This document shows positions 1 through 64,000 of a stretch of 64,000 bases of DNA, piece after piece (positions within the stretch are counted from its first letter, which is position 1; each line of letters begins with the position of its first letter). The notes beneath the pieces are model-generated. The model made no database searches. It saw only the letters and a program-made list of their open reading frames with translations, and was not told the origin of the DNA. Origin of the DNA: Hoyosella sp. YIM 151337 (GTDB lineage Bacteria; Actinomycetota; Actinomycetes; Mycobacteriales; Mycobacteriaceae); NCBI RefSeq assembly GCF_026041215.1, contig NZ_JAPEIQ010000013.1, positions 248,001-312,000 on the forward strand, given 5' to 3'. Made by a program: the position numbers and the translations under genes.

Positions 1-435
1 CACCATTTTCTCGCAGAAATCCACGCCAACCAGGTTCTCTTGGAAGATGTTGTGGTCGAACATGTATTCGGCCGCCTCGCCGAGGTTCACGATCCACTCG
101 CCAAGATGCGGAGGCCGCACGCCGTACGCCATATTCTGCGTGTAACACGAGCAGGTTGCGTGGTTGTCGCCGCAAATGCCGCAGATGCGGCTGGTAATGA
201 AATGCGCGTCGCGGGGATCTTTTCCTTTCATGAAGATCGAGTAGCCGCGGAAAATCGACGACGTGCTATGGCACTCGACGACCTCCTTCTTCTTGAAATC
301 AATCTTGGTGTATATACCCAGGCTGCCAACGATCCGGGTAATCGGATCCCAGTTCATCTCGACCAGGCCGTCGGGACCCTCTTGGGGCAAAGGCGGCGTT
401 GGCAGCGGGCCGGGGCCGTGAATAGTGGAAGTCAT
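1..435 (-). CDS. hhyL: [NiFe] hydrogenase large subunit, group 1h type, N-terminal part (cut by window edge)
   Basis: Catalytic subunit of an uptake [NiFe] hydrogenase that oxidises H2, here probably at trace levels. Only the first 145 codons are in the window; the frame is open to base 1. The N-terminal nickel-binding motif RICGICGDNH is visible near residue 85, followed by ATCSCY. That form of the L1 motif is typical of the actinobacterial high-affinity group (1h, formerly 5). The ATG at 435 has a GAGG ribosome site five bases upstream. It follows the small subunit by 15 bp on the same strand, so the two are co-transcribed. The C-terminal DPCxxC motif that would confirm a complete active site lies outside the window. 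Confidence 0.93.
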   Translation of the reverse strand, partial: MTSTIHGPGPLPTPPLPQEGPDGLVEMNWDPITRIVGSLGIYTKIDFKKKEVVECHSTSSIFRGYSIFMKGKDPRDAHFITSRICGICGDNHATCSCYTQNMAYGVRPPHLGEWIVNLGEAAEYMFDHNIFQENLVGVDFCEKMV

Positions 436-450
436 CGCATGCCTCTTCGC

Positions 451-1503
451 TTACCAGGTGCGGGTGGCGCCGGTCCGGAGTTCCTCGCCGGGTGTGCGCC
501 ATCGTGGTTCTTTGTCGACCGTGCCGCCGGTCACTCGGCGCAGCGTGCGCATCACCGATCCGTAGACGCCGACTGTCGCAGTCGAGAGTTTGCCGCCCGG
601 TGGTTCGTCCATGAACGGCATGAACTTGTCGGGGAAGCCCGGCATTGTGCAGCCGATGCAGATGCCGCCCACGTTGGGGCAGCCGCCGACACCGTTCAGC
701 CAGCCGCGCTTGGGTACGTTGCATTTAACGACGGGACCCCAGCACCCGAGTTTGACAATGCACTTCGGCGAACCGTACTCCGTTGCGAACTCAGCTTCCT
801 CGTAGTAGCCGGCGCGATCACATCCCTCATGCACGGTCTTGCCGAATAGCCACGTTGGCCGCAGCGCTTCGTCAAGCGGGATCATCGGGGCCTGGCCTGT
901 TGCTTGATACAGCAGATAAGTCAGCGTCTCTGACAAGTTGTCGGGCTGGATTGGACAGCCGGGCACACAAATGATCGGGATGCCGGCCTTGGATTTCCAG
1001 TCCCAGCCCAGGTAGTCGGGAACGCCCATCGCTCCGGTCGGATTGCCCGCCATTGCGTGGATGCCGCCGTACGTTGCGCAGGTACCGACTGCGACTACGG
1101 CCGTGGCTTTCGGTGTCAGCCGGTCGAGCCACTCGCTGGTCGTCACGGGCTGATTGTTCTCGTTGTTTCCGAATCCGCACCAGTAGCCGTCGGCGTCGTG
1201 GAGCTTTTCGTTCGGGATGGATCCTTCGACGACGAGTACGAACGGTTCGAGTTCACCGCGATCGGCCCTGCGGAACCATTCGAGGAAGTCGTCGGCTCCC
1301 CCTTGTGGTCCACATTCGAAGTCGATGAGCGGCCAGTGCACAGCTATCTTTGGAAGCCCGGGGAGTGCGCCGAGTGCTATTTCTTCGATAGTTGGCTGGG
1401 TGGCTGCCGTGAGCGCCACCGAGTCTCCGTCGCAACTCAATCCCGCGTTGATCCAGAGAACGTGGATCAAGGTCTCTTCTGCTGCAGCCGCCGTGTCAGA
1501 CAT
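451..1503 (-). CDS. hhyS: [NiFe] hydrogenase small subunit, group 1h type
   Basis: Electron-transfer subunit carrying three Fe-S clusters, 350 aa from the ATG at 1503 (MSDTAAAA). The start is chosen because the longer in-frame extension upstream is Arg/Pro-rich and looks non-coding. Near the N-terminus stands CDGDS (C24, D27), where most hydrogenases have Cys-x2-Cys. An Asp ligand to the proximal cluster is known for the group 1h enzyme of Cupriavidus necator. Further cysteines lie in VGTCATYGG, VPGCPIQPD, KLGCWGPVVKC, GGCPNVGG and CIGCTMPGF. No twin-arginine signal is seen, as expected for this cytoplasm-facing group. The large subunit follows by 15 bp; a cupin gene and hypBA lie upstream on the same strand. 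Confidence 0.93.
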   Translation of the reverse strand: MSDTAAAAEETLIHVLWINAGLSCDGDSVALTAATQPTIEEIALGALPGLPKIAVHWPLIDFECGPQGGADDFLEWFRRADRGELEPFVLVVEGSIPNEKLHDADGYWCGFGNNENNQPVTTSEWLDRLTPKATAVVAVGTCATYGGIHAMAGNPTGAMGVPDYLGWDWKSKAGIPIICVPGCPIQPDNLSETLTYLLYQATGQAPMIPLDEALRPTWLFGKTVHEGCDRAGYYEEAEFATEYGSPKCIVKLGCWGPVVKCNVPKRGWLNGVGGCPNVGGICIGCTMPGFPDKFMPFMDEPPGGKLSTATVGVYGSVMRTLRRVTGGTVDKEPRWRTPGEELRTGATRTW

Positions 1504-1665
1504 GGTTGCCACTTTCCGGGGCGGGCACCGCCCACGCCCCTTCGCCACAGGAGTCGACCTTCGGCCCACTTGCGTGACGCAGATCACATATTACGCGATC
1601 ATGATCCGCGTGGTCAAAAACCTGCAGCGTTACTCACCTGCGGGAACGACACTTTCGGCGTGCGG

Positions 1666-2127
1666 TCACTCCGCGCATCGAACATCATCTGGCGCTTCCG
1701 CCTCAATTGATGTCTGCTGTCCGTTGGGCACCAGATAAGCGACGTACAGAACCACCGGTGAATCACCGCGATTCACGCCGTTGTGACGCGCGGTCGGTCC
1801 CACGACCTCCTCGATCACTGACCCCGCGGGAGATGTCTCTTCAGCACAGTCAGCAAAAACACGCGTCAGTGCGCCCTCGGAGACAACCGCGTACACCGGC
1901 CCTGGGTGCCAGTGCCAGCCGGTCGAACCCCCCGGGTCTATGTCGATCCGGCGCAGCGTCACCGACGTTCCGACAGCCGGCTGACCCGGCATGCTCAGCG
2001 GAACGGTGAACTGAGCAATGTCGCTGGCCTGCACCCCTGAGGGCGGTGACGCCACCGCGAGTCCCGGCGCCGTCAGGGCCAGCATCAGCGCTGCGAACGC
2101 ACCACAACACACATGCGATCTTCGCAT
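1666..2127 (-). CDS. Secreted cupin-domain protein
   Basis: 153 aa. An N-terminal signal peptide is visible: basic MRRSH, a hydrophobic stretch to about residue 25, and probable cleavage after AVA or AVAS. A single cupin barrel follows, with the metal-site pattern GWHWHPGPVYAVVSEG (histidines near residues 72-74) and a second-motif histidine in ARHNGVNRGD. It therefore probably binds a metal, but no substrate can be assigned. It lies 10 bp after hypB and 162 bp before hhyS, all on the minus strand, so it is probably part of the hydrogenase transcription unit. It is not a recognised hydrogenase maturation factor, so its role there is unknown. Confidence 0.75.
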   Translation of the reverse strand: MRRSHVCCGAFAALMLALTAPGLAVASPPSGVQASDIAQFTVPLSMPGQPAVGTSVTLRRIDIDPGGSTGWHWHPGPVYAVVSEGALTRVFADCAEETSPAGSVIEEVVGPTARHNGVNRGDSPVVLYVAYLVPNGQQTSIEAEAPDDVRCAE

Positions 2128-2137
2128 CGATCCTGCC

Positions 2138-2983
2138 TCATTGTGAGGGGTTGTGCCCGGCCACCGCGGGCATAAGGCGTTCGAGTTCCGCGAGCCAGCG
2201 CTCCATCCCCTCGCCGGTCTTGGCCGAGAGCGTGATTAACCGGAGCTGCGGATTGACGGCACGCGCGTTGCGCGCGCACACGTCAAGGTCGAAATCCACG
2301 TACGGCAAGAGATCCGACTTGTTGACGACCGCGAGGTCGGCAGCTGCGAAAATGTGTGGGTACTTCAACGGCTTGTCGTCACCCTCGGTCACGGACACGA
2401 TGACAACTTTCGCCTGCTCCCCCAGATCGAACAACGCCGGGCACACCAGATTGCCGACGTTCTCAACAAGAAGCAGCGTGTCGTCCACAGGTGCGAGCTC
2501 GACAAGCGCACGCTCAAGCATTGACGCATCGAGATGACAGCCCGCCCCGGTATTCACCTGCACGACACGCGCCCCCGTCGCGGCGATCCGGTTCGCATCC
2601 AGGTGGGTTTCTTGATCCCCTTCAACAACGGCCACCTCGTGGCCGATTTCCCGGATCGTGCGCTCAAGCAGTGTCGTCTTCCCCGCGCCGGGCGAACTCA
2701 TCAGATTGACCGCGGTGATACCGTGCGACCGCATCCACGCACGGTTTTTCTCCGCAATGCCATCATTTTTTGCCAGCACCTTCTGCTCGAGGAGAATGGT
2801 GTCTTCGCCAGCGGTGGGATCTGCCCGGACGGCTACTACATGCCCGTGCCCGTGACCGTGCCCGTGACCGTGACCGTGACCGTGGCCGTGGTCCTGTCCA
2901 TGCTCATGGACGTGAGGGTGATCGGAGGCAGCCTCATATACGCGGGGGCCTTCGAGGTTTCCACATCCACATGTCGAACACAT
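2138..2983 (-). CDS. hypB: Hydrogenase nickel incorporation GTPase HypB
   Basis: GTPase that delivers nickel to the hydrogenase large subunit together with HypA; 281 aa. It opens with MCSTCGCG, the N-terminal nickel-binding motif of HypB. A histidine-rich stretch with about eleven alternating His-Gly units follows (near residues 22-48), likely storing nickel. The G-domain shows SSPGAGKTTLL (P-loop), VEGDQETHLD, NTGAGCHLD, ENVGNLVCPA and VVNKSDLLPY. The start at 2983 places an AAGGTGG ribosome site about 8 bases upstream. An alternative ATG at 2989 would overlap the hypA stop as ATGA and add only two residues. It is translationally linked to hypA. Confidence 0.95.
   Translation of the reverse strand: MCSTCGCGNLEGPRVYEAASDHPHVHEHGQDHGHGHGHGHGHGHGHGHVVAVRADPTAGEDTILLEQKVLAKNDGIAEKNRAWMRSHGITAVNLMSSPGAGKTTLLERTIREIGHEVAVVEGDQETHLDANRIAATGARVVQVNTGAGCHLDASMLERALVELAPVDDTLLLVENVGNLVCPALFDLGEQAKVVIVSVTEGDDKPLKYPHIFAAADLAVVNKSDLLPYVDFDLDVCARNARAVNPQLRLITLSAKTGEGMERWLAELERLMPAVAGHNPSQ
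2838..2892. repeat. Hexanucleotide tandem repeat inside hypB
   Basis: About nine imperfect copies of CCGTGA/CCGTGC read on the plus strand. They encode the alternating His-Gly tract of HypB on the minus strand. Copies differ by single bases. Such a tract can gain or lose units by slippage without breaking the frame, because each unit is six bases. Confidence 0.85.
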
Positions 2984-2985
2984 GG

Positions 2986-3315
2986 TCATCCCACCTTCAT
3001 CGATGCGATCAAAAGCTCCCGGCCAGAAAGCAGTTCGACATCCGCACTGCCGCATGAGCACAGCAAGATTGGGTCGGGTATGACGAATTCACAACCGCAG
3101 ACCGAACAATGCGCGCGCGCCGGGATGACGTCAAGGTCAAGTTCGGCACCCTCAGCGACCGTGCCTGCAGTCGCTAATTCGAAGCAGAACTGCATGGCCT
3201 CCGGTACTACCGCGCACAGCGCACCGACGTTGACCTGGACCGAGCGCACCCGGCGGCCCGCGGCATGCTCACACACCACGTCGACGATGCTCTCAACGAT
3301 CGCGAGTTCGTGCAT
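2986..3315 (-). CDS. hypA: Hydrogenase maturation factor HypA
   Basis: 109 aa nickel metallochaperone, full length for the family. The N-terminal MHELAI carries the conserved nickel-ligand His2. A zinc domain follows, with CSVCGCEF near residue 70 and CSCGSADV near residue 87 supplying the Cys pairs. It is the first gene of the minus-strand run hypA-hypB-cupin-hhyS-hhyL. A short GC hairpin (3321-3340) lies just upstream of the start. Other hyp genes (hypC, D, E, F) are not in the window. Confidence 0.95.
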   Translation of the reverse strand: MHELAIVESIVDVVCEHAAGRRVRSVQVNVGALCAVVPEAMQFCFELATAGTVAEGAELDLDVIPARAHCSVCGCEFVIPDPILLCSCGSADVELLSGRELLIASMKVG

Positions 3316-3394
3316 AACGCCCCCGTTTCAGGAGACGGGGCTGATGATCTCTAGGCTAGGACCACGAGTGTGATATACGCAACAGGCACTGCAT

Positions 3395-3410
3395 AAGCTA
3401 GCTTCGCACC
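3395..3410 (+). promoter_or_regulatory. Possible leaderless promoter with a CTAG-centred palindrome before the FhuF-like gene
   Basis: The 10-bp perfect palindrome AAGCTAGCTT at 3395-3404 contains the -10-like TAGCTT (3399-3404), which ends six bases before the ATG at 3411. No ribosome site is present. This spacing fits an actinobacterial leaderless transcript starting at the ATG. A similar element precedes heme oxygenase (15007-15016). Overlap of operator and -10 would fit iron repression by IdeR/DtxR, but the match to the full 19-bp box is weak. Confidence 0.35.
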
Positions 3411-4247
3411 ATGAGCGTCAACAGCCACCCGCTTGAGAAGACGGCGCAGCACATCGGTGAATCCATCGATTGGGCGACGGTACGCTGCGACGTTCCCACT
3501 GCTCCGGAGCTCGAGAACGGCTGGGTGCGCTGCGCCGACGCGGACAGCATTTTTATCGCCGAGTGGGAAGACGCGGTGACCACCATGCTGCTGCGTGATT
3601 TCCAGCGGCACCATCGCGCGGCGTCCACGTCGTATGTCCTCGACTGGTACGCGGCGATACCCGGCTATCTCGGCGGGCTTAGCTTTGCTCTCGCGAACCG
3701 TGTTCCCCGTCTCGACCGCCCGTCACTCTTCTTTCACCGCCACCCTCAGCATGCGTACCCTGACGGCCTTGCTCTCGCGAGACCCGAATTCTGGTGCCTG
3801 GCCAGTGATCCCGACGCTACACACCCCGATGCGACGGTCGTTGCATCCGCACACCATTTGGCGGCTGTGCTGCGGCAGCAGGTGAGCGCGCATGCACGTG
3901 ACTTTCTGGCCGCCTACGAGCCGCGCGTTCGCATCCCCCGCCGACACCGCCTTGGTGCCTTCTTTGATGGCCTCGACACGGCTCTCTCCATGGCGCGAAC
4001 AACGCCCGCGGAGGCCATCGAACTCGGGCACGTGGTATTGCCGAAAGACACTACGGATTTTCCTTTCGGATCAACGCTCTATCGAGTCCATGACGCACAG
4101 GGCCGCGAGCACCTCACCCGCACCCGCGTGAGCTGCTGCTACTACTTCAAAGTGTCCGACGGCGGCATCGCGTGCGCGACGTGCCCACGCACGTCGGCCG
4201 CGGAACGAGCAGAGCGCGTGGTGGCCTTCGCCGGCGGCGACGATTAG
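3411..4247 (+). CDS. FhuF-like (2Fe-2S) ferric reductase family protein
   Basis: 278 aa. The C-terminus carries the FhuF-type cluster motif: an adjacent Cys pair in SCCYYFKV near residue 241, then CATCPR near residue 257. These four cysteines bind a [2Fe-2S] cluster in the E. coli siderophore-iron reductase FhuF. The rest of the protein fits the FhuF fold (SYVLDWYAAIPGYLGG, VRIPRRHRLGAFFDGLDTAL). It is probably a cytoplasmic reductase releasing iron from siderophores, but no siderophore genes are adjacent. It is transcribed divergently from hypA, and its 3' end overlaps the next minus-strand gene by 4 bp. Confidence 0.75.
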   Translation: MSVNSHPLEKTAQHIGESIDWATVRCDVPTAPELENGWVRCADADSIFIAEWEDAVTTMLLRDFQRHHRAASTSYVLDWYAAIPGYLGGLSFALANRVPRLDRPSLFFHRHPQHAYPDGLALARPEFWCLASDPDATHPDATVVASAHHLAAVLRQQVSAHARDFLAAYEPRVRIPRRHRLGAFFDGLDTALSMARTTPAEAIELGHVVLPKDTTDFPFGSTLYRVHDAQGREHLTRTRVSCCYYFKVSDGGIACATCPRTSAAERAERVVAFAGGDD

Positions 4248-4603
4248 CCGCCGTCCAGTGCCTTAAGCATGCGTTTCAGCGCGACAAGGCGATATGACGA
4301 TTCGAGGAGTTCCGCGATTTCCTGCAGGTCTGGTTTGGCCGATGTGAGGTCGAGCGCCAGCCACCCAAACGCACCGTTGTACGGCGGTACGAAGATCCGC
4401 TTATCCTGTTTGAGCGCGTCCGACTCGGACATGTCCGGCTTGAATTCGAGGCTGATCCGCTCGCTCAGACTGCCGTTGTAGATCCCGAACATCTTCTTGG
4501 CCCGGAATGTCGGCCGTCCCCAAGCTTCGACTTCAGTCGCTTCAGGGAAGCTCAAAGCGATCTCGCGTATCTCCCGAAGCCACGGATCTGTCTCGGTATA
4601 CAT
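4244..4603 (-). CDS. MmcQ/YjbR family protein
   Basis: 119 aa protein of the small YjbR/MmcQ fold. Visible family features are SFPEATEVEAWGRPTFRAKKMFG, the FVPPYNGAFGWLAL segment and a C-terminal helix with SSYRLVALKRML. The family is often described as DNA-binding-like, but no reaction is established. The start is uncertain: the ATG at 4603 has no clear ribosome site, and a GTG at 4618 would add five residues. It is convergent with the FhuF-like gene, overlapping 4 bp. The HAD gene upstream on the same strand begins 56 bp away. Confidence 0.7.
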   Translation of the reverse strand: MYTETDPWLREIREIALSFPEATEVEAWGRPTFRAKKMFGIYNGSLSERISLEFKPDMSESDALKQDKRIFVPPYNGAFGWLALDLTSAKPDLQEIAELLESSYRLVALKRMLKALDGG

Positions 4604-4659
4604 GCGCGGGTGTGCCACGTGAGCAAGCCTACAGCCGGGCGGCACACACCACACCCGTG

Positions 4660-5328
4660 TCAGCTGCGCCAGACTGACTGCAACTCGGTCCAGCTCAGCC
4701 CTTCCAGACTGGCACGCAGCACACGGCCGGGGCCGGGATGCATCGGTACAGCACATGGAACGACCAGCAGCGGGCAGCCTGCGGCTTCAGCCGCTGCGCT
4801 GCCCGTGGGCGAATCCTCGATCGCAAGGCATTCTTCAGCTGGGAACCCTAAGGCGGCGGCCGCTTTCAGGTAGGGCTCGGGGTCCGGTTTGCCGAAATCA
4901 ACCTCATCACCGCACACGATCGTGCTGAACCTGTGCCTGCCGAGAGTACCTAGAGCTCGTTCGGTGAGAAAGCGTTCGGTGTTCGTCACCAATGCCATCG
5001 GCACGCCTGCGTCACCGAGCATGTCGAGCGCAGCTTGTGCCCCAGGGCGCCAATCGATCCCGTCGTCGAACAGTTCAGCCGTCTTATTGCGCAGCCACTT
5101 CGCGGCGTACGCCGCGTCTTCAGGCTCGTAAGGCAGGCCGAGATCACTGAACAGAACCGTCAGGCTATGCGCCATATTGGTTCCGACCATTGCCTCCCGC
5201 GCGGCCACGGATAACACGCCCCCGAGATGCTCAGCGAGCAGGTCGAGCGAAACATCCCAGATTTTCTCGCTGTCGAGGAGCGTGCCGTCCATGTCCCACA
5301 GGACGGCACGCATGCCCGGTTCAGACAT
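4660..5328 (-). CDS. HAD-superfamily hydrolase (beta-phosphoglucomutase-like)
   Basis: 222 aa. Motif I is LWDMDGTLLDSE near residue 9 (nucleophile and acid Asp), motif II is VTNTE, motif III is GKPDPEPY, and motif IV is AIEDSPTGSAAA. The helical cap between motifs I and II makes it subfamily IA, a small-molecule phosphatase or phosphomutase. The substrate cannot be read from sequence. The ATG at 5328 overlaps the metH stop by 8 bp, so it is translationally coupled to metH on the minus strand. Confidence 0.85.
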   Translation of the reverse strand: MSEPGMRAVLWDMDGTLLDSEKIWDVSLDLLAEHLGGVLSVAAREAMVGTNMAHSLTVLFSDLGLPYEPEDAAYAAKWLRNKTAELFDDGIDWRPGAQAALDMLGDAGVPMALVTNTERFLTERALGTLGRHRFSTIVCGDEVDFGKPDPEPYLKAAAALGFPAEECLAIEDSPTGSAAAEAAGCPLLVVPCAVPMHPGPGRVLRASLEGLSWTELQSVWRS

Positions 5329-8300
5329 TGAAGTACTTCGCTTCCGGATGGTGAAGGACGAACGCGTCCGTAGATTGCTCGGGATGCAGCTGCATCTCCT
5401 CGGACAGCACGACCCCGAGCCTGCCAGGCTCCAGGAGCTCAACGAGTTTCGCCCGGTCTTCGAGATCGGGGCACGCGCCATAACCGAACGAGTAGCGTGC
5501 ACCGCGGTATCCGAGGCGGAAGAACTCCTGAACGTCCTCAGGATCCTCCCTAGCGACCGCGTCGCCCCCGGGCATGACCAGTTCTTCACGAACGCGTTGA
5601 TGCCAATATTCGGCCAGCGCTTCCGTCAGCTGCACGCCAATGCCATGCACTTCGAGATAGTCTCGATATTGGTCCTGTGCAAAGAGCTCGTTGGCGAAGT
5701 CCGCAATCGGCTGTCCCATGGTGACCAGCTGGAAAGGCAGCACATCAACCTGGCCGAGTTCGCGAGCGCGCGCGCGAGATCTGATGAAATCAGCCACACA
5801 CAGGAAGCGGTCACGCTGCTGACGCGGGAAGTCGAATGCGTACCGCACCGGTGCATCGGGATCTGGTGATTCGAGAACGTACACGGTGTCGCCTTCTGAC
5901 ACCGCCGGGAAGTAGCCGTACACCACCGCCGCGTGGGCGAGAATACCCTCGGTGCTCAGACGGTCGAGCCAGTAGCGCAGCCGCGGACGGCCTTCCGTCT
6001 CTACAAGTTCCTCGTAAGACGGGCCGTCGCTGCCACGTGCGCCGCGCAGGCCCCACTGGCCGAGAAAGAGCGCACGTTCGTCCAGCGTGGTCGAGTACTC
6101 CGCGAGGCTCACGCCCTTCACGATGCGCGTCCCCCAGAACGGTGGGGACGGAACGTCGATATCTTCGGCGACGTCTGATCGCGCGGGGACTTCGACCGGC
6201 TTCTGTGCGGCTTTGCGCTTCTCCGCGGTCCGCTTCGAGCGGGCGTGCCGGGCTTTACGCTCTTCTGCCTTCGCGCGGGCTTCGATCGCCTCAGGACTGT
6301 CGGGGTCAGGCCCCTCTCCGCGCTTTTCCGCCATGATCGTGTCCATCAGGCGCAGCCCTTCGAACGCGTCGCGTGCGTAAAGAACGTCGCCGTCGTACAC
6401 CTCCGTGAGGTCGTTTTCAACGTAGGAACGTGTGAGGGCCGCGCCACCGAGCAGGACAGGAAAGCGATCAGCGAAGCCGCGAGAGTTGAGTTCCTCGAGG
6501 TTGTCCTTCATGACGACAGTCGACTTCACCAGCAAACCGGACATGCCGATGACGTCGGCCTTCTTTTCGACTGCTGCCTCGAGAATGTTCGCAATGGGCT
6601 GCTTGATTCCGAGGTTGATGACCTCGTACCCGTTATTGGACAAGATGATATCGACGAGGTTCTTACCGATGTCGTGGACGTCACCTTTGACGGTGGCGAG
6701 CACGATGCGGCCCTTGCCGGAGTCACCGGTGGCCTCCATGTGTGGTTCGAGGTGAGCCACTGCTGTCTTCATCACCTCAGCGGAAGTGAGCACGAACGGA
6801 AGCTGCATCTGCCCGGAGCCGAACAGCTCACCCACTACCTTCATGCCGGCCAGGAGGTTCTCGTTGATGATCGCGAGCGGTGGCTTCTCTTTCATGGCCT
6901 CGTCGAGATCGGCCGCGAGGCCGTTGCGCTCGCCGTCGATGATGCGCCGCTCAAGGCGTTCGAGCAGCGGCAGCGCAGCAAGCGCCTCGGCCCGGGATTC
7001 ACGCGCCGAAGCCGCGGAGACGCCCTCGAATAGTTCCATGAACCGCTGCAGCGGGTCGTAACCGTCTCGCCTGCGGTCGTACACCAGGTCAAGCGCGACT
7101 TCGCGTTGTTCGTCACCGATTTTCGACATCGGGAGAATTTTGGACGCGTGGACGATCGCGGTATCGAGTCCAGCCTGAACGCACTCATGCAAGAACACCG
7201 AGTTCAGCACCTGACGCGCGGCGGCATTGAGACCGAACGAGATGTTCGACACACCGAGTGTCGTGTGCACACGCGGGCGGCGCCGCTTCAGCTCGCGAAT
7301 CGCCTCAATGGTTTCAAGACCGTCGCGCCGGACCTCTTCCTGTCCAGTAGAGATCGGAAACGTCAGGCAGTCGACAATGATGTCTTCTTCCTTAAGACCC
7401 CAGTTCTTCGTGAGGTCCGCGATGAGCCGCTCCGCAATGCGCAGCTTCCACTCCGCGGTGCGAGCCTGGCCCTCTTCATCAATGCACAAAGCGACGACCG
7501 CCGCACCGTGCTGCCTGACCAGCCGCATGATCCGCTGGAACCGCGAGTCGGGGCCGTCGCCGTCCTCATAGTTCACTGAGTTGATGGCGCACCGGCCGCC
7601 GAGGTGTTCCAGGCCAGCCTGCAGGACATTCGGCTCAGTGGAATCCAGCATGATCGGGAGGGTGGACGACGTTGCCAGCCGACTCGCCAGTTCAGACATG
7701 TCCTTAGCGCCGTCGCGGCCGACGTAGTCGATGCAGAGATCCAGCATATGCGCGCCGTCGCGGGTTTGGTCCTTCGCGATGTCGAGGCACTTCTGGAGAT
7801 CCCCAGCCAGCATGGCTTCGCGGAACGCTTTCGAACCGTTCGCGTTGGTGCGCTCACCGATCATCAAAATCGAGCTGTCCTGCTCGAACGGCACGTGTGT
7901 ATACAGCGACGAGATACCTGGCTCACGCTGGACACGCCGCTGCGCCTTTTCGGTCGCGAGGATGGCCGCCCGCAACTGCCGGATGTGCTCGGGTGTGGTG
8001 CCGCAGCACCCGCCGACGAGCGAAAGCCCAAACTCCCGGACGAAGGTGCTCAGTGCGGCGGCAAGCTCTTCGGCGGTGAGGGGATACTCCGCGCCGTTCG
8101 GGCCCAGTACAGGCAAGCCCGCATTCGGCATGACCGACACAGGAAGCACGGAGTGTTTCGACAGGTGCCGGAGATGCTCGCTCATCTCATCGGGCCCGGT
8201 GGCGCAGTTAAGCCCGATCATGTCGATCCCGAGGGGTTCGAGTGCGGTCAGCGCCGCACCGATCTCGCTGCCCAGGAGCATGGTCCCGGTCGTCTCCACC

Positions 8301-8890
8301 GTCACATGCGTAATGATCGGCAGCCGTGAGCCAGCCGTCTCCAGTGCGTTTTGGGTGCCGATGATCGCGGCTTTTACCTGTAAGAGGTCCTGGCAGGTCT
8401 CAATCAGAATGGCGTCTGCCCCGCCATCGATCATGCCCAGGGCACATTCGGTATAAGCGTCTCGCAGCACGGCGAAGGGCGCGTGGCCAAGCGTGGGCAG
8501 CTTAGTCCCGGGGCCGACAGAACCGAGAACGAACCGCGGCATACCGTCGTCGCTCGGTCCCGTTTCATCAGCAGCCTCGCGTGCGAGCCGCGTGCCCTTT
8601 TCAGCGAGTTCGCGAATTCGATCCGAAATGTCGTAATCTGCCAGGTTCGGAAGGTTGCAGCCGAAGGTGTTCGTCTCGATCGCATCCGCACCGGCTTCGA
8701 GGTATGCGAAGTGGATATCGCGCAGCACCTCGGGCCGGGTGTCGTTGAGGATCTCATTGCAGCCCTCAAGACCCCGAAAATCATCAAGCGTCAGGTCAGC
8801 TGCCTGCAGCATTGTGCCCATTGCCCCGTCGCCGATGACAACACGCTGAGTGAGTGCATCAAGCAGGGAGCTACGATCAGACACAGGCAT
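5321..8890 (-). CDS. metH: Cobalamin-dependent methionine synthase
   Basis: Transfers the methyl group of 5-methyl-tetrahydrofolate to homocysteine through methylcobalamin; 1189 aa, the usual length. The homocysteine domain (about 1-330) has the zinc cysteines C229 and C295-C296 (GGCCGTTPEH). The pterin domain follows, with SILMIGERTNANGSK near 340-354. The cobalamin domain carries D-x-H-x-x-G at 737-742 with the lower axial ligand His739. A SAM-dependent reactivation domain completes the C-terminus, ending near LHPEQSTDAFVLHHPEAKYF. The ATG at 8890 has GGAG upstream; a longer in-frame reading lacks family similarity. It is divergent from the PAC2 gene across 148 bp. No cobalamin riboswitch was recognised there. 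Confidence 0.97.
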   Translation of the reverse strand: MPVSDRSSLLDALTQRVVIGDGAMGTMLQAADLTLDDFRGLEGCNEILNDTRPEVLRDIHFAYLEAGADAIETNTFGCNLPNLADYDISDRIRELAEKGTRLAREAADETGPSDDGMPRFVLGSVGPGTKLPTLGHAPFAVLRDAYTECALGMIDGGADAILIETCQDLLQVKAAIIGTQNALETAGSRLPIITHVTVETTGTMLLGSEIGAALTALEPLGIDMIGLNCATGPDEMSEHLRHLSKHSVLPVSVMPNAGLPVLGPNGAEYPLTAEELAAALSTFVREFGLSLVGGCCGTTPEHIRQLRAAILATEKAQRRVQREPGISSLYTHVPFEQDSSILMIGERTNANGSKAFREAMLAGDLQKCLDIAKDQTRDGAHMLDLCIDYVGRDGAKDMSELASRLATSSTLPIMLDSTEPNVLQAGLEHLGGRCAINSVNYEDGDGPDSRFQRIMRLVRQHGAAVVALCIDEEGQARTAEWKLRIAERLIADLTKNWGLKEEDIIVDCLTFPISTGQEEVRRDGLETIEAIRELKRRRPRVHTTLGVSNISFGLNAAARQVLNSVFLHECVQAGLDTAIVHASKILPMSKIGDEQREVALDLVYDRRRDGYDPLQRFMELFEGVSAASARESRAEALAALPLLERLERRIIDGERNGLAADLDEAMKEKPPLAIINENLLAGMKVVGELFGSGQMQLPFVLTSAEVMKTAVAHLEPHMEATGDSGKGRIVLATVKGDVHDIGKNLVDIILSNNGYEVINLGIKQPIANILEAAVEKKADVIGMSGLLVKSTVVMKDNLEELNSRGFADRFPVLLGGAALTRSYVENDLTEVYDGDVLYARDAFEGLRLMDTIMAEKRGEGPDPDSPEAIEARAKAEERKARHARSKRTAEKRKAAQKPVEVPARSDVAEDIDVPSPPFWGTRIVKGVSLAEYSTTLDERALFLGQWGLRGARGSDGPSYEELVETEGRPRLRYWLDRLSTEGILAHAAVVYGYFPAVSEGDTVYVLESPDPDAPVRYAFDFPRQQRDRFLCVADFIRSRARARELGQVDVLPFQLVTMGQPIADFANELFAQDQYRDYLEVHGIGVQLTEALAEYWHQRVREELVMPGGDAVAREDPEDVQEFFRLGYRGARYSFGYGACPDLEDRAKLVELLEPGRLGVVLSEEMQLHPEQSTDAFVLHHPEAKYFNV

Positions 8891-9038
8891 GGACTCCAGG
8901 GTAGTGGCAGATTTTTGGTACCCCGGCAGGTTATCCCACTTGTTGGGCCTATCAAGAATCCGCGGCGGCCGCAGCCCCAACCGCAAGGGTTTCACCACCC
9001 GATACACACAAAGTGCCGTGCGGTCGTAGGCTTCGAAT

Positions 9039-9947
9039 GTGACCCTCCGCAAATTGACGCACGAACCGCGCTCGCTTCGCGACCCGATTCTCATCGCCGC
9101 CTTCGAAGGCTGGAACGATGCGGGTGACGCGGCGAGCGATGCTGTCGAATACCTCGAGCTCATCTGGGATGCGGAGCCCCTCGCCGAGATCGATCCCGAT
9201 GATTACTACGACTACCAGGTGAATCGCCCAACCGTGCGGCTCGTTAGTGGCGTTTCGCGAGAGGTGCAGTGGCCGACGACCCGGCTCTCGTTGTGCGCGC
9301 CGCCGGGTTCCGCGCGCGATGTCGTAGTGCTGCGCGGCATTGAGCCGAATCTGCGCTGGAAAGCGTTCTGCCGCGAACTGATCGATTTTGCGGACGAACT
9401 CGGCGTGACAACAGTCGTGATGCTTGGGGCGTTACTTGCGGATACAGCGCACACCCGCCCCGTTCCAGTAAGCGGTACGGCCTATAGCGCTGAGTCCGCG
9501 AAGATGTACAACCTCGAACAAACCAAGTACGAAGGGCCGACTGGAATTATCGGCGTCCTGCAGGACGAATGTGTGCGGCACGGGATACCGGCGGTCTCGT
9601 TCTGGGCTGCGATTCCCCATTACGTCTCGCAGCCGCCGAACCCCAAAGGCACAGTCGCGCTGCTGCACCGTGTGGAAGACGTCCTCGACCTTGAAGTTCC
9701 GCTCGGTGAACTGCCAGGTCAGGCTGAGGAGTGGGAGCAAACCATCACGGAGATGGCCGAAGAGGACGAGGAGATCGCGGACTACGTTCGGGCGCTTGAA
9801 GAACGCGGCGACGCTGAGGAGGACATCGGCGAGCTCATGTCAAAAATCGACGGCGATCAGATCGCGCACGAGTTCGAGCGTTACCTGCGGCGCCGCGGGC
9901 CAGGCGGACATGGCGGTGCCAATGGCCCGGGCGGTTTCGGAATCTGA
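9039..9947 (+). CDS. PAC2 family (proteasome assembly chaperone-like) protein
   Basis: 302 aa from a GTG at 9039. PAC2-family features are LIAAFEGWNDAGDAASDAVEYL at the N-terminus, VVVLRGIEPNLRW, and GALLADTAHTRPVPVSG in the middle. The end is acidic, then Gly-rich (RRRGPGGHGGANGPGG). It corresponds to the M. tuberculosis Rv2125 position next to metH. The family resembles eukaryotic proteasome-assembly chaperone 2, but its role in actinobacteria is not settled. It is convergent with the unknown gene 9960-10361. Confidence 0.85.
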   Translation: MTLRKLTHEPRSLRDPILIAAFEGWNDAGDAASDAVEYLELIWDAEPLAEIDPDDYYDYQVNRPTVRLVSGVSREVQWPTTRLSLCAPPGSARDVVVLRGIEPNLRWKAFCRELIDFADELGVTTVVMLGALLADTAHTRPVPVSGTAYSAESAKMYNLEQTKYEGPTGIIGVLQDECVRHGIPAVSFWAAIPHYVSQPPNPKGTVALLHRVEDVLDLEVPLGELPGQAEEWEQTITEMAEEDEEIADYVRALEERGDAEEDIGELMSKIDGDQIAHEFERYLRRRGPGGHGGANGPGGFGI

Positions 9948-9959
9948 ATCCGGCCGGAC

Positions 9960-10361
9960 TCAGACGGCAGCTCTGACCCGATGGCGCGAGGGCGCCACCG
10001 ACACTGCTACGCCGCCAGCTTCCACCTCATGGACTTCAACTGCGTACACGGGCGGCGCCCACACATCGATCCGGTGGCCATTGCACGAGGCATCGCCGAT
10101 CTGAATGAACACTGGCCGGTCCGGATCACCACCGATGAGGAAGGTGACGGTTTCACTGTCCGGTGCCGCGAACCGTGCGGCCCCATGCTTGGGAATATCA
10201 CGCGGCGCTGTTTCCGGAAATCCAGGGGATCCCGTAGCCGCGTCGAGTTCGAGGGTCTCCTCAGTTAAGTTCGTCACGCTCAGTGTGACGTTGCCGCCGT
10301 CTGTCATCCGGATCATCTCCCACCCGTATGGACTTACTCCCGCATCCGCAGCGCGAGTCAT
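9960..10361 (-). CDS. Uncharacterised protein, probably beta-rich
   Basis: 133 aa, function not recognised. It alternates short hydrophobic and polar strands (VTLSVTNLTEETLEL, VTFLIGG, PVYAVEVHEVEAGGVAVSV) without signal peptide or membrane segment, suggesting a small beta-sandwich. The start is uncertain. The ATG at 10361 is used; an ATG at 10307 has a better-spaced GGAG and would give 115 aa. It lies between the PAC2 gene (convergent) and mshC (same strand, 53 bp upstream), so it may share the mshC transcript. Confidence 0.5.
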   Translation of the reverse strand: MTRAADAGVSPYGWEMIRMTDGGNVTLSVTNLTEETLELDAATGSPGFPETAPRDIPKHGAARFAAPDSETVTFLIGGDPDRPVFIQIGDASCNGHRIDVWAPPVYAVEVHEVEAGGVAVSVAPSRHRVRAAV

Positions 10362-10414
10362 GTCCGGATGCGCTTCCTACGGGTTGTATCGCCCGCTGCC
10401 CCGGTAGCGTTTCA

Positions 10415-11677
10415 CTATCGAAGCGAAACGCCAAGCAACGCTTCGATAACGATCGCTACGTCACCCGGTGCAGTGGTCGAGGGACCGCCCCTTGCCACTG
10501 TCTCTTCCGCCCAGAAGTCAATGGCTGCCAGTGCTTTAGGAGTATCGAGGTCGTCTGCCAGGTGCTGCCGAACACGAGCGATCATGTCATCTGCGAGCTG
10601 GGCGGACTGACGTGCCGCGGCGGCACGCCACGTAGCAAGCCGCCGCTGCGCATCCGCGAGCAACTCCGAGGTCCAGGAACGATCCGCGCGGTAATGCCCA
10701 TCAAGCAGGGCCAGCCGGATCGCAGCCGGATCTACGCCCTGGCCGCGCAGCTTTGATACGAAAACAAGATTGCCGCGACTTTTCGACATCTTTTCCCCGT
10801 CAAGACCGATCATCCCGGTATGAACATAGTGACGCGCCATCCGTTGCACGCCCGTGGCGGCTTCGGCGTGCGCAGCCGAGAACTCGTGGTGCGGAAAGAT
10901 CAAGTCGCTGCCGCCGCCCTGAATGTCGAACCCGGTACCGATGCGATTGAGCGCGATCGCTGAGCACTCGATGTGCCAGCCCGGGCGTCCCTTGCCGAAT
11001 GGCGAATCCCAACTCGGCTCCCCCGGCCGCGCCGCGCGCCAGATAAGAGCGTCAAGCGGGTGTCGCTTGCCGGGCCGGTCGGGATCACCCCCGCGTTCGG
11101 CGAAGAACCGTCGCATCGTTTCTTCGTCGTAGCCCGATTCGTAGCCGAACTGCGTGGTCGCGTCGATCGGGAAATAGACGTCTGGGTACTCAGCGTCATC
11201 AACGACGTACGCCGCACCAGAGGCCATGAGCTTTTCGACCATTTCGATGACTTCACCGATGGATTCGACCGCACCAATGTAGTCACGCGGCGGCAGCACC
11301 CGCAGCGCTTCCATGTCTTCACGAAACAAGGCGGTTTCGCGCATACCGAGGACCACCCAGTCTTCACCGTCGCGCTGCGCCCGCTCAAACAGCGGGTCAT
11401 CGACGTCGGTGACGTTCTGTACGTAGTGAACGTCGTGGCCCTGCGCGCGCAACACACGATTGATGATGTCAAAAGTCACATATGTCGCCGCGTGACCTAA
11501 ATGCGTCGCGTCGTAGGGGGTGATTCCGCAGACATACATTGTGACGGTTTCGCCAGGCGTCACAGGCCGCACTGCGCGGTCGGCGGTGTCAAAAAGCCGG
11601 AGCGCGGGGCCTGCCGCGTGCAGACCCCCAGGCGAATCGGCGGCGCTGGGCAATTCAGGTGCAGACCACGACAGCAT
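10415..11677 (-). CDS. mshC: L-cysteine:1D-myo-inositol 2-amino-2-deoxy-alpha-D-glucopyranoside ligase (mycothiol synthesis)
   Basis: ATP-dependent ligation of cysteine to GlcN-inositol, the third step of mycothiol synthesis; 420 aa. It is a cysteinyl-tRNA synthetase relative. HIGH-type motif THLGHAATY follows [11 protein letters not shown] near residue 50. KMSKS appears in [10 protein letters not shown] near residue 295, and zinc-site residues in [11 protein letters not shown]. It opens [10 protein letters not shown] and lacks the tRNA-binding C-terminal domain of CysS, which is what distinguishes MshC. It follows the SCO1664-type gene by 17 bp on the minus strand. Confidence 0.95.
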
Positions 11678-11694
11678 GGCACCACTGTATGTCG

Positions 11695-12522
11695 TTAGAA
11701 CGGTGGCCAGGGAATGGGGCTCATCGGTCCGAGCCCGGAAAGCGGACGCGGAAAACGCGGGGTATCGAGGATGCGCTGAATACGCTGCTGAACGGCGCCG
11801 AGCTCTTTCGGCGAAATCAGAGTGCTGAGCTCAGCACCGAAATCGCCGGTAAGTGCCATCCCCAGGCGCTTCACGTCGGCCAGCAGGGCATCCGGAATCT
11901 CCCGTCCCGCCCAGCCCCACAGGACCGTGCGCAACTTGTCTTCCTGATGCAGGCAGATGCCGTGGTCGATGCCGAACAGAGCACCGTCCGAAGTCGCAAG
12001 GATGTGACCACCCTTGCGGTCAGCGTTGTTCACAATGAGATCGAAAACCGCTAAACGCGCGAGCCGCTCGTCATCAGCATGAGCGAGGATAACCTCAGCG
12101 TCGTCCTCGGTGACGGCGCGCAGCACCGGCAGCCACCCGCTGGGCAACGCGGCCGGTTCGAACACCCCCAGGAGGTCCGCACCGCGGGACTCGTCCTCGG
12201 TGATCCACTCCTGAACCATGCCAGGCCCGAACGGCCCATCCCGGAGCAGCGTAGTAGGCACGATATGCCAGCCGAGTTCGGCTGAGACCTCGTACGCGGC
12301 ACGTTCCCGGGCAGCCAGCGTGCCGTCAGGAAAATCCCACAGCGGACGTTCGCCGCGGATCGGCTTGTAGATACACCGCACTACCGCGGCACCCCATTCG
12401 GCGTCGCAGAGGAAGCTAGCGTTACTCGCGGCGCGCAGCTGCCCAAGCACGGTTAGTGTGCCGTCGCGCAACGACTTCTGTACCTCGCCATCGGCGTTCC
12501 CGCTGCCCTCGTCGTGTGTCAC
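11695..12522 (-). CDS. SCO1664 family protein (PI3/PI4-kinase-like fold)
   Basis: 275 aa. It has an early GxL.....AxxNxxFL segment and [25 protein letters not shown] catalytic-loop-like [16 protein letters not shown] lies near residue 165, followed by [11 protein letters not shown]. Those last two motifs resemble the HRD- and DFG-equivalents of HipA and PI3/PI4 kinases. It may therefore phosphorylate a small molecule or protein, with target unknown. The gene order with DUF3090 (9 bp upstream), the histidine phosphatase and mshC is conserved in actinobacteria (Rv2133c-Rv2135c). The start is GTG at 12522. Confidence 0.8.
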
Positions 12523-12531
12523 CGGGACGAC

Positions 12532-13155
12532 TCACTCGCCGAAGCCGGAGATGTCGTCGTCATCGTCCGCATCGGGGTCGACGTCAGCGGGATCGATCTC
12601 GGCGCCGCGCCGGTACCCGTTGAGCCGGATACACAGATGCCCTTCCGCGTCGAGCGGTGTCGCACACAGGGGGCACAGCGGCCGGCCCGCCGCAATCACA
12701 CGTTCCGCCCGCGCGACAAATTGCCGGGCCTGCGCCGGTGAAAGGAACACGCGGACGGCGTCCGGGCCTTCCTCACTGTCACCGAGCACCACCGACTCAT
12801 CGATTTCGCCTTCGGTGAACGCAAGCAGCTCGACAACAACGGTGCTCGCTTCGGAATCCCACCCGAGGCCCATGGTGCCCACCCGGAATTCCGGTTCGAT
12901 CGGCGTCTGCAGCGGGCTCGAATCAGCGAGTTCGGTTTCCGGTGGCGGTATCGCCGCCCCAAACCTGCGCTGCACCTCGTCCAGCATGGCACCGATGCGT
13001 TCAGCCAGCACCTTCACCTGCTGCTTTTCGAGCATCACACTGATGACGCGCTTGTCGTGAACGGCCTGAAGATAGAAGATGCGCTCGCCGGGCTCACCGA
13101 CTGTTCCAGCAATAAACCGGTCGGGAGTGCGGAAAACGTGTATGACGCGAGACAT
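12532..13155 (-). CDS. DUF3090 family protein
   Basis: 207 aa, actinobacterial family of unknown function (Rv2134c position). It opens MSRVIHVFRTPDRFIAGTVGEPG. It has a Cys-x2-Cys-x8-Cys cluster, CPLCATPLDAEGHLC near residues 167-179, plausibly a metal site, and then an Asp-rich tail (DPDADDDDD). The ATG at 13155 has a strong GGGAGG six bases upstream. It lies 9 bp before the SCO1664-type gene and 79 bp after the phosphatase gene, all on the minus strand. Confidence 0.88.
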   Translation of the reverse strand: MSRVIHVFRTPDRFIAGTVGEPGERIFYLQAVHDKRVISVMLEKQQVKVLAERIGAMLDEVQRRFGAAIPPPETELADSSPLQTPIEPEFRVGTMGLGWDSEASTVVVELLAFTEGEIDESVVLGDSEEGPDAVRVFLSPAQARQFVARAERVIAAGRPLCPLCATPLDAEGHLCIRLNGYRRGAEIDPADVDPDADDDDDISGFGE

Positions 13156-13234
13156 GGCACCTCCCACAGTAACGGGCACACAATAACGAGCACGAACTAA
13201 TGCGCCGACAGTACGCGGCCTGAAGGACTCTCGC

Positions 13235-13924
13235 TCAGCGGGGGACGTCACCACCAACCACTGCATCAGAGGCGTTTGCGGCCCCGGGCTTTTCACGCGG
13301 CGCGAAGTGCGCGAAATCCGACCCGCTGTCATTGAGGTGATACAAAAATGGACGTGTCGCGGTATAGCGCACCACACTGACCGATGCGGGTTCGACGATG
13401 ATGCGCTGGAATCCGTCCAGATGCAGGCCGAGCGCGTCGGCAACGATGGATTTGATGACGTCTCCATGCGTGCACGCGATCCAGAGCGCATCCCCACCAT
13501 TCGCTTCCGCCAGCGCCCGGTCGTACTCCCGCACCGCCGCCACCGCCCGCGCCTGTACCTGGGCGAGGGACTCTCCCCCTGGGAAGACCACCGCTGACGG
13601 GTGCTGCTGGACGACCGCCCACAAGGGCTCTTTGACCAGATCTGTCAGCGGCCTGCCGGTCCACTCGCCGTAGTCGACTTCGATGAGCCGGGTATCGGGT
13701 ACCGGCTCAAGTCCGAGTTCTTGCGCTAACGGATCCACCGTTTGCTGGCACCGCAACAGCGGAGAACACACGATAGTGCGAATCGGCACGCCGCGCAGCC
13801 GGGCAGCCAGGGCCACGGACTGCTCGAGCCCTCGCTCATCGAGCGACACGGCTTCAGTCCGGCCCGCCAGCAGTCCCGACGTGTTCGCGTGTGAACGCCC
13901 GTGGCGCACCAGCATCACTGTCAT
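13235..13924 (-). CDS. Histidine phosphatase, MSMEG_4193 family
   Basis: 229 aa member of the phosphoglycerate-mutase-like branch. The catalytic LVRHGRSHAN lies at residues 5-14 (phospho-His8). The arginine motif is CSPLLRCQQT, the acid GEWTGRPL, and the second histidine ACTHGDVIKS near residue 150. Rv2135c is the positional counterpart. The substrate is unknown; conserved linkage with a kinase-like protein and DUF3090 suggests it works on the same metabolite or target. uppP lies 18 bp upstream on the same strand (its stop is at 13943). Confidence 0.88.
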   Translation of the reverse strand: MTVMLVRHGRSHANTSGLLAGRTEAVSLDERGLEQSVALAARLRGVPIRTIVCSPLLRCQQTVDPLAQELGLEPVPDTRLIEVDYGEWTGRPLTDLVKEPLWAVVQQHPSAVVFPGGESLAQVQARAVAAVREYDRALAEANGGDALWIACTHGDVIKSIVADALGLHLDGFQRIIVEPASVSVVRYTATRPFLYHLNDSGSDFAHFAPREKPGAANASDAVVGGDVPR

Positions 13925-13942
13925 AACGCTCCAGAGTAGCCG

Positions 13943-14776
13943 TCACGTGGCGCTGATAACGCCGCCCGCGAGCAGACCCATGATCAACGCACCCACCACG
14001 AGGCGGTACCCCACAAACCAGTACATCGAATAGTGCTGCACAAACCTCAGGAACCAGGCGATGCACGCGTACCCGATGACGAAGGTAATGACGGTTGTCA
14101 CTGCGAGCTGGGCACCACTTGCAGGCAGCCCCTCGCCAGCCGGGTCGAACGCGTCGGGCAGACTGAACAGCCCTGACGCCACAACCGCGGGGATTGCGAG
14201 CAAGAACGAGAATCGCGCCGCCGCGTACCGGGACAGACCCATCGCGAGACCTGCCGTAATCGTGCCGCCAGACCTTGAGACACCGGGGATGAGCGCCCCG
14301 GCCTGCGCAACACCCATCGCCACCGCGTCCCGCATGCGTAACTCGGTCATAGGACGCTGCTTGCGGCCCCAGTACTCCGCCGCGGCTAGCAGGAGTCCCG
14401 CGAAGATGAACATTGACGAAATGATCCACAGGTTGCGGGCTCCAGTCCGGACCTCATCCCGAAAAATGAAGCCGAGAATCCCGATCGGCAACGAGCCGAT
14501 GATGAGATACCAGCCCAGTTTGTATTCGAATACGTGCCGCTCGTCCCGGTTGAAAAGGCCCCGGAACCAGGCGATCGCGACGTAGTAGATGTCCTTCGCG
14601 AAGAACACAAGAACGGCGGCTTCCGTGCCGAGCTGACTCACTGCCGTGAAGGAGGCGCCCGCATCTGTGCCGAATAGCAGTTCGTCGGCCAGCCGCAGAT
14701 GGCCGGACGAAGAGATCGGCAGAAACTCCGTGAGCCCCTGGATGACTGACAACACGATCACCTGCAGCCACGACAT
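13943..14776 (-). CDS. uppP: Undecaprenyl-diphosphatase
   Basis: Integral membrane enzyme recycling the undecaprenyl carrier used for peptidoglycan and arabinogalactan; 277 aa. Family motifs are [14 protein letters not shown] near residue 13 and [14 protein letters not shown] near residue 172. There are seven to eight hydrophobic segments. The start at 14776 ([10 protein letters not shown]) gives the family N-terminus; a longer version from 14845 would add 23 non-conserved residues. The ribosome site is weak for either. The downstream neighbour is the histidine phosphatase. Confidence 0.94.
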
Positions 14777-15004
14777 GTGTTCAATCGCTGTCTCGCCGCC
14801 CTGGGCGAGTACGGTTACGGAGTGCCCCAAGGTCCCCGAAGTCACTGCGGAGCCTCCGGCGCCGGGCCGATCTTCATGGAGTAGTACGGTACCTCTCCCC
14901 GGGGCATGATGCGGCCGAGCGCGGCAAGTGTGCGCATTCTCGCATGAGCGGCCCGACTGTGCTGCGCGGCGCCGCGCAGCGGCAGATCCCTACGGAAAGC
15001 GCAG

Positions 15005-15023
15005 TCAGGCTAGCCTTTACACC
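15005..15023 (+). promoter_or_regulatory. Possible IdeR/DtxR half-box overlapping a leaderless promoter of heme oxygenase
   Basis: The palindrome AGGCTAGCCT (15007-15016) contains a -10-like TAGCCT (15011-15016) seven bases before the ATG. No ribosome site is visible. The left part TCAGGCTAGCCT agrees at 10 of 12 positions with the DtxR/IdeR consensus start TTAGGTTAGCCT; the right part does not. Corynebacterial heme oxygenase HmuO is known to be DtxR-regulated, which makes the reading plausible. Confidence 0.4.
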
Positions 15024-15659
15024 ATGGCCTTCCATGAGCGTCTGAAAGCGGAAACGAGCGAGGCGCACCGCGCCGCCGAAGAATCGCCCTTTGTTGATGA
15101 TCTGCTCAGCGGCAAGCTGCCAGCTTCAGCGTATGCATGTTTGCTTGGACAACTGTTCCTCGTGTATCAGACGCTGGAGGACGCAGCGCGCTCACACCGC
15201 GAGAATCCAGTCGTCACGCCGTTTCTCGACGACGCCCTGTTGCGTGTGCCCGAACTTGAACGGGACCTACGCCACCTGAGCGGCGACGACTGGCTCGACC
15301 ACATCGACCCAATGCCGGCCACGCTCGATTACACCAACCGCATCCGCGAGGTCGCCTACGGCTCGAACGCGGCATTTATCGCGCACCATTACGTTCGCTA
15401 TCTGGGAGATCTTTCGGGCGGGCAGATCATTCGGCGCTCCCTCGAGCGTGCGTACGGTTTTTCTGATGACGGGGTGCGTTTCTACCGTTTCGACTCGATC
15501 CCGAAGATGAAGCCGTACAAAGATCGCTACCGATACGCTCTTGACTCCGCACCACTCAGCGCGCGCGAGCATGACGAACTAATCGGCGAGGCAATCCAGT
15601 CGTTTGAGCTCAACGCTGCGGTGTTCCGCGATTTGGGCCACGAACTGGCCCGGCGCTAG
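15024..15659 (+). CDS. Heme oxygenase (biliverdin-producing, HmuO type)
   Basis: Opens the heme ring to biliverdin, CO and ferrous iron for iron acquisition; 211 aa. The proximal heme ligand is His15 in SEAHRAAE. The distal helix motif is YLGDLSGGQII near residue 130, with YVRYLGD just before it. Length and motifs match bacterial HmuO. No transport or reductase gene is adjacent; neighbours are uppP (divergent) and the Rv2137c-like gene (convergent). The ATG at 15024 appears to lack a leader. Mycobacteria generally use the unrelated MhuD, so presence of HmuO leans towards Rhodococcus- or Corynebacterium-like lineages. Confidence 0.93.
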   Translation: MAFHERLKAETSEAHRAAEESPFVDDLLSGKLPASAYACLLGQLFLVYQTLEDAARSHRENPVVTPFLDDALLRVPELERDLRHLSGDDWLDHIDPMPATLDYTNRIREVAYGSNAAFIAHHYVRYLGDLSGGQIIRRSLERAYGFSDDGVRFYRFDSIPKMKPYKDRYRYALDSAPLSAREHDELIGEAIQSFELNAAVFRDLGHELARR

Positions 15660-15782
15660 GCACGCTCGTTGCTGAGCCGTTCGGGCGGTCATGGTTGAGC
15701 CCTGGGGGCGAGGACAATCGGGAAAGATCGGGGCGCTATAGACACCCTAATTCTTCACAATCTGAGAGTTCCGCTGGGCTGG

Positions 15783-16151
15783 TCAGCCAGCCGATGTCCA
15801 CCGGCTTAGCAGCGCGCGAACACCGTGTCCGTCATCGCGCTGCGCCGCTATCGTCTCCGCATCCGACACCGCGTCGCGTACGGCGGCCGCGATGCTGCGC
15901 TCGTCGCCCAGGTCCACGTCGACGACCGGCCGGTCCACAGATGCTTCGACATCGGAACTGTCAGGTACCGTAGTTTCGAGATCCGCGCGGTACACCTCGA
16001 CATGAAGGGTTCTGCGGTGGAGCGCGCTGTTACGCACCTGGAAAGCGAACGTCCGGCCACGGCCGGTCTGGCCGAAACCGTGTGCGTTGGGACCGGGGGA
16101 AAGGTCGTCGATGACGAACGCAGGAGCGGCAGAGTTGTTGTGAGCTGTCAT
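15783..16151 (-). CDS. Conserved actinobacterial hypothetical protein (Rv2137c-like)
   Basis: 122 aa, small, soluble and of unknown function. It begins MTAHNNSAAPAFVID and has GPNAHGFGQTGRGRTFAFQVRNSAL, then an acidic middle and a C-terminal helix (AAAVRDAVSDAETIAAQRDD). The ATG at 16151 has GGAG seven bases upstream. Its position between uppP and an LppL-type lipoprotein matches Rv2137c. It is divergent from the lipoprotein gene. Confidence 0.7.
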   Translation of the reverse strand: MTAHNNSAAPAFVIDDLSPGPNAHGFGQTGRGRTFAFQVRNSALHRRTLHVEVYRADLETTVPDSSDVEASVDRPVVDVDLGDERSIAAAVRDAVSDAETIAAQRDDGHGVRALLSRWTSAG

Positions 16152-16314
16152 AGCGAACTCCGTGTGCCCATGGTCCACCTCGGTCCTGGTACAGCGCGCA
16201 CAGCAGCGAGGGGTGGAGTTCAGCGCGACCGCCGTGGGCGCGTGCGTAACAGTTGCGTCTTCAACGATACAACCTCCAAAAGAACAATGCGGCGAATCGG
16301 GAGGAACGGGGACG

Positions 16315-17361
16315 TTGTCACCACTGCGTTGCGTTGATCGGCGGCGCCGGTCAAGAGAGATCATTGCGCTGACCACAGCGTTTTCCGCAGCACTCGTAGT
16401 CGGGCTGACGGGCTGCTCGTCCTCCGATGAACCCGACGTGCAAGTCGTGCCACCTGCGACCGCAGCGGAGTCGCCACCCTTAGCTGCCGCCCCTGAGGGC
16501 GACATCATTCCGCTTGATCTCCCTGTCACCGCTACTGCTTTCGACTCCGGCACAGAATCGCTCGTGCTGCTTTCCGGCCACGAACTTGTCTATTTCTCCC
16601 CGGCGGCCGACGCACCGGATAACGTCAACCGCGTCACGCTGCCAAGCGCAGGCAGCGATCTCGCTCTCGATGGGCAAGGGCACGCCCTCATCGCGGCTGG
16701 TGACTCCATCGCGCAGGTTGATTTGTCCAGTGGAGATGTAGGTTTCCTCCCTCTGGGCAACGACGAGGACGGTGGCGCAGAGTTCACCGCAGTAACCGCA
16801 TTCGGCGACGGTTCAATTGTCGCCGGCACGGCGGACGGTGCTGTGCTCACCGAAGGACGCAGCGTTCCGGGGCTCGTTTCCGCTGATGTTGTGATCGCAT
16901 CTGGTGAGCATCTCGCAGTCATCGACCGGCGTCAGAGCATGATCGCCGAAGTGTTCCCAGACCGGGAAACCCGCGGCTTCGCGCTCCGGGCGGGCAACGG
17001 CGCAACAAACGCGGCAACCGATGGCCGCGGCCGGGTCTTCGTCGCGAACACACGCGACGGCGAACTCCTCGTGTACTCGCTCGACCGACTCGTTCTCAGA
17101 CAGCGGTATCCGGTGCCCGATTCTCCCTATGGTATTGCCTACGATGCTGGTAACGAACTCGTCTGGGTGACGCAAACCGGGCTCAACGAGGTCGCCGCCT
17201 ATGTGCTGGACACGGGAATTCCGGTTGAGGTTGCGCGGTATGCCACCGTGCAGCAGCCAGATTCGGTTGCCGTGGATAGTGCTGGGGGTTATCTATACGT
17301 GTCATCCGGGACGGGTGGCGGCGTGCAGCGCATTCAGTTGGAAGCACCAGATGAGGACTGA
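16315..17361 (+). CDS. LppL-like lipoprotein, predicted beta-propeller
   Basis: 348 aa from a TTG at 16315, chosen because GGGAGG stands nine bases upstream and the product then begins with a compact lipoprotein signal. The signal has RRRR, a hydrophobic core and lipobox LTGC. The mature part has repeated strand-turn units ([62 protein letters not shown]), suggesting an NHL/YVTN-type propeller. It matches the Rv2138 (LppL) position directly before pyrD, 10 bp away. It is probably anchored outside the membrane; function unknown. Confidence 0.82.
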
Positions 17362-17371
17362 TCGGGGAGCA

Positions 17372-18466
17372 ATGGTGTACGGCATTCTGCTGAGGGTGAT
17401 GTTCCTCTTGCCACCGGAGGTCATCCACCGGTTCGCGTTCGGCATGATAAAGACTGTTAGTTTCGTCCCGCCGCTGCGCTGGCTGGCGAAAAAGGTGCTC
17501 GGAAACCACGATCCAGCACTGCGAATCAGGGCGTTCGGAGTCGATTTTCCCGCACCGCTTGGCCTCGCAGCGGGATTCGACAAGAACGCGGCCGCGATCA
17601 ACTCTTGGGGGCCGCTCGGATTCGGCTATGTCGAGATCGGCACCGTGACGGCCCATCCCCAGCCCGGCAACCCTGGCCCCCGGCTTTACCGGCTGCCCGC
17701 GGACCATGCGCTAATCAACCGCATGGGCTTCAACAATCATGGTGCGGGTTTCGCCGCCAATCAGCTGCGCACGCGCCGCACATCCATCGCTGTGGGCGCC
17801 AACATTGGCAAGACGAAGGTCGTGCCCACGGGTGAAGCCATCGGCGATTACCTCGCGAGCGCGCGCCTGCTTGGTCCGCTCTCGGATTTCCTCGTTGTCA
17901 ACGTCAGCTCACCGAACACGCCGGGGCTGCGCGATTTGCAGGCTGTGGAATCCTTACGTCCACTGCTCGCGGCAATTAAGGCGGCAGTGAATGTCCCTGT
18001 GCTGGTGAAGATCGCCCCCGACTTGTCTGACGAAGACGTCGACGCAATCGCGGATCTCGCTGTGGAACTCGAACTCGACGGCATCGTCGCAACAAACACG
18101 ACGATCAAACGAACCGGGCTGAATACCCCTGCCGCCGAAGTGGAGGCTATGGGCCCTGGCGGACTCTCCGGCGCACCGGTGGCTGACCGTTCTCTCGAGG
18201 TTCTGCGCCGGCTCTATCGCCGGGTCGGTGACAAGATCACCCTCGTGTCCGCAGGCGGTATCGAAACGGTCGAGCAGGCCTGGCAGCGTATCGAAGCGGG
18301 CGCGACGCTGCTCCAGGGCTACACCGGGTACATCTACGGCGGCCCGCTATGGCCGCGCCGCATCAACCGCGGTATCGCGCAGCGGTTGCGCGCGCACGGA
18401 TACGCAACCCTGCAAGAGGCGGTTGGCGCCGAGCATCGGCGCCGGGGCTCGAGTCTGGGCAGCTGA
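17372..18466 (+). CDS. pyrD: Dihydroorotate dehydrogenase (quinone), class 2
   Basis: Membrane-associated flavoprotein oxidising dihydroorotate to orotate with quinone, fourth step of pyrimidine synthesis; 364 aa. The N-terminal helical extension ([19 protein letters not shown]) is the class 2 quinone-tunnel domain. Core motifs are [20 protein letters not shown] and [11 protein letters not shown] with the catalytic Ser, then [27 protein letters not shown] and [12 protein letters not shown]. The ATG at 17372 has GGGGAG upstream and overlaps nothing. It is likely co-transcribed with the lipoprotein gene. Confidence 0.96.
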
Positions 18467-18470
18467 GGTG

Positions 18471-18500
18471 GGCAGGGCGGGCGCACATTGCCGCCCTGCC
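18471..18500. terminator. Hairpin between convergent pyrD and PEBP genes
   Basis: Perfect 10-bp inverted repeat GGCAGGGCGG / CCGCCCTGCC with a 10-base loop, lying just after the pyrD stop and before the end of the opposite gene. There is no T-tract. It could end transcription from both sides. Confidence 0.6.
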
Positions 18501-18505
18501 GTCCC

Positions 18506-19036
18506 TCACTCCTGACTGTAGGTCGCGACGATTACAGCGCGCGCGATTGCCTGGGAGAAAAGATTGAAGCCGAGAAACGCAGGGGTAGCAGTCTCCGGAA
18601 GGTCGATCCGCTCCGTACCCACGGCGTGCACCGCGATGTAGTAGTGATGCGTGCCGTGCCCGGCGGGCGGGGCAGCGCCAACGTAGCCGCGGAATCCGGC
18701 ATCGTTCTGAAGCTGCACGGCCCCGTCCGGCAGCGCCGAGTTGTCGTTCTGTCCAGCTCCAGCGGGCAGTTCAGTGACCTGTGCGGGAATGTTCGCGACA
18801 GCCCAATGCCAAAATCCCGACGCTGTCGGTGCATCCGGATCGAAAACAGTGACGGCGAAGCTCTTGGTCTCCGGCGGAAACCCAGACCAGCTCAGTTGGG
18901 GCGAGACGTCCTTGCCACCAGCCCCGAAGACCCCCGAAACCTGCGGGTTCGCCAGCCGCTCCCCCTCCTTTACGTCGTCCGACTTGAGTTCGAACGTCGG
19001 CAACACAGGCAGCGACGCGTACGGATTCGTGCTCAC
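18506..19036 (-). CDS. YbhB/YbcL family PEBP (Raf kinase inhibitor-like) protein
   Basis: 176 aa phosphatidylethanolamine-binding-protein fold. Anion-pocket motifs are [13 protein letters not shown] near residue 43, [15 protein letters not shown] near residue 64, and [23 protein letters not shown] near residue 118. It corresponds to Rv2140c. Cytoplasmic and without a signal peptide. The ligand and role are unknown. The M20 peptidase gene lies upstream on the same strand (stop at 19069, 33 bp away). Confidence 0.9.
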
Positions 19037-19068
19037 ATCAAACCCCTTTCATTGTGGTGTCGATTACG

Positions 19069-20403
19069 TCAGCAGTTGCGCAGAAAGTGATCGAGTACAC
19101 GGGTGCCGAAACGGAGCGCATCAACAGGAACCCGTTCGTCGACGCCGTGGAAAAGCGCCGCAAAGTCCAGGTCTGGCGGCAGTTTGAGCGGAGCGAAACC
19201 GAAGCACCGGATCCCGAGCTTCGCGAAAGCCTTCGCGTCCGTGCCGCCGGGAAGCATGTACGGCACCGTCCTGGCACCGGGATCTTCACTCAGCAGCGCC
19301 GCGTTCATGGCGTCGACGAGATCTCCGTCGAAGGTGGTTTCGTAGGAGTCGAGGTTCGTCACCCACTCGCGCTCGACGTGGGGACCGATCAGTTCGTCAA
19401 CTTCACGCTCGAATGACGCCTGACGGCCGGGCAGCACGCGGCAATCTACGACCGCCTCGGCGGACTGCGGGATCACATTGGCCTTGTAACCGGCCCGCAG
19501 CATGGTCGGATTTGCGGTATCGCGAAGGGTCGCACCAATAATCCGTCCGATGCTGCCCAGCTTAGCGATGGTGCCTTCGAGGTCTGGTGATGCGGGGTCG
19601 AAGTCGAGTCCGGTCTCTTCGGCGACGGCTGCCAGAAACTGCTCGACGGACTCGGTGAGAACTAGCGGGAACCGGTGCCTGCCAAGCCGTGCCACAGCTT
19701 CCGCAAGGTAGGTGACGGCGTTGTCTTCATGCAGAAACGAACCGTGGCCCGCTCGCGCCTTCGCAGTGAGCTTCATCCACGCAATGCCCTTTTCGGCCGT
19801 CTCAAGCAGATACAGACGGCGTTCCGAGCCGTCGGGCCGTGGCACAGTCAGCGAGTAACCGCCCACCTCACCTACTGCTTCCGTCACTCCATCGAATAGG
19901 TCGGGCCGGTGTTCGACAAGCCAGTGCGAGCCAAATTTGCCGCCCGCTTCTTCATCCGCGAGGAAGGCGAAGACTAGGTCGCGGGGCGGCACTATGCCGT
20001 CCCGCTTGAACTGGCGGGCCAGTGCAATGGTCATTCCGACCATGTCCTTCATGTCAACCGCACCACGGCCCCACACATAGCCATCCTCGATCGCACCCGC
20101 GAACGGGTGGACGCTCCAGTCGGCGGGCTCGGCGGGCACAACATCCAGGTGACCGTGGATCATGAGGGCCCCGCGGCTGCGGTCCGCGCCCGGGAGCCGG
20201 GCAAAGACATTCGACCGGCCGGGCGCGCCCGAATCGACGAGGGTCGTCTCGTAGCCAGCGTCCTGCAGTTGCTCCGCAACCCACTCCGCGCAGGCGCGCT
20301 CACCCTTCGTGGTCGCGGGATCACCAGTGTTCGAGGTATCGAACTGGATGAGCCGGCACACAAGGTCGACGACCTCTTGCTCGGCCTGCGAACCACGATT
20401 CAT
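19069..20403 (-). CDS. M20 family metallopeptidase (dipeptidase/deacylase-like)
   Basis: 444 aa, two-zinc aminoacylase/carboxypeptidase family. Metal-site motifs are MIHGHLDVVPA, WGRGAVDMKDM, FLADEEAGG with the catalytic Glu, and LPGGTDAKAFAK; a C-terminal His lies in LFHGVDERVP. A dimerisation domain occupies about 190-330. Positional match to Rv2141c. The substrate is not readable. The ATG at 20403 has GGGAG 11 bases upstream; an in-frame GTG at 20415 sits too close to that site. Confidence 0.88.
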   Translation of the reverse strand: MNRGSQAEQEVVDLVCRLIQFDTSNTGDPATTKGERACAEWVAEQLQDAGYETTLVDSGAPGRSNVFARLPGADRSRGALMIHGHLDVVPAEPADWSVHPFAGAIEDGYVWGRGAVDMKDMVGMTIALARQFKRDGIVPPRDLVFAFLADEEAGGKFGSHWLVEHRPDLFDGVTEAVGEVGGYSLTVPRPDGSERRLYLLETAEKGIAWMKLTAKARAGHGSFLHEDNAVTYLAEAVARLGRHRFPLVLTESVEQFLAAVAEETGLDFDPASPDLEGTIAKLGSIGRIIGATLRDTANPTMLRAGYKANVIPQSAEAVVDCRVLPGRQASFEREVDELIGPHVEREWVTNLDSYETTFDGDLVDAMNAALLSEDPGARTVPYMLPGGTDAKAFAKLGIRCFGFAPLKLPPDLDFAALFHGVDERVPVDALRFGTRVLDHFLRNC

Positions 20404-20589
20404 GTCAGACGCCACTCCCCTTTCCTACCATCGCGGGCGGGTGAAGTCTTGGTTGCACTTACAGCGGACTGACCCCGGGCTGCGAACAATCGCCGAAATC
20501 CGGGCTCGCGACGTGCCGCGAGCAGGCAATTTGAGCTTGGGCGCAAGTATGGGCTAGCCTGTTCCGGCACACGCAATTACAGCGTGGAT

Positions 20590-20674
20590 GTCCGAGTGGC
20601 GGAATGGCAGACGCGCTAGCTTGAGGTGCTAGTGTCCGGTATAGGACGTGGGGGTTCAAGTCCCCCCTCGGACA
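20590..20674 (+). tRNA. tRNA-Leu (anticodon GAG)
   Basis: 85 nt with acceptor arms GTCCGAG (20590-20596) and CTCGGAC (20667-20673) and discriminator A. The D-arm is TGGCGGAATGGCAGACGC. The anticodon stem CTAGC/GCTAG encloses loop TTGAGGT, giving GAG (reads CUC and CUU). A long variable arm (class II) precedes the T-arm GGGGG-TTCAAGT-CCCCC. The 3' CCA is not encoded; ACC then G follows. Confidence 0.97.
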
Positions 20675-20700
20675 CCGCTTGAGATCTCTCCGGAGATATC

Positions 20701-20738
20701 GGAAAACCGAACCCCCAATTGGGTTCGGTTTTCCTGTT
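20701..20738 (+). terminator. Strong terminator after tRNA-Leu
   Basis: 14-bp perfect stem, GGAAAACCGAACCC (20701-20714) and GGGTTCGGTTTTCC (20721-20734), with a 6-base loop, followed by TGTTTT. The best intrinsic terminator in the window. Confidence 0.9.
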
Positions 20739-20784
20739 TTCTGGATGTATGTGCGGCTTATGTGCCCGTCGTGCTGAGAGCAAC

Positions 20785-20818
20785 AGGGGCCCAGGACTCT
20801 CTCGAGCTCCGGGCCCCT
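20785..20818 (-). terminator. GC hairpin at the 3' end of the HPF-like gene
   Basis: Inverted repeat AGGGGCCC (20785-20792) / GGGCCCCT (20811-20818), 18-base loop, just beyond the stop at 20824. There is no strong T-tract. Together with the tRNA terminator it separates two convergent units. Confidence 0.55.
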
Positions 20819-20823
20819 TACGT

Positions 20824-21147
20824 TTAGCGATTGCGGGCGGATTCCGTCTTCGTCACTTCACGGTTGATTTGATTCCATAGATCGTCGCGCACCTCGACCA
20901 GCGCCTTGTCGAGGTCGTTCTCCCGAGAGGTCGCCACAAACTTAGGCATGCCACTGATCCAGCATTCCAGCACGACTCGCTGCGACGGAGTCTCGCGCTC
21001 CTTGACGGAGAGTTCGAGGTCCACTTGACTGGGCTGCCACCGCGCAAGACGGCTGTTCAGCCTACCGAACATGAGGTCACGTACCTGCTCGGCCTCGCTT
21101 TCCCGAAACCCTGCGATTACGCGAAGGCGATCGCGAAACTCGCTCAC
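20824..21147 (-). CDS. Probable HPF/RaiA-like ribosome-associated protein
   Basis: 107 aa from a GTG at 21147, which has an excellent GGGAGG nine bases upstream (a longer ATG start at 21198 is less likely). The order of elements is helix (EAEQVRDLMFGRLNSRLAR), strand pair (VDLELSVKERE, RVVLECWISG), and long C-terminal helix (LDKALVEVRDDLWNQINREV). This resembles the small S30AE/HPF fold that binds the decoding centre in resting ribosomes. Similarity is by pattern only, so function is tentative. The short form lacks the C-terminal dimerisation domain of long HPF. Confidence 0.5.
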   Translation of the reverse strand: MSEFRDRLRVIAGFRESEAEQVRDLMFGRLNSRLARWQPSQVDLELSVKERETPSQRVVLECWISGMPKFVATSRENDLDKALVEVRDDLWNQINREVTKTESARNR

Positions 21148-21338
21148 TCGTTTCCTCCCGGTGCTCGTCTTTCTCCAATACCACGGTTCCAAGACCATGG
21201 CCTTGCCGATGCTACCGAACTACGGGATAGCTGTGGGTCGCCATGATTCGGCTCAGCGCGGGCACGGACGCTAGAATCGACGCCCGGGCACGGTGCTGCC
21301 CACGGTTACGGCAAAGAAATGGCTGGCGCGCGACTCTC

Positions 21339-22757
21339 ATGATCGACCCGGATGAACTCGCAATCTGCTTGCGTGTCCTTGACCAGGCTGCGGAACTCGA
21401 CAAGGACGACCCCGATTCGGTGACCGTGCAGCGCGCCGTCGGCCGAATGTTCAAGACGCTGAAGCGGCGCCGCCGCATCGAGGCGCGCGACACCAAAGCC
21501 AAACATGACGCCGCCGTTATCGCCGCGACCGCGACCGGTTCACCGAACCGCATCGATGACGAAACACAGGGCATCGCGCTCACGTCACGCGCACACGGCG
21601 ACTCCGCGGGAACGCTCGTGAGCCCGCAGGGCTGCTACGTCTGTAAACAGGACTACACGCGCGTCGACTGGTTCTATCACCAGCTCTGCCCCGAGTGCGC
21701 AGCGTTCAGCCACGGCAAACGCTCCGCGCGCACCGATCTCACCGGGCGCCGCGCACTACTCACCGGCGGGCGCGCCAAGATTGGCATGTACATCGCGCTG
21801 CGGCTGTTGCGTGACGGCGCCCACACCACTATCACCACGCGATTTCCCCGGGACGCGATGCGGCGTTTCGCCGCGATGGACGATAGCGCGGACTGGCTGC
21901 ACCGGTTGCGCGTCGTGGGCATCGACCTGCGCGATCCAGCCCAGGTCGTGTCGCTCGCGGAGATGATGGCAGCAGAGGGCCCGCTCGACATCTTGATCAA
22001 CAACGCGGCGCAGACGGTCCGCCGCTCCCCTGGCGCGTACAGCGCACTCGCCGACGCTGAATCTGCGCCGCTGCCCGCGGGTGAGTTGCCTGAGCACATC
22101 ACTTTCGGTAAGCCAAGCCAGCTGCACCCTGCCGCGCTTTCAGGTGCGCTCGATGGTGCAAACCTCACGGCCGAACAAGTGTCCGCGCTCGCACTGGTGG
22201 CGGGTTCGGCGACCCCGGATCGCATCAGCAAAGGCATCGCAATCGATGCCGGCGGGCTCGTACCCGATCTGGTGGACACCAACAGCTGGGTTCAGCGCGT
22301 ACACGAGGTCGACCCCCTTGAATTGCTCGAGGTGCAATTGTGCAACTCGGTGGCGCCGTTCATCCTCGTCTCCCGGCTGCGGGGGGCCTTGGCCGCGTCC
22401 GCCGCGCGGCGGAAGTACGTCGTGAATGTCTCCGCGATGGAAGGACAGTTCTCGCGCCGGTACAAGGGCCCGGGCCACCCGCACACCAACATGGCGAAGG
22501 CCGCGCTCAACATGCTCACCCGGACCAGCGCGGAGGACATGCTGGCTGAAGGCATCTTGATGACGGCAGTCGATACCGGATGGATCACCGATGAGCGCCC
22601 CCATCCGACGAAGATGCGGCTCGCGGATGAAGGATTCCACGCGCCGCTTGACCTTGTTGACGGCGCTGCCCGCGTCTACGATCCGATCGTGCAGGGAGAG
22701 AACGGCCTCGACCTCTACGGCTGCTTCCTAAAGGACTACCGTCCGTCGCCATGGTGA
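21339..22757 (+). CDS. SDR-like oxidoreductase with Cys-pair insert and altered active site
   Basis: 472 aa from the ATG at 21339 (start uncertain, weak ribosome site). The N-terminal 125 residues are helical and charged, then CYVCKQDY near 103 and CPECAAF near 122 form a zinc-ribbon-like pair. The Rossmann part begins with RRALLTGGRAKIGMYIALRLL, then VVGIDLRDP, LDILINNAAQTVRR and YVVNVSAMEG. Where classical SDRs have Tyr-x3-Lys, the sequence reads HTNMAKAALNML: Lys is kept but Tyr is Thr. A conserved bacterial/plant-like family; substrate unknown. It ends 12 bp from the convergent FHA gene. Confidence 0.75.
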   Translation: MIDPDELAICLRVLDQAAELDKDDPDSVTVQRAVGRMFKTLKRRRRIEARDTKAKHDAAVIAATATGSPNRIDDETQGIALTSRAHGDSAGTLVSPQGCYVCKQDYTRVDWFYHQLCPECAAFSHGKRSARTDLTGRRALLTGGRAKIGMYIALRLLRDGAHTTITTRFPRDAMRRFAAMDDSADWLHRLRVVGIDLRDPAQVVSLAEMMAAEGPLDILINNAAQTVRRSPGAYSALADAESAPLPAGELPEHITFGKPSQLHPAALSGALDGANLTAEQVSALALVAGSATPDRISKGIAIDAGGLVPDLVDTNSWVQRVHEVDPLELLEVQLCNSVAPFILVSRLRGALAASAARRKYVVNVSAMEGQFSRRYKGPGHPHTNMAKAALNMLTRTSAEDMLAEGILMTAVDTGWITDERPHPTKMRLADEGFHAPLDLVDGAARVYDPIVQGENGLDLYGCFLKDYRPSPW

Positions 22758-22769
22758 GGCCGTACGGCG

Positions 22770-23390
22770 CTACAGGTCCCGGACAGTGATCACACCGCTG
22801 TGCAGCGCGCGTTCCGCAAGTTGCGCGCGCTTCTGGTTCTGCGGCAGTTCCTCGACCTGGAATTTGGTGAACAGCGTGCGCAGGTGGGTTTTTACGGCGT
22901 CGATACTGAGAAATAGTTCGTCGGCTATCTGCTGATTCGATGCGGGGCGAGCGAACGACGCGTTCGCCCGGTACGGGCGGCACAGCGCGACAAGTACCGA
23001 GCGCTGTGTTTCCGTTAGCGTCGGGACCAGCGACCCGGTCGACGCCACCCGGGTGGTCGTCCCTGTCGACCCGAGCAGATCCTCGAACGTCAGCGCGGTT
23101 TCGCCGACAAGGATCACGTCCTTGTGCCGCAGTCTCCGGCGCCCCGTGATCCGCTGTCCGTTGACATACGTACCGTTGCGGGAGAGGCCATCGTCGACCA
23201 CCGTCCACTCACCCGCGATCATCTCGAATGCGGCGTGGAGCCGGGACACCTGATGGTCACCAGCGATAGTGACGTCGGCCTGTTCCGAACGCCCGATTGT
23301 CAGCCGCGACGCCTCTGGCGGGAAGTCCCAGTAGTGGCGCTGCCCCGATCCGCTGCTGACGTAAACCCGCCACCGTACCGGCTCTTCCAC
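22770..23390 (-). CDS. FHA-domain protein with LuxR-like helix-turn-helix
   Basis: 206 aa from GTG at 23390 (GGGG five bases upstream). The FHA domain at about 25-105 has LTIGRSEQADVTI, HQVSRLHAAFEM and SRNGTYVNGQRI; the GR, SxxH and N residues bind phosphothreonine. The C-terminal part (about 125-200) has LTETQRSVLVALC and SNQQIADELFLSIDAVKTHLRTLFTKF, a GerE/LuxR-type DNA-binding helix pair. It is therefore likely a transcription factor docking to a phosphorylated partner. It is the last gene of the run kinase, DUF4333 lipoprotein, FHA-HTH on the minus strand, so the Ser/Thr kinase at 24058-26466 is a natural partner. Confidence 0.88.
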   Translation of the reverse strand: MEEPVRWRVYVSSGSGQRHYWDFPPEASRLTIGRSEQADVTIAGDHQVSRLHAAFEMIAGEWTVVDDGLSRNGTYVNGQRITGRRRLRHKDVILVGETALTFEDLLGSTGTTTRVASTGSLVPTLTETQRSVLVALCRPYRANASFARPASNQQIADELFLSIDAVKTHLRTLFTKFQVEELPQNQKRAQLAERALHSGVITVRDL

Positions 23391-23475
23391 GTGAACCCCA
23401 TTCCGACGAACGAATCCCTACAAATGGTTCAGCAGGCATCCTCGCCTATAAACAGCGTAGTCCGAGGCACGGTTC

Positions 23476-23967
23476 CTACTCGTCGAGCGACCAGTAGACT
23501 TCGCCGTCTTCCTCGACGGTGGCCACTGCCGCGAACTCCTCGTCCGCCGTCGCGACGGCGCACCGCACTGCCTCCCCCGCGGTGTTGCTCAGCGCACCGT
23601 CGCACGACACGTCACCGGCCTCAACTCCGGTGATTCCAGCCAGATCCTGTTCGAGGTCAGCGGCGCCGTACCGGACGATCTCCGCGACTTCCCAATCGAA
23701 GTCGACATCTTGCCCATCTACGGCGCTCGCGCGCACGGTGATGCGGTATTCGGTGTCGAGCGCATCGACGAAGGTGCATTCCGCGGTTGCGCCGACCTCG
23801 GCGTCGAGCGAGTCCGGGCAGGAGACCGAGGCGGGGGCCTCGCCCGTCTGCTCCTCAAGACCCGTGGTCAGTTCGGCTTCCAGATCGCTGCCCGAAACGC
23901 TCGATGAACACCCAGCCAGAAGCACCGCGCCTGCAGTGACAGCGACGACGGCATACCTGCGCCTCAT
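23476..23967 (-). CDS. DUF4333-type lipoprotein
   Basis: 163 aa from the ATG at 23967 (GGGGAG eight bases upstream). Signal MRRRYAVVAVTAGAVLLAGC ends in lipobox LAGC. Two tandem DUF4333-like units follow: VSCPDSLDAEVGATAECTF (about 48-66) and VSCDGALSNTAGEAVRCAV (about 121-139). Each has a Cys pair, probably a disulfide, and is followed by beta strands. Such domains occur in actinobacterial lipoproteins and Ser/Thr kinase ectodomains. It lies 90 bp after the membrane kinase gene, hinting at an extracytoplasmic partner. Strongly acidic. Confidence 0.82.
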   Translation of the reverse strand: MRRRYAVVAVTAGAVLLAGCSSSVSGSDLEAELTTGLEEQTGEAPASVSCPDSLDAEVGATAECTFVDALDTEYRITVRASAVDGQDVDFDWEVAEIVRYGAADLEQDLAGITGVEAGDVSCDGALSNTAGEAVRCAVATADEEFAAVATVEEDGEVYWSLDE

Positions 23968-24057
23968 GTGGTTCTCCCCTGCATGCTGCCGCCCGGGCGT
24001 TGCTGTCTGGGCGTAATGCGGGAAGACTACCAAGCAGCGTGGCGTCGCGACTTGCAT

Positions 24058-26466
24058 TTAGTGGTGAGCGCCCTCCAGTGGCGACGGCAGCGATTCGACA
24101 GCGCGCAGCCCGGAACCGACAACGCGCTCGAGTGCGCGCAGGTCCTCTTCCATCAGCCGGTACAGCCAGTACGCGACCACGAACGCGATAATGATGAACA
24201 CCGCGGGCACTCCGAGCCCAGTGACCACGGCCTGCACTTGTTCAGGCGAGAGGAATGTCACGGCGTAGACGCCAGCGAGCGGTACGAGGGCAGCTATCGG
24301 GAGATAGATCATGCAGCGCCGCCGTAGTCCCCGCAATCTGCGCAGGTCACCCCGGTTTGGCTGGCCATGCCGCAGGAACAGCGGGTAGATACAGCGGACG
24401 AGATAAAAGTTGACCAGGAAGAACGGGTACAGGACGGCGAGCGCGCCGTGCACTGTCAGAGAACTCAGGAAATGCAGGTAGGCACCGGTCGGCAGCGTTC
24501 CTCCCGCAGCTTCGAGGCCAAGCGGAATGCTGAATGCTGCGGTAAGCCAGAAGCCGAATATCACCAGGACCACACGGTCGCCGAAAAGTAGCGTGTCCGC
24601 TCGGGCATGGGCCAGCGTTTCTGTGTCGTACTGTTTGCCTTTCATCAGCCCGCGCGGAATCGTCAGCAGCCTCCTGCCAAAGAAGATCAACAGCGCCGCT
24701 CCGACGGGCCACAAGGTGGCGTTCGTCATTGCGACCGCCGACCAGAATGCCGCTTCGGTCTGCGCGTCGGTTTGCGCGATGATCAAAGCGTGATTGTGCG
24801 TCGTGTTGTACACCCCGGCTAGCGCGCCTGGCACCGCAATCGCAAAGAATATAACCGGGAAAAGCCAGCGGGAAAGCCGTGCCCGCCAGCTGCGGGGCGG
24901 CGGATCGACCAGATCTCGTGCGCGGGCGTCGAGGCACAGTTCGAATTGCTGAGCCAGCAGCGCTCCTGAGGACCAGCGTTCATCGCGGTCATGGCGCAGG
25001 CATCGAGATAACACGCGCCGCAGGGCCCCCGGGCAGTCGGCGGGCAGGGAATCTTCCGCTTCCAGGACCGGACCGTGCTCACGCAGTGCGATCATGTTTC
25101 CCAGCGCCACGTTTGTTTCCGCGGAAAGCTGCTCGTGCCCGAACGGGCGGCGCCCGGTGAGCAGCTCCCACAGCATGACTCCTAAGCCGTAGATGTCGCT
25201 GCGGGTATCCAGGTCAGCCGGGGTGCGAGAATGCCCTGGGTGGCAGGCCTCCAACTGTTCCGGTGACATGTACGCTAGGGAACCGCCGAAGTAGGCGACC
25301 GGGTTGTCCCCCGCGATCTCATTGCTGTAGCTGATGTTGAAATCGGCGAGCTTGGGGACACCGTCCGCGGTGAGGAGCACGTTCGCAGGTTTCACGTCGC
25401 GGTGCAGCACCCCGCGCGTCGCCGCATAGTCGAGCGCCAGCGCGAGGCACCGGCCGAGCCACGCGACCGTCTCCGGCCAGGACATCGCCGCAATCATGGC
25501 CCGGGCGGATGATTCACTCGGCCGGATCGAGGCTTTCTGCGTGAGCACCTCGTCGACGGTATCGAGCAGCAGCTGTCCGCTGCGCTGTTCAGCCGGAACG
25601 TCCCGTAGCCGCTGCAGCACCCCCTGCAGTGTTCCGCCGGAGAGATACTGCATGTACAGCAGTCGCGCATTGTGGCTCGGAAGCACGCGCTGGTCGAAGA
25701 CCCGCACAATGTAGTCGTGGTCGAGTTGCGCGAGTGTTTGCGGTTCGGTCCCGTGATCGTGTGACACTTTGACCGCCACCAGGCGCTGCATGGATCGCTG
25801 CCGCGCCAGGAATACTCGCGCGAATGCACCACTGCCCAGCGAGAGCAGCAAGTCGAAGTCGTCGAGCCGCTGGCCCACATCAATGTCATCGAGTGTTGGC
25901 TGCGTGCGCTGCACGGATGCAGTCGGCAGCCCCGCCGCGGCTGTTCGTGTCTGGGTCTCCGATAGCAATCCGGTAGCGTCCGCTGTGACATCAGTCGCGG
26001 CCACAGCGTGGGTAGGGTCAGCTGCTGAGTTCGCCTGGATCATGTCGGCAAGCGCAGCCGACTGGCCAGGGAAGCGCCGCTGATAATCACCCAGAGAGAC
26101 AGTTTCACCTGCGTCTCTCCGAGCGAAAAACTCGGCGGCGATCAAATCGGGCGGTACAGGAGCGGTCTGAAGTTCGGGGAACTCGTGGACGTACTCACTG
26201 AGTCGTTTCGGCTGGCCATATTCGCGCCACCGATAATGGAGGTCGACCTTGATCAGCTCGATGAGCGACAGACGGCGCAATTCAGCGGCGTGGGAGGCGT
26301 ACCGTGCGAGCTCTGGCGGCTCACCTGCAGCTTCCCACGCGAGTGCGAATCGCCGCACCACATCAGCGGGGACGGACAGCGCCTGCGTCAGCCCGTGTCT
26401 CTCCCGCCCGAAGCCGCCGCCAGACACCGCATCGTCTTCGGCCCGCGAACGACGTGCATTTTTCAT
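24058..26466 (-). CDS. Membrane Ser/Thr protein kinase, planctomycete-like architecture
   Basis: 802 aa. Residues about 65-110 (LSLIELIKVDLHYRWREYGQPKRLSEYVHEFPEL) resemble the N-terminal region common in planctomycete kinases. The kinase domain (about 200-490) shows LGSGAFARVFLAR, VAVKVSH (ATP Lys), LHRDVKPANVLLT and SPEQ. The metal motif reads DFN instead of DFG (KLADFNISYS), and SDIYGLGVMLWELLTG follows. After about 505 come roughly six hydrophobic segments ending near residue 770. Actinobacterial PknB-type PASTA repeats are absent. It heads the unit with the DUF4333 lipoprotein and FHA-HTH gene. No clear ribosome site; the start could be slightly further in. Confidence 0.85.
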   Translation of the reverse strand: MKNARRSRAEDDAVSGGGFGRERHGLTQALSVPADVVRRFALAWEAAGEPPELARYASHAAELRRLSLIELIKVDLHYRWREYGQPKRLSEYVHEFPELQTAPVPPDLIAAEFFARRDAGETVSLGDYQRRFPGQSAALADMIQANSAADPTHAVAATDVTADATGLLSETQTRTAAAGLPTASVQRTQPTLDDIDVGQRLDDFDLLLSLGSGAFARVFLARQRSMQRLVAVKVSHDHGTEPQTLAQLDHDYIVRVFDQRVLPSHNARLLYMQYLSGGTLQGVLQRLRDVPAEQRSGQLLLDTVDEVLTQKASIRPSESSARAMIAAMSWPETVAWLGRCLALALDYAATRGVLHRDVKPANVLLTADGVPKLADFNISYSNEIAGDNPVAYFGGSLAYMSPEQLEACHPGHSRTPADLDTRSDIYGLGVMLWELLTGRRPFGHEQLSAETNVALGNMIALREHGPVLEAEDSLPADCPGALRRVLSRCLRHDRDERWSSGALLAQQFELCLDARARDLVDPPPRSWRARLSRWLFPVIFFAIAVPGALAGVYNTTHNHALIIAQTDAQTEAAFWSAVAMTNATLWPVGAALLIFFGRRLLTIPRGLMKGKQYDTETLAHARADTLLFGDRVVLVIFGFWLTAAFSIPLGLEAAGGTLPTGAYLHFLSSLTVHGALAVLYPFFLVNFYLVRCIYPLFLRHGQPNRGDLRRLRGLRRRCMIYLPIAALVPLAGVYAVTFLSPEQVQAVVTGLGVPAVFIIIAFVVAYWLYRLMEEDLRALERVVGSGLRAVESLPSPLEGAHH

Positions 26467-26576
26467 TCGTGCACCGACCGTTTGCGTCGTTCTGGTCTGA
26501 CTATTCGCTCAGGATACGCCCGTGCCGATGCGCTGTCCGAGCAAAACGGCCGGAGCCGGCCGGGAGCGCTGGGCGG

Positions 26577-27491
26577 TCATCGGTTTCGCAGAACCTCACG
26601 AACGTCGCGCCGGTGTGAGCGCGGGAGTACGGGGTACCGCTGGTGCCCGAGGCGCAGCACCGCCTGCGCGTACCCACCCGACTCGGTCCCGTTGCCAACT
26701 GATCCGTTATGACCATTCCTGCTGCGCCGCGCCGCGTCTCGCACACCGGGACGGTCGTCAATGTCGATGATCGGACAGGTCGCGACATTGAGGGATGTGG
26801 CCAGCAGAATAATTGCCGAGAGGGCGATACCCGCGTGCAGCCAGGCCTGGGGATCGTCGCTTTCCGTGAGCAGCACGCCCACATCTGCCCGGTCGCGTTC
26901 TACCCGCCACGCCGACATGCGCTCCGAGCGGAGCGGCAGCCGTGCTGCACCGGTGATTGCGTCGATACCGTCATCGTCGAGCAATGCCAAACTTGCACCG
27001 TGCGCACGCGCGCACTGCGCCAGCTGGTGCGGAACCGGCGAGAGCGGGCCAAGTGACGCGAGCGGACGCGTCTCGGTTCGGCGGGAATCCATGGCGAGGA
27101 ACATTGCGAGGATCGCACCACCGTCAGCGCCAGTCCGAGTAAACCGCAGCGACGCGATGTGCAGGGCGTTCTCGTCGGTGGGGAATTCGGTGACGTGCGC
27201 CGTCCAGCCCAGCCCGGCGAGCGCCACAATCCCGTGATGCAGGGCCATTCCGCAGCTCAGCAGCATGAGCCTGCCGTCCGGATCAGATACCCCGGCCAGC
27301 CGTTCGGGATCAGCGAACAGGTGCAGCTCGGCGCCGTCAAAACGCCATTGCCAGGGTTGCCGATTCCATACTGACGGCGCACGCCGTGCGCGGCTCAGGG
27401 CCTCACGCACGAGGTCGAAACTCGGCACCTGCGCGTCAGCCTTGATCGGCTGTACGCCCAGAACGGGAGGGGCGATGCGTCGGGTGCTCAT
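26577..27491 (-). CDS. Acg-family nitroreductase-like flavoprotein
   Basis: 304 aa from the ATG at 27491 (GGAG five bases upstream). N-terminal half: ALSRARRAPSVWNRQPWQWRF, the FMN-contact motif of nitroreductase folds, followed by LMLLSCGMALHHGIVAL. Second half: DVGVLLTESDDPQAWLHAGIALSAIILLATS and a C-terminal RLGHQRYPVLPRSHRRDVREVL. This two-lobed form matches mycobacterial Acg (Rv2032/Rv3131), which binds FMN but may sequester it rather than act as a reductase. It follows a TetR gene on the same strand, 136 bp apart; an inverted repeat lies between them. Confidence 0.82.
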   Translation of the reverse strand: MSTRRIAPPVLGVQPIKADAQVPSFDLVREALSRARRAPSVWNRQPWQWRFDGAELHLFADPERLAGVSDPDGRLMLLSCGMALHHGIVALAGLGWTAHVTEFPTDENALHIASLRFTRTGADGGAILAMFLAMDSRRTETRPLASLGPLSPVPHQLAQCARAHGASLALLDDDGIDAITGAARLPLRSERMSAWRVERDRADVGVLLTESDDPQAWLHAGIALSAIILLATSLNVATCPIIDIDDRPGVRDAARRSRNGHNGSVGNGTESGGYAQAVLRLGHQRYPVLPRSHRRDVREVLRNR

Positions 27492-27590
27492 GACTACTCC
27501 ATTCGGAACGCGGTGCGGTTTTCTCCGCATTCCAAGAATCACCCGGCACGGCGCCACTTCGTCACGGCCACAAGACATGGCGCGGGAGGA

Positions 27591-27617
27591 TTTGGTCCCC
27601 GATTTCCGAGGACCAAA
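27591..27617. promoter_or_regulatory. Inverted repeat between TetR and Acg-like genes
   Basis: 8-bp perfect arms TTTGGTCC (27591-27598) and GGACCAAA (27610-27617) with an 11-base spacer, 10 bp beyond the TetR stop and 99 bp upstream of the Acg-like start. It could be an operator for the neighbouring TetR protein or a terminator hairpin of its gene. It does not match the DosR box known for mycobacterial acg. Confidence 0.45.
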
Positions 27618-27627
27618 GTCACCAGGG

Positions 27628-28218
27628 CTACGCCGCTGGCAGCGCCGCAGCGAGTACTTGTTCGAGTTCGCTGATTGTCTCCTCGAGCGGCCGGAGTGAG
27701 CGTTCAGCCCGGCACATGATGATGGCACCTTCAAACGCCGCAATGGTAAGCACCGCGAGGCTTTCAGCCCGGCTAATCGCGATGCCTTCCGCCGTCAGCC
27801 CCGCCGCGAGCGCCGCTTTCCAGCGCCGGAAGGTGTCGGTGACGGCGTCTGCATGCTGCTCGCTGTCTTCCCCGCCGCCCGCGACGACTGAGACCACTGG
27901 GCAGCCGGCCTGGAAGTCGCTCGATATGAGGACACTGCTCCAGAAGTCTCGCATTTTTCCCAGGCCAGTCAACGGACCGTCAGTGACGGCCGAGTCGATC
28001 AGCGAACTGATCGCGTCGCTCGCTACTTCAAGCGCTTCCGCAATGATCTGGTTGCGCCCACCAGGAAAGTGGTAGTAGACGGAACCTCGCGGGGCCTCGC
28101 TCCGGCTCAGGATCGCATCGATCGTCACTCCAGCGGAGCCGCGCTCACGCATGAGTTCAATCGCCGCGAGCACCATGCGGTCCCGGGTCTTGACGCGAGT
28201 TCGCTGCCGTGTAGCCAC
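27628..28218 (-). CDS. TetR family regulator (LmrA/YxaF-like)
   Basis: 196 aa from a GTG at 28218. N-terminal helix-turn-helix: TRDRMVLAAIELMRERGSAGVTIDAILSRSEAPRGSVYYHFPGGRNQI at about 11-60. The C-terminal ligand domain has AGCPVVSVVAGGGE and AAFEGAIIMCRAERSLRPLEE, which fits the LmrA/YxaF subgroup. Likely local targets are the downstream Acg-like gene and possibly the divergent nucleoside hydrolase 220 bp away. The ligand is unknown. Confidence 0.87.
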   Translation of the reverse strand: MATRQRTRVKTRDRMVLAAIELMRERGSAGVTIDAILSRSEAPRGSVYYHFPGGRNQIIAEALEVASDAISSLIDSAVTDGPLTGLGKMRDFWSSVLISSDFQAGCPVVSVVAGGGEDSEQHADAVTDTFRRWKAALAAGLTAEGIAISRAESLAVLTIAAFEGAIIMCRAERSLRPLEETISELEQVLAAALPAA

Positions 28219-28438
28219 CTCTCACCTTCCGACATAACACGAGTACGCCAATCACACGCGTAACGGCTGGCGCTATCTGAAGCGATAACACCAGTTGGCA
28301 ATCAAGTCTATGACATCTGGCATGGTGATGTGGTTTGCCGTTGGTGATCTTGGTGCGTGCCCGCGGTGATCGACCCTCGTCGTGCTTGAGCTTTACATAT
28401 CGGATAAGTTCGTCACAGTACGCAGAAAGGAGGAATCA

Positions 28439-29461
28439 TTGCGCCAGCGCCTGATGCTTGACGTCGACACCGGCATCGATGATTCGCTCGCCCTGCTATA
28501 CCTGCTGGCCAGCCCGGAGGCCGACATCCGGGGTATCGCGGCAACCGGAGGCAATGTACCCGCCCGGCAGGTCGCGGCTAACAACCTTGCGTGGCTCGAA
28601 CTGTGTGACGCACCGGCGATCGAGGTCGCACTCGGCGCGGAGGCCCCACTCTCAGCGCCTCTGCAGACCAGCGAGGAGACCCACGGGCCACGGGGCGTCG
28701 GGTATGCGGAACTCCCGGAGCCCACACGCGAACTCTCCGAGCGCTCCGCTGCCGAGCTTTGGGTAGAAACTGCCCGCAAGTGCAAGGGCACACTGACCGG
28801 ATTGGTCACCGGCCCGCTCACGAATCTCGCCCTCGCTTTGGAGATCGAGCCGGAGTTGCCATCGCTCTTGAAGCGACTGATCATCATGGGCGGCGCTTTT
28901 AACTACCCCGGGAACACCACCCCAATCGCGGAGTGGAACATGTCAGTCGACCCGGAGGCCGCCAAGATCGTCTTTGACGCTTTCAGTGAGGCACCAGACG
29001 AACTGCCGATCGTCTGCGGGCTTGATCTGACGGAACGAGTCATCATGCGCCCGAACCACATCAGCGAGTTGGCTAAGGCGGCGGGCGCCCCTGTGGAACG
29101 CGTGGCACCCGAGGATCCACTCGGCGAGCGATCGCAGTCGCCGAACCTGCTCATCCGGCACCTTTCGGACGCCCTGCGTTTCTACATGGAGTTCCACCGC
29201 GCCTACGAACAGGGCTTCATCGCGCATATTCATGACCCGTTTGCTGCGGCTGTGGCGATCAATCCGCAATGGGTGCGCACACGCGCCGCGACCGTTGATG
29301 TGGAACTAGCAGGCACGCTGACACGTGGTGCAACGGTGGCAGATTGGGTCGGTATGTGGGGCAGGCCCCCAAATGTGGACATCGCGGTGGCGACTGATCC
29401 GGACGCGTTTCTTAGTCACTTCATCGACCGGCTCGGCGGCTACGCGGCAAGATTCAACTAA
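28439..29461 (+). CDS. Inosine-uridine preferring nucleoside hydrolase
   Basis: 340 aa calcium-dependent N-ribohydrolase. The N-terminal LDVDTGIDDSLALLYLL carries the Asp cluster binding Ca2+ and ribose. Other motifs are GPLTNLALAL, LIIMGGAFNYPGNTTPIAEWNMSVDPEAA and the C-terminal HDPFAAAVAI. The start is TTG at 28439, because AAAGGAGG stands five bases upstream, the best ribosome site in this region; an upstream ATG-led reading lacks one. It is followed 168 bp later by an ECF transporter operon on the same strand. It probably splits imported nucleosides into base and ribose. Confidence 0.93.
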   Translation: MRQRLMLDVDTGIDDSLALLYLLASPEADIRGIAATGGNVPARQVAANNLAWLELCDAPAIEVALGAEAPLSAPLQTSEETHGPRGVGYAELPEPTRELSERSAAELWVETARKCKGTLTGLVTGPLTNLALALEIEPELPSLLKRLIIMGGAFNYPGNTTPIAEWNMSVDPEAAKIVFDAFSEAPDELPIVCGLDLTERVIMRPNHISELAKAAGAPVERVAPEDPLGERSQSPNLLIRHLSDALRFYMEFHRAYEQGFIAHIHDPFAAAVAINPQWVRTRAATVDVELAGTLTRGATVADWVGMWGRPPNVDIAVATDPDAFLSHFIDRLGGYAARFN

Positions 29462-29629
29462 GACCCGGAAGGCTGCGGTTGGGGCGGAGATGACGCGGGC
29501 CGATTGCACATGAAACGTGGCTGCAACACCGGACAAGCGCGGCACCTGCTAGTCTCGACACCGCCGTCGGGGCAGCGGCGGCTGGCATATCCACGAGAAG
29601 TCAGACTCGATTCATCGCAGGAGTGTGGA

Positions 29630-30421
29630 ATGGCGGCCCCGGAGACCCTCGCGGGCGGGAAATCACTCGCCCGGCACCGTGTTTTTCTCGTACTCGGTAC
29701 GGCTTTCATAGTCTCGACATACCTGGCCCTGGTGTACTGGCGGCCCGAAGGACTGGACGAGGCTTCGGGAACTCCGGCTATCGCCGCCCTGGCCGGTAAC
29801 ACAGTGGGGGCCATACTGCTTCTCGCTGGTGTAATACACCGCCTGCCACTGACGACTGTCGTGCTGATTCCCAGCGCGATCGCGCTCAACATCGTGATCG
29901 GCCAGATCGCGGCGCTCGCGGGGATACCGCTGTATCTCGACTCGGTCGGAACAGTGCTGGTCGCGGCGCTGGCGGGCCCAGCCGCCGGAATCGCGGCGGG
30001 AGTGCTCAGCAACGTGGTCTGGGGACTCACGCTCGCGCCAGTCGCCGCCGCTTTCGCCATTGTTGCAGCACTTGTGGGCGCACTCGCTGGGTTGCTCGCG
30101 CGAGCAGGCATGTTTCGCCACATTCTGCTGGTACCACTTGGCGGCGCGCTGACGGGCGTGTGTGCCGCACTCGTCGCGGCCCCCATCGCCGCTTTCGTGT
30201 TCGGCGGCGTAACTGGCGGCGGCGCAACTGCCGTCGTGGCCGCATTTCGGTCGGTCGGAACGTCGCTACTCGAGGCGACGACGCTGCAAGGACTCCTGTT
30301 CGACCCCCTCGATAAGGCAATCAGTTTCACCGTGGTCGCCTTGATCATCACTGCGCTTCCTTTACGGCTGAAGCAGCAGTTCCCGTTCGCGGCCCGCTAC
30401 ATCTCGAAACCTGCGACGTGA
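29630..30421 (+). CDS. ECF transporter substrate-binding (S) component
   Basis: 263 aa, six or more membrane segments, rich in Ala/Gly (ALAGPAAGIAAGVLSNVVWGLTLAPVAAAFAIVAALVGALAG). The central segment IALNIVIGQIAALAGIPLYLDSVGTVLVAALAG fits the ECF S-component family. The ATG at 29630 has GGAG nine bases upstream. It lies 15 bp before the T component. Substrate inferred as a nucleoside or base from the adjacent nucleoside hydrolase; not shown by sequence. Confidence 0.78.
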   Translation: MAAPETLAGGKSLARHRVFLVLGTAFIVSTYLALVYWRPEGLDEASGTPAIAALAGNTVGAILLLAGVIHRLPLTTVVLIPSAIALNIVIGQIAALAGIPLYLDSVGTVLVAALAGPAAGIAAGVLSNVVWGLTLAPVAAAFAIVAALVGALAGLLARAGMFRHILLVPLGGALTGVCAALVAAPIAAFVFGGVTGGGATAVVAAFRSVGTSLLEATTLQGLLFDPLDKAISFTVVALIITALPLRLKQQFPFAARYISKPAT

Positions 30422-30436
30422 CCGGCCAGGCATCCA

Positions 30437-31201
30437 GTGCAACTGTATTTACCTGGCCGATCATGGCTGCACCGCCGAAATCCGCTGACAAAGCTCATCT
30501 CAGTGGTGTGCCTCGCCCTACTCGTATTCGCCGTACCGGAGTGGTCATGGCTGGTGATCCCGCTTGGCGTTTTGTTAACGCTGTCAGTGACGGTACGGAA
30601 CACCCGCCAGATCATCGCCTGGTGGACGGGTCTGGTGCTGCCGTTCGCCCTTCTGTCGTTCGCGCTGCAAGGTTTGTTTTTCCCTGAAGGTGACACGCTG
30701 ATCGCAGGGTTCGGGCCCTTTCAGATCACGTCGGAAGGCCTCGCTTTCGCCGCTCTGTATACCATGCGGATCGCGACGATTCTCGCCGCGTTCGTGCTGT
30801 TCGCTGCGACGACGTCAGCGGCTAAGCTCATGGGCTCGTTGACCGCCGCCGGCGTCAATCCCAAGATCAGCTACATCGTCACCTCAGGTATTACCCTCAT
30901 TCCCGCGCTCAACGAACGCGCACAGTCGGTGCTTGCCGCTCAGCGAGCTCGCGGACTCGCCACGTCAGGCAGCCTTCTGCATCGGGGTAAGGTCTTCTTG
31001 CTGGTGCTGAAACCCGTTGTTTTCGGCATTCTCGCCGACCTCGAACAGCGCGCTTTCATCCTCGAGCAGCGCGGGTTTGGGTCCCCGATCCGCCCGACCT
31101 CGTACGTGGAAGTGCCATTCGTCACAGCAGAACGGGTATTCTGCCTCGTCGCGCCGATCGCGACGGTGATTCTGGTGGTCATCTTGCTTAGTGTGAGTTG
31201 A
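30437..31201 (+). CDS. ECF transporter transmembrane (T) component
   Basis: 254 aa from a GTG at 30437, CbiQ/EcfT family. N-terminal NPLTKLISVVCLALLVFA and about five membrane segments. Both coupling-helix signatures are present: NERAQSVLAAQRARGLA (A-R-G) near residue 160 and EQRAFILEQRGFG (here Q-R-G) near residue 203. It couples the S component to the ATPase. The fused ATPase gene follows two bases later. Confidence 0.9.
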   Translation: MQLYLPGRSWLHRRNPLTKLISVVCLALLVFAVPEWSWLVIPLGVLLTLSVTVRNTRQIIAWWTGLVLPFALLSFALQGLFFPEGDTLIAGFGPFQITSEGLAFAALYTMRIATILAAFVLFAATTSAAKLMGSLTAAGVNPKISYIVTSGITLIPALNERAQSVLAAQRARGLATSGSLLHRGKVFLLVLKPVVFGILADLEQRAFILEQRGFGSPIRPTSYVEVPFVTAERVFCLVAPIATVILVVILLSVS

Positions 31202-31203
31202 CC

Positions 31204-32883
31204 ATGATCTCTCTCAACACCGTCAGCTACACGTACCTCGGGAGCCGCGAGCCTGCGCTCCGCGACATCACCCTCGACGTGGCTAGCGGGACCGTGTGCG
31301 GCATTATCGGACCCAACGGGGCCGGGAAGTCGACGCTCGCACGCCTCGTCGCGGGCTGGGAAGGGCCCGGCAAGATGCGAGGATCGGTGCTTGTCGGGCG
31401 GCGCGACATCCATTCCGCCAGTGCATTGCAGCGCACCCGACTCGTGTCCTTCGTCGGCGACAACCCTGCCCTGCAGCTCACGGGATTTAGCGAAACAGTG
31501 GCTGAGGAGATCGCCTTCGGACTTGCTAACCGCGGCGTGCCCCGCGACCGGATGGTTCCGCGTGTCCACGCCATTTCTGACCGCCTGGGGCTGCGCGATC
31601 TGCTCCACCGGCCGCCACACTCACTGTCGGGCGGCGAACAGCAGTGCGTGGCTATCGCTGCGGCGCTCGTTCAGCGCCCCCGGGTCCTCGTGCTCGACGA
31701 ACCCACTACGATGCTGGATCCTCATGGCACAGAGCGGTTTTGCGCGACGCTCCGGGATGTCACTGCCAGCGGCGTGGCCGTAATTATCGTGGAGCACCGG
31801 TTCGAGGTACTGCGCGAGTACGCCGACACGGTACACCTTCTCGCAGAGGGCACTGTCGCGCAGTCTGGGGCGCCCCGTGACGTACTGGGCTCGCTGCTCG
31901 CAGCGCGGACGGGTGCCGGGACGACCCGGTACACAGCCGCCGCCCGTGCGGCCGCGCTCAGCAGTACCCCACCGCCGGTGTCGCTCGACGATGCCGTCAC
32001 TGCTTTTGCAGGACGGGTGGTACAGGAACCGCCCATTCAGCCTGTCCCGTACAGCGACAGGGCCGAGTTCACCCCAGCCGCCCGAGACGTGCCCGCGGTG
32101 AAGCTGCGAAATGTCCACGCAAGCTACCGGGGCAGCATCCAAGCGCTGCGCGGTGTGACGCTGGAACTGCCCCCAGGAAATCAGGTCGCGGTTGTCGGCC
32201 GTAACGGCGCAGGGAAAACCTCGCTCGCCCGTGTACTCAGTGGCGCGCTCCTACCGGATATCGGGGCGGTGTCGATCGGCGGCCGTCTCACTCGTGACAC
32301 TCCCCCGCATGTGCTGGCACGGTCGATTGGGTTTGTTTTCCAGAATCCGGATGATCAACTGTTCGCGCGCACGGTACAGGAAGAAGTCGCATTCGGACCG
32401 CGCCAGCTGGGCCGCGCCGCGGTCAATCAGCTCGTCAGCCACGCGCTGCAAGCGACCGGGCTCGACGGCAAGCGCGACATGCACCCGCATGATCTGTCCA
32501 CCGCGGAACGCAAACTGCTCAGCATCGCCAGCATCGTCGCAATGGACACTCCGGTTGTCGTGCTCGACGAGCCCACGGTGAGTCTTGACGCCGCCGCCGT
32601 GAACCGGGTCGCACAGATACTTTCACAGCTTCGCAGCAACGGCCGGACGGTCATTACGCTCACACATGATCTTGACTTCGCCGCCGAGAATTGCGATCGC
32701 ATCGTGCTGCTCGGCGGCGGACGGGTCGCCGGGGACCGGGCGACCCGGAACATGTGTGCCAGTGAGCTGCTGCACGAACTGTACGGCCAGCTGCCACAAC
32801 TCGCCCGGCTCGCGCGCGCCCTCCACTGGAACTGGTGCCCCCTCACGGCCTCTGAGCTCGGTACCGCGTTCGGGAGCGTGTGA
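31204..32883 (+). CDS. ECF transporter ATPase, fused A-A' (two ABC domains)
   Basis: 559 aa energy-coupling ATPase. Domain 1 (about 1-230) has Walker A GPNGAGKST, signature LSGGEQQ, Walker B VLVLDEPTTMLD and H-loop EHRFE. Its Q-loop reads SFVGDNPALQ, so the usual Gln is missing. Domain 2 (about 300-540) has Walker A GRNGAGKTS, Q-loop FQNPDDQLF, Walker B VVVLDEPTVSLD and THDLDF. Its signature is degenerate (LSTAERK). One composite ATP site would be canonical and one defective. An in-frame TTG at 31198 is an alternative start. It ends four bases from convergent meaB. Confidence 0.92.
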   Translation: MISLNTVSYTYLGSREPALRDITLDVASGTVCGIIGPNGAGKSTLARLVAGWEGPGKMRGSVLVGRRDIHSASALQRTRLVSFVGDNPALQLTGFSETVAEEIAFGLANRGVPRDRMVPRVHAISDRLGLRDLLHRPPHSLSGGEQQCVAIAAALVQRPRVLVLDEPTTMLDPHGTERFCATLRDVTASGVAVIIVEHRFEVLREYADTVHLLAEGTVAQSGAPRDVLGSLLAARTGAGTTRYTAAARAAALSSTPPPVSLDDAVTAFAGRVVQEPPIQPVPYSDRAEFTPAARDVPAVKLRNVHASYRGSIQALRGVTLELPPGNQVAVVGRNGAGKTSLARVLSGALLPDIGAVSIGGRLTRDTPPHVLARSIGFVFQNPDDQLFARTVQEEVAFGPRQLGRAAVNQLVSHALQATGLDGKRDMHPHDLSTAERKLLSIASIVAMDTPVVVLDEPTVSLDAAAVNRVAQILSQLRSNGRTVITLTHDLDFAAENCDRIVLLGGGRVAGDRATRNMCASELLHELYGQLPQLARLARALHWNWCPLTASELGTAFGSV

Positions 32884-32886
32884 TGT

Positions 32887-33858
32887 TCAGCTGTCGAACG
32901 CGTCGAGGATGCGCTGCGCGCCGAGCGCGGCGGTGAGCGAGCCCTCTCGTACCTGTTTCTCCACGTCGACACGTATTGCCTTGACCGCATCGCTGTTCGC
33001 GAGACGCTGAAGCAACTGATCGTGCACCATGCTCCACGTCCAGTCGACTTGTTGCTGCCGACGGTTCTCCTCGAAGACCCCAGCTGCAGTCAGCGTGTCG
33101 CGGTGCGTGAGAACTGTTTCCCAGAAGCGGTCGATACCCGAGCCTTCAAGCGCACTCATCGTCAGTACCGGCGGCATCCACAGCGAATCACGGGGATGAA
33201 TGAGCCGCATCGCGCCAGCAAGTTCCCTCGCTGCCCGTTTAGCATCCCGCTCGAACGGTCCGTCTGCCTTGTTTACCGCGACAACGTCAGCGAGTTCAAG
33301 AACACCCTTCTTGATGCCCTGCAGCTGGTCGCCGGTGCGAGCGAGCGTGAGGAAGGTGAAACAGTCCACCATGTTCGCCACGGCGACTTCCGACTGCCCA
33401 ACGCCGACGGTCTCCACAAGGATCACGTCGTAACCCGCCGACTCCATCAAGATCATGGTTTCCCGGGTTGCTTTCGCGACGCCGCCCAGCGTTCCAGCTG
33501 TCGGTGAGGGCCGGATATACGCATCGCGCTCGAGTGACAGTTTCGCCATCCGCGTCTTGTCGCCCAGAATCGAACCGCCGGTGCGGGTGGAGGACGGGTC
33601 GACAGCGAGCACCGCGACACGGTGCCCCTTCCCGATGAGATACATGCCGAGCGCATCGATGAACGTGGATTTCCCGACACCGGGCACGCCCGTGATCCCC
33701 ACTCGGTAGGCGCTGCCCGCGTGGGGCATCAGCTTGAGCAAGATCTCCTGTGCCAGCTCACGATGATCTTTCCGGGTCGATTCGACCAGGGTGATCGCGC
33801 GAGCGAGATCCGCACGCCGGTTCTCCTGCACTGCCTGCGCAATGGCGTCAGCGTCCAT
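32887..33858 (-). CDS. meaB: Methylmalonyl-CoA mutase-associated GTPase MeaB
   Basis: 323 aa G-protein chaperone that gates cobalamin loading of methylmalonyl-CoA mutase and protects it from inactivation. P-loop GVPGVGKSTFIDALG lies near residue 56. Other motifs are VDPSSTRTGGSILGDKTRM, ETVGVGQSE (switch) and VNKADGPF (base specificity). It lies 11 bp downstream of mutB on the minus strand. The start is either this ATG or a GTG at 33867. Confidence 0.95.
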   Translation of the reverse strand: MDADAIAQAVQENRRADLARAITLVESTRKDHRELAQEILLKLMPHAGSAYRVGITGVPGVGKSTFIDALGMYLIGKGHRVAVLAVDPSSTRTGGSILGDKTRMAKLSLERDAYIRPSPTAGTLGGVAKATRETMILMESAGYDVILVETVGVGQSEVAVANMVDCFTFLTLARTGDQLQGIKKGVLELADVVAVNKADGPFERDAKRAARELAGAMRLIHPRDSLWMPPVLTMSALEGSGIDRFWETVLTHRDTLTAAGVFEENRRQQQVDWTWSMVHDQLLQRLANSDAVKAIRVDVEKQVREGSLTAALGAQRILDAFDS

Positions 33859-33869
33859 ATGCCTCACCG

Positions 33870-36140
33870 TCAGGCAGACTCGCTGAGGTCATGACCGAGC
33901 CGTTCAGCGAGTGTCTGCAGCAGTCCCGCCGCGGCGTCAGCGATCACCGTGCCCGGCGGGAAGATTGCTGAGGCCCCCGCCTGATACAGCTCATCGAAGT
34001 CACCCGGTGGAATAACGCCACCCACGACGATCATGATGTCGGGACGGCCAGCCTCCGCTAGCGCATCCCGAAGCGCCGGAACCAGGGTGAGGTGTCCTGC
34101 CGCGAGTGACGACACACCAACGACATGCACGTCGTTATCGGCAGCCTGCTGCGCCACCTCGTCCGGCGTCTGAAAAAGTGGGCCCACGTCAACGTCGAAG
34201 CCCAGGTCAGCGAACGCGGTCGCAATCACCTTCTGGCCCCGGTCGTGACCGTCCTGCCCCATCTTCGCGACAAGGACACGCGGCCGCCGACCCTCTGCAT
34301 CGGCGAAGCGCTGCACCAGCGCGCTGGCCTTTGCGACATTGCTCACGGTCCCCGCCTCGTCTTTGTACACACCGCTCAATGTCCGAATTTCCGCTTGATG
34401 ACGACCGTATACGTTCTCCAGCGCAGCTGAGATCTCACCCACCGTCGCGCTTACTCGCGCCGCGTCGATCGCGAGTGCCAGCAAGTTGTGTTCGAGCCCC
34501 GGTTTCGGACTCGCCGCGGCATCGGAGAGGCGTTCCAGCGCCGCATGCACCGCGTTCTCGTCGCGCTCCGCCCGCAGCCGCTCAAGTTTGTCGAGTTGCT
34601 CCCGGCGCACCCGCGAATTTTCGACCTTGAGGACTTCGATCGGATGATCGTCCTCCACTTGGTACTTGTTGACCCCGATGACAGGCTGCCGGCCGGAATC
34701 GATGCGGGCCTGTGTGCGGGCTGCGGCTTCCTCGATCCGCAGTTTCGGGATGCCGTCGCTGATTGCTTGTGCCATACCGCCGTGCTCACGCACCTCGTCG
34801 ATATGGGCGCGCGCCCGTTTGACGAGTTCATGCGTCAGCCATTCGACGTAGTACGACCCGCCCCACGGGTCGATCGGCCGGGTCGTCCCCGATTCTTGCT
34901 GCAACAACAGCTGAGTGTTGCGGGCGATTCGCGCGGAGAAATCCGTGGGCAGCGCCAGCGCCTCGTCGAGTGCATTGGTGTGCAGCGATTGGGTGTGACC
35001 TTGTGTGGCAGCCATCGCTTCAACGCACGTCCGCGCCACATTGTTGAACACGTCCTGCGCTGTCAGCGACCAGCCTGACGTCTGTGAGTGGGTACGCAGC
35101 GAACACGACTTCGCGTTCTTCGGTCCGAAAGAATTGACGAGTTCGCTCCACAGGAGCCGGCCTGCACGAAGCTTCGCGACCTCCATGAAGAAGTTCATGC
35201 CGATCCCCCAGAAGAAGGACAGGCGCGGGGCGAACGCATCGATGTCAAGGCCCGCGTCAAGACCCGCCTGGATGTACTCGACACCGTCAGCGAGGGTGTA
35301 CGCAAGTTCGAGGTCCGCCGTCGCGCCCGCCTCCTGGATGTGATATCCGGAGATCGAAATCGAGTTGAATTTCGGCATTTTGGCGCTGGTAAAGGCAAAG
35401 ATGTCCGAAATGACGCGCATCGACGGCTTCGGCGGATAGATGTAAGTGTTGCGAACCATGAATTCTTTCAGGATGTCGTTCTGAATGGTTCCTGAAAGTT
35501 TTTCTGCCGGAACGCCCTGCTCCTCAGCCGCCACCACGTACAGCGCGAGGATCGGGAGCACCGCCCCGTTCATTGTCATCGAAACCGACACAGCGCCAAG
35601 GTCAATTCCCTCGAACAACTGACGCATATCGAGAATCGAGTCGATCGCCACACCCGCCATGCCCACGTCGCCCTGGACGCGCGGGTGGTCCGAGTCGTAA
35701 CCACGGTGGGTCGCAAGGTCAAACGCGACTGAAAGACCCTTCTGTCCGGCCGCGAGATTCCGGCGGTAGAAGGCGTTTGATTCGGCGGCAGTGGAGAAAC
35801 CCGCATATTGCCGGATAGTCCATGGCTGATTGACGTACATGGTCGGGTACGGCCCGCGAATAAAGGGCTCCGCACCGGGAACCGTCTCAAGCGGATACCC
35901 CTCAGCTACCGCCTGCTGACGGTCTGCCGCGGTGTAAAGCGGATGAACGGCAATGCCTTCTGGCGTGTGCCAGACGACGTCATCGGCGGTGTAATTGTTG
36001 GCCGATGCCGCGGCCGCTTCATGCGCTCGTGCTTCTTCCGCCGTCGGCGCGGCGGCGGGAGCCGAACCCGGGGCGCCGAATGGAATCTCCGCGAAACGCG
36101 GGAACGTCACGTGTGTACGATCTGCTGATTCAGTGGTCAC
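33870..36140 (-). CDS. mutB: Methylmalonyl-CoA mutase large (catalytic) subunit
   Basis: 756 aa. Interconverts (R)-methylmalonyl-CoA and succinyl-CoA in propionate metabolism, and supplies methylmalonyl units for branched lipids. The barrel domain has [24 protein letters not shown] near residue 95, then [10 protein letters not shown] and [11 protein letters not shown]. The C-terminal cobalamin domain has [13 protein letters not shown], whose His is the axial ligand, then [10 protein letters not shown] and VGGVIPPGD. Its ATG overlaps the mutA stop as ATGA, so the two are coupled. meaB follows. Confidence 0.97.
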
Positions 36141-38071
36141 TGGACCCCCAGAGTGTCAAGCAGTGCCGACAGAACGGCCACCGCGTCGATGCCCGCGCGC
36201 AAATACCCGTCAGGCTGTGTGGTCGCCGCTGTATCGGTTTGCGTTGCTGCCGGGAAGGCGGATTCCGAACCAGCAAGCATCACATGGGTCACGCCCGCTC
36301 CTCGCAGGATACGCACTGCGTCAGCGGCTTCTTCTGAGTACCGCGCGTCCGAACCGCACACGACAGCGACTTTCGCCGCGGTGCTGCGCGCCGCACCGGC
36401 GAGTCCGTCGAGACCCACTGGTCCCGGATTGACCGCCTCGATTCCGCCCGATCCGACGAGATTCGCGATGAAAGTTGTCCGGATGTTGTGCTCGGCGAGC
36501 GGCCCAAGCGGCGCAAGCAGCACAGCAGGCCGGGCACCAGTGGCAGCGAGGTGCCGATCAGACCGGTTGCGCAAGTTCTCGAATGGCTGGGCGTAGCGGG
36601 CTGCGTCAGGCCGCGGCAAACGGGTCCCCACAGCCCCCTCGTCATCGACCGGAAGCGGTTTCTCGCCTCCGTCGGGAAACTCATTCACGCCGGTCAATTG
36701 GACCTTGCGCCGCGCGATGTCTTTCTCGCGCGCCGCCCGCACCGACTCGATCTCCGCCCGCAACCAGCCAGACTCAACTGTGGAAAGGTAGCCGCCCGCC
36801 GCGTCGATATCCTGCAACACCCGCCATGCCGCCAGAGCTAGGTCACTCGTGAGCTTCTCCGCATACCAGGATCCCCCGGCCGGGTCGACTACCCTGCCAA
36901 GGTTCGACTCTTCGAGTAGCAGCAGCTGAGTGTTGCGCGCGATTCGCTCAGCGAACGAGTCCGACACACCCAAGGCGCCTGCAGGGAGCGCGGCGTCGAA
37001 CGGCAGAACAGTCACCGTGTCGGCGCCGCCCACGCCCGCGCCGAATGCCGCGACCGTCGTCCGCAGCATGTTCACCCACGGGTCCCGCTGACTCATCATC
37101 GCCCCAGACGTGACCGCGTGCTGAGGTGCGTTACCCGCCTGCGGCTCGCCAAGGACGTCCGCGACGCGTGCCCAAACTTGCCGGGCCGCGCGCAGCTTGG
37201 CGATCGTCTGGAACTGGTCGTCAGTCGCGGCGAACCGGAACTCGATCTGCCCGAGCGCCTGCGCTCGCGTAAGGCCCGCCGCGAGCATGGCCTTGACGTA
37301 CTCAGCACCCGCAGCGCACGCCGCGCCTATCTCCTGCACGTCGCTGGAACCCGCATCATGGAATGCGGTCGCGTCGATCATCACCGCGCGGATCGTCTCG
37401 TCCCGCGCGGTCGCACTGCCGGCCAGTGACACCGCCTCCTGCAAACCCGCGCTTGCGTTCGCGGCATCGCCGGTGAACGCCTCGGTCAGTGGCGCCGCCC
37501 CGAGACCGATCGTGATCTGCGCCCGGTTCGTGACGCCGTCACCGGCGTGGGCACGAGCGTCGAGCATCGCAAATAGATTCGCTGCTGCGGACGGGGCCTC
37601 CGCCCCGGCGTCGAGCGTAAGGGGCGCTAGATCCAGCAGCACGCCTTCGAGCGCGCGATCGATCGACTCGACCGGCACGCCGTTTGCCCCAACGGTGAGC
37701 CACAGTGCAGAAACACCACGTTCGAGGGCGGCGAGAATTTCCTCGTTGATGTCAGCCGCGCTGGACGTACCCGCACCGAACCGGGCCGCCACTCCCCAGC
37801 CCCGGTTGACGTCGCGAAGCGCATCCCCGCCGCGCGTAAACGGGTACACGCCGGGGAGCGGATGCTCAGGTTCCGCGTCCAGGCTGGTGTACAGCGGATT
37901 GACCGTTACGCCGTCATAAGTATGGATCGCGAGGAGGTCCTCCGGCCGGTCGCCTAGCTCGTCCGGCGACACCCGCCGCGATTTCGCAAGCACTCCCGCT
38001 ACCGCGCGCCGCCATGCCTGAACATCAGGCACTGCGCCCGCCGGGGCTGTCATTCCTGACTCGACCGTCAT
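36137..38071 (-). CDS. mutA: Methylmalonyl-CoA mutase small subunit
   Basis: 644 aa partner of MutB, structurally similar but non-catalytic. Visible family segments are [47 protein letters not shown] and [18 protein letters not shown]. The C-terminal B12-like domain lacks the D-x-H-x-x-G motif, as expected for the small subunit. The ATG at 38071 has no ribosome site. A -10-like TAAACT stands seven bases upstream, suggesting a leaderless mRNA for mutA-mutB-meaB. Confidence 0.95.
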
Positions 38072-38078
38072 TGGACAG

Positions 38079-38106
38079 AGTTTAGTAGGACGCCCAAGCT
38101 TGTCGG
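38079..38106 (-). promoter_or_regulatory. Possible leaderless promoter of mutAB-meaB
   Basis: On the minus strand, TAAACT (38084-38079) lies seven bases before the mutA ATG, and CCGACA (38106-38101) lies 16 bases further upstream as a -35-like element. No ribosome site precedes the ATG. Both spacings fit an actinobacterial sigma-A promoter with transcription starting at the ATG. Confidence 0.4.
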
Positions 38107-38215
38107 TGCCCGGGCTCCCACCGATTCCGCCAAAGAGATACATGTCACATGCCGCGCTGTGAGCTATGACCGCATTGGTTCCAGATGGGGCAGAGTGCCC
38201 GTAAGGTAATCAGTC

Positions 38216-38977
38216 GTGATCACAGCGCCGCGCCCCGACAGTCCGCGTCTCCGTGGAGCACTGTCGCGTGCCGCCCGTTCCCTCTCGCGCATCAAGATTC
38301 TCGCGGCCTGCGCAGTACTCACCATATGCGTTGCCGTCCTCATCCTTGCACCCGTTCCGACCGTCAGTGAGGTGCGGCAGTGGGCGGCTGACCTCGGTCC
38401 GGCATTCCCGCTGCTGTTCTTCGCCGCAAATGTTGTGATCACACTGTTCCCTATTCCGCGGACGATGTTCACAGTGACGGCTGGCATCCTGTTTGGGGTC
38501 GTGCCGGGAATCATGATCGCGATCGGCGCCGGGACACTGAGCGCGGTTATCTCGCTGCTGCTTGTCCGCAAGCTGGGTCGCGACTTCGTGCACGCCAAAG
38601 TCACCGCACCGACCTTCATTGAGGTTAATCGGCGACTAGCGCGACGCGGCTGGCTAGCCGTTGCGTCGCTGCGGCTCATTGCACCCATCCCGTTTTCCGT
38701 GGTCAATTACTGCTGTGCGCTCTCCTCCGTGCGAGTCTTCCCGTTCGCAATCGCCACCTTCTTCGGGATGATGCCCGGCACCATCGGTGTCATCCTGCTC
38801 GCGGACGCTGTTACCGGTGAGACCGATCCGCGTCTAGCGCTGGTTTCGGCGGGGCTCCTCGGAATCGGCGTCATCGGCCTGATCGCCGACACGAAGCTCG
38901 GCGCCCGCGGAAGCCTGCCCGGACGCGACGACAGCGCCGGCCCTGAGATCGCGCAAAGCTCACCCGCCACGCACTAA
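38216..38977 (+). CDS. TVP38/TMEM64 (DedA-like) membrane protein
   Basis: 253 aa from a GTG at 38216, corresponding to Rv1491c next to mutA. Core motif of the SNARE-associated/VTT domain: FPIPRTMFTVTAGILFG near residue 81, a long helical pair (VISLLLVRKLGRDFV), and LRLIAPIPFSVVNYCCAL near residue 152. About five or six membrane segments. Related DedA/VTT proteins are lipid scramblases or lipid-carrier transporters. A specific role here is unknown. Divergent from mutA across 144 bp. Confidence 0.88.
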   Translation: MITAPRPDSPRLRGALSRAARSLSRIKILAACAVLTICVAVLILAPVPTVSEVRQWAADLGPAFPLLFFAANVVITLFPIPRTMFTVTAGILFGVVPGIMIAIGAGTLSAVISLLLVRKLGRDFVHAKVTAPTFIEVNRRLARRGWLAVASLRLIAPIPFSVVNYCCALSSVRVFPFAIATFFGMMPGTIGVILLADAVTGETDPRLALVSAGLLGIGVIGLIADTKLGARGSLPGRDDSAGPEIAQSSPATH

Positions 38978-39035
38978 GATCAAGCCTCATTAGTTGACAG
39001 CACCGGGCCGCGGTGCAGCGACAGGGAGGTCACGA

Positions 39036-39617
39036 TTGTTCGTGATGACGGTTGACCAGCGCCGCAGCCGCCGCGACATCGATCGGGTCGAAGGCGTACT
39101 CGAATCTCTCAATGAGGCGCAGCTCGTGCGGCCGTTCGAGCGCACTGCCGGAGACGAACTTCAGGGCGTCCTCGATGACCCCGCGACGACCGTCACCCTC
39201 GCGCTGAATCTCATCCAGGAAGGTCACTGGAGTGTCGGGATCGGCATCGGCGCAGTCCGGCTACCACTGCCGGAAGCCACACGAGCCGGGCATGGCCAAG
39301 CTTTCGAGGCCGCCCGCGACGCCGTGACCCGCGCGAAGAACTCTCTTGCAGGTGTTGCCATCACCGGGCCTGACGCTGAGTCCGCGCGCCACGCGGAGAC
39401 CGCGCTCGCCCTTCTCGGAATCCTCATCTCGCGGCGCTCCGAGCAGGGCCACGAAGCTGTCGCGCTCGTGGCGCAGGGCATGACGCAGGCAGACGCCGCG
39501 GCCCAGCTCGGAGTAAGCAAACAGGCGGTCTCGCAGCGCCTCGCCGCCGCTTCGTGGCATATCGAGCGGCCTGCTCGTGAACTAGCTATTCACTTGTTGC
39601 AGGCGGCAGCACAGTGA
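39036..39617 (+). CDS. SatD-like protein with C-terminal helix-turn-helix
   Basis: 193 aa from TTG at 39036, which has GGGAGG six bases upstream (an ATG at 39045 is spaced 15 bases, less good). SatD-family pattern: a conserved Asp in TVDQRRSRRD near residue 7, PFERTAGDELQGVL near residue 36, VGIGIGAVRLPL near residue 69, and GQAFEAARDAVTRAK. These recall the Asp, GDE/GDG and GIG blocks of class III cyclase or GGDEF folds, so a nucleotidyl-cyclase-like fold is possible (inference). The C-terminus has GMTQADAAAQLGVSKQAVSQRL, a DNA-binding helix pair. Its stop overlaps the start of the next gene. Confidence 0.65.
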   Translation: MFVMTVDQRRSRRDIDRVEGVLESLNEAQLVRPFERTAGDELQGVLDDPATTVTLALNLIQEGHWSVGIGIGAVRLPLPEATRAGHGQAFEAARDAVTRAKNSLAGVAITGPDAESARHAETALALLGILISRRSEQGHEAVALVAQGMTQADAAAQLGVSKQAVSQRLAAASWHIERPARELAIHLLQAAAQ

Positions 39618-40183
39618 TCGTCCTCGCCGTCACATTCCTCGTCCTCGCGCTCGTTATCGCACTGATCCCCCGGTCCGCACAACTGCCTCAGCGCGCTGAG
39701 CTGCCCGCCTGGGTGCACGCCGGTTCGGCTGTTGTCGCGCTCGGCGCCGCAGCACTTGCCGGCTACATCGCTGACGCACCGGCAGCTGCAGTGCAAGTGA
39801 CAGTCCTCGTCATCGCTGTCGCTGTCGCTGCGGCAGGCGGGTCACCGATCGTTCTCGGCGCGTTCAGCATCGCGCACCGGCAAGCAGCGCGGCGCCGCAG
39901 CCCCGGGATCGACGGCGGGGACGAATCGGCCGCTCTTCCGGACGATGACGAAGGTCCGCTGCGCGGCGGATTCACGATCGGCATCCTCGAACGAATCGCC
40001 GTCACCGTGTCGATTCTGACGGCATGGCCTCAAGGCATAGCTATCGTGATGGCAGTAAAAGGCCTGGCGCGTTACCCGGAACTGCGAAATCCGGACGCGA
40101 GCGAACAGTTCATCATAGGAACCGCGTCGAGTGTGTTGTGGGCGGCGGCCGCCAGCGGAACCGCGTACCTCATCATCACCTGA
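39614..40183 (+). CDS. Small membrane protein paired with the SatD-like gene
   Basis: 189 aa from a GTG at 39614 that overlaps the preceding stop by four bases, so the two genes are coupled. Three N-terminal hydrophobic segments (about 1-18, 35-52, 58-84) precede a charged acidic loop (about 90-115). The C-terminal block GFTIGILERIAVTVSILTAW, IVMAVKGLARYPELRN and EQFIIGTASSVLWA follows. That block resembles, from memory, the C-terminus of DUF3307 membrane proteins that often accompany SatD. Function is unknown; it could be a membrane effector or sensor controlled by its partner. Confidence 0.6.
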   Translation: MIVLAVTFLVLALVIALIPRSAQLPQRAELPAWVHAGSAVVALGAAALAGYIADAPAAAVQVTVLVIAVAVAAAGGSPIVLGAFSIAHRQAARRRSPGIDGGDESAALPDDDEGPLRGGFTIGILERIAVTVSILTAWPQGIAIVMAVKGLARYPELRNPDASEQFIIGTASSVLWAAAASGTAYLIIT

Positions 40184-40417
40184 TACCTGTGGAGAACCGC
40201 ACGGCGCGGGCGGCGCCGCAACCCCGCACCCTGCTTTCGCCACCGGAATCCACGTCACATGCAGGGCAGCGCGCTCGAACGGACCGGCATACCACAAAGC
40301 CCTGGAGCGAGATCAACTGAGGAGTAACGTCGTACCCAAACCGGCACGGTTAGGGGTTATTGTCCGCCTTGCACGGATTCCGCGCACGGTGTGACGCTAC
40401 AGCGAAAGTGAGGGCCC

Positions 40418-41929
40418 ATGAGCGAACCAACGGTGGCGAACGCGCAGCCACAGGCGCCGTTGCCCGGCCACGTACGCGTGCTGATCGCTGGCGCCGGGTT
40501 CTCCGGCCTCGGGGCTGCCATACGTCTCAGCAAGGCCGGCATCGACGACTACGTTGTCGTGGAGAAGGCCCGTGATGTCGGCGGCACCTGGGAAGCCAAC
40601 TCATATCCCGGGTGCGCCTGCGACGTTCCCTCTGTGCTGTACTCGTACTCCTTCGCCCAAAACCCGGACTGGAGCAGCACCTTTTCACCGCAACCGGAGA
40701 TCTACGCCTACCTCCAGCGCACCGCTCGCGAATTCGGTGTCATGCCGAAGGTACATCTGCGGACAGAACTGCTCGACGCCTACTGGGACGAGGCCGCCCG
40801 GCAGTGGCAGATCACCACGACCCGTGGATCACTTACCGCCACGATTTTCATCAATGCGACTGGTCCGCTGTCGGACGTTGCCATTCCGGAGATCCCCGGG
40901 CAGGAATCGTTTGAGGGCAACGTGTTCCATTCGGCGCGGTGGGACCACAGCTACGACTTGGCCGGTAAGCGGGTCGCCGTGATCGGCACCGGTGCGTCCG
41001 CGATTCAATTCGTGCCCGAAATCCAGCCGCTGGTCGAACACTACGTGCTCTTTCAGCGCACCGCGCCCTGGATTTTGCCCCGTCGAGACCGGACGTACAC
41101 CCGCGCCGAAAAAACACTGTTCCGGCGCGTCCCGTTGTTTCAGCGCCTGTCGCGTTACGTCACCTATTGGTACCGGGAGAGCTACGTAATCGGCTTCACC
41201 CAGGTGCGCGCCGCGCTGCGCATCGCCGAAGTCGCTGGCCGCATCAACATCCGGCGCCAGATCAAGGACAAAGACCTGCGCAAGAAGGTGGCGCCCACCT
41301 TTCGGCTCGGCTGCAAGCGAGTGCTTATGTCCAACACCTACTACCGCGCGCTTGACCAGGCCAACGCGGAGGTAAATACGTCCGGTATCGCGCAAATCAA
41401 CCGCAATTCAGTCATCGCAAATGACGGCACCCAATACCCCGTGGATTGCATTATTTACGGTACGGGCTTTCACGTCACCGACGCGGCGATCGCGAAACAC
41501 GTTAAAGGCCGATCCGGCCGCACACTGGACGAGGTATGGAAAGGCAGCCCGGAAGCATACTTGGGGATTACCGTGGCGGACTTTCCTAACTACTTCCACA
41601 TGGTCGGGCCAAATACCGGGCTCGGCCACAGTTCAATCGTATTCATCATCGAAGCGCAGCTGCGCTACATTATCGACGCGATCACGCAACTTTCTGGCAG
41701 GCGCCTCGGGACGATCGAGCCGACGCAACAGGCACAGCGCGAATGGGTCGACCTGGTGCAGGAAAAGTCACAGGGCACGGTATGGCTCGCTGGTGGCTGC
41801 AACAGCTGGTACATCGACGAGAAGGGCCGCAATTCGACCCTCTGGCCCGGTTTCACTTTTACCTATCGCAAACTCACGGCGAAAGCCGACCCACAGAAGC
41901 ATGCGGAGGCAGCTCTCGCCGAGAAATAG
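40418..41929 (+). CDS. Flavin-containing monooxygenase (Baeyer-Villiger type)
   Basis: 503 aa FAD/NADPH monooxygenase. FAD-binding GAGFSGLGAAIRL near residue 25, then GGTWEANSYPGCACDVPSVLY. The Baeyer-Villiger fingerprint F-x-G-x3-H-x3-W is intact in FEGNVFHSARW near residue 166. NADPH-binding GTGASAIQFVPEI follows near residue 190, and the second motif is YGTGFHVTD. Likely converts a ketone to an ester or lactone; substrate unknown. It stands alone, and the ATG at 40418 has only a weak GTGAGGG upstream. Converges on the SPFH gene. Confidence 0.9.
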   Translation: MSEPTVANAQPQAPLPGHVRVLIAGAGFSGLGAAIRLSKAGIDDYVVVEKARDVGGTWEANSYPGCACDVPSVLYSYSFAQNPDWSSTFSPQPEIYAYLQRTAREFGVMPKVHLRTELLDAYWDEAARQWQITTTRGSLTATIFINATGPLSDVAIPEIPGQESFEGNVFHSARWDHSYDLAGKRVAVIGTGASAIQFVPEIQPLVEHYVLFQRTAPWILPRRDRTYTRAEKTLFRRVPLFQRLSRYVTYWYRESYVIGFTQVRAALRIAEVAGRINIRRQIKDKDLRKKVAPTFRLGCKRVLMSNTYYRALDQANAEVNTSGIAQINRNSVIANDGTQYPVDCIIYGTGFHVTDAAIAKHVKGRSGRTLDEVWKGSPEAYLGITVADFPNYFHMVGPNTGLGHSSIVFIIEAQLRYIIDAITQLSGRRLGTIEPTQQAQREWVDLVQEKSQGTVWLAGGCNSWYIDEKGRNSTLWPGFTFTYRKLTAKADPQKHAEAALAEK

Positions 41930-41957
41930 CCACCTCCACAGCCCATGCGCAAGCGCG

Positions 41958-43103
41958 TCAGTCCTTCTCTGGCGAAGGCGGTGCGATGCCCGGCAGATCT
42001 GTGAGGCTCGTGGAGACGGGCTTCTGTGCCTCCGCCTCAGCTGCCTGAACGGCGGCGGTTATCGCCGGGTCCGTCTTGATGTCGAACCAATCTTCGATAT
42101 CCCCCGGATCGTCTTCCGGCCGTGGCAGATCGTCCTCCACCGGGCTGGGCTCGAAGCGGAACACGCCGTCGTCGCCGGGGGCGCCCAGGTGCTTCGCGAA
42201 CCCCTGCAGCGCAGCGTTGTAGTCGCTCGGCACCACCCAGACCTTGTTGGCATCGCCTTTTGCCATTTCGGGCAGCGTCTGCAAGTAGCGGTACGCGAGG
42301 AGTTCCGGAGTGGGCCGGCCCTTCTTTATTGCGGCGAACGTTTTTTCGATAGCCTTTGCCTCACCTTGCGCCCGCAGGTAGGACGCGGCACGTTCACCCT
42401 GGGCACGCAAGATCGAGGACTGGCGTTCACCCTCCGCATCCAGAATCGCGGCCTGTTTTGCGCCCTCTGCCTGAAGGATCTGGCGCTGCTTCTCACCCTC
42501 AGCGGTGCGGATTGCCGATTCCCGGTGGCCTTCCGCAGTCAGGATCATGGCTCGTTTCTCACGATCCGCTTTCATCTGCTTCTCCATCGACTCCTGGACG
42601 GAGGGCGGCGGATCGATCGACCGCAGTTCCACGCCGCCGATCTTGAGTCCCCAACCAGACGTCTTTTCGTCGAGCGCGCCGCTGAGCTGCTGATTGATGA
42701 CGTCGCGGGAGGTCAGCGTCTCTTCGAGCGTCATTCCGCCGACAACGTTGCGCAGCGTGGTGGTCGTCAGTTGCTCAACGCCTCCGATGTAGTTGTTGAT
42801 GCCGTACACGGCCGCGCGCGGCTCAGTCACGCGGAAGTACACCACAGTGTCGATCATCAGCCGCAGATTGTCTTTTGTGATCGCTGACTGCGGGGGAAAC
42901 GACACGACCTGCTCGCGGGTATCGACCCGTGCGCGGATGCGATCCGCAAAGGGCACAAGGAAATTCAGGCCGGAAATTGTGCGGGTGTATTTGCCGAACC
43001 GCTCGATAACCGCGGCCTCGGCCTGCGGGATCAGCGCAACCGACTTCGCGAGAACAACAACCGCAAGCAGGATGATGACGACGGCGACGATAAGTACTTC
43101 CAT
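41958..43103 (-). CDS. SPFH/band 7 (stomatin-like) membrane protein
   Basis: 381 aa. One N-terminal membrane segment (EVLIVAVVIILLAVVVLAKSVALI), then the SPFH domain with ERFGKYTRTISGLNFLVPF and VDTREQVVSFPPQSAITKDN. A long coiled coil of repeated A-E-G-x-x-x-Q units (AEGEKQRQILQAEGAKQ) spans about 185-250. The tail is acidic and Pro-rich. Corresponds to Rv1488. Works with the NfeD-like protein encoded immediately upstream (stop-start overlap TGATG), organising membrane microdomains or protease complexes. Confidence 0.92.
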   Translation of the reverse strand: MEVLIVAVVIILLAVVVLAKSVALIPQAEAAVIERFGKYTRTISGLNFLVPFADRIRARVDTREQVVSFPPQSAITKDNLRLMIDTVVYFRVTEPRAAVYGINNYIGGVEQLTTTTLRNVVGGMTLEETLTSRDVINQQLSGALDEKTSGWGLKIGGVELRSIDPPPSVQESMEKQMKADREKRAMILTAEGHRESAIRTAEGEKQRQILQAEGAKQAAILDAEGERQSSILRAQGERAASYLRAQGEAKAIEKTFAAIKKGRPTPELLAYRYLQTLPEMAKGDANKVWVVPSDYNAALQGFAKHLGAPGDDGVFRFEPSPVEDDLPRPEDDPGDIEDWFDIKTDPAITAAVQAAEAEAQKPVSTSLTDLPGIAPPSPEKD

Positions 43104-43543
43104 CAGAGTTGCCTCCAGACGATCGCGGTTGATCCATCGATGTGTGCCACAGTCACGGACGTGCCTTCCGGATACTTCTCGGTGATGTCCAGCGGCCGTG
43201 CTGTCCAAAGTTCGCCCAATAGTCTGATTTGCCCATGCTCCGAGGTGATCTCTTGGGTCACGACCGCAGTGCGGCCCTCAAGCTCTTTGACCGTGCCCTC
43301 GATCGCAGGTTTCGCATGCAGACGTTTAAGCAACAGTGGCCGGACGCCAGCTAGCAGTGCGATGGACATCACAAAGAAGAACACCGCATCGACCCAGATG
43401 GGGAAATCGAAAATCCAGCTGAATCCGGCCGTTGACAATGCTGCAGCGGCGAGCATCAAAAGGAAGAACTCTCCCACCAGCAGCTCACCAACGGCGAGAA
43501 GCACCGCGCCTACGAACCACAAAATTGCTGCCACATCTTCCAT
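43103..43543 (-). CDS. NfeD-like membrane protein
   Basis: 146 aa. Two or three N-terminal membrane segments (ILWFVGAVLLAVGELLVGEFFLLMLAAAALSTAG; VDAVFFFVMSIALLAGV), then a soluble OB-fold domain with EGRTAVVTQEITSEHGQIRLLGELWTAR and GTSVTVAHIDGSTAIV. Rv1487 counterpart. Its stop shares one base with the SPFH start, and the pair is a conserved membrane module. Confidence 0.92.
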   Translation of the reverse strand: MEDVAAILWFVGAVLLAVGELLVGEFFLLMLAAAALSTAGFSWIFDFPIWVDAVFFFVMSIALLAGVRPLLLKRLHAKPAIEGTVKELEGRTAVVTQEITSEHGQIRLLGELWTARPLDITEKYPEGTSVTVAHIDGSTAIVWRQL

Positions 43544-43621
43544 CTAAGACGTGATCATCAATTCCGGCAACCAGCTTGCCCCGCAGCCGCTGGTTCAGAG
43601 CAATTACGAGGCTTCGCACAG

Positions 43622-44446
43622 CTATTCGGGTTCAGTGACGAAGTCGACGAGACGTTCCACAGCTCCTATTAAATCGGCTTCGAGGTCTCGAAAAGTCGAT
43701 ACGGCATCGCGCACCCGGCGCCAGCCGTCTTGTGGTGTGCCCCATCCCAGAGAATCGCAGATACCCGTCTTCCAATCCTGACCGCGCGGAACATTCGGCC
43801 ACTTTGCAATCCCGACTGCTTTCGGCCGCACTGCCTCCCAGATATCGACATACGGATGCCCTGTGACCATCACATATTGCCCAAGACTCTGCGTGAGCCG
43901 CGATTCCTTCGAACCCTCAACGAGATGGTCCACCAGCACCCCGACCTTGCGTCCCGGTCCGGGCTCAAATCGGGCAAGCTTGTCTGCCAGGTTGTCGAGA
44001 CCCTCCAGCGGCTCGACGACAACTCCTTCGACACGCAAGTCGTGGCCCCACACACGCTCCACAAGTTCCGCGTCATGCAGACCTTCAACCCAGATCCGGC
44101 TACCGCGAGCGGTCCGCGCGCGCATCCCCTCAACCCGCACTGACCCGGAGGCTGAGCGGCGCGGCGCGGAAGGCATGCGCTGTACCGGTTTCGTCAGCGT
44201 CACCCGCTTGCCCTCGAGCAGGAAACCGCCGTCCCGCAAGCGGAACAACCGGGTACAGCGCGCAGCGTCTTCGAGGCGAACGAAATCACCATCATAAGTC
44301 CGCTCGAACCCAGTTACGGCTCCGCAGTAGCCTGATGCCGCATCTTCAACCACCATCCCTGGCTCTGCCGGGACGGAAGGATACGAGGGGCGACGCGTCC
44401 GTGCGTGGCCCGAGAGTATGTCGCCTGAATACCTGTTATCCACCAC
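43622..44446 (-). CDS. DUF3097 family protein
   Basis: 274 aa, corresponding to Rv1486c. Family segments are YSGDILSGHARTRRPSYPSVPAEPGMVVEDAASGYCGAV at the N-terminus. The middle region reads RIWVEGLHDAELVERVWGHDLRVEGVVVEPLEGLDNL, a Toprim-like strand-helix pattern with Glu and Asp residues. VGVLVDHLVEGSKESRL and the tail GWRRVRDAVSTF follow. A DNA/RNA role is possible but not established. The GTG at 44446 has AGGG five bases upstream; ATG 44470 or GTG 44443 are alternatives. Confidence 0.85.
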   Translation of the reverse strand: MVDNRYSGDILSGHARTRRPSYPSVPAEPGMVVEDAASGYCGAVTGFERTYDGDFVRLEDAARCTRLFRLRDGGFLLEGKRVTLTKPVQRMPSAPRRSASGSVRVEGMRARTARGSRIWVEGLHDAELVERVWGHDLRVEGVVVEPLEGLDNLADKLARFEPGPGRKVGVLVDHLVEGSKESRLTQSLGQYVMVTGHPYVDIWEAVRPKAVGIAKWPNVPRGQDWKTGICDSLGWGTPQDGWRRVRDAVSTFRDLEADLIGAVERLVDFVTEPE

Positions 44447-44494
44447 GCAAACCCTATGAGCTGGCCTCAAGTAGAGGTAGCAGCCACGCCGAAT

Positions 44495-44508
44495 TATGCT
44501 GGTCTGTC
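44495..44508 (+). promoter_or_regulatory. Possible leaderless -10 element
   Basis: TATGCT (44495-44500) lies eight bases before the ATG at 44509 and no ribosome site is visible, fitting a leaderless transcript. Confidence 0.3.
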
Positions 44509-45315
44509 ATGTCGACTCCATGCGCCACTCTCGCTGTCTGGGCCAGTTCCTGGCTGGCCGGACGCGCTGCGCCGGACGATGTGATCGACGCCCTTCTCCA
44601 ATGGGCGCCCCTGCACATCGTCGTCGCAGGCGACCGGGTGAGTACGGGTGCGGTCGATCCTCATTGGTTCGCCGAGTCCGATGGCACTGCGGCACATCTG
44701 CTTCGCCTCGTGCGGTCAGGCACCGCGACATCAGCAGATTTCCGGCTCGTTCTCCCGGTGCCCGGCGATGTGCGCGGCGTACCGCCTGGCACGCCCTTTG
44801 CCGCGGCCGCGGCAGGTGCCGGCCAGGGCGTCATCTTGTCCGGCACCAGTGAGGCGCTCGGTCTTGTGCCCGCGCCTGAGGGTGCCGAGGCACTGCGGTG
44901 GTCGGTGTACGGCCTCGCGCACGCCGGAACCGAGCCGACGTATCCACCTCTTGGGGAAGCGGAATTCACGCTGCGTGAAGCTACCCGTGAAGCTGCATCC
45001 GCGCTCGCTCGCCTCGAGTTCATCGATGTCACAACCGGGGCGGATGTTCGCCCGATGATCGTCGAAACGCTTGCGGACCTCTCAGCGTTCCGCTATCCGG
45101 CCAGCATTCCAGGGCGCGCGGCGCGGGTGCTCGATGCCGCGAACGAGATCGACGCTATCTTGACCGTCGCCGACCGTTACGGACCCGTCGGCGCGATTAC
45201 TGCCGCGCAGAGCGACAACCGCGAGGCGCTGCTGCGTCCGCTGCGCACCGCCGTTCGTGAGGCGCGACTAGCTGCGGTTCAGGCTTGTGTCGCGGAAACC
45301 CGGCGCCGCACCTGA
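44509..45315 (+). CDS. Conserved actinobacterial protein of unknown function
   Basis: 268 aa, not recognised. No signal peptide or membrane segment. Small hydrophobic strands ([51 protein letters not shown]) precede a helical C-terminal half ([39 protein letters not shown]). It is divergent from DUF3097, and its last 37 bases overlap the 3' end of the opposite-strand ferrochelatase gene. No function is proposed. Confidence 0.65.
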
Positions 45316-46367
45316 CAACAGCCTGGCACGCACGGAGACCCGTTCACGCCTGACCCGCGGGACGGTTCCTGTCCAAGCCGGCGAGGCCCTATCTCACCCA
45401 GCGCCTCCCGCACAAGTTCGACGGCCAGTTGCGCAAACCGCGGGTCGGGTCCGGGTGTCGCAGCACGCGCGAAACCCAGTCCCAACTCGGCAGCTTTGTC
45501 CTTCGCTTCGGTATCGAGGTCCCACACCACTTCTAGGTGATCGGACACGAAACCGACAGGGCACACGATGACGGCGTCCGCCCCCGCGCCGGCAAGCACT
45601 TCGAGATGGTCGCAAATATCTGGTTCGAGCCAGGGAATGTGCGGTGGGCCGGATCGCGATTGCCATACCACGTCATAATCGCCGTAGCCTGCGGCCGCCG
45701 CACACAGCGCGGCCGCCTCGCGGACCTGACGGCTGTACAGATGGCCACCCTCACTGGCGAGGCCCGCGGTTTCGTCGGCCGATACAGGCACCGAATGTGC
45801 GGTGAAAACGAGGCGCGCAGCCGTTCGCAGGTGGGGTTCGAGTTCCTCACGGGCCCGGGTAATCGCGTCCGCGAACGCGCCCACGAGCAGCGGATGATCG
45901 TAGTAATGACGCAGCTTCACCAACTCAGGGGCAGGCGAGGCCGCTGCACCGGAGTTTTCTTCAGCGGACGCGCGCGCGCGGGCGATGTCCTCGTGGTATT
46001 GACGGCACCCCGAATAGCCGCCCCAGGCGGATGTCGGAAAGACGAGTGCCCGGCGCACACCCGCCGCGGCCATCTCCTCAACCGTATCTTCCACGAGCGG
46101 ATGCCAATTCCGGTTGCCGAAGTACACAGGGAGATCACAATTCGCGCGCGTCAATTCAGCCTCGATCGCGGCGATGATTTCCCGATTTAGGGCATTGATC
46201 GGCGACACCCCACCGAAGTGCAGGTAGTGCTGTTCCACTTCGTCCAGACGGTCAGGCGGCACGTTGCGGCCGCGCGTCACGTTCTCGAGGAAGGGACGCA
46301 CGTCTGCTGGCTTCTCCGGACCGCCAAACGACAGCAACAGCAGCGCGTCGACATCACCAATACTCAT
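45279..46367 (-). CDS. hemH: Ferrochelatase (coproporphyrin ferrochelatase type, probably [2Fe-2S])
   Basis: 362 aa. Inserts ferrous iron into the porphyrin, coproporphyrin III in actinobacteria. N-terminal [26 protein letters not shown]; catalytic His in FTAHSVPVS near residue 192; [16 protein letters not shown]; and acidic site [14 protein letters not shown]. The cysteine in GYSGCRQY and the tail CVPGCC (about 344-349) resemble the set that ligates a [2Fe-2S] cluster in the M. tuberculosis enzyme. It lies three bases after inhA on the minus strand, the conserved fabG1-inhA-hemH operon. Confidence 0.95.
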
Positions 46368-46370
46368 GAT

Positions 46371-47162
46371 TCAGAATGCCTGCGTACTGGTTCCGCCGTC
46401 GACGTAAATGACTGTGCCAGTCGTCATCGGCAGCCAATCTGACAATACCGCGCACACCGTTTTCGCCACCGGTGAAGGATCATCAGCATCCCACCCAAGC
46501 GGTGCGCGGTCGGCCCACGCCTCGTTGATTCTCTGCAGCTCCTCGCCCGCTCCCGTGGCGGTCCCCGCGATCGCTTTCGCTGCGAGTGTGCGTATCGGTC
46601 CGGCGGCGACTAGGTTCGAGCGGATGCCGTGGGGCCCCACCTCGCGTGCCACATAGCGATTCACTGACTCGAGCGCGGCTTTCGACACGCCCATCCAGTT
46701 GTAAAACGGCATCGCCGAGCGCGGGTCAAAATCCATTCCGACGATTGATCCTCCCGGGCCCATCAGCGGAAGCGCGGCCCTCGCGAGCGACGCGTAGGAG
46801 TACGACGACACTTCGAGCGCCACCGCAACGTCGCCCCATGGTGCGTCGAGGAACGGGTGTCCCAGACAGGATGGCGGTGCGAAACCGATCGAATGGACAA
46901 GCCCGTCAATGCCGTCCATATGTTCCCCGACGCGTTCAGCAAGCGAATCGAGATGGTCTTGGTTCTGGACATCCAGTTCGATAACCGGAGCTTCCTCGGG
47001 CAGCCGCTTGGCGATCCGCTCGATCAGCCGCATCCGCGCGAAACCCGTCAGAACCACCTGCGCGCCTTGTTCCTGAGCCGTTTTCGCCACATGAAAGGCG
47101 ATTGACGCATCGGTGATGACGCCGGTGATGAGAAGCCGCTTGCCTGCGAGCAAACCGCTCAC
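46371..47162 (-). CDS. inhA: Enoyl-ACP reductase InhA (FAS-II, mycolic acid synthesis)
   Basis: 263 aa NADH-dependent reductase of long-chain enoyl-AcpM, marking the organism as a mycolic-acid producer; target of isoniazid in mycobacteria. Cofactor motif [15 protein letters not shown] at 12-26, VHSIGF at 89-94 (Ser91 equals M. tuberculosis Ser94), and MDFDP with Phe145. The catalytic pair is Tyr154 and Lys161 in [11 protein letters not shown], then [11 protein letters not shown]. Close to the mycobacterial enzyme throughout. Follows fabG1 by 50 bp. Confidence 0.97.
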
Positions 47163-47212
47163 TTAAGTACCTCCGTGTCGGTGGTGCCGTCGATTGTTCT
47201 TACTATTCTGGG

Positions 47213-47962
<750 letters not shown>

Positions 47963-48028
47963 TCAGCAGTTGCGGCCTCGACACCGCATCGCAATTCTTC
48001 ACGAATTGTGATCGTTACCTGCCCGCGG

Positions 48029-49009
48029 CTACGGGATCCGGCGGCTGATAATGAGTGCTGAGCCGACAGCCCCGGCGATCACGAGAGTGCCCAGAATCAG
48101 CCACGGCTGGCTCGCGTCGCCCCGGACCACCTCGTATCCGATCTGGGATTCAAGAGTCGCGTACACAGCTTCGAGTTCATCGAGCGACGCCGCCGAATAG
48201 AAGTCTCCGCCGGTGATTTCGGCGATCTCCTGCATCGACGGTTCGTCCACGGGCACCGGAATCGTCTGTCCGTCTATCGTGACGGTGCCCATCATGGTTC
48301 CGAACGAAATCGTCGAAACCGGGATCCCGCGATCCGCAGCGAGCCGCGCCGCAGTGAAACCGCCCCGTGGTGCATCCATTTCCCTGGGGACGGTCTGCTT
48401 TCCGTCCGACAGAACCACGATGTGGGCGGGCGGGGGTTCCTCCCCCGCCGGAACGATCGCGGCTAACGCGTCAACGGCTTGCAGCGACGTGAAGATCGCT
48501 TCACCTGTCGCGGTGCGCTCCGCGAGTTGCAGCCGGTCGATAGCGGATTTGACAGGCGCTCGGTCCGTCGTGGGAGGGACGAGAACCGACGCGGTGCCCG
48601 CGTAGCTGACGAGCCCCAGGTTGAGTCCAGGCGGCAGCCCATCGGCGAAGTTCTTCGCTGCTTCCTGCGCCGCTAGGAGCCGGGACGGAAGAACGTCGGT
48701 CGCCTCCATTGATAGCGACACATCGATCGCGAGAATGACTGTGGCGCGATCGCGGGGTTCCCGCTGCTCCTTCGTGGGGGATGCCAGCGCCACGGTAAGC
48801 ATCGCGAGACCCACCAGCAGTAACACCGCGGGAACGTGGCGCTCCCCGCGGGGACGGCGCGGCGCCACCTTTTCCAGCAATGCGAGGTTGGTGAATCGCA
48901 TGACATTGCGCTGCCGCAGCCGCTGCGCGATGACGTAACCGGCCGCCATCGCAACGACGACGAGCAGGAAGAGCAGCCACCAGGGACTCGCGAAGTCAGT
49001 CACACTCAT
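48029..49009 (-). CDS. VWA-domain membrane protein (BatA-like)
   Basis: 326 aa, Rv1481 counterpart. An N-terminal membrane segment (WWLLFLLVVVAMAAGYVIA) and a second one (VPAVLLLVGLAMLTVALA) precede the VWA domain, whose MIDAS is DVSLSMEATD near residue 97 with SDGK later. A C-terminal membrane helix (LILGTLVIAGAVGSALII) closes it. It overlaps the DUF58 stop by one base (TGATG). The MoxR-DUF58-VWA trio acts as an AAA chaperone with membrane metal-binding partners, linked to envelope integrity in mycobacteria. Confidence 0.92.
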   Translation of the reverse strand: MSVTDFASPWWLLFLLVVVAMAAGYVIAQRLRQRNVMRFTNLALLEKVAPRRPRGERHVPAVLLLVGLAMLTVALASPTKEQREPRDRATVILAIDVSLSMEATDVLPSRLLAAQEAAKNFADGLPPGLNLGLVSYAGTASVLVPPTTDRAPVKSAIDRLQLAERTATGEAIFTSLQAVDALAAIVPAGEEPPPAHIVVLSDGKQTVPREMDAPRGGFTAARLAADRGIPVSTISFGTMMGTVTIDGQTIPVPVDEPSMQEIAEITGGDFYSAASLDELEAVYATLESQIGYEVVRGDASQPWLILGTLVIAGAVGSALIISRRIP

Positions 49010-50034
49010 CAAACAGCTCCACTGCGAATGCCCGCTGAGGTACTGAGCCGCGAACGCCGCGATACGACGAAGCGGACAATATCGGCGATCCAATCGCGGT
49101 CAGTGCGCAGCGACAATAACGGGCAGCCGCAGCGCCGAAGCACAGTTGCCACGTCTGCCCGGTGCTGCTCCGCGGCTGCGGCAAAGTCACTGCGCAGCCT
49201 TCTGGTTGTTTTCACTTCCTTTGTGGCACCGCTCTCGGGATCCTGCAACGTCACGAGTCCGACGTCGGGCAGTTCGACATCGCGAGGGTCGAGGACTTCT
49301 ATCGCCAGCAAATCATGACGTCCCGCCACGGCGCGCAGTGAACGCTCCCAATCGATGGGCCCGAGGAAATCACTGACGATCACCGCGAGCCCGCGGCGGC
49401 GCTGAGGCCGTCGCAGCGCGTCGATTGCCGCGTCGAGACTCCCCCGTGTGCCAGACTCGGCACGGGGCGTCGTGGCGATCTTTCGCAGCAGCGTCTGACG
49501 GTGATGCATCCCCGAGCCCGCCGGAATACGGACGGTGCTGGCGCCAGTCGCGACTATCGCACCAATCCTGTTTCCGCCTCCGCCGGTGAGGTAAGTGATC
49601 GCGGCGCACGCCGCAACCGCGAGATCCCTCTTGTCGCTGTCGGCAGTGCCGAAATCCAGGCTTGCGGACAGATCCAGGACGATCCACGTTTCGAGTTCTC
49701 GGTCGGCAATTGTCTGCCGAACATGCGGATGGGTGGTGCGCGCGGTTACTGACCAATCCATCTGGCGCACATCGTCGCCGGGCTGATAAAGGCGGGCGTC
49801 CCCCGGTTCCGAGCCCGGGCCCGGTATTAAGCCCAGGTGATCGCCGTGCAAAACACCATCGAGCTTGCGGCGCACCGTCAGTTCGAGCGTACGCAGCGCA
49901 GCCGCAAGCTGCGGATCGCGCAACTCGCCGTTCGCGAAGGACGGCGGAGCCGGATGCTTGCGGGCACCAGGTGTGGGCGGGTTCGTGGCCGTTGCCGCTC
50001 CGGCACTATCCGCGTGTTCAGCTTCAGCCGACAT
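49009..50034 (-). CDS. DUF58 family protein
   Basis: 341 aa, Rv1480 counterpart. DUF58 signature: GLIPGPGSEPGDARLYQPGDDVRQMDWSVTART near residues 68-100, then ETWIVLDLSASLDFGT, a VWA-like fold. Unlike many DUF58 proteins there is no N-terminal membrane pair; residues 1-35 are low-complexity Ala/Pro. It lies six bases after moxR and overlaps the VWA gene. Likely a cytoplasmic partner of the MoxR ATPase. Confidence 0.92.
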   Translation of the reverse strand: MSAEAEHADSAGAATATNPPTPGARKHPAPPSFANGELRDPQLAAALRTLELTVRRKLDGVLHGDHLGLIPGPGSEPGDARLYQPGDDVRQMDWSVTARTTHPHVRQTIADRELETWIVLDLSASLDFGTADSDKRDLAVAACAAITYLTGGGGNRIGAIVATGASTVRIPAGSGMHHRQTLLRKIATTPRAESGTRGSLDAAIDALRRPQRRRGLAVIVSDFLGPIDWERSLRAVAGRHDLLAIEVLDPRDVELPDVGLVTLQDPESGATKEVKTTRRLRSDFAAAAEQHRADVATVLRRCGCPLLSLRTDRDWIADIVRFVVSRRSRLSTSAGIRSGAV

Positions 50035-50040
50035 CAGCCG

Positions 50041-51093
50041 TCACCGGGAGGAAGGTTGCGCGGCACCGACCGGCTGTGCCGTCACTTGCGGAAGCCCGAC
50101 CGTCCGCAAAACACGCTCGATAATCGAGTCCGCGGTGATCTCGTCCGCCATTGCGTCGTAACTGAGCACGAGCCGGTGCCGCAGCACATCCGGGATGATT
50201 TCGACGACGTCCTGTGGCACAACATAATCCCGGCCGCGCATCAGCGCGAGTGCACGGCCAGCGGCGATGATGCCCAGGGTCGCGCGCGGTGAGGCTCCAT
50301 ACGCCAGCCAGCCCGCCACTTCGTCCATGCCGAAAGCTCGCGGGTCACGCGTCGCAGTGATGACACGGACGACGTAGTCAATCAGTGCGTGATGGACGAA
50401 CACATTGCTAGCAACCCGCTGCAGACGTGTGACGTCCTCAGGTCCGAGGATCTGGCGTGCCTGGGGCGGCGTCACGCCCATCCGGTAAACAATCTCGCGC
50501 TCTTCCTCCATCGTCGGATAGTCGACGAGGACCTTGAACAAGAAACGATCACGCTGCGCTTCGGGCAGCGGGTACACGCCTTCACTTTCGATCGGGTTCT
50601 GTGTGGCGAGGACAAGAAACGGATCGGGCACCGGATACGTTGTGCCTCCGATCGAAACGTGCCGCTCAGCCATCACTTCCAGCAGCGCGGACTGCACCTT
50701 CGCGGGCGCGCGGTTGATCTCGTCAGCAAGGACGAAGTTGGCAACCACTGGACCGAGTTCAGTATCGAACTGTTCACGCCCTTGCCGGTAGATGCGCGTG
50801 CCGACGAGATCCGTGGGCACGAGGTCCGGCGTGAACTGAACCCGGGAGAAACTGCCACCGATCACCTGCGCCAGCGTTGACACCGCGAGGGTCTTCGCCA
50901 CGCCGGGGACCCCCTCAAGGAGAATGTGCCCACGGGCGAGCATCCCAGCCAGTAGCCGCTCGACGAGGGCATCCTGGCCGACGATGACCCGTTTCACTTC
51001 ATGTGCGGTTCGCTCTAGGAGCCGTGCATCGTCCTCCAGCGTCAGCGATGGGGGAGCCTCGCTGCTCTGTTCTCCTGTGCGCTCGAACGTCAC
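50041..51093 (-). CDS. moxR1: MoxR family AAA+ ATPase
   Basis: 350 aa from a GTG at 51093 (another GTG at 51105). Walker A EGVPGVAKT near residue 65, Walker B VLADEINRAP near residue 125, sensor LATQNPIESEGVYPLPEAQRDRF near residue 165. The C-terminal lid has ASPRATLGIIAAGRALAL. Acts as a chaperone-like ATPase with the DUF58 and VWA proteins downstream. Corresponds to Rv1479. Confidence 0.94.
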   Translation of the reverse strand: MTFERTGEQSSEAPPSLTLEDDARLLERTAHEVKRVIVGQDALVERLLAGMLARGHILLEGVPGVAKTLAVSTLAQVIGGSFSRVQFTPDLVPTDLVGTRIYRQGREQFDTELGPVVANFVLADEINRAPAKVQSALLEVMAERHVSIGGTTYPVPDPFLVLATQNPIESEGVYPLPEAQRDRFLFKVLVDYPTMEEEREIVYRMGVTPPQARQILGPEDVTRLQRVASNVFVHHALIDYVVRVITATRDPRAFGMDEVAGWLAYGASPRATLGIIAAGRALALMRGRDYVVPQDVVEIIPDVLRHRLVLSYDAMADEITADSIIERVLRTVGLPQVTAQPVGAAQPSSR

Positions 51094-51217
51094 TCTGCAG
51101 ACCACCGTTACCTTGCCAGGGCCAGCACACTGCTGGCGTGAGTCAGTACGAGATCCACTATTCCAGGTTCAGCCGGACTATGCCCGGACGTCCGGTGTGC
51201 TGCGCCGGCGGCTGTAT

Positions 51218-52777
51218 TCAGATCATGCGTACGGCGAACGGCTGAATCCCGCCCCAGCGGACCGGAGTGATCCGCACAGTGGCGCCAGAGAACGGTGCTT
51301 CGATCATCTGGCCATCACCGAGATACAGGGAAACATGCTGGCTGCCACCCGCGCCCCAGAAGAGCATGTCGCCGCGCTCCATCTGCGCGACCGGTACTTT
51401 TGTGCCCGCGTTGTAGATGTAGCCACTGAATCGCGGCAGGCTAATGCCAGCGGCCGCAAAGGAATACACCATGAGCCCGGAGCAGTCGAAACCAATCTTG
51501 AGATAGTCGCCGTGCCGGTCGGCGACGCCGCCGTCACGGATGCCCAGCGTCGGCCCCTGTGCATTGCCGCCACCCCACGCATAAGGGACGCCAACTTGGG
51601 ACAACGCACGACTGACCACCGCTTCGATCTTCTGTGCCCGGGTGCCGGGCACTGGGTCACCGCCCCCGTTTGACGGTGGCGGATCCTGACTGCCGGGCGG
51701 TGTGGGTATGGAGGGCGGTGTCGGCGTCACACGGTCGAGCGAGCCAAGGGAACCGGAGGCGAGAAGTGTGTCGACGACACGGCCCAGGTCGAGGTTTGCG
51801 AGCAGATTCGCATCGTGCCGCGCAGCGTCCAGGGAGCCGGTGCTAGGGACCCCTGCCGGGGCGGCAGCAGGGGCGGGCGGTGCGGCTGCCGCCGCCGCCT
51901 GTTCTGGCTCCGCGCCGACAAGGCCAGAATCAGCTGCTTGATCATCCGTGGCCGCTTCCAGCGCCGGTTGCGCTGCAGGGCGGCTGTCGTGCTCACGCTG
52001 CTGATTGCGCAGGCCAGCCACCGCATCGCGGGCACTTTGCAGAAGCGCCTGGGCCGCCGTGCGCTCGCGTTCCAGTCGAGCGCGATCATTTACCGCAGCC
52101 TGTTGCCGCTCTAGCGCAGTGCCGAACGCGGCTATCGCCGCTTCGCGAGCACCCTGGGCGAGACCGGCCGCGGTGCGCGCCTCGTCTCTTGCCAGCCTGG
52201 CTCGTGAGTCTTGGTTCGCCAGCTGGGCTCGGGCGCGTTCGAGAGCTTCCAGGGCACTGCGCTGGCTGGAACCGACCACTTGACGCAAGTGGGCACGATC
52301 GAGGACTTCTGAAGGATCGGCGGCCCCGGCGAATATCTCAAGCGAGTCTGCAGGCCCGCCCTCCATGTATTGGTAGCGCACGAACGCGTCGTACCGCTCT
52401 TGCGCTTCCCGAATCGCCGCGCTCGCCTCGTCGAGCAGGGTGCGAGCACCGCGCGCTTCGTCTTCCGCCCGCGCGGCATTGTGCTGCGCGTTTTCGAGGT
52501 CGACGAGGGCTTTATTGGCCTGTTGCCGGAGAGTCGCGATTTCGGAGTCGAGGCTCGCTAGGTTTGCTTCCTTGCGCGCAAGTTCGTCGATGAGGTGGGC
52601 GACTGTGCGCAGTTGTCCGTCCGCGGCTGCTTGTGCGCCCGCGATTTCACCGTCATCGGGGCGTACAGGTTCCGCGAGTACCGCGGTCGACTGCATCGTC
52701 ATCAGCAACCCTGCCAGCCCCAGGCCGACCATCATCCGGACGGCCCGTTGCGGCGCCCTGACTCGTCGTCGGTTCAC
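51218..52777 (-). CDS. ripA: RipA-like NlpC/P60 peptidoglycan endopeptidase
   Basis: 519 aa secreted hydrolase cleaving peptidoglycan stem peptides during daughter-cell separation. Signal peptide MNRRRVRAPQRAVRMMVGLGLAGLLMTMQSTAVLAEP. A long coiled coil (about 50-270) is the autoinhibitory or docking region, followed by a Pro/Ala linker (about 290-400). The C-terminal NlpC/P60 domain has Cys432 (FDCSGL), His481 (SQHVSLYLGDG) and Glu493. Spacings of 49 and 61 residues equal those of M. tuberculosis RipA C383/H432/E444. Start GTG 52777 with AAGGAG upstream. No second copy (ripB) follows. Confidence 0.95.
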   Translation of the reverse strand: MNRRRVRAPQRAVRMMVGLGLAGLLMTMQSTAVLAEPVRPDDGEIAGAQAAADGQLRTVAHLIDELARKEANLASLDSEIATLRQQANKALVDLENAQHNAARAEDEARGARTLLDEASAAIREAQERYDAFVRYQYMEGGPADSLEIFAGAADPSEVLDRAHLRQVVGSSQRSALEALERARAQLANQDSRARLARDEARTAAGLAQGAREAAIAAFGTALERQQAAVNDRARLERERTAAQALLQSARDAVAGLRNQQREHDSRPAAQPALEAATDDQAADSGLVGAEPEQAAAAAAPPAPAAAPAGVPSTGSLDAARHDANLLANLDLGRVVDTLLASGSLGSLDRVTPTPPSIPTPPGSQDPPPSNGGGDPVPGTRAQKIEAVVSRALSQVGVPYAWGGGNAQGPTLGIRDGGVADRHGDYLKIGFDCSGLMVYSFAAAGISLPRFSGYIYNAGTKVPVAQMERGDMLFWGAGGSQHVSLYLGDGQMIEAPFSGATVRITPVRWGGIQPFAVRMI

Positions 52778-52802
52778 ATTCCACTCCTTGAGCCAGCTAC
52801 CA

Positions 52803-52837
52803 GTGCCCGGCGTGCCTCGGCTGCGTGCCGGGTGCAC
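52803..52837 (-). promoter_or_regulatory. Stem-loop in the ripA leader
   Basis: GTGCCCGGC (52803-52811) pairs with GCCGGG-TG-CAC (52827-52837), a 9-bp stem with a 2-base bulge and 15-base loop. It ends about 18 bases before the AAGGAG site of ripA, close enough to influence translation or transcription. Confidence 0.5.
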
Positions 52838-52961
52838 CCCGGCCGCGTGACAGCTGAGCGAGTCGGTTGCTGAGCTAATGCACGCAACCTCCTCTGGCTG
52901 AGGAATCCCAGCCCTTCCGCCTCATAAAACACAGTGGGCAACACCACCCACCTACGCTCCA

Positions 52962-52977
52962 TGTGAACCGTACGACA
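52962..52977. promoter_or_regulatory. Possible Crp-type site upstream of ripA
   Basis: TGTGA-ACCGTA-CGACA matches the Crp consensus TGTGA-N6-TCACA at 8 of 10 informative bases. It lies 185 bp upstream of the ripA start in the AT-richer part of the region. Weak evidence on its own. Confidence 0.3.
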
Positions 52978-53245
52978 ACACACATCACGATTTCATCAAT
53001 TTCCACAAAACTACAGCGAAGTAATTTGCAAAGTTCGCCCCGTATCTGTACGGAAATGCGCGATTTGCAGGAGGGTTTACCTGCCGTTAATGCGGAATTG
53101 CGGAAACGCACGCTCGCGCCTGCAAGCGCATCTCACCGAGGGATGCCCGCAATGCCCGAAACGCGAATCCGCACGTCAGAGCGCGGCGAGTCCGCGCGCC
53201 ACAGGCATATCACGCGTGGATAACAAACACGCGAGGCCGAATTAC

Positions 53246-53887
53246 TTAGTTTCGGGAACTTGTCGTGGTGTCGCTACCGGGCGCCTCCGGAGCCCCGCTC
53301 GAACTGGAGCCCGACCGACGGCCGTCACTGACTGACTCAGGAGCAGGGCCCACTGCGCCATCCGCCTCGAAGTCATATCCGCGGCGGGTCCACCACCGCG
53401 TGAAGACGATGACCGCGGCGACAATGAACAGAAGTGAAAAAGTGACACCAGTCCAGGGAAAGCCCGGGGCAGCGATCTGCTCGAGAAATATCGCGGCCGC
53501 TTCCGCGTGCTCACGGCGGGCAATTTCGATCTGCGCACCTTCGAGCGCGAACCGGCTAATGGAATCACTGTAGGTGCCGATGACATTCGGCCCGAGGACA
53601 AGGACGGTTCCGCCGTCTGCGGCGCCGATGTCATTCGCGAGGTCACGAGGACCCCCGCCGTACCACGGGTTGTAGGGGAAGGCGACGATCTTGAGGTCAA
53701 TGCCCTCGTCCGCAGCCTGCGAGACGATGTCCCGAAATGCGTCCACGTCACCCTCTGGCGCATGCACATTGTCATCCGCGAGACCCGCGAGTACTTCGTT
53801 GAGATTCACGGCGGGTGGTGCTTCCGCCCGGAAAGGCCCGCCACTCGCGAGCATCTCGGTAACGGGACCAGCCTTGAAAGATCTCAC
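53246..53887 (-). CDS. DUF6676 family membrane protein (Rv1476-like)
   Basis: 213 aa from GTG 53887, chosen for GGAG five bases upstream. N-terminal domain about 20-140: LNEVLAGLADDNVHAPEGDVDAFRDIV, LKIVAFPYNP, GGTVLVLGPNVIGTYSDSISRF. Then one membrane helix (VTFSLLFIVAAVIVFTRWW) near 150-170 and an acidic/Ser-rich cytoplasmic tail. Position between acn and ripA equals Rv1476. Probably Rv1477-linked envelope function; nothing specific known. Divergent from acn. Confidence 0.82.
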   Translation of the reverse strand: MRSFKAGPVTEMLASGGPFRAEAPPAVNLNEVLAGLADDNVHAPEGDVDAFRDIVSQAADEGIDLKIVAFPYNPWYGGGPRDLANDIGAADGGTVLVLGPNVIGTYSDSISRFALEGAQIEIARREHAEAAAIFLEQIAAPGFPWTGVTFSLLFIVAAVIVFTRWWTRRGYDFEADGAVGPAPESVSDGRRSGSSSSGAPEAPGSDTTTSSRN

Positions 53888-57115
<3,228 letters not shown>

Positions 57116-57161
57116 CCGCAAGCGGTCCGCTGCAGGCAACAGTTCGCCCAGCACACTGCTG

Positions 57162-57202
57162 CGGGCCCGGGCCACACCGCAACCTTGCGGTCCCCGGGCC
57201 CG
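57162..57202. terminator. Very stable hairpin between acn and acnR
   Basis: Outer arms CGGGCCCGGG (57162-57171) and CCCGGGCCCG (57193-57202), 10 bp. Inner arms ACCGCA and TGCGGT (57176-57181, 57186-57191) with a 4-base loop. No T-tract. It could end or attenuate acn transcription before acnR, or protect the acn mRNA end. Confidence 0.6.
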
Positions 57203-57238
57203 TGGCGCTGTGGGCTATGACGTGAAGGGCTTGTGCCA

Positions 57239-57829
57239 GTGCCCAAGGTCAGTGAAGATCACCTCGTCGCGCGGCGCGGGCAGATACTCGACGGCGCGCG
57301 CCGCTGTTTCGCCGAGTACGGTTTCGAGGGCGCGACAGTGCGGCGGCTCGAAGACGCAACCGGACTCTCGCGGGGTGCAATCTTTCACCACTTCCGTGAC
57401 AAAGACGCGCTGTTTCTCGCGCTTGCGCACGAGGACGCGCGCCGCATGGCGGATACTGCCGCCGAGCAAGGCCTCGTCCAGGTCATGCGCAACTTGCTGA
57501 AAGACCCAGCCCAATTCGATTGGCTCGGCACCCGCCTCGAAATTACCCGGCGGCTGCGCACGGACCCAGACTTCCGCAGCGAATGGTCGCAGCGATCGGA
57601 GGAACTCACCGCCGCAGCGACTGCGCGGCTTGAACGGCAGCGTTCCGCCGGACGGCTCCGCGAAGACATTCCAACGGAAGTGCTTCTCCGGTACCTGGAC
57701 CTCGTCCTTGATGGCCTGGTCTCGCACCTCGCGTCGGGGCAGTCAACGGATCATCTGGACGCTGTGCTCGATCTTGTCGAGGCATCTGTGCGGCGAGACA
57801 GCAGATCCTGGGGCATCCACACTGACTGA
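57239..57829 (+). CDS. acnR: TetR family repressor of aconitase, AcnR
   Basis: 196 aa. HTH region RRGQILDGARRCFAEYGFEGATVRRLEDATGLSRGAIFHHFRDKDALFLALA is nearly identical in pattern to corynebacterial AcnR, as is the C-terminal EVLLRYLDLVLDGLVSHLASG. Rv1474c counterpart, directly downstream of acn. The operator found before acn supports the call. Start GTG 57239 gives MPKVSEDHLVARR, the usual N-terminus; GTG 57233 is an alternative. In C. glutamicum AcnR represses acn and responds to citrate/aconitate. Confidence 0.92.
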   Translation: MPKVSEDHLVARRGQILDGARRCFAEYGFEGATVRRLEDATGLSRGAIFHHFRDKDALFLALAHEDARRMADTAAEQGLVQVMRNLLKDPAQFDWLGTRLEITRRLRTDPDFRSEWSQRSEELTAAATARLERQRSAGRLREDIPTEVLLRYLDLVLDGLVSHLASGQSTDHLDAVLDLVEASVRRDSRSWGIHTD

Positions 57830-57887
57830 GAGCGGCGAATGTCCTAGTCGCTGTTTTCGGGCCGAAGGCTCGGAGGCGGGTACGCGA

Positions 57888-58121
57888 TCAGGCAGAAATG
57901 CGGCGGCGGCGGTTAGCTCCGCCTCTGCCGCGCAATTTCACGTCCGCTTCGACGAGAATCTTGTGCACGAAACCGTAGCTCCGGCCCATCGACTCCGCCA
58001 GCGAGCGGATGCTTGCGCCCGACTCGTACTTTTGACGAATCTCTGAACGGATGCGCTCCCTGGATTCGCCCGTGATCCTCGCCCCTTTACTGAGCCCCGA
58101 TGACCCTGCCGTACCCGCCAT
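57888..58121 (-). CDS. Small helix-turn-helix protein (Rv1473A-like)
   Basis: 77 aa from the ATG at 58121, which has GGAGG six bases upstream. Basic N-terminus (SKGARITGESRERIRSEIRQKYESG), then SIRSLAESMGRSYGFVHKILVEA as the DNA-binding helix pair, and a tail RGRGGANRRRR. Positional match to the small regulator Rv1473A between acnR and the ABC-F gene. Probably binds DNA; targets unknown. Convergent with acnR. Confidence 0.8.
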   Translation of the reverse strand: MAGTAGSSGLSKGARITGESRERIRSEIRQKYESGASIRSLAESMGRSYGFVHKILVEADVKLRGRGGANRRRRISA

Positions 58122-58309
58122 CTCAACCTCCACTGAGTTCGGCGCCGGGGATTGCAATTACCGTTTGCTGGCGCGCTCACACACGCCTCGCGCTGGGCTT
58201 TTCAGCTGGCACAAATGCTGTATATCTCCAGCGTAAACATAGGTAAAGCAGTGATCAACAATTTGACCAACCATCCTTGACCAATCTTGCTATCCCCCGG
58301 CGGGAAGGA

Positions 58310-59941
58310 CTACGCGAGCTGAATCAGCTCGAGATACTCCTCCGACCAGTGGTCTTCTGCCCCATCGGGCAGCATGATAACGCGCTCCGGATTCAGCGCC
58401 TCCGCGGCGCCGGGATCATGCGTCACCAGAACGACGGCACCCTCGTAGGTGCGCAGCGCATCGAGGACTTGCTCCCGCGAAACTGGGTCGAGGTTGTTCG
58501 TAGGCTCATCGAGCAGCAACACATTTGCCGCGGACGACACAAGCCCGGCAAGCGCCAGCCGAGTCTTTTCACCACCAGATAACGTCCCTGCAGGCTGTTC
58601 GAGCTGTGCGCCGGTGAACATGAAGGCACCAAGCAGGCCCCGGAGGTCTTGCTCACCAGCGTCTGGTGACGCGTGCCGAATGTTCTCCCACACCGTTGCG
58701 TTGTCGTCGAGGGTGTCATGTTCTTGCGCGAAGTAACCCCGCTTCAGGCCGTAGCCCGGCTCGATGGTCCCCGTATCGGGCGTTTCCTGCCCAGCGAGTA
58801 TCCGCAACATTGTAGTCTTACCGGCCCCGTTCAGGCCGAGGATGACGACGCGGCTCCCCCGGTCGATGGCCAGGTCAACGCCCGTGAACACTTCAAGCGA
58901 GCCGTAGGACTTCGATAATCCCTCCGCCGTGAGGGGTGTTTTTCCACATGCCGCGGGCTGCGGGAACTTGATGCGCGCGACTTTGTCGGACACACGTTCG
59001 TCGTCGAGGTCCGCAATCATCCGGTCAGCGCGACGCAGCATGTTCTTCGCGGCGGCGGCCTTCGTCGCCTTCGCGCCCAGCTTGTCGGCCTGTGCGCGCA
59101 GCGCGGACGCCTTCTTCTCTGCGTTCGCACGCTCGCGCCGCCGACGCGCTTCGTCGGTCGCGCGGGCGTCAAGGTACTTCTTCCAGCCCATGTTGTAGAT
59201 GTCCGCTTCACCTCGGACCGCGTCAAGGAACCACACCTTGTTCACTACCGCGTTGAGCAGATCTACATCGTGGGAGATGATGATCAAGCCGCCCTCATGG
59301 CTCTGCAGGAAGCCTCGCAGCCACGTGATGGAGTCCGCGTCGAGGTGGTTCGTCGGTTCATCGAGCAGCAGCGTCGTGCCTGACTTGCCGCCGGAGCCAT
59401 CTGATGCGGAGAACAGGATTCGCGCCAGTTCAACGCGGCGGCGCTGACCACCCGATAGGGTGCGCAATGGCTGATTCAGCACACGATCGGGCAGGCCGAG
59501 CGAGCTGCAGATCCGGGCCGCTTCGCTTTCCGCCGCGTACCCGCCAAGGGCTGAGAAGCGGTCCTCGAGGTTGCCATATTTGCGTACAGCCGCGTCCCGC
59601 TCCCGCTCATCAAGGAGTTCCGCCATTTGCGCCTGCAGCTTCTCCATTTTTCGCAGGATGCTGTCGAGCCCGCGCGCAGACAGGACACGGTCCTTCGCGA
59701 CCACCTCCAGATTTCCTTCGCGCGGGTCCTGGGGCAGATACCCAACCTCGCCTGAACGCATCACCGAACCGGCGTAAGCCTCGCCCTCACCAGCGAGTAT
59801 CCGCATCGTGGTCGTTTTTCCCGCGCCGTTGCGGCCGACCAGCCCGATTCGGTCACCGGGCTGTACGCGCAGCGCCGATCCCGGGGCGGCGAGCAGGGTA
59901 CGCATCCCGGCGCGCACTTCAAGATCGGTAGCGGTGATCAC
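58310..59941 (-). CDS. ABC-F family ATPase (translation factor type)
   Basis: 543 aa, two ABC domains, no membrane part (Rv1473 counterpart). Domain 1: GRNGAGKTTTM near residue 36, LSGGQRRRVELARIL, LLLDEPTNHLD. Linker (P-site tRNA interaction motif) about 240-300, strongly charged: KYLDARATDEARRRRERANAEKKASALRAQ. Domain 2: GLNGAGKTTML, LSGGEKTRLALAGL, LLLDEPTNNLD. Acts on ribosomes; may give target protection to antibiotics or assist translation. GTG 59941 with GGAG seven bases upstream. Divergent from the SDR gene. Confidence 0.93.
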   Translation of the reverse strand: MITATDLEVRAGMRTLLAAPGSALRVQPGDRIGLVGRNGAGKTTTMRILAGEGEAYAGSVMRSGEVGYLPQDPREGNLEVVAKDRVLSARGLDSILRKMEKLQAQMAELLDERERDAAVRKYGNLEDRFSALGGYAAESEAARICSSLGLPDRVLNQPLRTLSGGQRRRVELARILFSASDGSGGKSGTTLLLDEPTNHLDADSITWLRGFLQSHEGGLIIISHDVDLLNAVVNKVWFLDAVRGEADIYNMGWKKYLDARATDEARRRRERANAEKKASALRAQADKLGAKATKAAAAKNMLRRADRMIADLDDERVSDKVARIKFPQPAACGKTPLTAEGLSKSYGSLEVFTGVDLAIDRGSRVVILGLNGAGKTTMLRILAGQETPDTGTIEPGYGLKRGYFAQEHDTLDDNATVWENIRHASPDAGEQDLRGLLGAFMFTGAQLEQPAGTLSGGEKTRLALAGLVSSAANVLLLDEPTNNLDPVSREQVLDALRTYEGAVVLVTHDPGAAEALNPERVIMLPDGAEDHWSEEYLELIQLA

Positions 59942-60079
59942 AACAACTCCTGAGCAGGCAGACGATTCAGGCCTCAATTCAGGCCCAGCGGTCCAGGATA
60001 CCGGCAACCCGATTTGGCCGCGATGTCATAAATCACACCGCGAGCATCCGCACGACACGCCCGAGATGATCGCTCCGGA

Positions 60080-60116
60080 TTGACGATCATGCAGGTCCCG
60101 CCACTACGGTGGTGCA
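60080..60116 (+). promoter_or_regulatory. Possible promoter of the SDR gene
   Basis: TTGACG (60080-60085) and TACGGT (60105-60110) with a 19-base spacer, the latter six bases before the ATG at 60117. Spacer is slightly long. A leaderless or very short leader transcript is implied. Confidence 0.35.
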
Positions 60117-60884
60117 ATGACTTCTCTCGACCTCGCAGGCCGTACCGCCCTCGTGACGGGTGCCAGCCGCGGCATTGGAAAGGCTATTGCCGTTGAGCTG
60201 CTGAGCCGCGGCGCGAACGTCGCCATCACTGCGAGGAAGGCGGAGCAGCTGGAGGCCGCGGCCCACGAGCTTGCCGAGCAAGCGGGCCAGGCGGGAGTCG
60301 TCGCGCTTCCGGGAAACACTGGCGACCCCGAGTCACGTCACGGCGTCGTCGCAGCCACCCTGGATCGCTTCGGTTCGCTCGACATCTTGATCAACAACAC
60401 CGGCATCAACCCGGTATACGGCCCACTTGTCGAAGCTGACCTCGGTGGCGTGTCCAAGATTTTCGACGTCAACGTTGTGGCTGCCCTGGGATTCGTGCAA
60501 GAGACGTATAAGGCGTGGATGGGCGAACACGGTGGCTCTATCGTGAACATCGCGAGCGTTGCTGGCCTGCGGTCTACCGGGGTGATATCGGCGTATGGCG
60601 CCTCAAAAGCCGCGCTGATCAGGCTCACCGAGGAACTCGCATGGCAACTCGGCCCGGCGATTCGGGTTAACGCGGTCGCGCCCGGTGTCGTCAAAACGCG
60701 TTTCGCCGAAGCCCTCTACTCAGCTGGTGAGGAACAGTCAGCACAGATCTATCCGATGAAGCGTCTTGGCTCACCAGAGGACGTTGCGCAGCTTGTCGGT
60801 TTTCTTGTTTCCGACGCTGCGGCGTGGATCACCGGCGAAACCGTGCGCGTCGATGGCGGTCTGCTCGCCACCGGCGGACTCTGA
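60117..60884 (+). CDS. SDR family oxidoreductase (FabG-like)
   Basis: 255 aa classical short-chain dehydrogenase. TGASRGIG at 15-22, NNTG at 96-99, catalytic Ser in IASVAGL near residue 144, YGASK at about 159-163, VAPGVVKTRFAE and C-terminal ITGETVRVDGG. NADP preference is suggested by basic residues after strand 2 (TARKAEQ). Substrate unknown. Convergent with the acVLRF1 gene, 12 bp apart. Confidence 0.9.
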   Translation: MTSLDLAGRTALVTGASRGIGKAIAVELLSRGANVAITARKAEQLEAAAHELAEQAGQAGVVALPGNTGDPESRHGVVAATLDRFGSLDILINNTGINPVYGPLVEADLGGVSKIFDVNVVAALGFVQETYKAWMGEHGGSIVNIASVAGLRSTGVISAYGASKAALIRLTEELAWQLGPAIRVNAVAPGVVKTRFAEALYSAGEEQSAQIYPMKRLGSPEDVAQLVGFLVSDAAAWITGETVRVDGGLLATGGL

Positions 60885-60896
60885 CTGCGACGCTCA

Positions 60897-61574
60897 TCAC
60901 GAATGAAAGTGCGCCCAGACCGCATGCGCACGCTGCGCCGCCTCGTCCAGCACGGTGCGCCGCGGTTCCGGTACGTCGAGGAAGCGGTAATGCCGCAGGC
61001 CGGCTATCGCGCTGAGCCGCCTGTCTTCGAGAACCTCCGCCACGGCGGTACGATCACCACCGGTTACCAGCGTGTTCAGCCTGGCGTTGTTCAGCACGCG
61101 CACCGCGGCATCAGCAGCTGCGTCACACGCACGTTCACGCTGGCTGGCGCGTCGGCGAGCGAACCGCCGCTGAGACCATCCGCCAGCCGCCGTTCTGCCC
61201 TGGACATGCCTGCGCCCCGTCAGCGACGACGCGACCTGCGGACGTTCGGACGGGCCTTCAACGACGCCAGCACTGAAGCCGCCCGCGCGTACGAGAAGAA
61301 GCCCCACTCGGAGCGGCTGCCGCAACGCCGCTTCGAGTTGTTCAAGGCGGCGCCCCGCTTCACGACCGGGCACAAGCTCGGCGAGCAACGGCACCAGCCG
61401 TACTTCTTCTCCCGAGGCGGCAGTGACGATTACGGCATCGGCCTCGTACCGTGTGGCGACAATGGGACCATGTCGTGTTTCGATCCCGGCGACGAACCGT
61501 GTCAGGCGCCCAGGCAGCACCTCTACTACCCGGCCACCACCAGGTTGCTCCCACACCCGAACCACGCCCTCCAC
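60897..61574 (-). CDS. acVLRF1 family peptidyl-tRNA hydrolase (Vms1-like release factor)
   Basis: 225 aa from GTG 61574. The actinobacterial VLRF1 signature is visible: SSLTGRRHVQGRTAAGGWSQRRFARRRASQ near residues 117-145. This glycine-rich, Gln-bearing loop is equivalent to the catalytic region of eRF1/Vms1 that releases nascent chains from peptidyl-tRNA. A following helix (ERACDAAADAAVRVL) and RTAVAEVLEDRRLSAI complete the eRF1 domain 2-like fold. Likely works in ribosome rescue. Divergent from the lycopene cyclase gene by 23 bp. Confidence 0.85.
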   Translation of the reverse strand: MEGVVRVWEQPGGGRVVEVLPGRLTRFVAGIETRHGPIVATRYEADAVIVTAASGEEVRLVPLLAELVPGREAGRRLEQLEAALRQPLRVGLLLVRAGGFSAGVVEGPSERPQVASSLTGRRHVQGRTAAGGWSQRRFARRRASQRERACDAAADAAVRVLNNARLNTLVTGGDRTAVAEVLEDRRLSAIAGLRHYRFLDVPEPRRTVLDEAAQRAHAVWAHFHS

Positions 61575-61597
61575 GTTAGCTCTCGAAGGACCGCGCA

Positions 61598-62737
61598 GTG
61601 AACGGCGCGAATCTCAGCGGGGACGTTGTCATAGTGGGTCTGGGGCCGGCGGGACGGGCGCTGGCATACCGCTGCGCGCAGCGCGGACTCCGGGTCGTTG
61701 CGATCGACAAGCATCCCTTCCGAACCTGGACACCCACCTACGGTGCATGGACCGATGAGTTACCTTCATGGCTCGGCCCGTCGGCGCTGGCTGCCGTTGC
61801 GGTACGGCCGAGTGCGTTCGGCACTCGCGAATGGAAGATCGAGCGTGACTACGCTGTCTTCACAACTGCGGGCCTGCAACAGGAACTGTCGCTGGACGCA
61901 TGCACCGTGGTTCAGGGGTCAGCCATTCGCCTGGGCGCCGGCGTTGTCCGTCTTGCTGATGGGCGGCACATATACGGCAGAGTCGTGATCGATGCCCGTG
62001 GCGTGCGGGAACCACGCGCGCCGCAGCAGACAGCGTTCGGGATCGTAGTACCGGAGGAGACAGCAGACCCGCTGCTGGAAGGCCGCTCAGCCTGGTTCAT
62101 GGACTGGCGCCAGCCTGCAAAGCTGGCGGCGATGGCGGCGCCGTCGTTCCTCTACGCGATTCCTCTTGGGGGCGGGGCCACACTTCTTGAGGAGACCTGT
62201 CTGGCTGGCCAGCCACCGCTGGGGTTCGCAGAGCTGCGGGCGCGCCTCCAGTCCAGGCTGAGTGCACATGGGGTGGCCGTCACGGGCGCGGAGCCAGTGG
62301 AACGCGTTCGGTTCGCTGTGTGCATGCCAGCTTCCACGCGTTCACCGCAGGGCGTGCTGGCAATCGGATCTCGTGGCGGGATCCTGCACCCCGCCACCGG
62401 TTACAGTGTCGCAGCGTCACTCTCGGTAGCTGATCTGCTCGCTGACGCGATAGCGTTTCGCACGAACCCTCGGGCGATACTGTGGCCCCTATCGGCTCGC
62501 CTAGTCTACGCGCTGCGCGAGCGCGGGCTCGCGAGCTTTCTCCGTCTCTCCCCCACGGATATTCCCGCCTTTTTCGATGCGTTCTTCGCTTTGCCCGTGC
62601 CGCTGCAGCGTTCCTACCTCTCCGGACGCACGGACGTCACGGGCCTCGTCACGGCAATGAGGCGCATTTTCACTGCGAGTCCATGGCCCGCGCGCAGGCA
62701 ACTCGCCGCTGGGGTTATGCGGCCAGAGCTGCATTAA
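61598..62737 (+). CDS. Lycopene cyclase family FAD protein
   Basis: 379 aa. N-terminal dinucleotide fold VVIVGLGPAGRALAYRCAQRGLRVVAID, then a cyclase-specific FLYAIPLGGGATLLEETCLAG near residue 185 and GGILHPATGYSVAASL near residue 265. These fit the CrtY/CrtL family cyclising lycopene ends to beta-ionone rings. No other carotenoid gene is nearby. Start GTG 61598; an ATG-free N-terminus in relatives would agree. Ends seven bases before convergent sufT. Confidence 0.85.
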   Translation: MNGANLSGDVVIVGLGPAGRALAYRCAQRGLRVVAIDKHPFRTWTPTYGAWTDELPSWLGPSALAAVAVRPSAFGTREWKIERDYAVFTTAGLQQELSLDACTVVQGSAIRLGAGVVRLADGRHIYGRVVIDARGVREPRAPQQTAFGIVVPEETADPLLEGRSAWFMDWRQPAKLAAMAAPSFLYAIPLGGGATLLEETCLAGQPPLGFAELRARLQSRLSAHGVAVTGAEPVERVRFAVCMPASTRSPQGVLAIGSRGGILHPATGYSVAASLSVADLLADAIAFRTNPRAILWPLSARLVYALRERGLASFLRLSPTDIPAFFDAFFALPVPLQRSYLSGRTDVTGLVTAMRRIFTASPWPARRQLAAGVMRPELH

Positions 62738-62743
62738 AGGGTC

Positions 62744-63079
62744 TTAGACGGTGAATCCCAGGGCACGCAGTTGCTCTCGGCCATCATCGGTTATCTTCTC
62801 CGGCCCCCAGGGCGGCATCCATACCCAATTGATCTTCATGTCGGTGCACAAACCGCTCTTCACAAGGGCGGACCGCGTCTGCTCTTCAATCACGTCGGTG
62901 AGGGGGCATGCGGCGGAGGTCAGCGTCATGTCCACCGTCGCAACCGCGTTGTCGTCGATGTCGATTCCGTACACAAGGCCCAGGTCAACGACGTTGATGC
63001 CGAGTTCCGGGTCAACAACGTCACGCATCGCCTCTTCGACCTCATCGAGTGGCGGGATCGTCACATTTGAGTCCGTCAT
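62744..63079 (-). CDS. sufT: SufT-like Fe-S assembly factor (MIP18/DUF59)
   Basis: 111 aa, Rv1466 counterpart. Family pattern LDEVEEAMRDVVDPELGINVVDLGLVYGI at 11-39, TLTSAACPLTDVI with conserved Cys near residue 59, and the end WMPPWGPEKITDDGREQLRALGF. Supports maturation of Fe-S proteins with the SUF machinery. Last gene of the minus-strand run sufS-sufU-sufT, 25 bp after sufU. Confidence 0.93.
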   Translation of the reverse strand: MTDSNVTIPPLDEVEEAMRDVVDPELGINVVDLGLVYGIDIDDNAVATVDMTLTSAACPLTDVIEEQTRSALVKSGLCTDMKINWVWMPPWGPEKITDDGREQLRALGFTV

Positions 63080-63104
63080 CTGATGTCCTTATTTCTCCGT
63101 GGTC

Positions 63105-63550
63105 CTAGCTCGATGGACGTTCAGTAATTTGAACAACCGCGTCTTTGAAAGCCATCCATCCAAGCAGCGCACATTTGACCCGAGCAGGGTACTTCGCGAC
63201 CCCCGCAAACGCGATACCATCGCCGAGCAGGTCTTCGTCACCCTCTATTGTGCCGCGGCTGCCGATCATCTCCTGGAACGCGTCCACGATTTTCAGCGCC
63301 TCACCAAGCGGAAGCCCAATCAGCTGGTCGGTCAGCACAGATGTCGACGCCTGACTGATCGAGCAACCCTGTCCGTCGTACGACACATCGGCGACCGTGT
63401 CGTCTTCAATGTGTACGCGCAACGTCACTTCGTCACCGCACGTGGGATTAACGTGGTGCACTTCAGCGCCGAACGGCTCCCGAAGTCCGCGATGGTGCGG
63501 GTGCTTGTAATGGTCCAGGATCACTTCCTGGTACATCTGGTCCAGGCGCA

Positions 63551-63551
<1 letters not shown>
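63105..63551 (-). CDS. sufU: SufU-like zinc-dependent sulfurtransferase
   Basis: 148 aa, Rv1465 counterpart. Accepts sulfur from SufS. Zinc/sulfur cysteines in NPTCGDEV near residue 38, GQGCSISQAS near residue 63 and ARVKCALLGW near residue 124. ATG 63551 overlaps the sufS stop as ATGA. The IscU-like fold opens MRLDQMYQEVILDHYKHPHHRG. Confidence 0.95.

Positions 63552-64000
<449 letters not shown>

Follow-up and report, generated by a model that had tools for sequence, protein, structure and literature searches.

How does a membrane kinase with planctomycete-like features come to lie beside the gene of an FHA-HTH protein in an actinobacterium, and do the two proteins belong to one pathway? 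From the window (the whole stretch of DNA analysed, 64,000 nucleotides) and its relatives, we moderately favour one answer, namely that an ancestor within the window's family took up a planctomycete-type receptor-like kinase on a single occasion, and that this kinase is paired with the FHA-HTH protein through docking of that protein on a linker of the kinase. If true, this would be a traceable transfer of a receptor across phyla, for which relatives on the donor side, paralogues on the recipient side and a lineage with loss are all available.

Three adjacent genes and their products

The host is a relative of Rhodococcus. The genes for the kinase, a lipoprotein and the FHA-HTH protein all lie on the minus strand (Table 1). 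An earlier note on this DNA had described the kinase as carrying RWREY and FPEL near its N-terminus, DFN in place of DFG, six C-terminal membrane segments and no PASTA repeats, and each of these features is seen in the sequence, the Pfam matches or the hydropathy profile. The kinase matches Pfam Pkinase at 1.4e-33, RWREY and FPEL sit within its N-terminal region, and hydropathy gives six segments in the C-terminal region, where a structure model has six long helices. PASTA repeats gave zero Pfam matches, which places the protein outside the PknB/PASTA kinases. The N-terminal domain was modelled separately (residues 30-155, mean pLDDT 81) and returned zero matches at E<=0.001 in a Foldseek search of the PDB. 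A full-length model matched generic kinases; its kinase N-lobe is poor and its membrane domain was hardly covered. Read by eye, the beta3-alphaC segment of the kinase domain is short.

Table 1. Positions in the window of the three genes and of the domains and motifs of their products.
Feature	Positions	Strand	Residues or length	Basis or remark
Membrane Ser/Thr protein kinase	24058..26466	-	802 aa	
N-terminal helical domain	26026..26367	-	~34-147	shared with planctomycete kinases; without Pfam match
Threonine-rich linker, putative FHA docking sites	25885..26025	-	148-194	10 Thr in residues 152-191
Kinase domain	24907..25884	-	~195-520	Pfam Pkinase
DFN instead of DFG	25336..25344	-	375-377	alignment
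Six-segment C-terminal membrane domain	24097..24867	-	~534-790	hydropathy and structure model
DUF4333 lipoprotein, two Cys-paired units	23476..23967 from likely start; ORF 23476-24057	-	163 aa	Pfam
FHA-HTH protein	22770..23390	-	206 aa	GTG start
FHA domain	23103..23300	-	31-96	Pfam and alignment of 28 proteins
LuxR/GerE-like HTH region	22791..23027	-	122-200	Pfam and alignment

The two neighbouring products are likewise as first described, a two-unit DUF4333 lipoprotein (1.9e-17, in two stretches) and a protein that joins FHA (5.9e-17) to GerE (4.2e-07) in Pfam. The likely start of the lipoprotein is the ATG at 23967, preceded by AGGGGAGA, and its lipobox is LAGC. Because only 90 bp separate the kinase from this start and the next gap is 85 bp, a single operon for the three genes is plausible. 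In a simple sigma-70 scan, the stretch 22600-26700 showed no promoter-like site.

Co-occurrence, gene order and the threonine-rich linker

The kinase and the FHA-HTH protein tend to be found in the same genomes. Among 201 genomes, 58 have both, five the kinase only, eight the FHA-HTH protein only and 130 neither (Fisher p 1.7e-35, ignoring the kinship of the genomes). Restricting FHA-HTH matches to those better than 1e-50 leaves 57 genomes with both, six with the kinase only and five with the FHA-HTH protein only; depending on the screen, the best 5 or best 15 candidates were scored per genome. Gene order is more variable. The three-gene order was seen in all three genomes of the window's genus and only there, while the two genes in relatives are divergent neighbours, lie about 20 kb apart or are on different contigs. 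They fall within two genes of each other in 6 of 28 loci, and other kinases lie near the FHA-HTH gene in 7 of 28. Close linkage takes two arrangements, with both genes on the same strand in the window's genus and divergent in genus g2 and at G021:C36.

The proposal of a conserved three-gene operon thus finds no support beyond the genus. Strong matches to the lipoprotein were found in only three of 61 genomes, all of the window's genus, which rules it out as a conserved third part beyond the genus in this set; it is a genus-level neighbour outside the conserved pair, and a part for it in signalling is unsupported. The other half of the same proposal, a route from the kinase to the FHA-HTH protein, gains indirect support from the co-occurrence and from the composition of the linker.

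Most kinases from genomes with the FHA-HTH protein have a threonine-rich linker ahead of the kinase domain, enriched in T-x-x-A. This motif occurs 104 times in 48 linkers of 90 residues, some of them from near relatives, against a shuffle mean of 54, and none of 2000 shuffles reached the observed count; the sequence from G576, too broken for this count, was read separately. In the last 50 linker residues, 44 sequences from genomes taken to have the FHA-HTH protein average 6.2 threonines, and 43 of them have at least two. These 44 include four for which its presence is assumed (L107, L109, L110 and L238_9) and one with a weak match (G608), and the mean without these five is 5.9 (n=39). Planctomycete linkers have fewer threonines than those of the actinobacterial family, with a value of 3.3 for 27 full-length sequences (L300, which has no kinase ORF, is absent from these). 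Kinases from the genomes with the kinase only have 0-1 threonines in the four intact sequences and 1 in the broken fifth, whereas the two genomes of that genus that combine one kinase copy with the FHA-HTH protein have 9 and 11. Threonine-poor paralogues (0-2 threonines) also occur in genomes with the FHA-HTH protein, alongside richer copies, and T-x-x-A is absent from 8 of the 44 linkers counted with it. The apparent match between linker and partner goes back to one loss and to the planctomycete contrast, since the five kinase-only genomes are all of a single genus, with their four intact kinases in one clade.

The same data bear on the possibility that the two proteins serve separate pathways, with shared ancestry and retention explaining their co-occurrence and their adjacency in the window's genus being incidental. 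That the genes are not adjacent in most relatives, that either can occur alone (the FHA-HTH protein in eight genomes, the kinase in five) and that the intact kinase-only sequences are a single clade would all fit such independence. We nevertheless consider it rather unlikely, since close linkage is found in two arrangements and since, within one genus, all five genomes lacking the FHA-HTH protein have threonine-poor linkers while those read that have it carry a rich copy.

FHA domains recognise phosphorylated threonine. In the alignment of 28 FHA-HTH proteins, Gly33 and His52 are conserved in 28, Ser49 and Asn72 in 27 and Arg34 in 26, and the HTH region is conserved across the same set. This conservation argues against the protein being a brake that holds kinase activity down by binding the linker once it is autophosphorylated, as a pure inhibitor would not need an HTH. 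There are precedents for a brake, in that MupFHA inhibits PknQ and EmbR2, itself not phosphorylated, is reported to inhibit PknH (PMC4238996); for the protein studied here we regard this role as improbable.

Kinship with planctomycete kinases and the DFN motif

Searched with a profile of the family, the planctomycete order to which G331 belongs has full-length DFN relatives in 65 of 150 genomes, at 597-998 bits (best 7 candidates scored per genome). Outside the window's family, 239 Actinomycetota genomes gave no score above 117 bits (best 4 candidates scored in each). Another 47 genomes, most of them from other phyla and a few actinobacterial, reached at most 130 bits; they were chosen for having kinases among the matches listed and are not a full survey, and a spread to other phyla was accordingly set aside (0 of these 47 above 130 bits). 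In the planctomycete relatives one profile matches the N-terminal, kinase and multi-pass C-terminal domains (best 10 candidates scored per genome), and hydropathy gives six segments in two of the three full-length planctomycete sequences read and four in the third.

In a tree of 119 kinase domains, 29 sequences of the window's family and 12 planctomycete sequences form a 41-member clade (SH-aLRT 100) that stands apart from all 35 actinobacterial kinases included, eight of them from the host genome. The tree drew on 165 domains, of which the other 46 were duplicates or omitted by choice; of the ten further kinase places in the host genome, two yielded no complete domain. Five planctomycete sequences expected near the clade landed outside it. 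With none of the 35 in its clade, the protein does not group deep within ordinary actinobacterial kinases, and this origin is ruled out by the tree. The transfer between phyla raised as possible in the earlier note is thereby supported, the clade that the kinase shares with planctomycete kinases of like architecture having full support.

Sequences of the window's family form one clade (100/100) that joins ten planctomycete sequences at 100/99, and the outgroup of the full-length clade is likewise planctomycete. None of 200 bootstrap trees places the full-length planctomycete sequences on one side. An AU test rejects the first six of them as one clade (p 0.018); it does not reject four of those six, picked after seeing the tree (p 0.176), nor, in a larger set, all 32 (p 0.16). 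The actinobacterial clade is thus best placed as nested among planctomycetes, while a sister position would also be compatible with the last of these values. The larger trees hold 17 of the 29 family sequences and leave out the very long L203 and Isosphaera sequences, and a quick tree that includes both gives the same grouping.

It is also conceivable that Actinomycetota had the kinase ancestrally and nearly all of them lost it, or that it moved from actinobacteria to planctomycetes. The AU result for the 32 sequences and a root that rests on a distant outgroup leave room for this, but we give it little credence in view of the zero full-length matches among the best 4 candidates of each of the 239 Actinomycetota genomes from outside the family, the planctomycete outgroup and the bootstrap trees.

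A recent arrival is not supported, as the GC content of the locus resembles its surroundings and the family is diverse. A Rhodococcus plasmid holds a family member split across two called ORFs, an observation that qualifies the case against recent arrival.

DFN is invariant in the 21 aligned members from the window's family, which marks it as characteristic of the family rather than as a chance substitution. It is also found in all 27 full-length planctomycete sequences read, while two of six more distant planctomycete sequences have DFH, making this a bacterial kinase family with DFN for DFG throughout the sequences read. K233, H355-R356-D357, N362 and D375 are invariant in the same 21; the catalytic Lys, HRD, Asn and DFx Asp of Hanks-type kinases are present, as would be expected of active kinases, with Asn in place of the Gly of DFG. 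A literature search on DFN replacing DFG in kinases returned, under those terms, trypanosomatid reports only. In Leishmania MPK10, DFN for DFG reportedly stabilises what looks like an active conformation (PMC4169501), which gives some ground for reading DFN as the mark of an always-active kinase or of a pseudokinase, one that acts as a constant signal or scaffold and not as a switch. We hold this option to be quite improbable; the invariant catalytic residues speak against a pseudokinase and are compatible with constant activity.

Proposed working and comparison with known systems

We infer each step of the favoured pairing, from stimulus through linker autophosphorylation and docking to the direction of the transcriptional effect and the target genes. 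The six-segment membrane domain would sense the state of the membrane or envelope and control the cytoplasmic kinase domain, which would phosphorylate threonines of its own linker, just ahead of it. The FHA-HTH protein would dock on linker phosphothreonine at T-x-x-A sites and either be held at the membrane or be phosphorylated and released, so that its DNA binding would track kinase activity. With this pair, the passage of a signalling protein between phyla and its uptake of a new partner can be put to the test, and so can another question: does a disordered stretch with a series of phosphothreonine sites suffice to couple a kinase of foreign origin to a transcription factor of its new host?

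A more specific version, in which a planctomycete receptor kinase was given a new FHA-HTH output by a docking array grown in its linker, is possible though doubtful. The nearest planctomycete kinases have a single ST-L/V-I-T site in the linker, from which the array perhaps grew. On this reading the array would have been lost in the only lineage seen to have the kinase and lack the FHA-HTH protein. A switch from an ECF sigma output was dropped, as the ECF gene is absent from all nine neighbourhoods examined among the ten sequences nearest the actinobacterial clade. Because these nearest relatives lack an ECF neighbour, our estimate for the new-output version fell from somewhat below even to its present level.

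Of the known systems compared, full-length kinases of the planctomycete order share the clade, the three-domain architecture and DFN with the window kinase. Their loci differ from the window in having zero FHA genes in 20 neighbourhoods, and an ECF sigma gene lies beside 9 of the 20. Some thus resemble the STPK-controlled ECF sigma factors of the EcfP-PknT and EcfK-PknS pairs, where the kinase gene lies near its transcriptional output (PMC8103513), whereas in the loci searched for the actinobacterial family the kinase has no ECF sigma neighbour.

Among actinobacterial kinases, PknH is an ordinary single-pass member. In Mycobacterium tuberculosis, the nearest case studied, one operon encodes the Ser/Thr kinase PknH and EmbR, a DNA-binding regulator with an FHA domain; EmbR needs this domain for contact with PknH and for phosphorylation by it, which was reported in vitro and was undetected in vivo under normal growth (PMC9239209). 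The window also has kinase and FHA-regulator genes together, with the lipoprotein gene between them, unlike most relatives. EmbR combines an OmpR-like DNA-binding domain, BTAD and FHA, whereas the window protein has FHA first and then a LuxR-like part, giving FHA and GerE and no BTAD in Pfam. In Mycobacterium ulcerans the genes of PknQ and MupFHA lie near each other and the proteins interact; MupFHA is described as both inhibitor and substrate of PknQ, and the available part of the source mentions no HTH for it (PMC4238996), while the window protein has one. Multi-domain LuxR regulators have already been listed with FHA as one of their signal domains, and the available text names no kinase partner for them (PMC11784345).

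The DFN membrane kinase and its distribution

The earlier note had described three grouped genes, for a kinase, a DUF4333 lipoprotein and an FHA-HTH protein, and all three are confirmed as claimed. The DFN motif of the kinase is unchanged in all 21 aligned members of its family, where the catalytic lysine, the HRD motif and the asparagine are also invariant. In a Leishmania kinase, DFN is said to promote the active conformation (accessible part of PMC4169501). The FHA domain retains the blocks named GR, SxxH and NG in the accessible part of PMC4238996, with Arg34 in 26, Ser49 in 27, His52 in 28 and Asn72 in 27 of 28 aligned proteins.

Features of the three genes and of the kinase protein
Feature	Window position (strand)	Kinase residues
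Kinase gene (802-residue protein)	24058-26466 (-)	
N-terminal helical domain		about 34-147
Threonine-rich linker		148-194
Kinase domain		about 195-520
DFN motif		375-377
Membrane segments, six		534-790
Lipoprotein ORF, two DUF4333 stretches	23476-24057 (-)	
FHA-HTH gene	22770-23390 (-)	

Among 61 genomes, 14 of the 37 from the window's family have a strong kinase match (E 1e-90 or better), as against none of the 24 from the order's other families. Among 246 Actinomycetota genomes, taking the best four candidates from each, the kinase is found in three of seven from the window's family and is absent from all 239 others, where the top score is 117 bits over the kinase core. Named sources include Rhodococcus sp. 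H36-A4 (G305, locus L106), Nocardia, Mycolicibacterium and Mycobacterium; the H36-A4 kinase shares its contig coordinates with that of G582, a genome of the window's family, which thus includes a Rhodococcus. A Paludisphaera plasmid scores 197 bits with the kinase profile. Of 99 planctomycete genomes (best ten candidates each), four score 714-828 bits and two about 400 bits, and Singulisphaera has four shorter relatives (224-309 bits). In the order holding the planctomycete genome G331, 81 of 150 genomes match the profile at 1e-60 or better (best seven candidates each), and 65 score at least 597 bits, with the profile covered end to end in nearly all. No kinase-profile score exceeds 130 bits in 47 genomes reached via other loci among the matches listed.

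We further note variant copies. In the open frame read for the members from Mycolicibacterium tusciae (L108) and Mycobacterium sp. E740 (L109), the N-terminal helical domain is missing. Copies on G576:C15, G024:C88 and G025:C14 are fragmented or split between reading frames, and locus L044 (G017:C18:145001-165000, at 5644-19537) holds four paralogues in about 14 kb, three of them tandem.

Kinship with planctomycete kinases

Kinase-domain phylogeny, a check named in the earlier note, groups the kinase with planctomycete rows. In a 119-domain tree, one clade with a long stem (SH-aLRT 100) unites 29 rows from the window's family with 12 planctomycete rows, and leaves outside 35 actinobacterial kinases (eight from the window's own genome), 23 generic planctomycete kinases, 15 from other phyla, plus five planctomycete rows initially labelled near. 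The 29 rows form a single clade (100/100) within planctomycete rows in a 41-row tree, and in a 54-row tree with more planctomycetes the actinobacterial clade (100/100) joins ten planctomycete rows (100/99). The AU test rejects a single clade of the first six full-length planctomycete rows (p 0.018) and does not reject one of 32 such rows (p 0.16). A single transfer out of planctomycetes best explains the kinase, and nesting of the actinobacterial clade inside planctomycetes is likely, if not proven.

An ECF sigma gene faces the kinase gene head to head in nine of 20 planctomycete loci; none of the 20 holds an FHA gene. No ECF gene occurs in nine neighbourhoods examined from the ten planctomycete rows nearest the actinobacterial clade, nor beside the window-family kinases in the loci searched. 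FHA-GGDEF genes adjoin two planctomycete kinases of the wider clade (L231 1-2351, L234 8682-12852), which suggests other FHA-linked outputs.

Pairing with the FHA-HTH protein

Strong FHA-HTH matches (1e-60 or better) fall in the same 14 of 61 genomes as the kinase. Across 201 genomes of the window's family, 58 have both, five only the kinase, eight only FHA-HTH and 130 neither (p 1.7e-35, a value that ignores kinship among genomes). The kinase lies at most two genes from FHA-HTH in six of 28 loci, three with the lipoprotein gene between and three divergent and adjacent; a different kinase lies within about four genes of FHA-HTH in seven of 28, and in several further genomes kinase and FHA-HTH are some 20 kb apart. 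In many relatives each gene has its own recurrent neighbourhood, which we take by eye to be ftsH to hpt/tilS for the kinase (L038, L041, L048, L053, L055, L239) and lsr2/lysS to clpC for FHA-HTH (L031, L043, L046, L054, L062). Two genes upstream of the kinase (window 26577-28218), presumably nitroreductase-like and TetR-type, are conserved across all three genomes of the window's genus.

On Rhodococcus plasmids (L033, NZ_CP070614.1, 5821-10973; L034, NZ_CP095404.2, 10613-15949), FHA-HTH is divergent from a set of three genes, for two hypothetical proteins and a Ser/Thr kinase other than this one. This arrangement is a second, similar module.

The threonine-rich linker and a possible signalling route

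Across 48 linkers, each at most 90 residues long, T-x-x-A occurs 104 times, against a shuffle mean of 54 (0 of 2000 shuffles as high), and Glu and Asp are enriched two positions before the threonine. The last 50 linker residues average 6.2 threonines in the 44 rows whose genomes are counted as having FHA-HTH, and 36 of these rows have at least one T-x-x-A; 5.9 in 39 rows with FHA-HTH checked and strong; and 3.3 in 27 full-length planctomycete rows. Several nearest planctomycete kinases (L296-L299) carry ST[LV]IT at the equivalent place. The five kinase-only genomes belong to a single genus: four intact rows have 0, 0, 1 and 1 threonines, and the fifth has an equally sparse linker in a broken gene, while in that genus the two genomes that carry FHA-HTH and just one kinase have 9 and 11. 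The intact rows form one clade adjoining a Thr-free paralogue, whose genome also holds richer copies, and the poor linkers therefore count as one event.

Among the open-licence papers listed, none came up as describing a planctomycete-type kinase family in these actinobacteria or its Thr-rich linker. We infer that the kinase would autophosphorylate its own linker, on which FHA-HTH would dock through its FHA domain, linking the kinase to transcription control. This route is drawn by analogy with PknH-EmbR and PknQ-MupFHA, as given in the accessible parts of PMC9239209 and PMC4238996, which make modules of a kinase and an FHA regulator already known; FHA-LuxR proteins are likewise known (accessible part of PMC11784345).
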